Shown here: piece after piece, positions 1 to 36,846 of the stretch | Numbering within the stretch: position 1 is the stretch's first letter | How the letters are laid out: each line of letters begins with the position of its first letter | Virus record (IMG/VR): IMGVR_UViG_3300037840_000051 | Span: 1-36,846 of that record | Direction: 5' to 3' (one strand) | Length of the DNA: 36,846 nucleotides | Origin: a virus | Made by a program: the position numbers and the translations under genes | The notes under the pieces: model-generated | Seen by the model: the letters and a program-made list of their open reading frames with translations, nothing else | What the model was told of the DNA's origin: nothing | Database searches by the model: none

Positions 1-38
1 ACGATGAGGATCATCCGCCGTTCTGACGGCCCGCACTG

Positions 39-82
39 CCCTCCCCGGGCCTGGCTGGGTCAGGCATCGCGACCGGGGAGGG
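39..82. promoter_or_regulatory. Nested hairpin upstream of the first gene
   Basis: CCCTCCCCGG at 39-48 is perfectly complementary to CCGGGGAGGG at 73-82. Inside it, GCCTG (49-53) pairs with CAGGC (61-65) around a 7-nt loop. This gives a very stable two-tier hairpin with a 7-nt bulge on the 3' side. No T-run follows, so it is not a typical intrinsic terminator. It ends about 17 nt before the first start codon and could be a structured mRNA leader, a processing site or a protein-binding element. The structure is seen directly; the function is unknown. Confidence 0.5.
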
Positions 83-99
83 AATTACACCTGAAGGGA

Positions 100-618
100 A
101 TGATGATGGAAGACACGACGGATCAAGAAATGCGCCAGCGCATCACTCAGACATTGCTGGGCGAATTTGAAAAAATCAATGAAAACTTGAAGGTGATCGA
201 GCAAGAGATCGGGCTTGCAGTTCAGTGGATGAAGGACACGGGGGATACCTGGAAGATCGAGCAAATGGCGGGGATGCTTCACCATCTCGTCGAAGCTCAA
301 TTTAATGCGACGGCACTCGTAAGTCACTGGACAGGGTTAGGACTCTGCAAGGTTGCGGAGTGTTCTGATACATGGGCCGTCATGCATCTTCGCAGAATTC
401 CATACAACGAATACCTTCAGAGCCCTTGGTGGCGATCGCGTCGTCAGCGAGCTTTGGAGTTATCCGGGGACCGATGCCAGGTCTGTAATTCTACCGGCCC
501 TCTCGATGTACATCATCGGACATACGAACGCCGTGGCGAAGAGGCCGATGGCGACCTTTTCGTTTTGTGCCGTGGCTGTCACGACATTTTCCACGAGAAC
601 GGCAAGCTCGCGAGGTAG
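100..618 (+). CDS. HNH endonuclease
   Basis: A 172-aa protein. The C-terminal third is a zinc-bound HNH nuclease: CQVC (about residues 126-129), the catalytic LDVHH (135-139) and CRGCH (157-161), ending in IFH. The N-terminal ~90 residues are predicted helical and show no family I recognise. HNH enzymes make metal-dependent cuts in DNA. In phages they act in packaging beside terminase, or as homing nucleases. Here the gene sits in front of the replication gene and far from terminase, so its role is open. ATG occurs at 100, 103 and 106; AAGGGA just upstream best fits 106. The longer open frame back to position 4 has no start support and crosses the hairpin. Confidence 0.85.
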   Translation: MMMEDTTDQEMRQRITQTLLGEFEKINENLKVIEQEIGLAVQWMKDTGDTWKIEQMAGMLHHLVEAQFNATALVSHWTGLGLCKVAECSDTWAVMHLRRIPYNEYLQSPWWRSRRQRALELSGDRCQVCNSTGPLDVHHRTYERRGEEADGDLFVLCRGCHDIFHENGKLAR

Positions 619-621
619 CCG

Positions 622-1452
622 ATGGACTGGTTCCGAGTCTATGACTCAATCATCGATGATCCGAAGATCGTTCAGAGATCAGCCGAAGTTCGATGGTTTT
701 ACGTCGCTCTTCTCGCGGTCTCCTCCCGTTCATCTATACGCGGAACACTTCCTGATAGAACGTCAATCGCGTTCCATCTAAGGATCAAACCGAGCTACGC
801 TAACCGTCTTATAGACGAGTTCATTAAGGGCGGATTGATTGATGAAGACGAAAGTACAAAACAACTTACGATGCACGGATGGAACAAGCGGCAGTTCAAA
901 AGCGACGACGTTACAGCCCGAACCAGACCGTTTCGGGAACGTTCCGGCGCCGTTCCAAGAAACGTTCCGGGAACGCCTCGCGCGCGCTCAGAGACAGAGA
1001 CAGAGACAGAGACAGAGAAGAACCCCCCTATAAAGCCCCCCAAGTCCGGGGGATTTGTTCCACCTGATTGCGTGACTGTTCAGGATTGGTCTGACTTTGA
1101 AGAGATGCGAAGGAAAATTCGGAAACCACTGACCGATCGAGGACGCCGAGGCGTGGTTAAAGAATTACTTCGACTTCAGGGTGAAGGCCATCCTCCGGAC
1201 AAAGTATTAGAGCAATCGATTCGAAACGACTGGCAAGACGTTTGGCCAATCCGGGAATCCAGCAATGGGCAAATGCATGGTCGTGTACACAAGCGCGAGC
1301 CCCGAATCAACACCCCAGCGAACAGCTTCCACAACCCGATGGATGATCTTCGACGTCAGCAAGCCGAGATTGACGCGAAAGCTCGCGAGCGAAAGGAAGC
1401 CAAGGAAAAGGCCCAACGCGAGCGTGAACGAGCGCAAGGACAAAAGCCATGA
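622..1452 (+). CDS. Replication-initiator-like winged-helix protein
   Basis: A 276-aa protein. Residues 1-90 begin DWFRVYDSIIDDPK and look like a winged helix-turn-helix of the kind found in phage replisome organisers. Residues 95-145 are a low-complexity linker with an (ET)n run. Residues 150-210 carry a helical region ending DKVLEQSIRNDWQDVWP, which resembles the C-terminal motif of DnaD/O-type phage replication proteins. The tail (about 235-276) is a highly charged R/E/K helix. The likely role is binding the phage origin and recruiting helicase; this is inferred from architecture and position, with no catalytic motif. GAGG at 612-615 supports the 622 ATG. The gene contains GTTCC repeats that could be an internal origin. 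The stop overlaps the next start (ATGA). Confidence 0.6.
   Translation: MDWFRVYDSIIDDPKIVQRSAEVRWFYVALLAVSSRSSIRGTLPDRTSIAFHLRIKPSYANRLIDEFIKGGLIDEDESTKQLTMHGWNKRQFKSDDVTARTRPFRERSGAVPRNVPGTPRARSETETETETEKNPPIKPPKSGGFVPPDCVTVQDWSDFEEMRRKIRKPLTDRGRRGVVKELLRLQGEGHPPDKVLEQSIRNDWQDVWPIRESSNGQMHGRVHKREPRINTPANSFHNPMDDLRRQQAEIDAKARERKEAKEKAQRERERAQGQKP
934..977. repeat. GTTCC/GGAAC inverted repeats inside the replication gene (possible origin iterons)
   Basis: GGAACGTTCC, a perfect 10-bp palindrome, lies at 936-945. GTTCC recurs at 952-956 and 964-968, and CGTTCC-G-GGAACG at 963-975 is an inverted repeat with a 1-nt centre. All of this falls in the linker-coding part of the replication-initiator-like gene. 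Lambda-type phages carry origin iterons inside their O gene, so this cluster is a candidate origin. The repeats are seen; the origin role is inferred. Confidence 0.35.
991..1020 (+). repeat. (GAGACA)4 hexanucleotide tandem repeat
   Basis: Four perfect copies of GAGACA (991-1014) followed by GAGAAG encode a Thr-Glu alternation in the linker of the replication-initiator-like protein. Because the unit is 6 nt, slippage would add or remove an ET dipeptide without a frameshift, so linker length may vary between relatives. Confidence 0.9.
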
Positions 1453-1901
1453 TCATCGGCGAAGGCGATACCTACGAGCATGCCAAGGACGAAGCGGGGG
1501 TGTGCAAGATTTGCAACCTGACTGGTCAGCTCGAAATCTTCCATCCGAATTATGACGGCAACCCAGCCATTGACGTTGTGAACGACCGCGGCGAAGTCCG
1601 AAGAATTCCGGCTCGGGTTATGGCGCACTGTGCATGCAAGGTTGGCCAGTGGATGCGACGGCACACACCGACCGAACTCCTCCCAAGGATTCCGGATCTC
1701 AGAGACTTGCGCGGCCGGCAAAGCCAGTGGCTTACCTACGATCCAACCACGCCGGAGATCGACGAAGACTTGGAAGGTATGACTCCAATGCAGATCACCG
1801 CGGCCGTGGCGCGAGCGATGGGAATTGAACCGAAGACGAAAGCTGTGGTTGAAGCAGTGCGAGCCTATCGCGAGCCAGGCTGTGATGACGACCTCTCCTA
1901 A
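1449..1901 (+). CDS. Hypothetical protein with putative zinc-binding cysteines
   Basis: A 150-aa protein not recognised as a named family. A CKIC pair near residue 19 and a second cysteine pair (HCAC, about residues 60-63) could form a zinc site. The C-terminal half is helical (MTPMQITAAVARAMG). The start overlaps the stop of the replication-initiator-like gene by 4 nt (ATGA at 1449), so translation is probably coupled. This position often holds a helicase loader or accessory replication factor in phages, but nothing in the sequence proves that role. Confidence 0.7.
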   Translation: MIIGEGDTYEHAKDEAGVCKICNLTGQLEIFHPNYDGNPAIDVVNDRGEVRRIPARVMAHCACKVGQWMRRHTPTELLPRIPDLRDLRGRQSQWLTYDPTTPEIDEDLEGMTPMQITAAVARAMGIEPKTKAVVEAVRAYREPGCDDDLS

Positions 1902-1912
1902 CCCCCAACCCC

Positions 1913-1930
1913 CGGAGCCCCGAGATGAGC
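1913..1930 (+). repeat. 18-bp direct repeat, copy 1, over a start codon
   Basis: CGGAGCCCCGAGATGAGC at 1913-1930 is repeated exactly at 2098-2115. Each copy spans the start of a gene: ATG at 1925 here, ATG at 2110 in the other. It is probably a duplicated gene-junction sequence. Confidence 0.85.
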
Positions 1931-2113
1931 CAACAGACGCAAGCTAGCCTAGCTCTGGATGAGTTGGAGAAAGCATATAAGAAGTATTATGATATCATTT
2001 ACCAATCAACAGATGCTTTATACAAAATCGGCATGCGGATCACGGAATGCAATTGTCCTATCAGGGCGTTGATTGTCGAAGACCTCGAAAACAAATACGG
2101 AGCCCCGAGATGA
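1925..2113 (+). CDS. Small hypothetical protein
   Basis: A 62-aa protein, largely helical, with a Lys/Tyr-rich segment (EKAYKKYYDIIYQ) and a single CNC motif. No family recognised. Its DNA is visibly more AT-rich than its neighbours, which hints at recent acquisition. The start lies within the first copy of an 18-bp repeat, and the stop overlaps the next start within the second copy. Confidence 0.6.
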   Translation: MSQQTQASLALDELEKAYKKYYDIIYQSTDALYKIGMRITECNCPIRALIVEDLENKYGAPR

Positions 2114-2115
2114 GC
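2098..2115 (+). repeat. 18-bp direct repeat, copy 2, over a start codon
   Basis: This is the second exact copy of CGGAGCCCCGAGATGAGC. It contains the ATGA overlap between the 62-aa gene and the next gene. Recombination between the two copies would cleanly remove the gene at 1925-2113. Confidence 0.85.
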
Positions 2116-2370
2116 GAGCCTCAGAAGGATTGGACTGACGAACAGGAAGCTAGATATCAGGCGGTCAAGGAGAAGATTGTTCTTACACCACCGAATCCAG
2201 GGCCGAAGGCAATGACGCTGGTAGACGTCCTGGATGCCTTAACGCGACTCCCACTAGAGATGACAGTCTGTGGCGCGTCGACACCGGTCTATCTCTGGGC
2301 TCGCGACAATGATGCTCCTGTAACCCGGATCTATTACGACGACTCAGCAAAGAGAGTGGTGATCTCATGA
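2110..2370 (+). CDS. Small hypothetical protein
   Basis: An 86-aa protein with no recognised family. The N-terminus is charged (TDEQEARYQAVKEK), followed by a probable alpha/beta part (MTLVDVLDALTRLPLEMTV) and a C-terminal strand pattern (VTRIYYDDSAKRVVIS). The chosen ATG at 2110 overlaps the upstream stop (ATGA); the longer frame from 2047 would run through the upstream gene. It lies within the coupled early operon. Confidence 0.65.
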   Translation: MSEPQKDWTDEQEARYQAVKEKIVLTPPNPGPKAMTLVDVLDALTRLPLEMTVCGASTPVYLWARDNDAPVTRIYYDDSAKRVVIS

Positions 2371-2618
2371 CTCCTCGAACTGCGCAAGAATCCACGAGAG
2401 ACCGCAACCACCCATACCGAACCATCGCGGAAAGTGTGCAGTTTGCCGATGCCGGATGGTTTCCATTTTGTGAGCTGAGCCCAGAAGACAACGACATTAT
2501 TTTCCAGGCGCGGCTTGCTGGCTACGGTCCTTGCTTCGCCGCGTTTCCGACATCACAGGCGCAAGCTGATCGGACGCTTGCTGGCGCAAAGAAATTTCTG
2601 GACAAGGAGCGAACATGA
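2367..2618 (+). CDS. Small hypothetical protein
   Basis: An 83-aa protein with no recognised family. The centre is rich in aromatic and acidic residues (FADAGWFPFCELSPEDND) and the C-terminus is helical. It is joined to both neighbours by 4-nt overlaps (ATGA at 2367 and at 2615), so it belongs to the coupled early operon. Confidence 0.65.
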   Translation: MTPRTAQESTRDRNHPYRTIAESVQFADAGWFPFCELSPEDNDIIFQARLAGYGPCFAAFPTSQAQADRTLAGAKKFLDKERT

Positions 2619-2887
2619 CCCCTCCCCTCTCCCCCCCGCGCCAGCCGCTCACGACGGATCAGGGATGGCGCAGACTGAGCGTTTACGTGTTGGAGAAATA
2701 CGGCCTGCCGTACAAGCTCGCAAACTGGATTGAGTTCGAGAACAACATATTTCGTCTCGATGATCTCTGCACTTGGTGGCAAACGCATCAGACGGCCGAG
2801 ATCAAGGGAATCAGCGAGAAGGAAGCCGCCGCCATCGACGCGGCCGTAACGCGGTTCTGGGACGCATGGACACAGGAGCACAAATGA
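2615..2887 (+). CDS. Small hypothetical protein
   Basis: A 90-aa protein, unrecognised. A proline-rich N-terminus is followed by a compact helical region rich in Trp (LCTWWQTHQT, RFWDAWTQEHK). Its start overlaps the preceding stop and its stop overlaps the next start (ATGA). Confidence 0.65.
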   Translation: MTPPLSPPRQPLTTDQGWRRLSVYVLEKYGLPYKLANWIEFENNIFRLDDLCTWWQTHQTAEIKGISEKEAAAIDAAVTRFWDAWTQEHK

Positions 2888-3069
2888 AACTCGCATTCAC
2901 GTCCGATCAAACCAACGTCCTGATGGCAGTCGCCATGCTCCGCTGGGAAGAAGGCGCCGACTTCGACGTCGCCAAGATCGTCACCGAAGTCTGCCGCGAG
3001 GAATTGCGCCGTGCCCACCTGGCTCTCGACTCCCTCAGAGCCCAGCCGCGGGAAGGGGGCGGGAAGTGA
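2884..3069 (+). CDS. Small hypothetical helical protein
   Basis: A 61-aa protein, unrecognised, probably all helical (VLMAVAMLRWEEGADFDVAK). The ATG at 2884 is chosen because it overlaps the upstream stop (ATGA); the upstream in-frame extension to 2773 lies within the neighbouring gene. The last codons overlap a GTG start for the next gene. Confidence 0.65.
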   Translation: MKLAFTSDQTNVLMAVAMLRWEEGADFDVAKIVTEVCREELRRAHLALDSLRAQPREGGGK

Positions 3070-3260
3070 CGGACCTTGAAGCTCAAGAAAACTACAGACG
3101 CGAGATCGACGAGCTGATGGAGCCAGTCAAGATCATTGAACGCCAATCCGTCCGCATCGCAGAGCTGGAGCGAGCGCTCGAAGATATCGCGGGATTACTC
3201 GACCGAGGCGAAAACGCTTACGAAATTGCCCACGAAGTTCTCGGAAAGGACACTACGTGA
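3066..3260 (+). CDS. Small coiled-coil-like protein
   Basis: A 64-aa, highly charged protein that starts with GTG at 3066 inside the upstream stop (GTGA). The sequence (VRIAELERALEDIAGLLDR) has heptad-like hydrophobic spacing typical of short phage coiled-coil proteins of unknown function. It is translationally coupled on both sides. Confidence 0.65.
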   Translation: MTDLEAQENYRREIDELMEPVKIIERQSVRIAELERALEDIAGLLDRGENAYEIAHEVLGKDTT

Positions 3261-3346
3261 AACCAGCCCTGATCGGCCTTTGCTTCATCTGTGGCGTGCT
3301 GTTCCTCGCGGGGTGCGTGGCGTTAGTGATTGGAATGAACCTATGA
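3257..3346 (+). CDS. Tiny single-span membrane peptide (29 aa)
   Basis: This GTG-started frame at 3257 overlaps the upstream stop (GTGA) and ends in the ATGA that starts the next gene, so it fits the operon exactly. The peptide is almost entirely hydrophobic after a Lys-Pro start and contains LFLAGC (residues 15-20). That resembles a lipobox, but hydrophobic residues continue after the cysteine, so a plain membrane span is as likely. Function unknown. The tight fit between genes is the main evidence. Confidence 0.5.
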   Translation: MKPALIGLCFICGVLFLAGCVALVIGMNL

Positions 3347-3564
3347 GCGAACACCGAATCATAACAACCCCGCACCTCCTCTACGCATCCCAGCGGGTCT
3401 ACTGCCGAAGCACGGGGCGGTGCTTGGGGTTCGTGAACCAACTGAACATCCCCGCCAATTCCCCAGCAATGGCGTTGCTCAAAGAGTGGCGCAAAATCAT
3501 CAACCGCGTGACGCTCGATACCCAGCGAAGAATTCGCCGCGAGCAGAGGAGGAAGCCGAAGTGA
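3343..3564 (+). CDS. Small basic hypothetical protein
   Basis: A 73-aa protein with a strongly basic C-terminus (DTQRRIRREQRRKPK) and a short CRSTGRC motif. The basic tail suggests nucleic-acid contact, but no domain is recognised. The ATG at 3343 overlaps the upstream stop, and the stop overlaps a GTG start at 3561. Confidence 0.6.
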   Translation: MSEHRIITTPHLLYASQRVYCRSTGRCLGFVNQLNIPANSPAMALLKEWRKIINRVTLDTQRRIRREQRRKPK

Positions 3565-3863
3565 GCGAGCACACAAAAGAGCCGTGGACCGTCGAAATGG
3601 TTGTGTCGGAAAACTACTTCGACATCTGTTGCGGATATCAGATTCCCGGCAGAGAGAGCCCGATTCTGATCGCGTCGACATACGGAGACGAAGATCGTCC
3701 AAACGATGTCGCTCAAGGAAAAGCGAACGCCCGACGGATCGTAGCTTGCGTCAACGCTTGCGCCGGGATCAGCACGGGACGACTTGAGCGAATGGTGATA
3801 TCTGGAGACGTTCCAGTACCAGGGTTCATCAAAGCGGCAAAAGAATACGGAGACGACTCATGA
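3561..3863 (+). CDS. Conserved phage protein of unknown function (NARRIVACVNAC motif)
   Basis: A 100-aa protein with a GTG start at 3561 inside the upstream stop. It begins EHTKEPWTVE and carries NARRIVACVNACAGIST around residues 62-78. From memory, this motif recurs in a widespread family of small phage proteins whose role has not been established. The full length is typical for that family. It is coupled to the next gene by ATGA at 3860. Confidence 0.7.
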   Translation: MSEHTKEPWTVEMVVSENYFDICCGYQIPGRESPILIASTYGDEDRPNDVAQGKANARRIVACVNACAGISTGRLERMVISGDVPVPGFIKAAKEYGDDS

Positions 3864-4201
3864 GCCATCACGCAAGCGACCTAGATCCCGAGATGAGGCG
3901 ACAGATCGAAAAGATGCGAGGGCGATACAAGCTCGATCCAGAAGACGGAAAGGTCTGCCGTGAGATCGAAGACGGACCGCCACTCGATCTTGGTCCAACC
4001 GGCAAGTTTCCGCGCGGCAAACTGACTTCGCACGACGAAGGCGAGATTAAGATTGCCGTTGCAGCCGACAAGAAAAACCAGGCGGTCATTATTTCCTTCC
4101 AATCACAAGTGACCTGGATCGGCTTCGATTACGATCAAGCGATGGCCCTATCAGATTCACTCCGCGACAAGGCGAACGAGTTGCGGGGAATCGTGCCATG
4201 A
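3860..4201 (+). CDS. Hypothetical protein
   Basis: A 113-aa protein. The N-terminal half is charged (RRQIEKMRGRYKLDPEDGK) and the C-terminal half alternates strands and one helix (VIISFQSQVTWIGFDYDQA), as in small phage proteins that often lie in early operons. No named family recognised. It overlaps both neighbours by 4 nt. Confidence 0.65.
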   Translation: MSHHASDLDPEMRRQIEKMRGRYKLDPEDGKVCREIEDGPPLDLGPTGKFPRGKLTSHDEGEIKIAVAADKKNQAVIISFQSQVTWIGFDYDQAMALSDSLRDKANELRGIVP

Positions 4202-4662
4202 CCCGCCTTATCCCCCTCCTGATCCTCTGCATCCTCGCCGGCCACTCCCTCGGCTCCGCCGCCGCGCATCGCTACCGCCAGCAGGCGCAGCCATTCGTTC
4301 CACTCCCGGCATGCTCGCTCACCGTGAAGGGCTGCGGCGCTGCCGTGAATGGCAATTGGTGCACCGGCTGGGCGACCGTCGACTGCGCTAGCCACCCTGG
4401 CTCCGGCACCGCTTGCGGTACGGTCTCCGTGACGCTCATGACGTGGCGGCGCGACCCATTCAGTGGCCTTTATGAGTTCTGGGAGGACGACTGCCAGGCC
4501 GAAATGCTCTCGTGCAACGAGGGGCTTTATATCTACACGGCTGAAATCTTCTTGTCGAGCACGTTCGAGTGGCGCACCGAAGTCATCGTTTGCGCGGGCG
4601 ACTGCGAGCCTGGCGGGTGCGCTGTGCCGTTGTGCGACCGGGTTCAATTTTGGGGGGAATAA
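4198..4662 (+). CDS. Secreted cysteine-rich protein
   Basis: A 154-aa protein with a clear signal peptide: MTRLIPLLILCILAGHSLGSAAA, with likely cleavage near residue 23. The mature part has 11 cysteines spaced through about 115 residues (KGCGA, NWCTG, VDCAS, GDCEPGGC), consistent with a disulfide-bonded extracytoplasmic fold. It matches no family I know. A secreted disulfide-rich protein inside a phage early operon is unusual; it could act on the host envelope or on competing phages. That role is speculation. It overlaps the upstream stop by 4 nt. Confidence 0.65.
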   Translation: MTRLIPLLILCILAGHSLGSAAAHRYRQQAQPFVPLPACSLTVKGCGAAVNGNWCTGWATVDCASHPGSGTACGTVSVTLMTWRRDPFSGLYEFWEDDCQAEMLSCNEGLYIYTAEIFLSSTFEWRTEVIVCAGDCEPGGCAVPLCDRVQFWGE

Positions 4663-4663
4663 T

Positions 4664-5059
4664 ATGTGCTTCTACGTCGATGAATACGCTGAAGTCTGGC
4701 GCGAATCAACTCCGAAGGCTCGCAAGGAGTACAAGTGCGATGAGTGCGGCGGGGCCATCCTGGCTGGTGAAACTTACCGGTGCATCTTCACCATCTTTGA
4801 ATCGCAGCCCGATACGTTCCGGGAATGCCAGAAATGCCAGGCTGTGCGAGCAGCCATTGCGAAGATCGAACATGCTCGCGGCTGCGAAGGCCAGGAAGCA
4901 ATCGCGCCGATGGGCGGCTTGGCAGAGGCAATCTCGGATGATTCGCCGGACCATTACGGCCTGATGCGTTACGACGAAGACGCCGATGAATACGCAGTGT
5001 CTCGCGCTGCGTCGCATTTGTTCAAAACATTTCCAGTGCTCATCGGAGAAATGGCATGA
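4664..5059 (+). CDS. Zinc-ribbon-like hypothetical protein
   Basis: A 131-aa protein. YKCDECGGAI (about residues 23-32) and ECQKCQ (about 53-58) form two CxxC pairs typical of a zinc ribbon, followed by a helical, acidic C-terminus. No specific family named. The ATG at 4664 sits just after the upstream TAA, with GGGGGGAATAAT in front of it; the longer frame from 4463 overlaps the secreted-protein gene and is rejected. Confidence 0.65.
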   Translation: MCFYVDEYAEVWRESTPKARKEYKCDECGGAILAGETYRCIFTIFESQPDTFRECQKCQAVRAAIAKIEHARGCEGQEAIAPMGGLAEAISDDSPDHYGLMRYDEDADEYAVSRAASHLFKTFPVLIGEMA

Positions 5060-5319
5060 CCGAACCACGAGTCTCGCGGGAGACCGTCAACGAGTTGATT
5101 GCGGCGTGCGAAAGGTGCCTATGCGCCGTGGATTGGAATGTAGCTCTATCGGGAATGAAGATTGCTGTCGACCATGCCCGCGCCGATCTCGCACGGAGCG
5201 AGCCAGAGACGGTCGAGATACAGGACGTGCTAACTCGCGTCACCGGCGACACGGGCTGGCGGATCAAATGCCCCGCATGCAGCTCGATCATCGGGTTCAA
5301 GATGGAGCCGCCGACGTGA
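5056..5319 (+). CDS. Small CxxC hypothetical protein
   Basis: An 87-aa protein with CERCLC near the N-terminus and CPACSS near residue 74. It may bind one zinc. The middle is helical. Unrecognised. It starts with ATGA overlapping the previous stop and ends in GTGA, which starts the nuclease gene. Confidence 0.6.
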   Translation: MTEPRVSRETVNELIAACERCLCAVDWNVALSGMKIAVDHARADLARSEPETVEIQDVLTRVTGDTGWRIKCPACSSIIGFKMEPPT

Positions 5320-5744
5320 CCCGTCGCACCAACCCCAAGCCGATCGTCATCCCCGAACGTGAAGTCCTCGCGTCATCGATGGCGATCCTGCGCGGGCTAG
5401 GGTGGACGGTGTGGCGGCGAAACGTGGGAATGTTCAAGCTCCCGAACTACGACGGCACGTACAGGACATTCCGAGCCAACGATCCTGGGATGAGCGACCT
5501 GTGGGGCGTCACGTCGAACAAGCGTCACTTTGAGCTTGAGATCAAGCGACACGGTAAGCGGCCCACGGCAAGGCAACTCGAATGGCTCCGAGGCTGGAAC
5601 AACGAGAAGGCCGATCGATTCGTTACGTTCTGGGTCGACAATACTGCGACCCTTGAGCGCGTCGCTCGTCACATCATGGCCGGGGGAAGGATTGAGTACG
5701 TGGGGGAAAAGGGCGATTACGATCTTATCGAGGGCACGCGATGA
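5316..5744 (+). CDS. VRR-NUC / PD-(D/E)XK nuclease
   Basis: A 142-aa protein read from the GTG at 5316 that overlaps the upstream stop. The PD-(D/E)XK core is visible: GMSDLWGV (Asp about 61), then FELEIKRHG (Glu 75 and Lys 77 of the ExK motif), then PTARQLEWL with a Gln near 87. Length and order fit stand-alone VRR-NUC nucleases in phages, which resemble Holliday-junction resolvases and act in recombination or DNA debranching before packaging. The upstream in-frame extension to 4986 is not supported. Confidence 0.85.
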   Translation: MTRRTNPKPIVIPEREVLASSMAILRGLGWTVWRRNVGMFKLPNYDGTYRTFRANDPGMSDLWGVTSNKRHFELEIKRHGKRPTARQLEWLRGWNNEKADRFVTFWVDNTATLERVARHIMAGGRIEYVGEKGDYDLIEGTR

Positions 5745-5989
5745 CCAAGAAGATTCTCCACATGTGCCTGGACGTTCGCGGCGCTCTGAAAAACTTCAGG
5801 CCGAGCGAGTGGGTCGGCTGCTGCACTGACCATGAGACGGGCCGCGTGTTGACGGCCGACGAGATCCATGACGCATTTTGCGACGAGCTAGCCAAGGGGC
5901 ACGAAGTCATTCCCTTCGGCGAAGCGTGCGAGGGATTCGATTATTCCGGCGGCGGTTGTCCGGGCCACGAAGCGCCCGAGAAGGACTGA
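5741..5989 (+). CDS. Small cysteine-rich hypothetical protein
   Basis: An 82-aa protein. It contains five scattered cysteines plus CCTDHETG and a Gly/Cys-rich C-terminus (GGGCPGHEAPEK), suggesting metal binding. I recall similar short phage proteins but no assigned function. The ATGA overlap with the nuclease gene indicates coupling. Confidence 0.6.
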   Translation: MTKKILHMCLDVRGALKNFRPSEWVGCCTDHETGRVLTADEIHDAFCDELAKGHEVIPFGEACEGFDYSGGGCPGHEAPEKD

Positions 5990-5991
5990 CC

Positions 5992-6216
5992 ATGCCCGCC
6001 TCGACCCGCCGATTCACTGACTCGGAAGTCCTGAAGATCGTCTCCGCGGTCTGGTGGCTCGGCACGTATCCCAGCTACGAGGCATGCCTCGCCTGGGGCT
6101 TGGTGTGCTCGGCTCCCCGGTTCTACTTGCTACGCACAGCGACGTTCTTGCGTGAACACGGCATCCCTGACCGCTCGTGGTCGAAGGCGCGGAGGAAGGC
6201 GGAAAACAAATGCTAG
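5992..6216 (+). CDS. Small protein, paralogue A of the 'YP-Y-AC' pair
   Basis: A 74-aa protein that is clearly related to the gene at 6549. Both share RF[T/S], then W-x2-G-x-YP[S/T]Y[E/D]AC, GLVC and a C-terminal GIP-x-R. Predicted helices around residues 9-45 could form a helix-turn-helix-like fold, but I cannot assign a family. The basic tail (SKARRKAENK) suggests nucleic-acid contact. The ATG at 5992 follows the upstream TGA by 2 nt. Confidence 0.65.
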   Translation: MPASTRRFTDSEVLKIVSAVWWLGTYPSYEACLAWGLVCSAPRFYLLRTATFLREHGIPDRSWSKARRKAENKC

Positions 6217-6545
6217 ACGTGCTGAATTCTTGCGACGGCTGCGGCGGCCAGTGTTGTCGTCATATGGTCATGCCGCCATTTGTGCCGTACTTTGAACATA
6301 CGATGTTTCTCAAGAACGAAGAATTCTCGTCGCTGAAACGAAGGCGCCCGGATCTCGTTGCGGAATTGAAGGCTGAATACGAACGCAAGCAGCGCGAGCA
6401 CGATTGGCCTGAAGAGGCGCCGTGTTTGTGGCTCGACCAAGCTACAGGGCGGTGCAAGCACTACGCAGAGCGGCCGGAGATTTGTCGGGACTTCGATCGA
6501 GGAAGTCCAGAGTGTTTGACGTTTCGAGCGACAAGAAAGGACTAG
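6210..6545 (+). CDS. YkgJ-like CxxC cluster protein
   Basis: A 111-aa protein. The N-terminus has CDGCGGQCCRH (about residues 8-18) and the C-terminus CLWLDQATGRCKHY...RPEICRDF...ECLTF. This cysteine layout (CxxCxxxCC, then C-x8-C-x3-Y-x2-RP-x2-CR-x-F) is that of the YkgJ/PF03692 zinc- or iron-chelating family. Biochemical roles in that family are mostly unproven. The start at 6210 overlaps the previous gene by 7 nt; an alternative GTG lies upstream at 6177. Confidence 0.75.
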   Translation: MLDVLNSCDGCGGQCCRHMVMPPFVPYFEHTMFLKNEEFSSLKRRRPDLVAELKAEYERKQREHDWPEEAPCLWLDQATGRCKHYAERPEICRDFDRGSPECLTFRATRKD

Positions 6546-6548
6546 CCC

Positions 6549-6923
6549 ATGTCCAAAGGCCACCGATTCAGCTTGGAGCAAATCGCCGAATTCGCCCTGA
6601 AGGCATGGGCCAAGGGCATCTATCCGACCTACGACGCCTGCAACGCCTTGGGCTTGGTCTGCACGTCGGCGCGTTACTACAGCGTCGTCACGCCGAAATG
6701 GAAGGACGACAACGGCATCCCGCACCGGCGCAGCCGCTCGCGAACCACGAACACCGAGATGGGCTACCGCTCCCCCATCGTGTACGCGAAGTCACGGCCA
6801 AAAGAGGAGCCGAAAGAGCCGAAGGTGAGGCGGTTCGGAATAAAACACGAACACATGGAGCGTGAGCTAAGGCTGCGCGTGTGCGGCTTTGGGCCGTTAA
6901 GGGGCGGGCGATGCACTTGCTGA
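6549..6923 (+). CDS. Small protein, paralogue B of the 'YP-Y-AC' pair
   Basis: A 124-aa protein. Residues 5-60 match the gene at 5992 (KGIYPTYDACNALGLVC), which marks a local duplication interrupted by the YkgJ-like gene. The C-terminal half is an Arg/Ser/Lys-rich extension that its paralogue lacks. No family recognised; a DNA- or RNA-binding role is a guess from basic charge. The 3' end overlaps the methyltransferase gene by 13 nt. Confidence 0.65.
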   Translation: MSKGHRFSLEQIAEFALKAWAKGIYPTYDACNALGLVCTSARYYSVVTPKWKDDNGIPHRRSRSRTTNTEMGYRSPIVYAKSRPKEEPKEPKVRRFGIKHEHMERELRLRVCGFGPLRGGRCTC

Positions 6924-7609
6924 TCAAGGGCGATGCCAGGCGCTTGCCGGTCGATCCCAAGGCGATCGATGCGATCGTGAGCGATCCGCCGTACGGAATT
7001 CGATACTCGCCGGGGGGCGGTGGTAGAGGCTGGACTAACGGCGTTAAAACATTCTCGGGAAATAATCTGATTATTAACGACGACAAGCCATTTGATCCTT
7101 CGCTGTGGCTCAACTTTCCCATCGTGGTTTTATGGGGCGCGAATCATTTTGCAGACAAGCTACCGGCTCGCGCGACTTGGTTTGTCTGGGATAAGCGACA
7201 AGACGGACTAACCAATGATTTCGCCGATTGTGAGATGGCTTGGTGCTCAGTCGGCGGACCGGCTCGAATGTTTCGGTATCTGTGGTGTGGAGCTTTCAAA
7301 GCAGGCGAGCACGGCTGGCAGCGTCATCACCCCACTCAAAAGCCCATCGCCCTCATGCGCTGGTGCATCCAGAAACTCAAGCTCAAGCCCAACTCGCTCA
7401 TCCTCGACCCGTACTGCGGCTCGGGCTCAACGGGCATCGCGGCCCTCCAGGAAGGCCATCGCTTCATCGGCATCGACCTTGACGGGAACTATGTCCGGAT
7501 TGCCAAGCGGCGCATAGAACGGCCGCACAGCCACATTCCCCGCCCAGCACGCGAGGAGCATCATCCGTTGTTCGATCGCTTGGAAAGCCCCTCTGAGCCG
7601 CCACATTGA
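6911..7609 (+). CDS. DNA methyltransferase (N6-adenine or N4-cytosine, DPPY type)
   Basis: A 232-aa SAM-dependent DNA methyltransferase. The catalytic DPPY is at residues 25-28, HPTQKP at 140-145 and the SAM-binding DPYCGSGSTG at 166-175. Catalytic before SAM motif is the beta-class order. The target base and site cannot be read from sequence. No cognate restriction enzyme lies next to it, so it is probably an orphan used to mask phage DNA or to regulate it. The ATG at 6911 follows AAGGGGCGGG. It closes the first operon. Confidence 0.9.
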   Translation: MHLLIKGDARRLPVDPKAIDAIVSDPPYGIRYSPGGGGRGWTNGVKTFSGNNLIINDDKPFDPSLWLNFPIVVLWGANHFADKLPARATWFVWDKRQDGLTNDFADCEMAWCSVGGPARMFRYLWCGAFKAGEHGWQRHHPTQKPIALMRWCIQKLKLKPNSLILDPYCGSGSTGIAALQEGHRFIGIDLDGNYVRIAKRRIERPHSHIPRPAREEHHPLFDRLESPSEPPH

Positions 7610-7868
7610 CACAGGAGCGATTCCGAGCGGTGGGTGCGTCTGTTTGATGCTTTCGGCTTTTGCGTCGTTCCTATGGCAAGCCAGACGGCTTAATCGCGTT
7701 AACAAAACTTTACAATCGCCGCTTGGCGTCGCGGAAATCGCCGTTCATAATCATCCTCGCGGACAAAATTTCAGCACCTACTTGACAACGATAGCCATTT
7801 GTGCGCAATCCTATCAGTGTAATCTGCAATGTCTTCCGTTAGTGCCAGGGAATGGATACCGGGGCTGA
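7610..7868 (+). promoter_or_regulatory. Intergenic region with candidate promoter
   Basis: A 259-nt gap, the longest between genes in the window, separates two plus-strand blocks. A perfect -35-like TTGACA lies at 7782-7787. The -10 is weak: GCAATC follows after 17 nt, and TATCAG at 7812-7817 is better in sequence but badly spaced. The short frames through the gap do not look coding; a TTGA start at 7606 dies after 13 codons. The position fits a promoter for the 7869 operon, but the -10 makes the call tentative. Confidence 0.3.
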
Positions 7869-8327
7869 GTGAACGCCAGGCTGAGAGAAGGTGTAATTTG
7901 GCTGGCGCATCGGATAGCCGGGGAATCAACCAAGGCGATAGCGGCCAGGGTTGGCCTTTCTATTCGATCGATCCAGCTCCGTCTCCAGCAAGCCAGGGAA
8001 TGGCTCGGCCCGCTGGAGCGAATGGTCCCGCAATACGACCGGATCGAACTCCTCATGGAAGGCCCGGAGCCAGGGCGATGCGAGCATCGGGTGAGGCGAG
8101 TCCAGGCCGTTTTGAAGGATGGGACTCGCACATACTTATGCCTCTGGTGCAACGAGACGAACAACCCGACCCATCCGGCCTTCCGCCGCGGCGTAGCGAT
8201 CCCTCAGCCGAAGCCGCCGCCAAAGTTCCAACCGAAGCGCCCTCGCCGCAAGGGCGGCGCTTTACCGGCTGGGATGACCTCCGCGAAATCGGCCCGGTTG
8301 TCGAAGATCAAGCCATCGAACCCCTAG
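7869..8327 (+). CDS. HTH DNA-binding protein with CxxC pair
   Basis: A 152-aa protein with a GTG start. Residues 10-48 (GESTKAIAARVGLSIRSIQ) form a helix-turn-helix of the sigma-70 region 4 / LuxR type. A CEHR-x-CLWC arrangement (about residues 70-94) may bind zinc. The C-terminus is Pro/Lys/Arg-rich. It is the first gene after the gap, so it may regulate later genes; that is an inference from position. Frame choice over the competing 7829 frame rests on the HTH. Confidence 0.65.
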   Translation: MNARLREGVIWLAHRIAGESTKAIAARVGLSIRSIQLRLQQAREWLGPLERMVPQYDRIELLMEGPEPGRCEHRVRRVQAVLKDGTRTYLCLWCNETNNPTHPAFRRGVAIPQPKPPPKFQPKRPRRKGGALPAGMTSAKSARLSKIKPSNP

Positions 8328-8353
8328 ACCGCCGCTACCCCTGGGACCTGATC

Positions 8354-8416
8354 GTGTGGCTGTTTGTGTGCGGGGTGGTTGTTACCGCCGTGCTCGTGTG
8401 GAGATTTTTGGGATGA
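8354..8416 (+). CDS. Possible tiny membrane peptide, start uncertain
   Basis: The frame ending at 8416 encodes a hydrophobic span (IVWLFVCGVVVTAVLVW) and its stop overlaps the next ATG (ATGA at 8413), the habitual junction here. No good start exists close to the span. GTG at 8354 gives 20 residues; an ATG at 8138 gives 92 residues but overlaps the HTH gene for 190 nt. I think a membrane peptide is encoded, but its N-terminus is unresolved. Confidence 0.35.
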   Translation: MWLFVCGVVVTAVLVWRFLG

Positions 8417-8682
8417 CGAATCGCCGCACCTTCCTGACCCGCCTTGCCGCTCTCGCCGCGGCGCCGTTTGTCATGCTGGAAAGCGGCGTGCGGAAAGTGT
8501 GCGGTAAGCCGAAGGTAAAGCCGCCCGTTATCGTGGCGTCGGCTTTCGGTAACTCGTTTTCCAACAATACGATCATCTGCGAAGACGGGTCGATTTGGTC
8601 TGGCGATCCGGGAATGAAACTTCCGCACGGCTACACGATGACGCAGGTGGTCTGCTACATGCCACCGAGGGTCAAAAAGTGA
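8413..8682 (+). CDS. Small exported protein with Tat-like signal
   Basis: An 89-aa protein. It starts [18 protein letters not shown], a twin-arginine (RRxFL) motif followed by a moderately hydrophobic Ala/Leu stretch, the hallmark of Tat export in bacteria. The mature part (about 60 residues, with [18 protein letters not shown]) is unrecognised. Tat signals normally mark proteins that fold before export, which is odd for so short a phage product. It overlaps its neighbours by 4 nt (ATGA, GTGA) and lies directly before the secreted protease. Confidence 0.6.
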
Positions 8683-9965
8683 ACGGACTCCTCCTCGCCT
8701 TCGCCTTGCTCTCCCAATGCTCAGGCGGTTCGTGCCCGGCGCCGATCTTCCAAAGATCCGCGCCAATCGTTCAGGGTGGCTGGCGCAGCGATCATTCCGC
8801 TGGCGTGGCGTACATCCCGTATAACGCTCAGCGGCGCCCCGTGGCGACGGCGGAATACATGGGGGCCAGCGAAGTACCGGCAGGGAAGTACCAGGCTCTC
8901 AGCGTCGAGGTGAATACCCGAAACGGAAGTGTCGTGACCTATGGCTCCGGTACAATTGTGCGGACTCTGGATAATCGGGCTCTCGTGCTTACTGTGGCTC
9001 ACGGACTTGATCCGGGATCTACGATCGAAGTGATCCACGATGGAACCAGGTTTCCAGGAAGGCTCGTTGCTCGTGCTGACACGGGTATTCCTCCGGCATC
9101 ATACGACCTCGCAGCCGTCGAAATCGCCACGCCAGTAGCCGTGCGGCAAATGGCCATCGCCGACGGCGCCAAGTCGGGGCAGATGTGGGAGCTTGTGGTT
9201 GCGGACGCGCCCGCACCGGCGGTCAAGATGTACGGCTATGGAGGCTCAAATGGCATCGGACGGCGACCGCTCATGTCGAAGCGAGGGGCCTTCCGCGGAG
9301 TCTGGGGCAGCTTCGCAACCTACACCCTTCGGCCGTGGCTGGGTGACAGTGGCGGCGGGGCTTGGAGCTCCAGCGGCGAATTCGCTGGCGTTCTATCCGC
9401 TCGCGACGGTGGTAATCTGCGATCGACTACAGAGGGTTACTTGGTCTCTCCTGTAGCCTGTCAAGCGTTCCTTGCCACCCAGCCCTGCTGCTTCGGCCGG
9501 CTCTTCGCACGCAGACCCAACGTGATCGTGAACGTCAACGGCGGTGGGGGAGTCATCCCTCAGCCGGGGCCGGTGATGCAAGGCCCTCCAGGCCCAATGG
9601 GACCATCCGGGCCACCTGGGCAGTCAATCCAAGGGCCAGCGGGGAACGACGGCCAGCCGGGGCCAGTGGGCGCAACAGGGCCACCGGGGGCAACTGGTGC
9701 GCAAGGCCCTCCAGGCCCAGCAGGCAATCCCGCGCCGCCAACACCACCGCCGGCTCTCAAGATCGTCATGGCCGACCCCAACGGAATCCCCCTCGCGGAG
9801 AAGATTTACCATCCGGTTTTCGACGCCGCAACGGGCGAAATGCAATACAAGGTTTTGATGACCCCAGACACGATTCTCCACCCATCGCCGAGTTCCCCGA
9901 ACACCAAGGTTCAGGGATCTCGGCCGCTCAACGCAACTCCTCCTCCACCAGCTCCGCACCGATGA
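8679..9965 (+). CDS. Secreted trypsin-like serine protease with collagen-like tail
   Basis: A 428-aa protein with a GTG start overlapping the upstream stop. Residues 1-16 form a short signal-like hydrophobic segment ([13 protein letters not shown]). The protease domain has the chymotrypsin-fold triad: TVAHG (His 108), YDLAAVEI (Asp 143) and GDSGGG (Ser 224). Residues about 302-349 are Gly-X-Y repeats with one break near 314-319, rich in GPP/GAQ, a collagen-like triple-helix signature. A proline-rich C-terminal part follows. The protein is probably exported or virion-attached and trimeric through the collagen segment. The substrate is unknown. An extracellular protease on a phage could cleave host surface proteins or process virion parts. 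Confidence 0.8.
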
Positions 9966-9978
9966 AAGAAGGCTCTCC

Positions 9979-10365
9979 GTGGCTACCCTGGCCGACGACG
10001 CGATCAACACTCAGGGCATCAACCGCATGCTGGATCAAGGGACCAGCACGGCCCAAATGTTCAACCAGCAGATGCTTCGCATGAACGCCGACGATCAATC
10101 CGACGCAGTCGACGCGCGGCGAACGCACAAGTCAACGACCCAGCTCATCACCTACCTCGGAGCACAAGGATTCTTGGGTGAGGCACCCGTCCAGGCAGCG
10201 GCAACTCTGGCCTATCGCGCTATCCGCGATCAGCCCCAGACAACCGGACAGCAGACAAGCGCTCCCCCTTATGTTGTCCCAACTCCTGGGTACGGCAACG
10301 GGGGCGGATCAAGCTCCGTTTATGTCTACAATCCCACTACTGGCACCATCACCAAGGGCGGCTAA
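9979..10365 (+). CDS. Hypothetical protein, Ala/Gln/Gly-rich
   Basis: A 128-aa protein with a GTG start at 9979 preceded by AAGAAGG at 6-nt spacing. The N-terminal 75 residues are helical with many Gln/Met/Asn (TAQMFNQQMLRM); the C-terminus is a flexible Pro/Gly/Ser/Tyr segment. No signal peptide and no recognised family. The next gene has a strong Shine-Dalgarno sequence (AAGGAGG) that overlaps this stop. Confidence 0.6.
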   Translation: MATLADDAINTQGINRMLDQGTSTAQMFNQQMLRMNADDQSDAVDARRTHKSTTQLITYLGAQGFLGEAPVQAAATLAYRAIRDQPQTTGQQTSAPPYVVPTPGYGNGGGSSSVYVYNPTTGTITKGG

Positions 10366-10375
10366 GGAGGCTAGT

Positions 10376-10597
10376 GTGGAGGGACAATGGGTAGTCGTGC
10401 CGCCTGGGAGCGACTTAAAAGTTGGTGGGGGCGCCGCTCTCGTATACGTGCTGCCAGTGGCAATCCCTACCGTGGTTCCGGTGCCGCCAACGCCACCAGC
10501 AACAGTTTCCCCGATGGTAACGTCCCAGCTTCAAGCGGGGCCGGTTCGGGTTCACCCCGAAAGCACCGTGACAGCTCAATTGATCCCGCCAAGCTGA
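10376..10597 (+). CDS. Hypothetical Val/Pro-rich small protein
   Basis: A 73-aa frame starting at GTG 10376, 5 nt after the best Shine-Dalgarno in the window (AAGGAGG, 10364-10370). The product (EGQWVVVPPGSDLKVGGGA, then a V/P/T-rich stretch) is protein-like but unrecognised. It overlaps the N-terminal part of the 10387 frame almost completely. Its TGA at 10595 forms CTGA with a possible CTG start for the next gene. One of the two overlapping readings may be spurious; the ribosome-binding site favours this one. Confidence 0.45.
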   Translation: MEGQWVVVPPGSDLKVGGGAALVYVLPVAIPTVVPVPPTPPATVSPMVTSQLQAGPVRVHPESTVTAQLIPPS

Positions 10598-11157
10598 CCC
10601 TGCAATGGATCGCCGAACACGCAGAGCAGAAGCCACGCGAAGTTGACGAGACGATCCGGGACATTGTCGAGCTTGAGTATTTCAACGGCCTACAGAAGCA
10701 ACGACAGCTCCAAAGCAGAATCGAGAAGCAGCAAGCGACTGGCATGGCAGCTCTGATGGAGCACCACTTGAACGGGACCAATCCGAGCATGCCATCGGCG
10801 ACGACGCCAACCACGGCGGCCAATACCTCGACGGCCCTTGAAGATGACCAGGCCATCCACAACCGATGCAACTGGATCAACCACAACTACTACCAGGACG
10901 CACCGCGGGAGGAGATCCGGGAGGACATCGACAAGAGGCCGCAACCGCCGCCTCAACCTTCACCGGCTCCTCAGAGCAGCGGTGTCCCCGGCTGGGTCTG
11001 GATCGTCGTGCTCCTGGCAATCATGACGCTCATGGCCCTTGCAGCCCTCTGGTACGCACTTACGCATCCATCGCCCGTTGTAACCCCGCCAGGCCCTCCA
11101 GTGGTGATTCCGGCTGAGAACGCTTACACGACGATCAAGCTGGGGGATGCACCGTGA
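10387..11157 (+). CDS. Single-span membrane protein with coiled region; N-terminus uncertain
   Basis: A 256-aa frame from ATG 10387. From about residue 68 the product is convincingly coding: a helical segment (LTLQWIAEHAEQKPREVDET), a Gln-rich region, a Pro-rich linker and a transmembrane helix (about 202-225, GWVWIVVLLAIMTLMALAAL), then a short Pro-rich outer part. Residues 1-67 are Arg/Ser/Gly-rich and may be an out-of-frame shadow of the 10376 gene. If so, the start could be a rare CTG at 10594 overlapping that gene's stop. Function unknown. Confidence 0.6.
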   Translation: MGSRAAWERLKSWWGRRSRIRAASGNPYRGSGAANATSNSFPDGNVPASSGAGSGSPRKHRDSSIDPAKLTLQWIAEHAEQKPREVDETIRDIVELEYFNGLQKQRQLQSRIEKQQATGMAALMEHHLNGTNPSMPSATTPTTAANTSTALEDDQAIHNRCNWINHNYYQDAPREEIREDIDKRPQPPPQPSPAPQSSGVPGWVWIVVLLAIMTLMALAALWYALTHPSPVVTPPGPPVVIPAENAYTTIKLGDAP

Positions 11158-11303
11158 TGGCTTGGATGAGCGGCCAAGATTTCACCTGGTTCTGGTGCGG
11201 CATTGTCACTGGATGGCTGCTTTGCGGAGTTTGGCGGCTCACGATTGATTTGGTGGTTAAGGACCGGCTGAAGGCGATTGAGGAGCAGCAAGAACAGAGG
11301 TGA
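11154..11303 (+). CDS. Small membrane protein (49 aa)
   Basis: The start is GTG 11154, overlapping the upstream stop, or the adjacent ATG 11157. One hydrophobic, Trp-rich span (FTWFWCGIVTGWLLCGVW) is followed by a charged C-terminal helix (KDRLKAIEEQQEQR). The layout resembles small phage membrane proteins such as holins or spanin partners, but with only one span and no lysis enzyme nearby I do not assign that role. Confidence 0.55.
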   Translation: MMAWMSGQDFTWFWCGIVTGWLLCGVWRLTIDLVVKDRLKAIEEQQEQR

Positions 11304-11309
11304 GCGCGG

Positions 11310-11435
11310 ATGTTGCACACAGCATGGCGGCTGATCGACAACCTCAAGCATTTCGCCCAATGGCTCGGAGTGATTTACATCTTGGTGTGTCTCGGGATGA
11401 CATCGGAACCCAAACAGAAGGATCGCCACAAATGA
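11310..11435 (+). CDS. Small membrane-associated protein (41 aa)
   Basis: ATG at 11310, with AGAGGTGAG in front. It has an amphipathic N-terminus, a short hydrophobic stretch (WLGVIYILVCLGM) and a charged tail (EPKQKDRHK). It ends in ATGA with the following secreted-protein gene, which supports it as a real coupled gene. Function unknown. Confidence 0.5.
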   Translation: MLHTAWRLIDNLKHFAQWLGVIYILVCLGMTSEPKQKDRHK

Positions 11436-12046
11436 AACGGATTGCCCTCTACTTTGCAGCATGGTCCCTCTTCGCCGCGTGGTCAGTCGGCGCGGCGCTC
11501 GGAAACGAGTTTACCGATGCACTCAATGCCCAACGGCAAGCTAGGGGCCTCGGGCCAGTGGCTTTTGATCAGGTACTTATCCCAACCTCTGCCAACAACA
11601 ACGCATGGCAACGCCTCAAGGGCCTCGGGCACTGGGATACGGGCGGCTTTGCTCAAGTATCAGCCATTGGGACCGGTGATATCTCCGGTACTCTTGCGGC
11701 TTGGTCGTGGTCAGCAGCCCACGCAGCCCTCCTCTACAGCCCCAACCTCGCCAGCGTCGGTTACGCAAACGACGGCTACTGCGCCACCGCAACGCTCGTG
11801 ATGGGGCAACATCGCGTCGTGACCTCGACTCCTCAAGCTCCAACGAAGGCTACTCCCCAATCCACCCACCCCGCGGCGCCGAGCAAGGGCCAGCCGTCGG
11901 CTGAGTACCACGGTTGCACGCAAACCGCCGCGGGGTGCGGCGCGTCCACCGGCGCCTGCCTGGGTCCTGGCGGTAGTGGAGCCCGGGCGCCGGCGCGTTA
12001 CAGGCAGTGCGGGTTTCATCCCTTCAGGCGATTGTTTGGCCACTAA
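11432..12046 (+). CDS. Secreted CAP (SCP/PR-1-like) domain protein
   Basis: A 204-aa protein from the ATG at 11432 (ATGA overlap). A signal peptide (KRIALYFAAWSLFAAWSVGAALG) precedes a CAP-like domain: FTDALNAQRQARGLGPVAFD (27-46), GHW (66-68), AAWSWSAAHAALLYSPNLAS (89-108) and a strand near 110-124. His 67 and His 97 match two conserved CAP histidines, while Gln 75 stands where bacterial members usually have Glu. The C-terminal 70 residues are Pro/Thr- and Cys-rich. The function of bacterial CAP proteins is mostly unknown. It sits next to the protease and membrane genes. The frame from 11300 lacks the signal-peptide position and is rejected. Confidence 0.65.
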   Translation: MKRIALYFAAWSLFAAWSVGAALGNEFTDALNAQRQARGLGPVAFDQVLIPTSANNNAWQRLKGLGHWDTGGFAQVSAIGTGDISGTLAAWSWSAAHAALLYSPNLASVGYANDGYCATATLVMGQHRVVTSTPQAPTKATPQSTHPAAPSKGQPSAEYHGCTQTAAGCGASTGACLGPGGSGARAPARYRQCGFHPFRRLFGH

Positions 12047-12069
12047 AATACCACTTAGGGCCGGAAGAC

Positions 12070-12246
12070 GTGGTGTATGGCCGGTATGAACGGAACCCCT
12101 TAAACCATGAGCCCCGTCCCGTTGATGCTCGCCCAATGTCACTTTGGGAAACCGTTCAAGACGCAGGGCAACCGGGGCCACCAGCGGGCGAATGCAACTG
12201 GTGGCATTCTTTCAAACGGCTGTTTAAATCAAGAAAGTGTGGGTGA
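12070..12246 (+). CDS. Small Trp-rich hypothetical protein
   Basis: The frame ending at 12246 reads YERNPLNHEPRPVDARPMS and ends in a Trp-Trp, Lys/Arg-rich tail (CNWWHSFKRLFKSRKCG). It looks coding and is placed tightly before the next ATG. The start is uncertain: GTG at 12070 avoids overlap with the CAP gene, while GTG at 12007 would overlap it by 40 nt. No family recognised. Confidence 0.4.
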   Translation: MVYGRYERNPLNHEPRPVDARPMSLWETVQDAGQPGPPAGECNWWHSFKRLFKSRKCG

Positions 12247-12248
12247 TC

Positions 12249-12527
12249 ATGGGTCTCCTTGCCGACATCCAAGCCATCAGCGCAGCCTCAGCTCAACTCG
12301 CGACCGATACCGCGACTCTCGCTGTCGACCAAGCGGCCGTTGACGCCGCAGCCGCTGCAATCGCAGCCGATCAATCAGGCTCAGGCGCGGCCGACGCGCA
12401 GCTCTCAACTGACCTCCAGGCCAGCGGTCCGGCATTTGTCTTGAACGCCGATGGGACGGCAAACGTATTTGCGTTCGCAGCGACGCCACCAGGTTACACG
12501 ATCACCGTCGCCAAGCCGGCAACCTGA
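12249..12527 (+). CDS. Ala-rich helical protein
   Basis: A 92-aa protein from ATG 12249. Residues 3-55 are an Ala/Asp/Thr/Gln-rich helix (AAVDAAAAAIAADQSGSG) with heptad-like spacing, followed by a strand-forming C-terminus (NADGTANVFAFAATPPGYTI). Such short helical proteins occur beside phage virion genes, but I cannot name a function. Confidence 0.6.
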   Translation: MGLLADIQAISAASAQLATDTATLAVDQAAVDAAAAAIAADQSGSGAADAQLSTDLQASGPAFVLNADGTANVFAFAATPPGYTITVAKPAT

Positions 12528-12737
12528 ATGCCGCTCTCGCCCCGCACAAAATGGTGGATCAACGACGAGATGGCTCGCCGTTTCCCACTCCCCAGCGTCA
12601 AGCCGGAATACCAGTTCGGCGAACTCGTCGACGAGTGGGCGCATCTTGCGGGCGAAGCGGTCACGCAATTGGTGGACGGTGGCAACCCGAGGCCGACACT
12701 CGACCAAGTAATGGCTGAACTGAGGCCGAAAGATTGA
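12528..12737 (+). CDS. Small hypothetical protein
   Basis: A 69-aa protein beginning directly after the previous stop. It is Trp-rich at the N-terminus (SPRTKWWINDEMARRFPLP) and helical after that. Unrecognised. Confidence 0.6.
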   Translation: MPLSPRTKWWINDEMARRFPLPSVKPEYQFGELVDEWAHLAGEAVTQLVDGGNPRPTLDQVMAELRPKD

Positions 12738-12738
12738 G

Positions 12739-13125
12739 ATGCCGCATTATCAGGGCCTTATTCCTGGCGTGAACAAGTTTGGACCACGTGAGCCGACAGA
12801 GGAAGAGATTCAGGCTAGAGCGATCAAATTCGGAAAGACGATCGCAGCCGATATCGAGCGAGAAGTCAGGAGACGACGAATGGCAGTCATGCGAGCCAAA
12901 GTCCGATGCACGAAGGTCACGCGCCACGAGACGGGCGGCGAGACGCTAGAGTTTTCCGCTGTGGGCAAGAGCGGATCGTATTCAGCCGATGGACTGGACG
13001 AGGATAACACTTTCGCGAAGTTCACACCGACAGCGACTTTCACCATGTATGTGTCGAACGAGGCCCTACACGGCAAGTTCAATCCGGGCCAGAAGTTTTA
13101 CGTCGACTTTACGGAGGCATCATGA
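12739..13125 (+). CDS. Conserved small phage protein with N-terminal extension
   Basis: A 128-aa protein. From residue 48 onward (MAVMRAKVRCTKVTRHETGG, then GLDEDNTFAKFTPTA and GQKFYVDFTEAS) it matches, from memory, a widespread ~80-residue phage protein of unknown function that is usually found as a separate gene. The first 47 residues (EPTEEEIQARAIKFGKTI) are an extra helical piece, so either two small genes have fused in frame or the true start is the ATG at 12880. It overlaps the next gene by ATGA. Confidence 0.7.
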   Translation: MPHYQGLIPGVNKFGPREPTEEEIQARAIKFGKTIAADIEREVRRRRMAVMRAKVRCTKVTRHETGGETLEFSAVGKSGSYSADGLDEDNTFAKFTPTATFTMYVSNEALHGKFNPGQKFYVDFTEAS

Positions 13126-13298
13126 ATCCAGCCCAGATCGCAGCCGCCATCAAGGCAGCATCCGTCAATCACCCCCTCGCGGCGCCAATCACGCCGAAAG
13201 ACCTGCTTGCGGAAGCAGAGGTGTTGCTCGGCAAGTTGGGCGCGTCGCTGCCGACCATCATCGCAGTCCTTCAAGAAATCGTGGCGCTGGGCGGGTGA
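13122..13298 (+). CDS. Small helical protein (58 aa)
   Basis: ATG at 13122 overlaps the preceding stop (ATGA). The product is an Ala/Leu/Ile-rich helical protein (PAQIAAAIKAASVNHPL, then LPTIIAVLQEIVALGG) without an obvious membrane span. Function unknown. Confidence 0.6.
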   Translation: MNPAQIAAAIKAASVNHPLAAPITPKDLLAEAEVLLGKLGASLPTIIAVLQEIVALGG

Positions 13299-13299
13299 G

Positions 13300-13509
13300 A
13301 TGAGCCAGGCAATCAAAACCATTTGTGATCTATGCGGAAAAGAAGTTGCCGGCGGCGGTGATTATTGGTGTGTATCTATGCACGAAAGCCCGAAAGAACC
13401 CTGGCAATCTTCGGAGTCAGTATATCTCGGCCGCCTCAATCCTGACCTATGGAAGCCACTGTACTTTTGCGGCACGGAATGCCTTCAGAAATGGGCAAAT
13501 CAGCGGTGA
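13300..13509 (+). CDS. Zinc-ribbon protein, paralogue 1
   Basis: A 69-aa protein. CDLCGKEVAGG near the N-terminus and FCGTECLQKW near the C-terminus form a two-pair zinc-binding arrangement resembling small treble-clef or MYM-like fingers. It is about 70% identical to the product of 14880-15089, and the DNA of the 3' halves is nearly identical, so the duplication is recent. Function unknown. The ATG at 13300 comes 1 nt after the upstream TGA. Confidence 0.7.
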   Translation: MSQAIKTICDLCGKEVAGGGDYWCVSMHESPKEPWQSSESVYLGRLNPDLWKPLYFCGTECLQKWANQR

Positions 13510-13682
13510 TGACCAAGCCCATCAAACTCACGCCGCACCAAGAGCGCCCGCTCCGAGCCAGCGACAAGGAAGAGCGCGAGCGCCGCCAAGGCGACAAGGG
13601 CGGCTCACTACCGGCGGGGTGGAGTAGCATGGGACCTGGGAAGCGACGGAAGTCAGCTCACAAGCACGGGCACGGGGATTGA
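13509..13682 (+). CDS. Small basic protein ending at the first junction repeat
   Basis: A 57-aa, strongly basic, disordered protein (ASDKEERERRQGDKGGSLPA). Its last codons and stop lie inside the 19-bp junction repeat, giving the C-terminus HGHGD. GTG 13506 is an equally possible start (GTGATG). A nucleic-acid-binding role is possible from charge only. Confidence 0.5.
   Translation: MTKPIKLTPHQERPLRASDKEERERRQGDKGGSLPAGWSSMGPGKRRKSAHKHGHGD
13664..13682 (+). repeat. 19-bp gene-junction repeat, copy 1
   Basis: GCACGGGCACGGGGATTGA lies at the 3' end of one gene and directly before the next ATG. Copies 2 and 3 are at 14076-14094 (identical) and 14296-14314 (one substitution). Each supplies a stop codon for the upstream frame and sits immediately before, or overlaps, the next start. 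Confidence 0.9.
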
Positions 13683-13683
13683 G

Positions 13684-14094
13684 ATGGCTGATCAGCTTGT
13701 GCAGGAAGGCGATATCATCCTCTTGGAAAAAGGGCACGGAGTTTACACGGAACTCCCGATGCACCTGGTCTATGAGAACAGGGTTGGCGTGTGGGACAAG
13801 ATGACAAATGCCGAAGTCGCGATAGGCAGCCATCGAAAGTTCAACACGGATTATCTTGCGGGCAAATACATAGTGGTCAAAACGAATTGCGATGGTGGCG
13901 GAAGTCAACTAGAGATGAATGGCGGTCACTCGCACTTTCCAAATGGTCATCACGTGTGGGCTGAAAAGATAGACAATCCATTGATCAAAGTTCACTTTTA
14001 CCAGTCCGGTAGTTTTACCGTCGTGAATCCTACTGTTCAGATAGTCGGGAAAGCCGAGAGAACGTGGGCAGTGATGCACGGGCACGGGGATTGA
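13684..14094 (+). CDS. Hypothetical protein between junction repeats
   Basis: A 136-aa protein, mostly beta-strand in appearance (DIILLEKGHGVYTELPMHL). It has a His/Asn/Gly patch (MNGGHSHFPNGHHVWAEK) that could bind metal. No family recognised. It is bounded on both sides by copies of the 19-bp repeat and again ends in HGHGD, which suggests it is a mobile cassette. Confidence 0.6.
   Translation: MADQLVQEGDIILLEKGHGVYTELPMHLVYENRVGVWDKMTNAEVAIGSHRKFNTDYLAGKYIVVKTNCDGGGSQLEMNGGHSHFPNGHHVWAEKIDNPLIKVHFYQSGSFTVVNPTVQIVGKAERTWAVMHGHGD
14076..14094 (+). repeat. 19-bp gene-junction repeat, copy 2
   Basis: Exact second copy of GCACGGGCACGGGGATTGA. Its final A is also the first base of the ATG that starts the gene at 14094. 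Confidence 0.9.
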
Positions 14095-14294
14095 TGAGCG
14101 AACGCACCAGAAAGATCATCGAAGGCTTGACGATTCTCGCCAAATACGAGGGTGAGAGCGTTGCTGCCGAGCATGACAAAATCTATGCCGGGCCTAGCAC
14201 TACGGACGACATAAGTCCAGATGACCGGGTTCGCCTTGAAGAACTCAAATGGCTATTGGATGACGAAGTAGGCTCTTGGTTTTGTTTCGTCTAA
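14094..14294 (+). CDS. Small acidic hypothetical protein between junction repeats
   Basis: A 66-aa acidic helical protein (EGLTILAKYEGESVAAEHDK, then RLEELKWLLDDEVGSW). It is framed by copies 2 and 3 of the junction repeat. Unrecognised. Confidence 0.6.
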   Translation: MSERTRKIIEGLTILAKYEGESVAAEHDKIYAGPSTTDDISPDDRVRLEELKWLLDDEVGSWFCFV

Positions 14295-14295
14295 T

Positions 14296-14314
14296 GCACG
14301 GGCATGGGGATTGA
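14296..14314 (+). repeat. 19-bp gene-junction repeat, copy 3 (one mismatch)
   Basis: GCACGGGCATGGGGATTGA differs from copies 1 and 2 at one base. An ATG just in front (14294) would encode only MHGHGD and stop, so this copy looks like a bare junction left after loss or exchange of a cassette. Confidence 0.85.
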
Positions 14315-14730
14315 TGCCAGTCGACCACATCATTACTTGGCCTGAAGTGGCTCAAGAGTTGATCCGCGAGGTCCCCAACTACATCGCGGCCGTCGGCGCC
14401 CTCCTCGCGGCTTACCTGGCACGACAAGCGGTGGTCCAGGGGAAAGAGTTGCATTTGACCATGAATTCGCGGCTCTCCCAGCTCATCGCAGCGACAGCGG
14501 CCAGCTCCCACGCCGAAGGGATGATCGAAGGGGCCAAGGGTGGCCGAGCGGCCAGCATTGTGGAGTTTGATGCGAGGGAATCCAAGGCAGCATCATCGGA
14601 CTCATCGCTCACGCCGACGCCTGTAACCGTGGTCAATCCTGAGCCGGTGCCAGTTGTCGTGAGCGAGCCGGAGTTGAAGCACAAGAAGGGGCCGGTTCAC
14701 CGGCAAAACGAAGTGCGCGGGGAGGACTAA
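14314..14730 (+). CDS. Single-span membrane protein, holin-like family
   Basis: A 138-aa protein. A predicted membrane helix (about residues 22-40, NYIAAVGALLAAYLARQAVV) is followed by KELHLTMNSRLSQLIAATAA and then a Pro/Val-rich charged tail. From memory, the 'H-x2-N-S-R-x-x-x-L' segment after a membrane span recurs in small phage membrane proteins that are often annotated as holin-like. No endolysin is next to it, so the lytic role stays unproven. The ATG at 14314 shares its A with the third junction repeat. Confidence 0.6.
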   Translation: MPVDHIITWPEVAQELIREVPNYIAAVGALLAAYLARQAVVQGKELHLTMNSRLSQLIAATAASSHAEGMIEGAKGGRAASIVEFDARESKAASSDSSLTPTPVTVVNPEPVPVVVSEPELKHKKGPVHRQNEVRGED

Positions 14731-14733
14731 GCC

Positions 14734-14883
14734 ATGCCGATGGGAATCTTGTTCTGGATTATTTTGATCCTGTGCATCATCGCTGTCATCTTCGGCTCAG
14801 CATGGCCCCTCGCAAGCTGGGGCATTCTGCTCGTGCTGTTGTTCCTTCTTGGCTGGAAGGTATTCGGGCCACCGCTGCAATGA
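14734..14883 (+). CDS. Two-span small membrane protein (49 aa)
   Basis: ATG at 14734. The product is hydrophobic almost throughout, with two spans (LFWIILILCIIAVIFGSA and LASWGILLVLLFLLGW) joined by a short turn. It follows the holin-like gene by 3 nt and overlaps the next gene by ATGA. Size and topology would fit a small two-span holin, but that is inference. Confidence 0.6.
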   Translation: MPMGILFWIILILCIIAVIFGSAWPLASWGILLVLLFLLGWKVFGPPLQ

Positions 14884-15089
14884 GCCAGACAGTCAAAACA
14901 ACCTGCGATCTATGCCATAAAGAAGTCGTTGGCGGATCGGATTATTGGTGTGTGACCCGTCATGAAAACCGCGACGATCTGTGGCAAGTTTCAAGTTCAG
15001 TATATCTCGGTCGCCTGAATCCAGATCTATGGAAGCCGTTGTACTTTTGCGGCACGGAATGTCTTCAAAAGTGGATCGCGCGTCAATGA
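14880..15089 (+). CDS. Zinc-ribbon protein, paralogue 2
   Basis: A 69-aa duplicate of the 13300 gene: CDLCHKEVVGG, DYWCV, and an identical VYLGRLNPDLWKPLYFCGTE stretch. Differences cluster in the centre. Both copies start MSQ[A/T][I/V]KT and lie about 1.6 kb apart, enclosing the junction-repeat cassettes. Function unknown. Confidence 0.7.
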   Translation: MSQTVKTTCDLCHKEVVGGSDYWCVTRHENRDDLWQVSSSVYLGRLNPDLWKPLYFCGTECLQKWIARQ

Positions 15090-15125
15090 ATCACGAGCCT
15101 GCATTCCCTTCGGGCCACCGATTCA

Positions 15126-15215
15126 ATGAGACAATCGACAGTCAATCGGATATATGAATCTCTTGCGTGGTTTTGTGGATTTATCATCGGCTGGTTGGTG
15201 GCAAAGATTCAGTGA
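15126..15215 (+). CDS. Tiny membrane peptide (29 aa)
   Basis: ATG at 15126. A basic N-terminus (RQSTVNRIYE) and one hydrophobic span (SLAWFCGFIIGWLVAKI) look like a genuine small membrane protein. A second overlapping frame (ATG 15086, 23 codons) also follows the paralogue's stop by ATGA, and may be a leader peptide. Below usual gene-calling length. Confidence 0.45.
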   Translation: MRQSTVNRIYESLAWFCGFIIGWLVAKIQ

Positions 15216-15221
15216 GACTTG

Positions 15222-15419
15222 ATGGCGATGTCTGCTCCAACACCGCCGATTCGACTGCCGACTCATGTATGGGCCGAGATGTCTGGAGGCCCAAAGGATG
15301 GACTCGTTATTTCAGTTCCAGTCGACGTCAAAAGGGTATCTTTCCCTCATTGGCGCGGCGTCGAATGGACTTACAAGGACACCGGCCGCGTGCATAACGG
15401 TAATCGAGTTTTTGCGTGA
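15222..15419 (+). CDS. Small hypothetical protein
   Basis: A 65-aa protein. It contains VWAEMSGGPKDGLVISVPVD and a Trp/Tyr-rich C-terminus (GVEWTYKDTGRVHNG). From memory, short proteins with a 'GGPxDG' segment are common in phages and actinobacteria, with no known role. ATG at 15222 (another at 15228). Confidence 0.6.
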   Translation: MAMSAPTPPIRLPTHVWAEMSGGPKDGLVISVPVDVKRVSFPHWRGVEWTYKDTGRVHNGNRVFA

Positions 15420-15477
15420 ACCATGAGCCTGCATCCCTAACCACGGTGCAAGCGTCTCGGGAGGGGAGTTACCGGCC

Positions 15478-15576
15478 GTGTACCCCGGTGAGACGTGGAT
15501 GGAAAACGACCGGCCTTGTGGACCGCATGTTGTGAATCTCGCTCCAGCCTCGGACCTCAACGGGGCTGGGGTTTAA
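15478..15576 (+). CDS. Possible 32-aa peptide
   Basis: GTG at 15478, about 10 nt after GGGAGGGG, opens a frame (PGETWMENDRPCGPHVVNLA) that reads like coding sequence and ends at 15576, 12 nt before the next gene. It could equally be the tail of a decayed gene, because the frame is closed upstream by a TGA. Confidence 0.25.
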   Translation: MYPGETWMENDRPCGPHVVNLAPASDLNGAGV

Positions 15577-15588
15577 CTTGAGAGAGCC

Positions 15589-15822
15589 ATGAGCATCCCC
15601 ATCATCGGCCAGCAGCAAGGCATCCCAATCAACGTGAGCTTGTCCGTTGCGCCGCCCATGCTCACAATGCAGCAAGGGATGATTACGGTCACATTGCCGT
15701 TAGAGTACGGATTGGCCAAGAAGCTCAAGGCCGGGCTCGATCAGATCGTCGAGAATTACGAATCACTGGAGAATGGCCTTGCGACGCCAGCCGCTATCCC
15801 GTTTCGGCGAGAAGGTGGTTGA
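15589..15822 (+). CDS. Small hypothetical protein
   Basis: A 77-aa protein. The N-terminal half is beta-like and Gln/Pro-rich (IIGQQQGIPINVSLSVAPP); the C-terminal half is helical (YGLAKKLKAGLDQIVENYES). No family recognised. The ATG follows GAGAGAGCC. It overlaps the next GTG start by 8 nt. Confidence 0.6.
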   Translation: MSIPIIGQQQGIPINVSLSVAPPMLTMQQGMITVTLPLEYGLAKKLKAGLDQIVENYESLENGLATPAAIPFRREGG

Positions 15823-15904
15823 TGCGTTTATCTTTTTGGTGCTCATTGGGATCTTGGTTGCGGCGGGGTTGTGGGCGGTGGTGAAGGGGTTTCGGATAAA
15901 GTGA
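15815..15904 (+). CDS. Tiny membrane peptide (29 aa)
   Basis: GTG at 15815, overlapping the previous stop region. The product is one strongly hydrophobic span (AFIFLVLIGILVAAGLWAVV) with a basic end (KGFRIK). The hydrophobic pattern is convincing. It lies just before the packaging genes. Function unknown. Confidence 0.5.
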   Translation: MVDAFIFLVLIGILVAAGLWAVVKGFRIK

Positions 15905-15918
15905 GAGTTCGCTGAGAC

Positions 15919-16428
15919 ATGGCTCATCCGAACAGTTTGGCCAATCTGATTCAGTTCCAACCGGGGCCAGATGCCCGCCGAAGCAGGAAGGGAAAAGGCA
16001 AGTCCCTCACCAGGCTCATCAAGGAAGCGTTGCGCAAGCAAAAGCTATGCGGATCGATGATACCAGAGGGAAAGGATGCCGCAGAGTTTCTTGCCGAAGC
16101 GATCGTGGGCCACGCCATCAAGGGCAACGCACCTTACATGACTCAGGTAATGGATCGCATGGAAGGCAAGATTGGCGTTGAGGACGAAGCGGTCAATCGA
16201 ATCGAAACGAAACCCGTAATTTACATCCCCGATGATGGAAGAGATCCGACCGCAGTCAGGGCCACAAGAAGCGTTCCTGTCGACAAGTGCGGACATAGCG
16301 ATTTACGGGGGAGCAGCGGGGGGCGGAAAGACGTGGGCTCTCCTGATCAATCCCCTCCGCCACATCAAAACGGCCAGGGGTTACGGGGCGGTGATTTTTC
16401 GGCGAACGGTGCCGGAGATCACCAATGA
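15919..16428 (+). CDS. Small-terminase-like protein
   Basis: A 169-aa frame. Residues 1-110 (KGKGKSLTRLIKEALRKQ, then DAAEFLAEAIVGHAIKGNAP and MTQVMDRMEGKIG) match the layout of DUF5681-like proteins that precede large terminase and act as small terminase subunits or DNA-recognition factors. The last ~65 residues lie in a 197-nt out-of-frame overlap with terminase; they are Gly/Ser/Arg-rich and look like a read-on shadow. So either the gene truly overlaps, or a frameshift fuses it to terminase. The ATG at 15919 has GAGAG upstream. Confidence 0.65.
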   Translation: MAHPNSLANLIQFQPGPDARRSRKGKGKSLTRLIKEALRKQKLCGSMIPEGKDAAEFLAEAIVGHAIKGNAPYMTQVMDRMEGKIGVEDEAVNRIETKPVIYIPDDGRDPTAVRATRSVPVDKCGHSDLRGSSGGRKDVGSPDQSPPPHQNGQGLRGGDFSANGAGDHQ

Positions 16429-17689
16429 AGGTGGCTTGTGGGATGAGGCTTGCGAGCTTTACCCGATCCTCGATGGAGTCAGCTATAGCGGAACGCATGA
16501 GTTCCGATTCCCACCGTACGCCAACACCGTCAGCATGGCCGGGCTTGAGAATGAGCAAGACGTTCTCAAGTGGCACTCCAGCCAAATCTGTTGTCTTGAA
16601 TTCGATGAGCTTACCACCTTCTCGGCTCGACAGTTCTGGTATCTCACTAGCCGCAATCGCTCGGTCTGTGGCATTCGGCCAACGATTCGAGCAGGCTGCA
16701 ATCCATCGCCAGGGTGGCTCAAGACGACCCTTCTCGCCCCTTGGGTTGATGAGAATTACGACGGACCTCGGGCCAAGGGTGGCGAGCTTCGATCCTTCAT
16801 CCGCCTTGAGGGAGAGATCAAGTGGGTCGAGCATGGCTACCCTGATTCGCAAACGGTCACATTCATTCCCGCCAGGGTCACAGACAACAAGATCCTCCTC
16901 AAGAAGAATCCGGGCTACCTCGCCAAGCTCAAGGCGCTTGATCCGGTCGAGCAGGCTCGGTTCTTGCATGGCGATTGGCGTGTCCGCTATGAGGGCGTTG
17001 TCTATCCCGAGGCGTTTGATCCGGAGTTCGGCGTCATCGTTGAAAGCGAAGGCAACAGACGTCAAGAGCCCGAGATCGGTGGGATGGACTTCGGGGTCAG
17101 AAACGCCTTTGTCGCTCTGTGGGGCTACGTCGACCACGATGGCGTACTGTGGATAACAGGATGCTACTACTCACGCGGCAAGACGATTCCCCAGCACAGC
17201 CCAAATCTGCCGAAGGTGCGTTGGTCGGCAGACCCAGCGGGCCTCCAGGAAATCTTGCTGCTGAAAGGCGCCGGCCACGACATCCGCTCTTGCGTCCACA
17301 TTCCGATGCGAGGGGCAACAGGGGAAACCAAGAATCCAAAGTCGGCCGGCATCAGCATGGTTCGGGAACGGATGAGAACGGGGCGGCTCAGGATTGTTCG
17401 GCCAAAGTGCCTGGACTTAGTGCGAGAGTTAGGGCTCTATGCCTACGACGCGACAAAGCCTGAAAACGAAGAACCGCTCAAGCAAGACGACCACTCGCCT
17501 GACGCGCTGCGCTACCTCGTTGTGGGGCTCGATCGTGGCCGGGCTGTGCCGTCTCTGGTCCAGCCTGAAACGGATGCTGAAAGGGCTGAGCGAGAGAAGG
17601 CCGAAGCTGCCATCGAGGTTTCTCGACGCAAAGAGCTGGATGCCGCGTTCCAATCCGACATCATGAACGAGCATTGGTGGGAAACGTGA
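16232..17689 (+). CDS. terL: Large terminase subunit (ATPase/nuclease)
   Basis: A 485-aa protein of usual TerL length. The N-terminal ATPase has Walker A GGAAGGGKT (26-34), Walker B ICCLEFDE (119-126, with Asp 125 and Glu 126) and the AGCNPSP coupling motif (154-160). The C-terminal RNase H-fold nuclease has GGMDFG (Asp 286), SADP (Asp 334) and DDHSPDALRY (Asp 420/424 region). It cuts and pumps phage DNA into the prohead at the portal vertex. ATG 16232 or 16235 both fit the family's N-terminus (RPQSGPQEAF). It overlaps the TerS-like gene by 197 nt and the next gene by GTGA. Confidence 0.95.
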   Translation: MMEEIRPQSGPQEAFLSTSADIAIYGGAAGGGKTWALLINPLRHIKTARGYGAVIFRRTVPEITNEGGLWDEACELYPILDGVSYSGTHEFRFPPYANTVSMAGLENEQDVLKWHSSQICCLEFDELTTFSARQFWYLTSRNRSVCGIRPTIRAGCNPSPGWLKTTLLAPWVDENYDGPRAKGGELRSFIRLEGEIKWVEHGYPDSQTVTFIPARVTDNKILLKKNPGYLAKLKALDPVEQARFLHGDWRVRYEGVVYPEAFDPEFGVIVESEGNRRQEPEIGGMDFGVRNAFVALWGYVDHDGVLWITGCYYSRGKTIPQHSPNLPKVRWSADPAGLQEILLLKGAGHDIRSCVHIPMRGATGETKNPKSAGISMVRERMRTGRLRIVRPKCLDLVRELGLYAYDATKPENEEPLKQDDHSPDALRYLVVGLDRGRAVPSLVQPETDAERAEREKAEAAIEVSRRKELDAAFQSDIMNEHWWET

Positions 17690-17931
17690 CCTGCCCTACT
17701 TGCCACAACCCCATCATCGAGCGCCACGACGACCGCCTGGGGTGCAAGCTGTTGGCGTGTCGCACATGCCGCAAGTACGCCGCAGAGGGCTCGGACCTGT
17801 GGATTGACGGCGGGCCTGGGATGTTGCAGCAGTTGATCGCATTGAGGCAGCGAGCGGTTGAGGATCAAAGGCGGCACGAGCGAATGTTGAATTCGCCGAT
17901 TGAAGATCCGATTTGGGAGCAGGTGTGGTGA
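17686..17931 (+). CDS. Small zinc-ribbon protein
   Basis: An 81-aa protein from GTG 17686, overlapping the terminase stop. TCPTCHNP (2-9) and ACRTCRKY (about 28-35) form a zinc ribbon; the C-terminal half is helical and charged (QLIALRQRAVEDQRRHER). Its place between terminase and portal suggests a head-assembly accessory, but no family is recognised. Upstream TTG/GTG codons (17674, 17677) are alternative starts. Confidence 0.65.
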   Translation: MTCPTCHNPIIERHDDRLGCKLLACRTCRKYAAEGSDLWIDGGPGMLQQLIALRQRAVEDQRRHERMLNSPIEDPIWEQVW

Positions 17932-18365
17932 TAGTGCTGCAATGGTTCTTGATTGCGGCTGGCTTCTATTTGTGGCTCGTTGGGCTGGATCGCGTATGCC
18001 GCGGAGCAAAGCAGAATGAGGCGCCGAAGGTTTCGCAACCGATCGCGGTTCCCTTAACAGATGAAGGCTTGAGAGTTCGCCAGCAAGTCCTTGCGAGCCT
18101 TGAGCCACTGTTTGCTGAAGCTAGAGCGAAGGGGCTGTGGTTCCACTCCTGCTACCAGGATATGTGGTTCTCGCCTGACGAACTGGCCGAAATGCATCGC
18201 CAAGATCGGTTCATCTGGGGTCCGGTGAACTGGACGCTCCGCAATCCTCGTGGAATGCCACTTGGATCGAACCGGCCGACGACAGCGCCAACGGCAGAAC
18301 AAATTGCCAAAGCTATCTGGAATGATTCTTACGAGTACGTACGGCCTAGGACAGTAGAGCGTTAG
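17928..18365 (+). CDS. Membrane-anchored hypothetical protein
   Basis: A 145-aa protein from GTG 17928. Residues 2-22 are an N-terminal membrane anchor (VLQWFLIAAGFYLWLVGLD). The soluble remainder has KGLWFHSCYQDMWFSPDELA and a Trp/Pro-rich segment. Unrecognised. It lies between terminase and portal, ends 1 nt into the portal start, and is odd there because head genes rarely encode membrane proteins. Confidence 0.6.
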   Translation: MIVLQWFLIAAGFYLWLVGLDRVCRGAKQNEAPKVSQPIAVPLTDEGLRVRQQVLASLEPLFAEARAKGLWFHSCYQDMWFSPDELAEMHRQDRFIWGPVNWTLRNPRGMPLGSNRPTTAPTAEQIAKAIWNDSYEYVRPRTVER

Positions 18366-19990
18366 TGCCTGACTTCAACGCCATCACGAAGCGCCTCAAG
18401 GGCAACAAGGAGGACATCCAGCCACCGGGCCATTTCAGCTTCGGCACACAGCTTTACGGCGGGCCACGGTATACCGATGCGTTTGGAGTCAAGCCGGGGC
18501 CGTCGCTCACTCAACTCGTAGAGAATTACCATGCTCTCATCTACGCAATGGTGGCTCGGAACAGAAATGCCGTTGCCAGGCTACCCATGCGGTTACTCGC
18601 GGACGGTAGCAGAGCGCAGGGTAAGCCAAGCCGAGCTTGTGACCCTATTAAGGTCTCTCGGGCTGTCGGAATACGACTTGCAGAATCTGGTGCGATCTCT
18701 TCAGCAGCCGTCGACCAAGTCTATGAAATTAGAAATCACCCTTTGCTCGATGTCCTCGATAGCCCCGACCCATACGGAACCTTCACCCGAGAAAAGCTGA
18801 TCGGCCTGATGGTCTCCTACATGGACGTGATCGGCAGCGCTTTCTTGGTCCCTGAAGGCAACGGCTGGGACTGGCGGATCACGGACAAGCCCATCCGTCC
18901 CAAGGGCCCGCCTGATTACCTCTGGGTGATCTACCCGCAGTACACCATCCCGGTTCGCTTGCCAGCGTCGCCGATCGTGGATCACTTCCGCTACTTCGCG
19001 GACAAGCTCCCATACGACGCGGTGATCTGGCTCAGGCACAACCACTCGCTTCGAGACGCTTATGGCGCGTCGTTCTCGCCCACGTATGCTGGTGAGCCTT
19101 ACCGCAAACAGGAGCAAGAGCAAATTGCGATACTCTCCCAGGTGCTCGGAATCGGTCCACGACCGAACTTCGTTATCTCCGCTAAAGATCCGCTCATGCC
19201 CCCAGGGCGCGATGAAGCCGAGGCGCTTAAACAGGATCTCATTCGCCAACACAGTGCAGGCATGGCTGGCGGTGTACTCATCAATACGGGTGCATGGGAC
19301 TGGAACCCCATCAGCTACAGCCCAGCCGACCTTGCCGGTAACGAGGTAGGAAAGCAGGATTGCACATATCTTGCAGCTATTTTCGATCAGCCCCCAACCT
19401 ACTATACGGTGGAGTCGAATCTCGCCAACCTTGAGGCGGCCGACAAGCAACATGACGTCCAGGGTGTACAGCCGAGATGCCGCACCATCGAGGGGGCATT
19501 CACGGCACTGGCGCGGCGCTTCGATCCGCGGCTCTCGTTCAAGTTTGATGCTGGGCTCAGGGATGATGAGCTTGAGAAAGCTCAGATAGATAAAATCTAC
19601 GTCGACATGGGCGCTATCACCCTCAACCAATTGAACCAAGAGAAACAGTATCCGCCTGTCGAATGGGGCGATGAGCCGATGTTTCCCACCACGATGCTTC
19701 CCTATTCGATGCTTGTGGAGAAGCACGAGCAAGGGCTTGAGCAAGCCAAGGCGGCGGTCAGCAGTATGGGCACCAAGGATGATCTAGCCATTGAGGGCCA
19801 AGACCACAAGATCGGCCTGGAGAAGAAAGGCCAGGACCACCAGATCAAAATGGATAAGGCCGGGCATGATCTGGAGAAGAAGAAAGCCGCCCAAGCCGCC
19901 AAGGAGAAGCAAGAGCGAGCGCTCATGGACCTCGCGGAAGGCGTGCTCAGAGATGTGGCGAGTCAGCTTGAGGTGATGAAGGCAGGATGA
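18365..19990 (+). CDS. Portal protein (HK97-type)
   Basis: A 541-aa protein with a GTG start sharing a base with the upstream TAG. It shows the portal core: an N-terminal region with LTQLVENYHALIYAMVARNR, a central LWVIYPQYTIPVR, and the conserved second half (HNHSLRDAYGASFSPTYAGE, IEGAFTALARRFDPRL, NQEKQYPPVEWGDEP). The last ~85 residues are an extra Lys/Glu/Gln-rich coiled coil with GQDHKI/GQDHQI repeats. The portal dodecamer forms the DNA gate at one capsid vertex and binds terminase. Position after TerL fits exactly. Confidence 0.9.
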   Translation: MPDFNAITKRLKGNKEDIQPPGHFSFGTQLYGGPRYTDAFGVKPGPSLTQLVENYHALIYAMVARNRNAVARLPMRLLADGSRAQGKPSRACDPIKVSRAVGIRLAESGAISSAAVDQVYEIRNHPLLDVLDSPDPYGTFTREKLIGLMVSYMDVIGSAFLVPEGNGWDWRITDKPIRPKGPPDYLWVIYPQYTIPVRLPASPIVDHFRYFADKLPYDAVIWLRHNHSLRDAYGASFSPTYAGEPYRKQEQEQIAILSQVLGIGPRPNFVISAKDPLMPPGRDEAEALKQDLIRQHSAGMAGGVLINTGAWDWNPISYSPADLAGNEVGKQDCTYLAAIFDQPPTYYTVESNLANLEAADKQHDVQGVQPRCRTIEGAFTALARRFDPRLSFKFDAGLRDDELEKAQIDKIYVDMGAITLNQLNQEKQYPPVEWGDEPMFPTTMLPYSMLVEKHEQGLEQAKAAVSSMGTKDDLAIEGQDHKIGLEKKGQDHQIKMDKAGHDLEKKKAAQAAKEKQERALMDLAEGVLRDVASQLEVMKAG

Positions 19991-20102
19991 AAAATGGCGC
20001 CGTCGGCCGCGGTCATGCGAGTATCTCCCCGCCGACGTATCAAATCGCGCACCGAAACCTCCCAGAGGAGAAACCGACGCCACATTTAGAGTATATCTCA
20101 GA
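19991..20102 (+). other. 112-nt spacer between portal and minor head genes
   Basis: There is no convincing gene here. A 24-codon Arg-rich frame starts at an ATG inside it, but it has no ribosome-binding site and low complexity. CGTCGGC and GCCGACG can pair as a 7-bp stem with a long loop. I see no clear promoter or terminator. Confidence 0.4.
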
Positions 20103-22025
20103 ATGAGCGTCCAGGCCATCCTCGAAGCCGCAGTGGCCGCCCATCAGGGGCTCATGCTCATCCGCGCCGGGAATCCCTATCATGACCAGGACGGCAAATT
20201 CACAACAGGTGGCGGAGCACATGGCAAGCACCATGCAAGGAACCAACGGCGCCGGGCTCGCAAGAAGGCAAAGCTTGAGTCTCTGCGCAAATCAGGCCAC
20301 GCCGAGATCAAGGAGCTTAGGGAGACTCACAAAGGCCAACGGCAAGATATGCTTGCCTCGCATCGGACTGACCGCCGGGAACTCAAACGAGAGCACAAGT
20401 CGACCCGGAAGGAATATATCAGAGACGCCAAGCGTGAGAGAGCGGATCAGGACCGAGGCCACAAGCAAGAGCTAAAGGCACTGGCCCGCGAGAAGGCTAC
20501 TGAGCACAAGGAAGCCGTCAAGGAGCATGATCCGAGCGACCACGAAGGGCTGAAGGCTCTCCATGAAGAGCACGCGAAAGACCTCAAGGAGTCGATGGCT
20601 CAGCACCAAGAAGAACATGCCGGGGCCAATGAGTATTTGCGGAAGGCCCACAAGGAAGGGTACGCTAGCCTCAAGAGCGATCAGAAGCAAGAGCAAGCGG
20701 ACCTGCACGCTACCCACAAGGAAGAGCGCCAGGACTTGCTGAAGGGGCAGAAGGGCGAGCGGCGAGAGTTGATCGAGGGGCTGAAACAGGACATCAAAGA
20801 TGCTGGATTTAGAAAGCGTAAGTCAGTTGAGAAAGCACTTGGCACGGGTGCGCTCTCATCCGACTCCGCAATCGCAACGAGCCCTAGCGGAATTTTTCTT
20901 GAACGATCATCTAACGTGGGCGCCAGCCCTAATCGAATGGGCAGAGGCCGAACTCACAAAGCAAGCTCAGCCGAAGCCATCCTCTGCCATGTTCTCCGCC
21001 AACGAGGATGGACCAGGCAATACGCCAGAGGCGAGTTGACGGGCCGGCAACATCTTGGCTTGCTTGAGGATATTCGACAATACGGCAGATCATGGCTCCG
21101 CCATGAAGCGGAATCGTTGTTCGATCGGTATGGGGTGGAAGATGACAGACCGAATCATGATGCAAGTTTACGAGGCCATAACTGGTCGGGAAGCAGAGAG
21201 CGCGAGGGAACAATACCCAATGGAATGGGCGATACTTTACACGTTGATGCAGATTCAGGAATTACTAGAGGATTGGCTCAACGAGCAGCGGGAGCAATCC
21301 GAAGATTCTTCCAGCGCGCCCGCCAGTTCGTCCACGAATTGATCATGTCAGGCTCGATGAGCCTGTTCGGCCCCGACCTGAGCGCCGACGAAGTCGCCAC
21401 GCTCGACAATGAGGTTCGCATCCAATCGCAGTACCTTGACCGGTTCGAGCAAGAGGTAATCGCCAATCCGCCTCGCGAGATCGCCGAGCCTGAAATCCTC
21501 ACCATCACGGCATCCCCGCCACCGATGACGCCTGGGCAATTCACGGCACGGGTCGAGCAGTACGCTAATTCGACTTGGCAAAGCTCCCAGCGGGTCAACC
21601 GCGGCTCTGTGATGTCCACGAACATCGGCAAGCTGGAGCGCCGGGTACTCGGCCATCCTCGCACGGAACATTGCAGCGATTGCCCGCCCTTGGCTGCGAT
21701 GGGCTGGCAACCAATCGGCACTCTACCCGCTATCGGCGATTCTGAGTGCAAGCAATTGTGTCTCTGTCATTTCGAATACCAGGATGAGAACGGCAAGACG
21801 TTCGCCACGCCACGTTCGAAGCGCCTCAAGCTCAAGCGATTGCCGCAACCCGCCATTCCAGCCACGCCTGGCGGGCCTGGGCCATCGGAGAAGCCGAAGC
21901 CGCCCAAGGGACGACCGCCGGCGCCTAAGCCTACTGAGCCAACCTTGCAGGATCTCATCAACGAGGCCGGTGGGCCGTTCTATGACGCTCAGGGCAACCT
22001 CATCACCTATGAGACGCTGGAATAA
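20103..22025 (+). CDS. Minor head protein with long charged helical insertion
   Basis: A 640-aa protein. Residues 22-38 (AGNPYHDQDGKFTTGGG) match the 'NPxHDxxGRFxxG' segment found in phage head-associated proteins. Residues about 45-235 are an extreme Lys/Glu/His/Arg/Gln-rich helix, probably a coiled coil or single alpha-helix. After a less regular region (about 236-405), the C-terminal part resembles minor head proteins: NSTWQSSQRVNRGSV, then CSDCPPLAAMGWQPIGTLP and CKQLCLCHFEY, whose cysteines may bind metal. A Pro-rich tail follows. It probably sits at the portal-capsid junction. Two protein-like ORFs lie inside it in another frame. Confidence 0.75.
   Translation: MSVQAILEAAVAAHQGLMLIRAGNPYHDQDGKFTTGGGAHGKHHARNQRRRARKKAKLESLRKSGHAEIKELRETHKGQRQDMLASHRTDRRELKREHKSTRKEYIRDAKRERADQDRGHKQELKALAREKATEHKEAVKEHDPSDHEGLKALHEEHAKDLKESMAQHQEEHAGANEYLRKAHKEGYASLKSDQKQEQADLHATHKEERQDLLKGQKGERRELIEGLKQDIKDAGFRKRKSVEKALGTGALSSDSAIATSPSGIFLERSSNVGASPNRMGRGRTHKASSAEAILCHVLRQRGWTRQYARGELTGRQHLGLLEDIRQYGRSWLRHEAESLFDRYGVEDDRPNHDASLRGHNWSGSREREGTIPNGMGDTLHVDADSGITRGLAQRAAGAIRRFFQRARQFVHELIMSGSMSLFGPDLSADEVATLDNEVRIQSQYLDRFEQEVIANPPREIAEPEILTITASPPPMTPGQFTARVEQYANSTWQSSQRVNRGSVMSTNIGKLERRVLGHPRTEHCSDCPPLAAMGWQPIGTLPAIGDSECKQLCLCHFEYQDENGKTFATPRSKRLKLKRLPQPAIPATPGGPGPSEKPKPPKGRPPAPKPTEPTLQDLINEAGGPFYDAQGNLITYETLE
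20800..21039 (+). CDS. Possible overprinted ORF within the minor head gene (A)
   Basis: A 79-codon +1-frame ORF inside the minor head gene. AGGA lies 9 nt before its ATG, and its product (VSQLRKHLARVRSHPTPQSQ, then FFLNDHLTWAPALIEWAEAE) has a natural hydrophobic pattern. The main frame stays open through the same bases, so both could be read. It may be a shadow; judged as a candidate only. Confidence 0.3.
   Translation: MLDLESVSQLRKHLARVRSHPTPQSQRALAEFFLNDHLTWAPALIEWAEAELTKQAQPKPSSAMFSANEDGPGNTPEAS
21142..21342 (+). CDS. Possible overprinted ORF within the minor head gene (B)
   Basis: A 66-codon ORF, also in the +1 frame relative to the minor head gene. Its product reads like a real small acidic helical protein (TDRIMMQVYEAITGREAESA, then YPMEWAILYTLMQIQELLED). 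A longer start exists at 21103. It is wholly embedded in the head gene, whose frame is not interrupted. Confidence 0.3.
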   Translation: MTDRIMMQVYEAITGREAESAREQYPMEWAILYTLMQIQELLEDWLNEQREQSEDSSSAPASSSTN

Positions 22026-22162
22026 TGCTCTCCATTCTTCTTGGGATCGCATGCGGTTTCATCCCGATCGCGTTCCTTGCCGGGTATCGATGTGGATGGC
22101 ACGTCTGCTTGACTTGGGTTGATGAGGAAATGACCAAGAGGAACTTCCCTAGTGCCCGTTGA
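22025..22162 (+). CDS. Small membrane protein (45 aa)
   Basis: The ATG at 22025 shares its A with the preceding TAA. The first half is hydrophobic (LSILLGIACGFIPIAFLAGY) and the second half is polar with Cys/Trp (GWHVCLTWVDEEMTKR). It overlaps the next GTG start by 11 nt. Function unknown. Confidence 0.5.
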   Translation: MLSILLGIACGFIPIAFLAGYRCGWHVCLTWVDEEMTKRNFPSAR

Positions 22163-22637
22163 ATGGCGCGGCCCGCAGGTGCTCGATGAGATCGAGCAGC
22201 GCGTGAACGCCAACATGATCGCCATTGGGCGACAGGTTGTTCAGATCGGCCAGCGTTACGCGCCTAAGAAAACGGGCCGTCTCGCGATGGGAATGACCTT
22301 CGATTACAACCTCTCGACCCACACGCTCGTCTTCGTTGGCGAAGCACCTTATGACATCTTTGTGGAGTACGGCACGAGGAATCAACGGCCCCAACCGCAC
22401 TGGCGGCCGGCGCTCAACACGGTTGGCTCGATCTACGGCATCAACCTCGAACTCGCCTTTGCCAACGTGCCGTACATCCATGCTCCGGTTCTCGCTCAGG
22501 GTGCCAAGTTCCACGTGCCGTCAACGCTGACCGCCAAGCAACGCCAGCACGTCAAGGAGCATTTGGTTCCCGCGAGCCAACGCCATTTCATCGGCAACGT
22601 CAGCCGCACCAAGATGCACATCAGGAAGCACTTCTAA
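22152..22637 (+). CDS. HK97-gp10-like neck/tail-completion protein
   Basis: A 161-aa protein from GTG 22152. The family signature is visible: RYAPKKTGRLAMGMTFDYN (the 'APxxTGxL' segment, about 34-52), then DIFVEYGTRNQRPQPHWRPA, which corresponds to the 'YVEYGT...QPFLRPA' part of HK97 gp10 proteins. These connect head and tail. Usually this gene follows the capsid gene; here it precedes the protease, so the module order is rearranged. The C-terminus is His/Lys-rich. Confidence 0.75.
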   Translation: MPVEWRGPQVLDEIEQRVNANMIAIGRQVVQIGQRYAPKKTGRLAMGMTFDYNLSTHTLVFVGEAPYDIFVEYGTRNQRPQPHWRPALNTVGSIYGINLELAFANVPYIHAPVLAQGAKFHVPSTLTAKQRQHVKEHLVPASQRHFIGNVSRTKMHIRKHF

Positions 22638-23587
22638 TGGACACCATCCTTAGAGCCTTCGAGGCCCAGATTGATAGCGTCCTCGACGGCGAGCGGGCCG
22701 TGGTGGCGAGAATCAACACGTCGGGCGTAGATCGGCTCAGGACGGTGATTGACCCATTGGGCGCCGATGTCAGCCATTTCAATAAGACAAGAAGCGTCCT
22801 CTGGCAACATGGCCAAGACCCTATCCGCGGTACGGTCCCCATCGGGCATGGCTGGGCCAAGGTGCGACGCAGCGAGGGTGACATCCTGGGTAAGACGACC
22901 TTTGCCAAGGATGCTTTTTCCGATCAGCTCTTCCAAGGCTATCAGGACGAATCGATCCGTGGGTGGAGTATCAAGGCCGGCATTCATGAGGCAACCCCGC
23001 CGACCAAGGAAGAAATCAGGCGCCGGCCTGAGCTAGCCGACTGCGACGTGATTTACCGCAAGTGGGATCTCATCGAGCTATCGGCAACACCGACGCCGGG
23101 AAACAGCGATTGTCTCACCTTGCTTGTCAGCCGCGGGCTCATTACGCCGCCTGATGGCTGGGTAGCACCCGAGCGCACCATGACCGAATCCTTGGGTGGC
23201 ATGGCCACGGGCGGCGCGGCAACGCGCTACGTCACCGGCTCAGGCGACGAATGGACGGTACACGCCGAAGACGGCAAGGTTTTAGGCAAGCACAAGAGCA
23301 AGGCCGACGCCGAGAAACAACTCGCCGCCATCGAGGCCCATAAGCACGAACACGAGCGCTGGGTTGACGGCGATGGCTCGTGGTTTCATGTGACCGAGCC
23401 GACCGGACAGCGTCTCGTTGCGTTTCGCAGCATGGCTGATGCCGAGGATTGCATCCGCGCCATGCGGAATCCTAACTCATTCGAGCAAGTTCTGATGAAT
23501 GTTCACACCGCACAGCGGGCTCGGTTTGAAGCACAAAAAGACGATCTGCTCGCCGAGATCCAGTTACGCCGATGGGGCGTAGTTTGA
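22637..23587 (+). CDS. Prohead (capsid maturation) protease, S78-like
   Basis: A 316-aa protein. The N-terminal ~170 residues carry the HK97-type protease pattern: SVLWQHGQDPIRGTVPIG (His 58), SIRGWSIKAG, and the nucleophile in DLIELSATPTPGN (Ser 149). This enzyme cleaves capsid and scaffold during prohead maturation. The C-terminal extension has WTVHAEDGKVLGKHKSKADA and QLAAIEAHK, a motif I recall in other phage proteins where its function is unknown. The ATG shares a base with the upstream TAA. Confidence 0.85.
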   Translation: MDTILRAFEAQIDSVLDGERAVVARINTSGVDRLRTVIDPLGADVSHFNKTRSVLWQHGQDPIRGTVPIGHGWAKVRRSEGDILGKTTFAKDAFSDQLFQGYQDESIRGWSIKAGIHEATPPTKEEIRRRPELADCDVIYRKWDLIELSATPTPGNSDCLTLLVSRGLITPPDGWVAPERTMTESLGGMATGGAATRYVTGSGDEWTVHAEDGKVLGKHKSKADAEKQLAAIEAHKHEHERWVDGDGSWFHVTEPTGQRLVAFRSMADAEDCIRAMRNPNSFEQVLMNVHTAQRARFEAQKDDLLAEIQLRRWGVV

Positions 23588-23723
23588 ATCACGCCATTGT
23601 TAGTTGACGTGAGTGTGTGTAGCAATCCCACTCGCTATCGTAGCGGCTCTCGAAGTCGACCGATGCACGGGCCGGAGATTGACCGCCTCGGGGGTGTTCC
23701 AACACATCCGCTGAGGATGACAG
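23588..23723 (+). promoter_or_regulatory. Spacer before the capsid gene with a diverged junction repeat
   Basis: 136 nt with no gene. At 23662-23682 it contains GATGCACGGGC-CGGAGATTGA, which matches the 14073-14094 junction sequence with one base deleted and one changed. A weak TTGACG box lies near 23602 without a well-spaced -10. A promoter for the capsid gene could lie here but is not demonstrated. Confidence 0.35.
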
Positions 23724-25259
23724 ATGAGTGCTGATACGACGACCTTTGTCGAGTTCACGGCCGACGTGGGCTCGTGGAAGGTTGGCCATATCGAAGCCCT
23801 CAAGCCAAGTGTGGCAAGGGGCTTGATCGAGGCCAACCAGGCCAAAGAGAGTGATTCGCTCGCATACATGCGGGCCTCCCTCGATTCGGCGACTAACAAA
23901 CAGTTTGCCGAGTTGAAGGAAGAAATTCGGTCCATGCTCAAGCCGCCGGGCAGCAAGGGACCGCCCAACGGCGGCGGCGGGGTTGATTTCAACAAGATCA
24001 GCGCCGGCACCAGTTCTGTTGATCGCAGCACGGACGGTAAGGAACATCAACGCAGCTTCGGCGAGTTCTGCCAGATGGTGGCGCTTGCTCAGGGCGTTGA
24101 TACCGATTACCAGCTCCGGGTGCTGGCCACGCAAAAGCTCCGCGATCGGTACGGTGCCGAGAAGTGCCAGTACCAGATCAACGAGACGACCGGCGTGATC
24201 GAACAGACGGTGACTCGCACGCTGAATTACGGCGTCGAGACCATCACGCGGTCAGGCACGGAATCGCTCGGCGGCGGGCCTACCTATGGCTTTTCCTTGA
24301 AGCCTGAGTACATGGCCACGCTGTTCGAGATCCCGATGGAACAATCGGTGTTCGCCGAGGCTACCTTCGGCGTCCCGATGGGCAACGCCTTGGAGCTTCG
24401 CTGGCCAGCAATGGATCAGTACAAGCCGCCCACCACGGTCAACGGCATCAAACAATCCGCCGTCTTCGCCGGGTTCACTCTCGGTTACGTCGGCGAGACG
24501 ACAGCGCGGCCAACCTCGGATGGTGCGTTGTCTGACATTACGTTCAAGATCGTGGACCTGACCGGGTTCACCGACATGTCACGCGATCTGCTCTCGGACA
24601 ACTACATCGCAATGGACGCGATGGCCACGAGAGTCTTTGGGCGGGCGTTCAAATGGATGGAAGATTATATGGGGATCAATGGGAGTGGCCAAGGCCAGCC
24701 CGAAGGATTCCTCAGTAGCAAAGCCATCCTGGGCTATGACCGCGGCACGGCGTCGCACATCTACTACGCCGACCTGGTGAACATGCAACAGCTCTTCCAT
24801 CCGGCCTGCTGGGCCGGCGGAAGGTGGATCGCACATATTACCACGCTGACCGAACTCCAGGCGATCCAGGTTAGCGCCGGTGTGTATGTCTACCAACCCA
24901 ATGCACTGATCAGCCAGGCCATGCAGCCTTCTATCATCGGCCAGAGCAGCTATTCGGGTGGCGAGAAAATCTATCGCCCGATGGGAACGATGCTTGGCTG
25001 GCCGGTGTACTTCAGTGAGAAGGTGCCAACCCTCGGCAACACGGGCGACCTCAGCTTGGTTTGCCCTGATCAGTATGGCTATGCACGGCGAGCGGGGCTC
25101 GAAGTAGGGCTCTCCGAGCATTTCTACTTCAGCACTGACCGGATCGCCTTCAGGTTCAAACAGCGGCATGACGGCAAGTCGCTGTGGCGTGCGCCTTACA
25201 CCCAAGCGGACGGCACGCAGCTCGTTTCGCCGTTCGTTACTCTGCTGGTCCATACCTGA
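23724..25259 (+). CDS. Major capsid protein (HK97 fold)
   Basis: A 511-aa protein. Residues 1-70 contain a short beta part (FVEFTADVGSWKVGHIEALK) and a helix (NKQFAELKEEIRSMLK); a disordered Gly-rich linker precedes the core. The core has RSFGEFCQMVALAQG, the GGGPTYGFSLKPEYMATLFE strand-helix, an LTGFTDMSRDLLSDNYIAMD spine-type region and a P-domain-like C-terminus with IYRPMGTMLGWPVYFSEK. This is the usual layout of HK97-fold capsid proteins, with an N-terminal region that may serve as the scaffold cut by the preceding protease. Position right after the protease supports the call. Confidence 0.9.
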   Translation: MSADTTTFVEFTADVGSWKVGHIEALKPSVARGLIEANQAKESDSLAYMRASLDSATNKQFAELKEEIRSMLKPPGSKGPPNGGGGVDFNKISAGTSSVDRSTDGKEHQRSFGEFCQMVALAQGVDTDYQLRVLATQKLRDRYGAEKCQYQINETTGVIEQTVTRTLNYGVETITRSGTESLGGGPTYGFSLKPEYMATLFEIPMEQSVFAEATFGVPMGNALELRWPAMDQYKPPTTVNGIKQSAVFAGFTLGYVGETTARPTSDGALSDITFKIVDLTGFTDMSRDLLSDNYIAMDAMATRVFGRAFKWMEDYMGINGSGQGQPEGFLSSKAILGYDRGTASHIYYADLVNMQQLFHPACWAGGRWIAHITTLTELQAIQVSAGVYVYQPNALISQAMQPSIIGQSSYSGGEKIYRPMGTMLGWPVYFSEKVPTLGNTGDLSLVCPDQYGYARRAGLEVGLSEHFYFSTDRIAFRFKQRHDGKSLWRAPYTQADGTQLVSPFVTLLVHT

Positions 25260-25275
25260 GAAAGGGGGTTCGATC

Positions 25276-25797
25276 ATGCCGAATTTCGCAAGTATGAAGT
25301 TCCGCGATGCCTTCGGCTTCCCGGTTCCAGGTATCCCGCCCTTGATCTACGCGGCGGGCTCCGTGGGTGGAACGGCCGTGCCTGTGACCGGCAGCGTCAA
25401 CGTGTTCAAGAAGTGGGTGTTCATCGCTCAGACCGGCTCAGGCGCGGCGGCGAACACCTTCAATTTCTGGATCGGTGGCGCGAGTGCGAGTGGTGGTACG
25501 TTCAGTGCATTGCCTGCGTCTTCGACCGCGATTATCAGCGGTTCGAACTCGGCATCGGCAACGGGCACGGGCTCGACCACCTTCGGTAGCAATGCCCTTG
25601 TCGTGATGGAGATCAGGCAGGAGTACATCCAGGGGCTCAACTCCGGCATCACGTTCATCAAGCCCATCATGAGCGTGACGACCGGCTCCTGCTACGCGGC
25701 GGTGCTCGCAATGGGTTTCCTGAGCGAGTATGAGCCGGCGTCGAATTACGATTTCCACGCCTCGACGTACGTGATCGCCGAGACGGATGCGTTCTGA
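25276..25797 (+). CDS. Putative head decoration or structural protein
   Basis: A 173-aa protein from ATG 25276, preceded by GAAAGGGGG. It is rich in Gly, Ala, Ser and Thr with beta-strand alternation (VFIAQTGSGAAANTFNFWIG, SGSNSASATGTGSTTFGS). It resembles a compact beta-sandwich virion protein, such as a capsid decoration or stabilisation protein, and its place directly after the capsid gene suggests that. Not recognised as a named family. Confidence 0.5.
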   Translation: MPNFASMKFRDAFGFPVPGIPPLIYAAGSVGGTAVPVTGSVNVFKKWVFIAQTGSGAAANTFNFWIGGASASGGTFSALPASSTAIISGSNSASATGTGSTTFGSNALVVMEIRQEYIQGLNSGITFIKPIMSVTTGSCYAAVLAMGFLSEYEPASNYDFHASTYVIAETDAF

Positions 25798-25805
25798 CGC
25801 CTAGT

Positions 25806-25837
25806 GCCCGGCCTCGGTCGCTTCGGGGGCGGGCTTT
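25806..25837 (+). terminator. Hairpin terminator after the capsid operon
   Basis: GCCCG (25806-25810) pairs with CGGGC (25830-25834), and CCTCG (25812-25816) with CGGGG (25824-25828, one T-G wobble), separated by one G-G mismatch, with loop GTCGCTT. TTT follows. This is a good Rho-independent stem with a short U-tract, and would trim transcription after the highly expressed head genes. Confidence 0.55.
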
Positions 25838-25855
25838 CATTCCTTGGAGGCAACG

Positions 25856-26194
25856 ATGAGTGAAGCAAAGAAAGATACCAAAGAAGTCGACGTGACCTCC
25901 GGGTCGCTGACATTGCCCATGCCATGCCACTACCTCGACAAGACGGAGTGGAAGCCGGGCACGGTCGTGCACTTCGTGCCAACGGCGCTGGGCATCATGG
26001 CCATCGTCAAGCCGAAGGCAACCAACCGATTCCTGACGATCACCATCGACAAGCTTTCGCATGGCGACAAGTCGCCCGATGCGGTCGAGGCACCAGTGGC
26101 ACCGAAAGCAGTGGAGACGGTCACGCATGCTCCCGCAACTCACGATTGGCATCCCCACACTGGACCGGCACCGGTTCCTCAAGCGAGCCATTGA
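25856..26194 (+). CDS. Hypothetical protein before the glycosyltransferase
   Basis: A 112-aa protein with a strong GGAGG at 25846-25850. The N-terminus is charged, the middle is beta-like (GTVVHFVPTALGIMAIVK), and the C-terminus is Pro/Ala/His-rich (HAPATHDWHPHTGPAPV). The 3' end overlaps the GT2 start by 68 nt. Unrecognised. Confidence 0.6.
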   Translation: MSEAKKDTKEVDVTSGSLTLPMPCHYLDKTEWKPGTVVHFVPTALGIMAIVKPKATNRFLTITIDKLSHGDKSPDAVEAPVAPKAVETVTHAPATHDWHPHTGPAPVPQASH

Positions 26195-27155
26195 CTCGTG
26201 TTTGAGGCAGACGGTCCCGGTTCATGTGGTCGTTGCTGATCAAGGGCATCTGCCGGAAACGGCCAAGGTGCTTGAGGCCTATTCCGAGGTCGAGCACCTA
26301 CTGACCTCATCGTCGAATCTTTGGGACAACTGGGAAGCCGCCGCGCGTGCATGCGACACGCCATTTTTTGCATGGTTGCAGGACGACGACATCGTCTCCC
26401 CCGCCGTCAAGCGCAAGGACGGCTCCTTGGTGCCTGGGACGGGCTTCGCCGCTCGATGCCTCATGGCCTTCGACATGTTCCCCGAAGCTCTCCATTGGCA
26501 AGCCAGGCTCTATTGCGGGGCCTGTGGCGACGACTCCACCCTCGACGAAGTCATGGCGGCGCCGTGGGGCGGTTCTTTCCCGTGGGTCATGATGCCGATC
26601 GTGGCGCAAGCGCCGCTCCAGTGGCCGGGGGAGATCCTGCCGCCAGCTCTGTATCTGACCTCGTGGGCGCTCTCGCCAGCGGTGGCGTTCAGGTGCGGCG
26701 AGCAGTTCAACCGGGCCCTCTCCTACATGCCGCCGGATTGCGGCCTGATGTACGAACGGCTCATTCTGGCCTCGATGGGCATGCAGGGCCCCTGGGTGGC
26801 TGATCCGATGGTGGCGGGAATCTGGGTGCACCACGGGGGCAACGAATCTTACAAGCAACATCCCGACCAGGACCGGCAGACCGAGGTGTTGATCGATTTT
26901 CTCGATGAATGCATGGATCACACCGACTGGAAGGACATCTTTCGCCAGTGGTGCCTGGTCATGAATCCCATGCAGGTGCTCGGCTTCCTGAACGATTTCA
27001 AGTGCGGCACATCGCGCCATGCCTCGGAGTTAACCCGCATCATGGCCGAATCGCTCAGGGGACGGGTTGAAGGGGCGCGGGCGCCGGCTCATGTGAACGG
27101 GCAAGCTCAGGGCAACGGCGTAGCAGAGCCTCTTGGAGAGCTGGTCTGGCATTGA
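26127..27155 (+). CDS. Family 2 (GT-A) glycosyltransferase-like protein
   Basis: A 342-aa protein. It opens LTIGIPTLDRHRFLKRAIDS (5-24), the nucleotide-sugar-binding start of GT2 enzymes, followed by VHVVVADQG and the metal-binding DDD in FAWLQDDDIV (86-88). The C-terminal part includes VAGIWVHHGGNESYKQH, as in GT2 C-terminal helices. It would transfer a sugar to a protein or glycan; acceptor unknown. A phage copy within the structural region suggests decoration of virion Ser/Thr-rich fibres. The last 101 nt run over the 3' end of the converging minus-strand gene. Confidence 0.8.
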   Translation: MLPQLTIGIPTLDRHRFLKRAIDSCLRQTVPVHVVVADQGHLPETAKVLEAYSEVEHLLTSSSNLWDNWEAAARACDTPFFAWLQDDDIVSPAVKRKDGSLVPGTGFAARCLMAFDMFPEALHWQARLYCGACGDDSTLDEVMAAPWGGSFPWVMMPIVAQAPLQWPGEILPPALYLTSWALSPAVAFRCGEQFNRALSYMPPDCGLMYERLILASMGMQGPWVADPMVAGIWVHHGGNESYKQHPDQDRQTEVLIDFLDECMDHTDWKDIFRQWCLVMNPMQVLGFLNDFKCGTSRHASELTRIMAESLRGRVEGARAPAHVNGQAQGNGVAEPLGELVWH

Positions 27156-28806
27156 TGAGCGATCGATACCAGTCGAGGCGCTTGCGGCAATGCTGCCCGA
27201 GCAGGCGATGGTCGTGGACGTAGGTGTAGGCTCGCTCGGCGAGTTCGCGCCGGTCATTCGGAGATTCGATTACGAAGCGCAGCCAACGCTCGAACGATTC
27301 GGCATTGTGATAAAGAAGCCCGTTTATGTTGTGGCTGATCTCATGTTCGTAGACAGTTGGGCTCGCCAGGCATACGACGCCTTCAGCCGCTGCTTCAAGG
27401 AATTTGAGCGAGGATTTGCACTCATTGAACCGGCTCGGTTCCAGGGGCAGAAGAGCGATGTCGCATTCCGCGAGAATCGATCGATAGATGTCGTATTCGC
27501 AGAACGGCTCAAAGATTTTGTCGCACTTCTCGGGCAGAGCATCGAAGAATTGCCGATCGTGAATGACAATCATTCGGATCGTGGAGTGATCAGCAAGAAC
27601 GCGACAAAGCGCGGGCATGATAGGCGCCCAGTCGTTCTCGCGGTTCTGCGCACCATAGAAGATTTTAAGGAAGGTTGGGTTCTCGGATCTCAATCGATTC
27701 GGGTTTGGATGCAGTTTGGCGATCTGATTCTCAAACACCATCACGTTCGGGTTGTACTGCCGCACGATCTCGGCCAGTGGCTCGGTCGAGACCTGAACAG
27801 CGTGGACGGCCTTCAGGCACATCGGGTCCATGCCGATGGCTTCAGGCAAGTCGTCGAGTTCGGCGATGAGGATGGAATGCTGAGCGAGAATTCCCTGAAG
27901 GCCAAAATCTACTTCTCTGGCTCGCTGTTGAATATGGATGTCAGGGTTGACGGTATCGAGGTTGTGGCCCGTCGTGCATTTCACACCTGGCATCGTCCCC
28001 AGCATGGCGAACGGCTCCAAGATGCGAGGCCGGGCACAGCAGCCCTCAGCGGTGACGGCGTGGATGTGAAGGGGCTGGGGCTTGCATGGAATTTCGCCTC
28101 CAATGGACAGCAACGTGCCGTGCCTAAGCTCGGCATCGAATTTAGCCTCATGCGGCTTCACCGCCCTTACCAAATACTGCAGCGCTCTCATCCTCTTCAG
28201 GTCGAGATCCGGCACGCTGCCGATTCGCTCGACCCACTTGGCCCATTCGCCATCGTCGGGGCCGCCGCCAATGGTCCCCTTGATACCGCGGATCTCGTGA
28301 ATCTGAAGGCCGGCATCCTCGAACATGGTGCGGATGTTGTCGAGGGTGAACCATCTCAGGTGCGTTCGATCCGAGATGCCTTCGTCCATGTACTCGAAGG
28401 TGCCGGTGAGCAGAGCGTAAAGCAGGGTGTAGTGCTGGACGTTTGGGATCGAGGCGATGATTTGGGCGCCGGGGGCGGCGTGAATCCTGCACCATTTCAG
28501 GACGTTCCATGGGTCAACGCAGTGCTCCAGAATGTCGCCGAGAATGACGACATCGTTATCCCACCCAAGAGCGGGAAGCCCTTCGTCCAAGTCGGTTTCG
28601 ATGATTTCAACGCCGCGCTTCTCAGCTATGGCGAGCGCTTCGGCATTGCGATCGAGGCCGCACCACTCAACCTCCGGATTGATCCGCCGGTATGCCTCAC
28701 ACAATGCGCCGGCGCCACACCCGATCTCAAGCACAGTGCGAGCATCCGGGGGAATGACGGCAAGCAAGTCCTGATTGACCCGATTGAAGTAATCCGGCAC
28801 TGCCAT
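27055..28806 (-). CDS. Methyltransferase-glycosyltransferase fusion
   Basis: A 583-aa protein on the minus strand. Residues 1-215 are a class I SAM methyltransferase: VLEIGCGAGALCEAYR (motif I, 25-40), GLDRN, GDILEHCVDPWN and a 'IPNVQHY' core. Residues about 240-560 are a GT-B-like glycosyltransferase: KIFYGAQNRENDW, then CDIALLPLEPSRFNECKSS and LKFLEAAAEGVVCLASPTVY, typical of the nucleotide-binding C-terminal half. Together it may build and methylate a sugar. GGGAGG sits about 8 nt before its ATG. It is the only well-supported minus-strand gene, with its own likely promoter, which marks it as an inserted cargo gene. Confidence 0.85.
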   Translation of the reverse strand: MAVPDYFNRVNQDLLAVIPPDARTVLEIGCGAGALCEAYRRINPEVEWCGLDRNAEALAIAEKRGVEIIETDLDEGLPALGWDNDVVILGDILEHCVDPWNVLKWCRIHAAPGAQIIASIPNVQHYTLLYALLTGTFEYMDEGISDRTHLRWFTLDNIRTMFEDAGLQIHEIRGIKGTIGGGPDDGEWAKWVERIGSVPDLDLKRMRALQYLVRAVKPHEAKFDAELRHGTLLSIGGEIPCKPQPLHIHAVTAEGCCARPRILEPFAMLGTMPGVKCTTGHNLDTVNPDIHIQQRAREVDFGLQGILAQHSILIAELDDLPEAIGMDPMCLKAVHAVQVSTEPLAEIVRQYNPNVMVFENQIAKLHPNPNRLRSENPTFLKIFYGAQNRENDWAPIMPALCRVLADHSTIRMIVIHDRQFFDALPEKCDKIFEPFCEYDIYRSILAECDIALLPLEPSRFNECKSSLKFLEAAAEGVVCLASPTVYEHEISHNINGLLYHNAESFERWLRFVIESPNDRRELAERAYTYVHDHRLLGQHCRKRLDWYRSLINARPALQEALLRRCPELARSHEPAPAPLQPVP

Positions 28807-28854
28807 AGCGAATCCCTCCCGTTGGCCGTCGTGAGCACGTCGAGTTCAGCCGTT

Positions 28855-28881
28855 CGCTCCAGTTGGGCGCGTTCTGGAGCG
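28855..28881. promoter_or_regulatory. Perfect 8-bp inverted repeat in the divergent region
   Basis: CGCTCCAG (28855-28862) and CTGGAGCG (28874-28881) are perfect complements around an 11-nt loop. The hairpin lies between the divergent starts at 28806 (minus) and 28916 (plus), inside the leader of the minus-strand gene. It may be an operator or a transcript hairpin. The structure is seen; the role is inferred. Confidence 0.45.
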
Positions 28882-28891
28882 GGCGGCTCAC

Positions 28892-28922
28892 ATCATACCA
28901 GAAAGGCAGCATAAGGTGTCAC
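28892..28922 (-). promoter_or_regulatory. Candidate promoter for the minus-strand gene
   Basis: On the minus strand, TATGAT (28897-28892) is preceded by TGG, making an extended -10, and GTGACA (28922-28917) resembles a -35 box with a 19-nt spacer. The spacer is long, but the extended -10 could compensate. It reads toward the fusion gene and overlaps the start of the plus-strand adhesin-like gene. Confidence 0.35.
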
Positions 28923-29935
28923 ATCCTACCACGGTCGTTGCTCGCCATGTGCCGGGCTATATCGGCGATGTCGAGGTGTCGGTCGGCGATCTGCTCGATG
29001 CTTATTTCAGGACTTCGGGCGCAGCCGCTCAGCTCGCGGCTTATCGTGATCCGACGTTGGGGTGGCAGGTGTCGAGCAAGCCAAGCTTGACGCTGTTCAC
29101 CACATCGGGGATCTACACGATTCCGCCTGGGGCGAACTTCGTGCGGGCGATTGGGATCGGCGGCGGCGCCGGCGGTGGGTCAGGAGGAAGAACGGCGTCG
29201 GGACCAGTCGGCGGCGGTGGCGGTGCGGGTGGAGATTTTGTTGATCTGACCTATTCGGCGGCCGATTTGATTACCGCGAATGGCAGCAACCAAGTCGCGG
29301 TCACGATTGGCGGCAGCGGCGCTGGAGCGGCAGCAATCACGGTTGACAGTACCGCCGTTGGGGGCACAGGAATAGCCGGAGGAAATACCACATTCGGAAA
29401 CTTCTTGTGTGCCGTAGGTGGAAGTCCAGGTCAGGGGAATACCGCTGGGCAAGCCGGAACGGATTATTTATTTCGTGGTGGCACTGGTGGCACTGGTGGC
29501 AACGGGGGAACGGGCCAAACTGGCGGGCCGTCACATCAATTAGCAGGATGCGGCGGCGGCGGTGGCGCCGGTATGACAACCACGGCGACTCCTTACGCGG
29601 GCGGGGCTGGCGGCGGCTCAGGATTCATTATCAATACGACCGGGGCGCTCGGTGGCGCTGCCGGAACGGTTGGTGGGACTGGAGTCAGCGGTGGGAATGG
29701 CGGAAATGGAACCGCTGTTGTTTCGTTGCCTAGCCTGCTATGCGCTGGTTCCGGCGGTGGCGGTGGCGGCTCGACCACTGACAACACTATGCAACCTGGC
29801 TCCGGTGGCAATGGCGGGGGCTATGGCTCTGGCGGCGGTGGTGGGGCTGGAATGCTGAACGGAACAACCTTGATAGGCGCGGCTGGTTCCGGTGGCAACG
29901 GCTCGCCAGGCGCCTTGCTCGTGATGGCGTGGTGA
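28916..29935 (+). CDS. Glycine-rich tail-fibre/adhesin-like protein
   Basis: A 339-aa protein from GTG 28916. The N-terminal ~55 residues are a small domain (VARHVPGYIGDVEVSVGDLL), then GIYTIPPGANFVRAIGIGGG introduces a glycine-rich region that fills the rest: stacked runs such as GTGGTGGNGGTGQTGG and GGGGAGMTTTATP. Phage distal adhesins (for example T4-like gp38) carry similar poly-glycine bundles that tolerate sequence swaps in receptor loops. It is likely a receptor-binding fibre tip; family assignment is inferred from composition and architecture. Confidence 0.65.
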   Translation: MSHPTTVVARHVPGYIGDVEVSVGDLLDAYFRTSGAAAQLAAYRDPTLGWQVSSKPSLTLFTTSGIYTIPPGANFVRAIGIGGGAGGGSGGRTASGPVGGGGGAGGDFVDLTYSAADLITANGSNQVAVTIGGSGAGAAAITVDSTAVGGTGIAGGNTTFGNFLCAVGGSPGQGNTAGQAGTDYLFRGGTGGTGGNGGTGQTGGPSHQLAGCGGGGGAGMTTTATPYAGGAGGGSGFIINTTGALGGAAGTVGGTGVSGGNGGNGTAVVSLPSLLCAGSGGGGGGSTTDNTMQPGSGGNGGGYGSGGGGGAGMLNGTTLIGAAGSGGNGSPGALLVMAW

Positions 29936-30156
29936 GCATCCTCCAGCGATTCGTGGACTGGCTCAAGCGCGGCCGCGAGCCCGAACCTCATCATGACTTC
30001 GAGGCGTGGATCATCACCGCGGGCCACTGCCTCGAATGCGGCTGGCGGGGCATGGTCAAGGTTGGCGAACTCGATCCAGCGTACAACCGGCAGCAGCAGA
30101 CGGTCGATATGGCGATGTGCCCGCAGTGCGGGAAGCAAGCGGTTTGTTCTGACTGA
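29932..30156 (+). CDS. Small zinc-ribbon protein
   Basis: A 74-aa protein from GTG 29932, overlapping the upstream stop (GTGA). It contains HCLECGWRGMV and MCPQCGKQAVC, a classic two-CxxC zinc ribbon, behind a basic N-terminal helix (ILQRFVDWLKRGRE). Function unknown; its insertion between fibre genes is odd. Confidence 0.65.
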   Translation: MSILQRFVDWLKRGREPEPHHDFEAWIITAGHCLECGWRGMVKVGELDPAYNRQQQTVDMAMCPQCGKQAVCSD

Positions 30157-30173
30157 GGGAAGGGGGTGATCAA

Positions 30174-30560
30174 TTGGCTACGTGGGCGTCACTGACTTCG
30201 ACCCAGCAGGTCGAAGTCCAGAACTACATCGATCAGGTATTCCGGCCCGCGGTGCTCAAGCTGGCTTCGGCGATGGCGGAGGCCAGCATCCACGTCATCC
30301 CGCAGTACCTGAGCAGCCCAACGGGGCTGGCGTCCACCTTGGCATCGCCGGCAGCCGATAGCGTTGCAGGTATCCTGGCCACGCTTGGCGCAGGAGAAGT
30401 CGTGCCGATCCTCACATCGGGGCTTCCGCTGGCGGGGCCGCTACTGGCGTCAAAAGCGGCCACCTACTCCGCGACGCTCAACACGATGCTAGCCACTTAT
30501 TTCACGGCGGCGGTGCAGCAGGATTACGCGCAGATCGTTGGAACGCCGAATATCAACTGA
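30174..30560 (+). CDS. Hypothetical protein (Ala/Leu-rich helical)
   Basis: A 128-aa protein with a TTG start; GGAAGGGGGTGA gives strong ribosome binding 7 nt upstream. It is Ala/Leu/Ser-rich with helices (LKLASAMAEASIHVIPQYL) and a hydrophobic central part (AGEVVPILTSGLPLAGPLLA) that may be a loose membrane or packing helix. Unrecognised. It lies among appendage genes. Confidence 0.6.
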   Translation: MATWASLTSTQQVEVQNYIDQVFRPAVLKLASAMAEASIHVIPQYLSSPTGLASTLASPAADSVAGILATLGAGEVVPILTSGLPLAGPLLASKAATYSATLNTMLATYFTAAVQQDYAQIVGTPNIN

Positions 30561-30565
30561 CCTAG

Positions 30566-31711
30566 ATGGCCTGGACAGATTACTACGTCGATAGCGCCGC
30601 AACCGGCACGGGCACTGGCCTTAGTGCTGTCAACGCCTGGACCACGATCAGCGCGGCGATCTCAGGCATTGGTGCAGGTCCAGCTAGCGGAAGTACGCGG
30701 ATCAACATCAAAGTCAACGCGAGCCCCTACGCTCAGACATCGTCAAGCCTCACGTTCAACACGGCAGGTGCAACGACAGCTCCGGTGTGGTGGAGGGGCT
30801 ACAAGTCCACCATCGGCGACCAGGATGGAAACAACGTCGCGGTGGCCAACACCGACATTCCGCAGATCACGTTTACCACCGGGCAGATGATCATATCGGG
30901 CACCATCCAAATCTTCAGCAACATCGACATATCAAGCGCCTGTACCTCGACCGGCGGCGCGGTGAACATCTCGGTGGCTAACGGTCACATCGTGATGTAT
31001 GGCGTGCGGATCGCCAACACCGCAGCCAACTCCGCTAGTCGCGCCCTGACAATCGGTGGTGCATCGTGCGAGATGGCTCGATGCTGGTTTAAGGCCACCA
31101 CGACGGCGGCAATCTGTGTGGACAACACCGCGAGCGACGGCTTGCTCGTGGGATGCGTGATCAACGGCGGCATCATCGGTTTCAGTGCGGCGTCAACGAG
31201 GGCAGCGCTCTATCGATGCATCTTCGATGGCCAGACGGGTGATTCGCTATCCGGATCGAGTTCGATCCTCACCGCCGGAGGTTGCATTTTCTATGGTGGG
31301 AATGGCCCGAGCACTGGGAATGCGATTGTGTTGACGCCGGGCAGTCTGTACGCCTTTAACAACTACATGGAACATTACACGTCGGCCTCGAAGGCCGGCA
31401 TCAACAACAGCTCAGGCACGAACACGGCGCAGATCACAGCCATCAGCAACAGCTTCTACAACATGACGGCGAACTATGCCGGGATGGGTGACTTCCCGCC
31501 CATCTTCGACAACGGGACATTGGCATCATCGGGCCTCACGCTTCCCGGCTCAGCGAATTTCACGCCGACATCAGTCCTTTACAGCCTTGGCTTTCCCGGC
31601 AAGTTCGAGACAGTTTCGCTCTACCAAGGCTACCTTGACGGTGGGGCGATTCAGCATCTCGGGGCCTCGGGCGCCGTATACGTGCCAATTCCTTACCAGA
31701 TAGGTTTCTGA
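30566..31711 (+). CDS. Parallel beta-helix virion protein
   Basis: A 381-aa protein beginning AWTDYYVDSAATGTGTGLSA, a common opening of right-handed parallel beta-helix (pectate-lyase-like) proteins, followed by Gly/Asn/Ala-rich turns with regular strands (ISGTIQIFSNIDISSACTST, NGHIVMYGVRIANTAAN, ALYRCIFDGQTG, AFNNYMEHYT). Phage members are tailspikes or depolymerases that bind or cut surface polysaccharide; no catalytic residues could be assigned. The ATG at 30566 follows the upstream TGA by 5 nt. Confidence 0.7.
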   Translation: MAWTDYYVDSAATGTGTGLSAVNAWTTISAAISGIGAGPASGSTRINIKVNASPYAQTSSSLTFNTAGATTAPVWWRGYKSTIGDQDGNNVAVANTDIPQITFTTGQMIISGTIQIFSNIDISSACTSTGGAVNISVANGHIVMYGVRIANTAANSASRALTIGGASCEMARCWFKATTTAAICVDNTASDGLLVGCVINGGIIGFSAASTRAALYRCIFDGQTGDSLSGSSSILTAGGCIFYGGNGPSTGNAIVLTPGSLYAFNNYMEHYTSASKAGINNSSGTNTAQITAISNSFYNMTANYAGMGDFPPIFDNGTLASSGLTLPGSANFTPTSVLYSLGFPGKFETVSLYQGYLDGGAIQHLGASGAVYVPIPYQIGF

Positions 31712-31714
31712 TCT

Positions 31715-33259
31715 TTGCCTGTCATCAAAAACACGACCGGTCAGGGGATTTACCTTTACGAGTACGACATCACGAACAAGGTGCCCAAGACTGGCGATTC
31801 GGCGAACATCACGGGCTCATACACCCTCGATGGAACGGACCATGCCGGGTTCACGACAGCCAATCCAACCGAGATCGGCGGCGGGGTTTACTGGCAACCG
31901 CTGGCCACGGGTGAGACCAATGGCAACGCCATCTCCTATCGCTGGGCCAGCTCGTCGGCGGGGTGTCAGATTTCCCCGGTGTTCGTGCTCACGGAAGCGG
32001 CGGCGATGACGACCGCCGGCATTGCAACTGCCATCTGGGAGGACACACTAGCTGGCGGCGACTTCGGGACAGCGGGCTCCATTGGACTCTTGCTGAAGAC
32101 AGCCATTCCTAACGCCGTTGCTGGAGCCGCTGGGGGCATCTTCATCGCTGGTACCAATGCCGCAACGACCATCACGACGAGCCTCACCACGCACATCATA
32201 GGCACTGTGGACACGGTGACGACTGTTACCAATCAACTCACGGCGGCTCAGATCGCTACGGGTGTCTGGCAGGATGCGACGGGGAGCGATTTCACCACGG
32301 CCAGCAGCATTGGCAAGTGCCTCTACATCGCCAACGTCATTCCGGGTGCGGCTGGCGGGCATTTCATTGCGGGCACGAACGCGGCTACCACGATAACGAC
32401 CGGGCTTACCACGCACTTCATCGGCACTCTCGACACCCTGACGACCTATACCGGCAACACACCGCAAACGGGCGACTGCTATGCCAGGCTAGGCGCGCCA
32501 GCGGGCGCGAGCATCGCGGCAGACCTCGCGGAGATCGAGGCCGAGACGGACGGGATCGCAGCCATTCCAACGTCATCGGCGCCCACGGTGGCTCAGATCG
32601 CAACCGCCATTTGGGAAGACACCACGGCCGGTGGAGACTTTGGCACCGCAGGCTCGATTGGTTTGCTCCTGGCAACGGACATCGACGCGAAGATTTCGAC
32701 TCGCAATGCAACCACGCCGCCTACCGTTGCGCAGATTGCAACGGCCATCTGGGAAGATACGACAGCGGGTGGCGATTTCGGTACTGCCGGGTCGATCGGG
32801 TTGCTTCTCGCAACAGATATAAACGCAACGATATCAAGCCGCAACGCGACCACACCGCCAACGGTGGCCCAGATCGCCGCGGCAGTTTGGAAGGACACTA
32901 CGGCTGGCGGCGACTTCGGGACGGCCGGATCAATCGGGTTACTCATCGTCACAACCGGGCTCACGGTGGCCTCGGTGACAGGAGCCGTGGGTAGCGTCAC
33001 GGGCAACGTGGGTGGCTCGGTGGCCAGCGTGACAGCGCCGGTGAGCGTGCTACTCACCCAGACTCTTTCGGCAGCTCGCGATGTAAGCGCCGTGGTCGAT
33101 ACGAGCCTCACGCTGAACGATGCTTTCCACTGTGCCATTGGGGCGGAAGCCGGCAAGGAAACGGTTGTGAGCACGACCTACACCGTCATGACGCCGCATG
33201 GAACCACGCTCCGAATCTTCACGCTTGATAGCGGAACGGCACCAACCTCTCGAACATGA
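31715..33259 (+). CDS. Repeat-containing virion/appendage protein
   Basis: A 514-aa protein from TTG 31715 (weak ribosome-binding site). Residues 1-90 form a beta-rich domain (GQGIYLYEYDITNKVPKTGD). Then come five repeats built on [A/G]-IATA[I/V]W-[E/Q/K]D...GDF-TA-SIG, at about 32000, 32240, 32588, 32726 and 32864; the last three have an exact 138-nt period. A second repeat (TNAATTITT[S/G]LTTH) occurs twice. The C-terminus has a Val/Ser-rich stretch and a compact end domain. Repeats of this kind occur in phage tail or baseplate appendage proteins; exact role unknown. Confidence 0.65.
   Translation: MPVIKNTTGQGIYLYEYDITNKVPKTGDSANITGSYTLDGTDHAGFTTANPTEIGGGVYWQPLATGETNGNAISYRWASSSAGCQISPVFVLTEAAAMTTAGIATAIWEDTLAGGDFGTAGSIGLLLKTAIPNAVAGAAGGIFIAGTNAATTITTSLTTHIIGTVDTVTTVTNQLTAAQIATGVWQDATGSDFTTASSIGKCLYIANVIPGAAGGHFIAGTNAATTITTGLTTHFIGTLDTLTTYTGNTPQTGDCYARLGAPAGASIAADLAEIEAETDGIAAIPTSSAPTVAQIATAIWEDTTAGGDFGTAGSIGLLLATDIDAKISTRNATTPPTVAQIATAIWEDTTAGGDFGTAGSIGLLLATDINATISSRNATTPPTVAQIAAAVWKDTTAGGDFGTAGSIGLLIVTTGLTVASVTGAVGSVTGNVGGSVASVTAPVSVLLTQTLSAARDVSAVVDTSLTLNDAFHCAIGAEAGKETVVSTTYTVMTPHGTTLRIFTLDSGTAPTSRT
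32588..32968 (+). repeat. Three tandem 46-residue protein repeats with scrambled codons
   Basis: Units start at 32588, 32726 and 32864, with a 138-nt period. Units 1 and 2 share a 32-residue block (32588-32683 and 32726-32821) with no amino-acid change, yet 23 of its 32 codons differ. The third unit diverges at the protein level after about 27 residues. Confidence 0.85.
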
Positions 33260-33432
33260 CCATCATCGTGCGCGGCTTTCTGAACGAGCTTCTTGTGACA
33301 AGGGGTTATGCCGCCGCGCCTCCGGTCGCTCCTATCCGCGTCTTTGCCGACCCGCGACAGGGCGTGACCATTCCACTGGATAATGACCCAGCCGCGGTTG
33401 ACCCCCGTCAAGGCATCGTGCTGACCCACTAG
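33256..33432 (+). CDS. Small hypothetical protein (58 aa)
   Basis: ATG 33256 overlaps the preceding stop (ATGA), and the TAG at 33430 is directly followed by the next ATG. The product (TIIVRGFLNELLVTRGYAAA, then a Pro-rich part with two DPRQG[V/I] repeats) is unrecognised. The exact fit between neighbours supports it. Confidence 0.6.
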   Translation: MTIIVRGFLNELLVTRGYAAAPPVAPIRVFADPRQGVTIPLDNDPAAVDPRQGIVLTH

Positions 33433-36400
33433 ATGGCTACCTACTACGTAGCACCGATCCTCACGAATGGAGCGGGAACGCTCGCCAACCCGTGGGGCAT
33501 TCCGGATTTGTTCACATTGAGGCCGCCGCCCAATCCGCCGCAGTCGACTCAGGGCGTGGCGTTAACGACGCTCATGCCGGGGGACTTCCTCGTCTTCCGT
33601 GGCGCGCCCACCTATCCGCAGCCATACGCAATTTCCGGGTATGGCCAGCCAGCGGTACACAACTGCTCGACCTATCCGATTCTTAACCCGGTTCGCTCAG
33701 GCACCGCAGCTGCACGGATCACGCTGACAACATATCCAGGCGAGACGGTATGGATCGTTGATTCGCTCATAAGCCCGACGTGGTACGGGGCTCAACCGAT
33801 CTTCGGCACCGACGCGCCGCCGGTGTCTTACATCACCTTCTCAAATTTCTACATTCAGTGTGGCTCCGCTCCAGCCTTCTCGATCGGGGGAATTCCCTCG
33901 ACTGCTAATCTGTACAACGAGGTTTCGTACAACGAAATCATCGGAGTTGACGCCGGAGCGTTCACCGACAACCATGATGGAATTTACCTCGCATACGATT
34001 CATACACATGGCTTCATCACAATAAGATTCACGGGTTTACCTCCAACGGTGGCGCGAACGCAGCAGGGATCAAGGTCTACCGGACGAACTTCTTGTTGTG
34101 CGAGGACAATTACTGTTACGGAAACAACGTCGGAATCTTCGAGAAGGATTGCTCAGGCACCTACTCGCCGAACAAAGACACCCATCGGCGGAATTGGTGC
34201 ACCGGCAATTCGTATCGGCAGTGGATGGGAATCAACAACGTCGGATTAGCAACTTATTATATCTATGACAACGTGATTGACGGCGGCCTTGGTCTTCTTG
34301 CCGGGCAGTCTAATTTCGGGCCACCGACTCAGGTCTCGACGATTAATTGCACCATTTTTAACAACCTATTCCGAAGCTCGGAAGTGGGCACGTCTGGCGT
34401 TGGTATCCGGGGCATCTTCAACGATGGCAAGTTCTCCTGCCTCGACAACATATGGAACAACATTCAAATCAGCGGTGGCGGGACCATTCAGGCTTACCAG
34501 GCCAGTGAGCAGGTGTTCATTCCGACCGGGCCTACGGCGCAACTGGCCTACATGGACTACAACGTATACGATGGCCCAACGCTCTATGACTTTGGCCGGG
34601 CCATCCCGAATCCTACGGTTTACACTCAGGCTGAATTCCAGGCACTTCCCACGCCATTTGAAACGCATAGCAGCGTCTCGTCGGCGTCCGCGATCTTCGT
34701 CGATCAGGTGGCGTACCTGCTCCAGACGCCTTGGCTGACGGCCGGTCGTTACGGCGACATGGTGGGACCACGGTATCCCGTCGCCAGCATCATGGACCCG
34801 ACACGGTACGGGCCTCGTGGGACGCCGACTCCAACGCCCACACCCACGCCGACCCCAACACCGACTCCCACGCCTACGCCTACACCCACGCCGACTCCTA
34901 CACCCACTCCCACTCCAACCCCAACGCCTTCGCCAACGGCGACACTTCCCGGTTATGTCGACAAGACGGGCTCATTGGTCTACCTGTACGGCGTTTATGG
35001 CGGCCTGGATCTCAACGTAACGGCTGTGACGAGCAACCCGACGTTCTATCTGAATGGCTCGGCAACACCGATTGCGAACGTGCAGGGGCCATTCTGGCAG
35101 AACACCAGCAACGCGGGGCCGTGGGTGGCGTATCAGCTCCCCGCGCCGCTCATGGATACTGATCAACTCACGGCGACGGCTTCAGCCGGGTGGATGGCCT
35201 CGGGCGCAAACAGCGCTCCGGCGGCGTATCTCGGGCCAATCCCCAATAGCACCGGCAACGACGAGCCGGGCATCGGGGCCTGGCCGAACATGGGGCCGGG
35301 GAGCAACCAGACCATCCCGATACCGGGGTTTGGTCGGCAGTACGGTCAGAGGACATTGCAACTCGGATACAACCTCGGTTGGGGCACGCAGCAGGTTGTC
35401 GGCGGCGCGTATTACAACGCCTGCAAGAACCAGGTCCATGCGGGGCTCTGGTATCACAGCCAAGGCGTCCTCACGATGGACGTCAACGGGCATCCGCTTA
35501 CGATCGCGGGCGCGGTGGCGCAAGGCTTGGTCGACGTCAACCCGGCAAATCTGGCGGTTGAGTCGAGGGGAACGCCGACGATCCTTGGGACTTACACGTT
35601 CGTGGCCGATGAAGTCGCGCCATCCACGCCGATGACGGCGGCCTTCAGTGTCACAGGTGGCACCATCACGGCTTCTGGCTCGACGCCTGGAACGCTCGTG
35701 GGCGGCGTGATGATGGGGAAGACGTGGTGGGCAACGATTGCCTATTCGGCCACGCCACCGACGAATTTCAACATCATGCTGGGCATCACGATCACGGCGG
35801 CCGGTGCAGCCAATCCGGGGAACTGGACGCTCACTAACGAGGCATTCTTCGGGCCTGGCGAAACGCTCGACCGATCCGATCCGCTCTCGGCATCGCAGGC
35901 ACTTCTTGAGCGATGCGCTACCGCGGCCTCGATACGGGCAGTCGATGCGACGCTGAGCTTCGACGGGTTTAGTTCCGTAGTCGATCCTTCGGACTTGCGA
36001 TCGGCGGCTGATTTCTCGTGGGATCTTAGTGGCAAGCCAGGCACCGGCTCTCAAGGGCTTGGCACGGCGCTGGTGACGGCGATTCGGTTCTATGACATCA
36101 CGGTCAATCCGAACGTCTACACGAACCAAGCCTATCAACACACCGTAGCGGCTCCAGGCGGCTCGCCAGCGGCCTACATGTGGACGCCAGCGAGCGTAGG
36201 CCAAGGCAATAACGGCTTCATGAACTGGACGGGCCAGTCAGCCGGTAATGGCTGGTGGTGTGGCGAATGCGTTCACGATGGAAGCGTGTTGTTCAAAACG
36301 GGGCAGCTTGTCGCGTTCAGCACGTTGAACGGCTTGACGCTCACCAATGGCGCGGGCACCTGCTCGTCCAATGGGTCCGTCGCAAGCAATGTGCCGATCT

Positions 36401-36846
36401 GGGTTACGAGCCCGACCTCGTTCGCATTCACGACCTTCCTCGGAACCGGCGCCGGACAGATGACGACCGGCAACGTCGCCAACACCCCGCCTTACGGGCA
36501 GGTGGTTGGCTCGACCGCGATCGCGCCGACTGTGAAAGTCATGACACCGGATCAGGGAGCAATCCCCTACGAAGTGGTTGCTCACATGACGGGCCAGATC
36601 CCCGGAGCGGATCTGCTCGTCAACATCCCGGTGGCTGCAACCGATGCCACGGTGACGGCGATTGCTCAGCTTGTGCTGGCCAACTTCCCGGCGGGCAGGC
36701 GCGTCAGACCAGAGTACACGAACGAGAATTGGTCTCAGGTAGCCACGAGGATTGTCACATTCTCGTTCGGACAGCTCCAGGCGTTCGGCCTTCAGTGGGG
36801 AGCCAATAACGCCTATGTGGCGCGCGCCGCTCAGATCCACCAGATT
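33433..36846 (+). CDS. Giant tailspike-like protein, 3' end outside the window
   Basis: The ATG at 33433 opens a frame of 1138 codons with no stop to the last base, so the gene is partial. Residues 1-460 look like a right-handed parallel beta-helix (YLAYDSYTWLHHNKIHGFTS, YRTNFLLCEDNYCYGNNVGI, YYIYDNVIDGG), as in tailspikes that bind or degrade polysaccharide. Residues about 466-505 are a Thr-Pro repeat linker (about 18 TP units). The C-terminal >630 residues are beta-rich, with Gly/Thr/Asn-rich adhesin-like sequence and a segment (LGYNLGWGTQQVVGGAYYNA) after the linker. It is the largest gene in the window. Its start comes directly after the TAG of the 58-aa gene. Confidence 0.75.
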   Translation, partial: MATYYVAPILTNGAGTLANPWGIPDLFTLRPPPNPPQSTQGVALTTLMPGDFLVFRGAPTYPQPYAISGYGQPAVHNCSTYPILNPVRSGTAAARITLTTYPGETVWIVDSLISPTWYGAQPIFGTDAPPVSYITFSNFYIQCGSAPAFSIGGIPSTANLYNEVSYNEIIGVDAGAFTDNHDGIYLAYDSYTWLHHNKIHGFTSNGGANAAGIKVYRTNFLLCEDNYCYGNNVGIFEKDCSGTYSPNKDTHRRNWCTGNSYRQWMGINNVGLATYYIYDNVIDGGLGLLAGQSNFGPPTQVSTINCTIFNNLFRSSEVGTSGVGIRGIFNDGKFSCLDNIWNNIQISGGGTIQAYQASEQVFIPTGPTAQLAYMDYNVYDGPTLYDFGRAIPNPTVYTQAEFQALPTPFETHSSVSSASAIFVDQVAYLLQTPWLTAGRYGDMVGPRYPVASIMDPTRYGPRGTPTPTPTPTPTPTPTPTPTPTPTPTPTPTPTPTPTPSPTATLPGYVDKTGSLVYLYGVYGGLDLNVTAVTSNPTFYLNGSATPIANVQGPFWQNTSNAGPWVAYQLPAPLMDTDQLTATASAGWMASGANSAPAAYLGPIPNSTGNDEPGIGAWPNMGPGSNQTIPIPGFGRQYGQRTLQLGYNLGWGTQQVVGGAYYNACKNQVHAGLWYHSQGVLTMDVNGHPLTIAGAVAQGLVDVNPANLAVESRGTPTILGTYTFVADEVAPSTPMTAAFSVTGGTITASGSTPGTLVGGVMMGKTWWATIAYSATPPTNFNIMLGITITAAGAANPGNWTLTNEAFFGPGETLDRSDPLSASQALLERCATAASIRAVDATLSFDGFSSVVDPSDLRSAADFSWDLSGKPGTGSQGLGTALVTAIRFYDITVNPNVYTNQAYQHTVAAPGGSPAAYMWTPASVGQGNNGFMNWTGQSAGNGWWCGECVHDGSVLFKTGQLVAFSTLNGLTLTNGAGTCSSNGSVASNVPIWVTSPTSFAFTTFLGTGAGQMTTGNVANTPPYGQVVGSTAIAPTVKVMTPDQGAIPYEVVAHMTGQIPGADLLVNIPVAATDATVTAIAQLVLANFPAGRRVRPEYTNENWSQVATRIVTFSFGQLQAFGLQWGANNAYVARAAQIHQI
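34828..34938 (+). repeat. Thr-Pro coding repeat (TP linker)
   Basis: About 18 Thr-Pro dipeptides are encoded in a row, using all four Thr codons and all four Pro codons in mixed order. The result is a stiff, extended linker between the beta-helix and the C-terminal part of the tailspike-like protein. The number of units is likely to vary between relatives. Confidence 0.85.

Follow-up and report, generated by a model that had tools for sequence, protein, structure and literature searches.

In the late operon of lambdoid phages, the lysis cassette (S-R-Rz/Rz1 before Nu1-A) combines an enzyme with small membrane proteins, with a regulator on one side and the TerS-TerL-portal genes on the other. 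For planctomycete phages, no paper on lysis was found in the open literature. The envelopes of planctomycetes were long called proteinaceous until peptidoglycan was shown in several species, and the planctomycetes tested to date, which do not include Isosphaeraceae, have lysozyme-sensitive peptidoglycan (PMC4432640). The window analysed here (IMG/VR virus record IMGVR_UViG_3300037840_000051, 36,846 nucleotides) showed an order like that of lambda, with a block of mostly envelope-directed genes located between a helix-turn-helix (HTH) gene and TerS-TerL-portal.

All features of the slot and the anchor genes were on the plus strand. The left border of the slot was an HTH protein (7869-8327) whose N-terminus resembled sigma-70 region 4 and whose C-terminal part carried a KFxPK motif; it scored 23.4 bits with PF08281 (cut-off 25.7). 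Counterparts were found at a similar place in the related contigs G9 (470-808) and G8 (13596-14036), the likeness being judged by eye only. A TerS-like protein (15919-16428), with homologues before TerL in L001, L002 and L004, formed the right border and was followed by the anchor genes for the terminase large subunit (16232-17689; phrog_979, E 4e-67) and the portal protein (18365-19990; phrog_2662, E 1.5e-27). Further down the slot were a probable membrane protein of the NSRL type (14314-14730), assigned by eye and below the hydropathy threshold, and a 49-aa two-span, holin-like membrane protein (14734-14883; hydropathy 3.0 and 2.1). The block thus occupied the position of a lysis cassette, from a presumed late regulator to the terminase.

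The block itself (8.34-12.05 kb) was a tight operon of eight called genes. The successive coupled genes of the original prediction were borne out by start/stop overlaps (ATGA at 8413-8416, GTGA at 8679-8682, TGATG at 11155-11159 and ATGA at 11432-11435) and by remaining intergenic gaps of 13, 21 and 6 nt. The products of six to seven of the eight genes were exported or membrane proteins; the claim that all of them point outward therefore failed for a 128-aa protein (9979-10365) that had no signal or membrane segment and no assigned function. Membrane- or secreted-like genes were enriched in the block (6/8) compared to the whole genome (15/51; hypergeometric p 0.005), a count from which the last gene was left out because its leader was slightly below the threshold. 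Overall, the original prediction was partly confirmed with small corrections. Its first element, a membrane peptide at 8354, was a C-terminal membrane segment (8354-8416) comprising just the final 20 residues encoded by the ORF at 7829-8416, whose start was uncertain and which overlapped the HTH ORF in a different frame; its translation was argued from the ATGA junction with the next gene. The 89-aa product of that gene (8413-8682) was a probable Tat-signal protein, for which the evidence was weaker than stated: the NRRTFLT motif was present and the TIGR01409 score was 15.2 bits, below the cut-off of 16.7. Hydropathy agreed with the predicted membrane proteins, namely a 256-aa protein whose single membrane segment was close to the C-terminus and which had a short Pro-rich tail (10387-11157; hydropathy 2.6), a 48-aa single-span protein (11157-11303) and a 41-aa membrane peptide (11310-11435) whose gene overlapped the last gene by ATGA. 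The gene at 10387-11157 also overlapped an ORF at 10376-10597 in another frame, where the frame used was uncertain.

The predicted secreted trypsin-like protease with Gly-X-Y repeats (8679-9965, 428 aa) was upheld. It was composed of an export leader (22 residues), a trypsin-like domain, a collagen-like stalk and a small C-terminal segment. The Trypsin_2 domain (PF13365; aa 89-238, 8943-9392) scored 33.9 bits (cut-off 27.6, E 6.2e-8) and its triad was intact and in order, with H108, D143 and S224 within GDSGG. The collagen match (PF01391) scored 29.0 bits (cut-off 27.2, E 8.8e-7). The repeats (aa 302-351, 9582-9731) consisted of 5 + 11 triplets, and the longest in-frame run of 11 was reached in none of 20,000 shuffles (shuffle maximum 8). 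No match to the protease was found by tblastn against cultured phages, nor was Trypsin_2 found in ten related contigs. As a candidate prohead protease it was rejected, a separate head-protease-like gene being present at 22637-23587. The head-protease family PF04586 was matched in relatives and prophages.

The last gene of the block (11432-12046) encoded a secreted protein of 204 residues that had a CAP domain of the Isosphaeraceae type at aa 29-112. The predicted CAP-domain assignment was retained on homology to the Isosphaeraceae family, although the Pfam model PF00188 gave 15.0 bits (E 0.047), below the gathering cut-off of 21.1. Of 45 Isosphaeraceae genomes, 37 contained homologues, with identity up to 46% and E down to 6e-10, and the alignment of phage and host proteins showed common positions at N-x-x-R, NN, GH, W...S-x-x-H and GxA. 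Since AlphaFold models from single sequences without alignment reached a pLDDT of 38 for the protease and 40 for the CAP protein, both fold assignments are based on profile matches and sequence motifs. The CAP protein was probably captured from an Isosphaeraceae host, and the spread of its family over Isosphaeraceae genomes suggests that the host of the virus is probably a soil planctomycete of this family (Planctomycetota). In addition, relatives of the portal protein were found by profile search as prophages in 5/45 Isosphaeraceae genomes, with matches in 8/392 Planctomycetota and 0/289 Verrucomicrobiota; this taxon contrast is somewhat inflated because the Isosphaeraceae CAP and portal searches scored every candidate and the wider taxa were scored with only a few candidates per genome. 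A pattern scan of the genome contigs for the portal had found none of these prophages, a limit of the pattern.

Related phages were located with the portal as the IMG/VR query; direct scans using the protease, the CAP protein and TerL gave no match. Co-occurrence of the block in relatives, a check proposed with the original prediction, did not hold for its proteins, as no homologue of any of them, including the trypsin-like and CAP proteins, was found there, but proteins of a similar kind recurred at the same position. In G8, G9 and the Isosphaeraceae prophages G443, G444 and G416, the slot contained papain-like proteases (Gln-Cys-His-Asn) of a single family (39-55% identity), with small membrane proteins on either side. 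The papain-like gene was carried by, among others, a Singulisphaera acidiphila prophage. A second papain-like protein was carried in the slot of L002. The papain-like protease had no signal peptide of its own; its family showed Q-x4-C in 75/76 members, H in 76/76, NSWG in 56 and QSWG in 14, and was present in at least 205 IMG/VR contigs. No match to it was found in Pfam, PHROG or cultured-phage sequences, and a PDB search with its profile gave no relevant match. Its immediate neighbours were membrane- or secreted-like in 42/59 cases compared to 31/211 in the background (p 2.7e-16; 33 distinct loci). TerL-like genes, belonging to several TerL types, were located downstream at no fewer than 14 of 27 loci and none was seen upstream, as counted with five seeds (a narrow single profile gave 2/26, an artefact). 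The gene was conserved across very different phages; in a jumbo-size contig (L252) it was without membrane neighbours, and in an unrelated contig (L255) a gene for a secreted trypsin-like protease, all three triad residues being present, was located close upstream of it.

Pfam scans of proteins from the window, G8, G9, G425 and three prophages gave no recognised peptidoglycan hydrolase, the peptidoglycan-cutting enzyme expected of a phage lysis cassette. An endolysin could have been missed, since the contigs of the window, G8 and G9 may be incomplete and some of the largest tail genes were outside the scan.

The block is tentatively read as the form that a late envelope-attack cassette takes in this phage, a reading held at somewhat short of even confidence, and its use for lysis is put forward with slightly more reserve. 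Lysis is the leading reading because of the lambda-like position and the lack of a recognised peptidoglycan hydrolase; it was not among the roles originally proposed, which were host-surface modification, superinfection block and a virion-borne kit. The common purpose claimed for the operon is supported by the conserved place and kind of proteins before TerS-TerL-portal, although the block itself was not conserved; a function common to the block and the cassette of the relatives is suggested by position and composition, their proteins being not homologous. In the relatives, the papain-like protease would serve as the enzyme, with small holin-like membrane proteins around it; in the window this part would be played by the secreted trypsin-like protease on its collagen-like stalk, co-exported with the Tat-type protein and the CAP protein captured from the Isosphaeraceae host. 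Late in infection the inner membrane would be weakened by the membrane peptides and the protease, once exported, would cleave proteinaceous layers of the planctomycete envelope; the CAP protein may compete with host CAP proteins or bind at their site of action. Together these actions would open the cell and release the progeny. As the tested species have lysozyme-sensitive peptidoglycan (PMC4432640), a protease alone might not lyse planctomycetes.

Superinfection exclusion or host-surface remodelling, in which a protease exported early or in the middle of infection trims receptors and the CAP protein masks or replaces a host protein, preventing adsorption by other phages, is rather unlikely. 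It would account for a secreted enzyme and a captured host surface-type protein with no need for a structural role, and the relative G8 has a superinfection-immunity protein (PF14373, E 1.1e-17), but on the opposite strand and outside the slot, and PF14373 was not matched in the window. The slot also adjoins late packaging genes, and the retention of the papain-like member over very different phages is more like a core function. Less likely still are morons, loosely linked accessory genes for soil life that aid the infected cell or have no common purpose. The homologues of the protease and the CAP protein were found singly in planctomycete chromosomes and no block protein was conserved in relatives, as expected of morons, but the genes are tightly coupled and the same kind of cassette recurs at the same place. 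Finally, a kit carried on the virion for processing the cell wall or receptors, in which the collagen-like repeats would form a trimeric fibre, is improbable and the least likely of the three original roles, because exported proteins cannot join the particle in the cytoplasm and the block is about 14 kb from the tail genes at 26-37 kb; such repeats are typical of tail fibres and PHROG tail-fibre families matched, but only over the repeat part, and the same leader stands on unrelated bodies in other phages (L199; G8, 15983-16315), as fits an export signal. The block was likewise rejected as a tail-fibre locus on position and leaders.

It is possible, though doubtful, that the late envelope-attack cassette extends to widespread uncultured phages, planctomycete phages included, which would open the host by a proteolytic cassette with no peptidoglycan endolysin; the window would then be a variant form, its enzyme having given way to a stalked serine protease together with a CAP protein acquired from the host. 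Such cassettes would consist of a papain-like enzyme with membrane proteins and, in some, a secreted trypsin-like protease. If true, many uncultured phages would have, in a protease-based pre-terminase cassette, a new exit route from planctomycete cells, and the papain-like family would provide a sequence handle for finding such phages.

Compared to known systems, the slot differs from the lambdoid cassette in its enzyme, which is trypsin-like in the window or papain-like in the relatives and in neither case a recognised peptidoglycan hydrolase, and in its holin and spanin roles, which are putative. The enzyme of the relatives, absent from the window, shares with papain-like cysteine peptidases (PF00112, clan CA) the papain order of its Gln, Cys, His and Asn/Gln residues as well as SWG; it was missed by the Pfam C1 model and the profile comparison with C1 was weak. 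The CAP protein has the conserved positions of the Isosphaeraceae branch of its superfamily, with the ARRQN segment not retained. Gly-X-Y repeats are common to the block protease and phage collagen-like tail fibres (e.g., phrog_366), whereas here they are attached to an exported protease without any other tail-fibre domain. With S1 trypsin-like peptidases the block protease has the Trypsin_2 domain and the His-Asp-Ser triad in common; its nearest planctomycete relatives, thioredoxin-trypsin fusions, are only about 28-32% identical, and it differs from other Trypsin_2 proteins in its collagen-like stalk and phage location.

The window comprised the entire IMG/VR record of 36,846 bases, and nearly every gene was on the + strand. 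Replication genes were located 5′ of a DNA methyltransferase gene (6911-7609), followed by an HTH protein gene, the block under study (approximately 8.34-12.05 kb), small genes, TerS/TerL (15919-17689), the portal (18365-19990), neck, a head protease-like gene, the major capsid (23724-25259) and tail-like genes that ran off the record end. The TerS-like ORF (15919-16428) overlapped the start of TerL (16232-17689) by approximately 197 nt in a different frame, as it did in the relatives L001 and L004. In addition, a glycosyltransferase-like gene (26226-27155) was identified 3′ of the head genes; relatives G8, G9, L001 and L005 had homologues in the corresponding position. The early region encoded a Cys-rich protein with a signal-like N-terminus (4198-4662).

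The block was a genuine and unusual operon, as originally predicted. Four junctions had overlapping start and stop codons (ATGA, GTGA, TGATG and ATGA), the remaining gaps were short, and hydropathy showed that 6 of the 8 called genes were membrane- or signal-like compared to 15 of 51 genome-wide (p = 0.005), with the leader of the CAP protein (11432-12046) marginally under the threshold used. The claim that these genes all point outward did not extend to 9979-10365, which had no export feature. The trypsin-like protease with Gly-X-Y repeats (8679-9965) was confirmed: it exceeded the Pfam cut-offs for both Trypsin_2 and Collagen, its catalytic triad (H108, D143, S224) was intact, and its triplets formed runs of 5 and 11, the latter reached by 0 of 20,000 shuffles. 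Less secure were the Tat signal, scoring just below the cut-off, and the membrane peptide, whose start position was uncertain.

The block did not co-occur in related phages, where no homologue of any block protein was found. Nevertheless, the slot from the HTH gene to TerS held the same kind of genes in every relative. In G9, a signal-peptide Pro-rich protein and a papain-like enzyme preceded a row of small membrane proteins. G8 carried a pair homologous to that of G9, then a protein whose leader, MITLFASLLIGQCAGGVC, closely resembled that of the window protease; a long tail-like gene separated this cassette from TerL. On the opposite strand before TerL, G8 also encoded a Superinfection immunity protein (L012:3161-3475; PF14373, E = 1.1e-17). 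L002 encoded numerous membrane proteins there, one of which had a homologue in G9, alongside a second papain-like protein bearing a Pro-rich tail. In prophages of three Isosphaeraceae genomes (G443, G444 and G416), a membrane protein preceded the papain-like enzyme, 3-5 small membrane proteins, TerS (where called), TerL and portal. Identity of the enzyme was 39-55% over five genomes. These clusters (L212-L217; approximately 23 kb in G444) also held head protease, capsid and tail genes, showed no integrase or replication genes, and may be gene-transfer-agent-like elements or prophages that have decayed. An unrelated 42-kb phage contig from an Isosphaeraceae bin (G425 contig 107) encoded a membrane-anchored Cys-His protein, then a leader-bearing protein with an otherwise unrelated body, and separately an Acb2/Tad1 hairpin protein (L201-L203; PF24729, E = 3.3e-16), possibly for counter-defence. 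The QCxGGxC leader was common to three proteins, with unrelated bodies, from three phages (window 8679-8745, G8 15983 and L199 1498). A short ORF (L011:12696-12890), whose N-terminus PRLESLEGRLCL resembles the planctomycete LEPR-xLL motif, had no match in NCBIfam.

An alignment scan of IMG/VR with the papain-like enzyme found at least 205 contigs (80 kept), some above 200 kb. The Gln-x4-Cys pair was conserved in 75 of 76 genes and the His in all 76, with a last motif of NSWG in 56 and QSWG in 14; these residues are the papain constellation. The members tested were not recognised by Pfam or PHROGs, and none was found in cultured phages. Across 33 distinct loci, 42 of 59 immediate neighbours were membrane- or secreted-like compared to 31 of 211 more distant genes (p = 2.7e-16). 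TerL-like genes lay 3′ of the papain-like gene at 14 or more of the 27 loci with enough sequence to show one, and none was detected upstream; two of these TerLs, differing in type, matched annotated terminases. On the unrelated contig L255, the gene for a secreted protease (motifs AAH, NDAAL and GDSGG) was close upstream of the papain-like gene, separated from it by two genes; the cassette therefore includes a secreted trypsin-like protease in more than one case. A secreted thioredoxin-like protein (6777-7169) followed. The membrane protein adjoining the papain-like gene (L255:5337-5870) had histidine motifs that presumably resemble CarF/plasmalogen desaturase.

A portal profile built from the window and relatives detected prophages in 5 of the 45 Isosphaeraceae genomes, with E-values as low as 5e-79; there were weaker matches in 8 of 392 Planctomycetota and none in 289 Verrucomicrobiota. 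Of the 45 Isosphaeraceae genomes, 37 had a match to the window CAP protein (identity up to 46%), as did 3 of 294 across the phylum, where fewer candidates per genome were scored. Isosphaeraceae are the likely host. Because the homologue at locus L172 was surrounded by ordinary chromosomal genes, the window CAP gene looks like a host gene captured by the phage.

The common purpose proposed for the block was supported by position but not by block conservation. The simplest joint reading is that the cassette would open the host envelope. The main objection is planctomycete peptidoglycan, which is lysozyme-sensitive in those tested to date, a species set without Isosphaeraceae (PMC4432640); therefore proteolysis may need an unrecognised partner, or the cassette may instead serve exclusion. 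A scan of proteins of the window, G8, G9 and G425 and of three prophages, which took in some of the largest tail genes on contigs that may be incomplete, detected no recognised peptidoglycan hydrolase. Under envelope opening, the cassette would act late on its putative substrates, perhaps in lysis; in the window version, the protease would be exported through its own leader and a CAP protein of host origin would have been added. Finally, the gene order of the slot cassette in the window and relatives was the same as in the lambdoid late operon, in which a regulator is followed by an enzyme with small membrane proteins, TerS, TerL and portal, and the enzyme is the endolysin.
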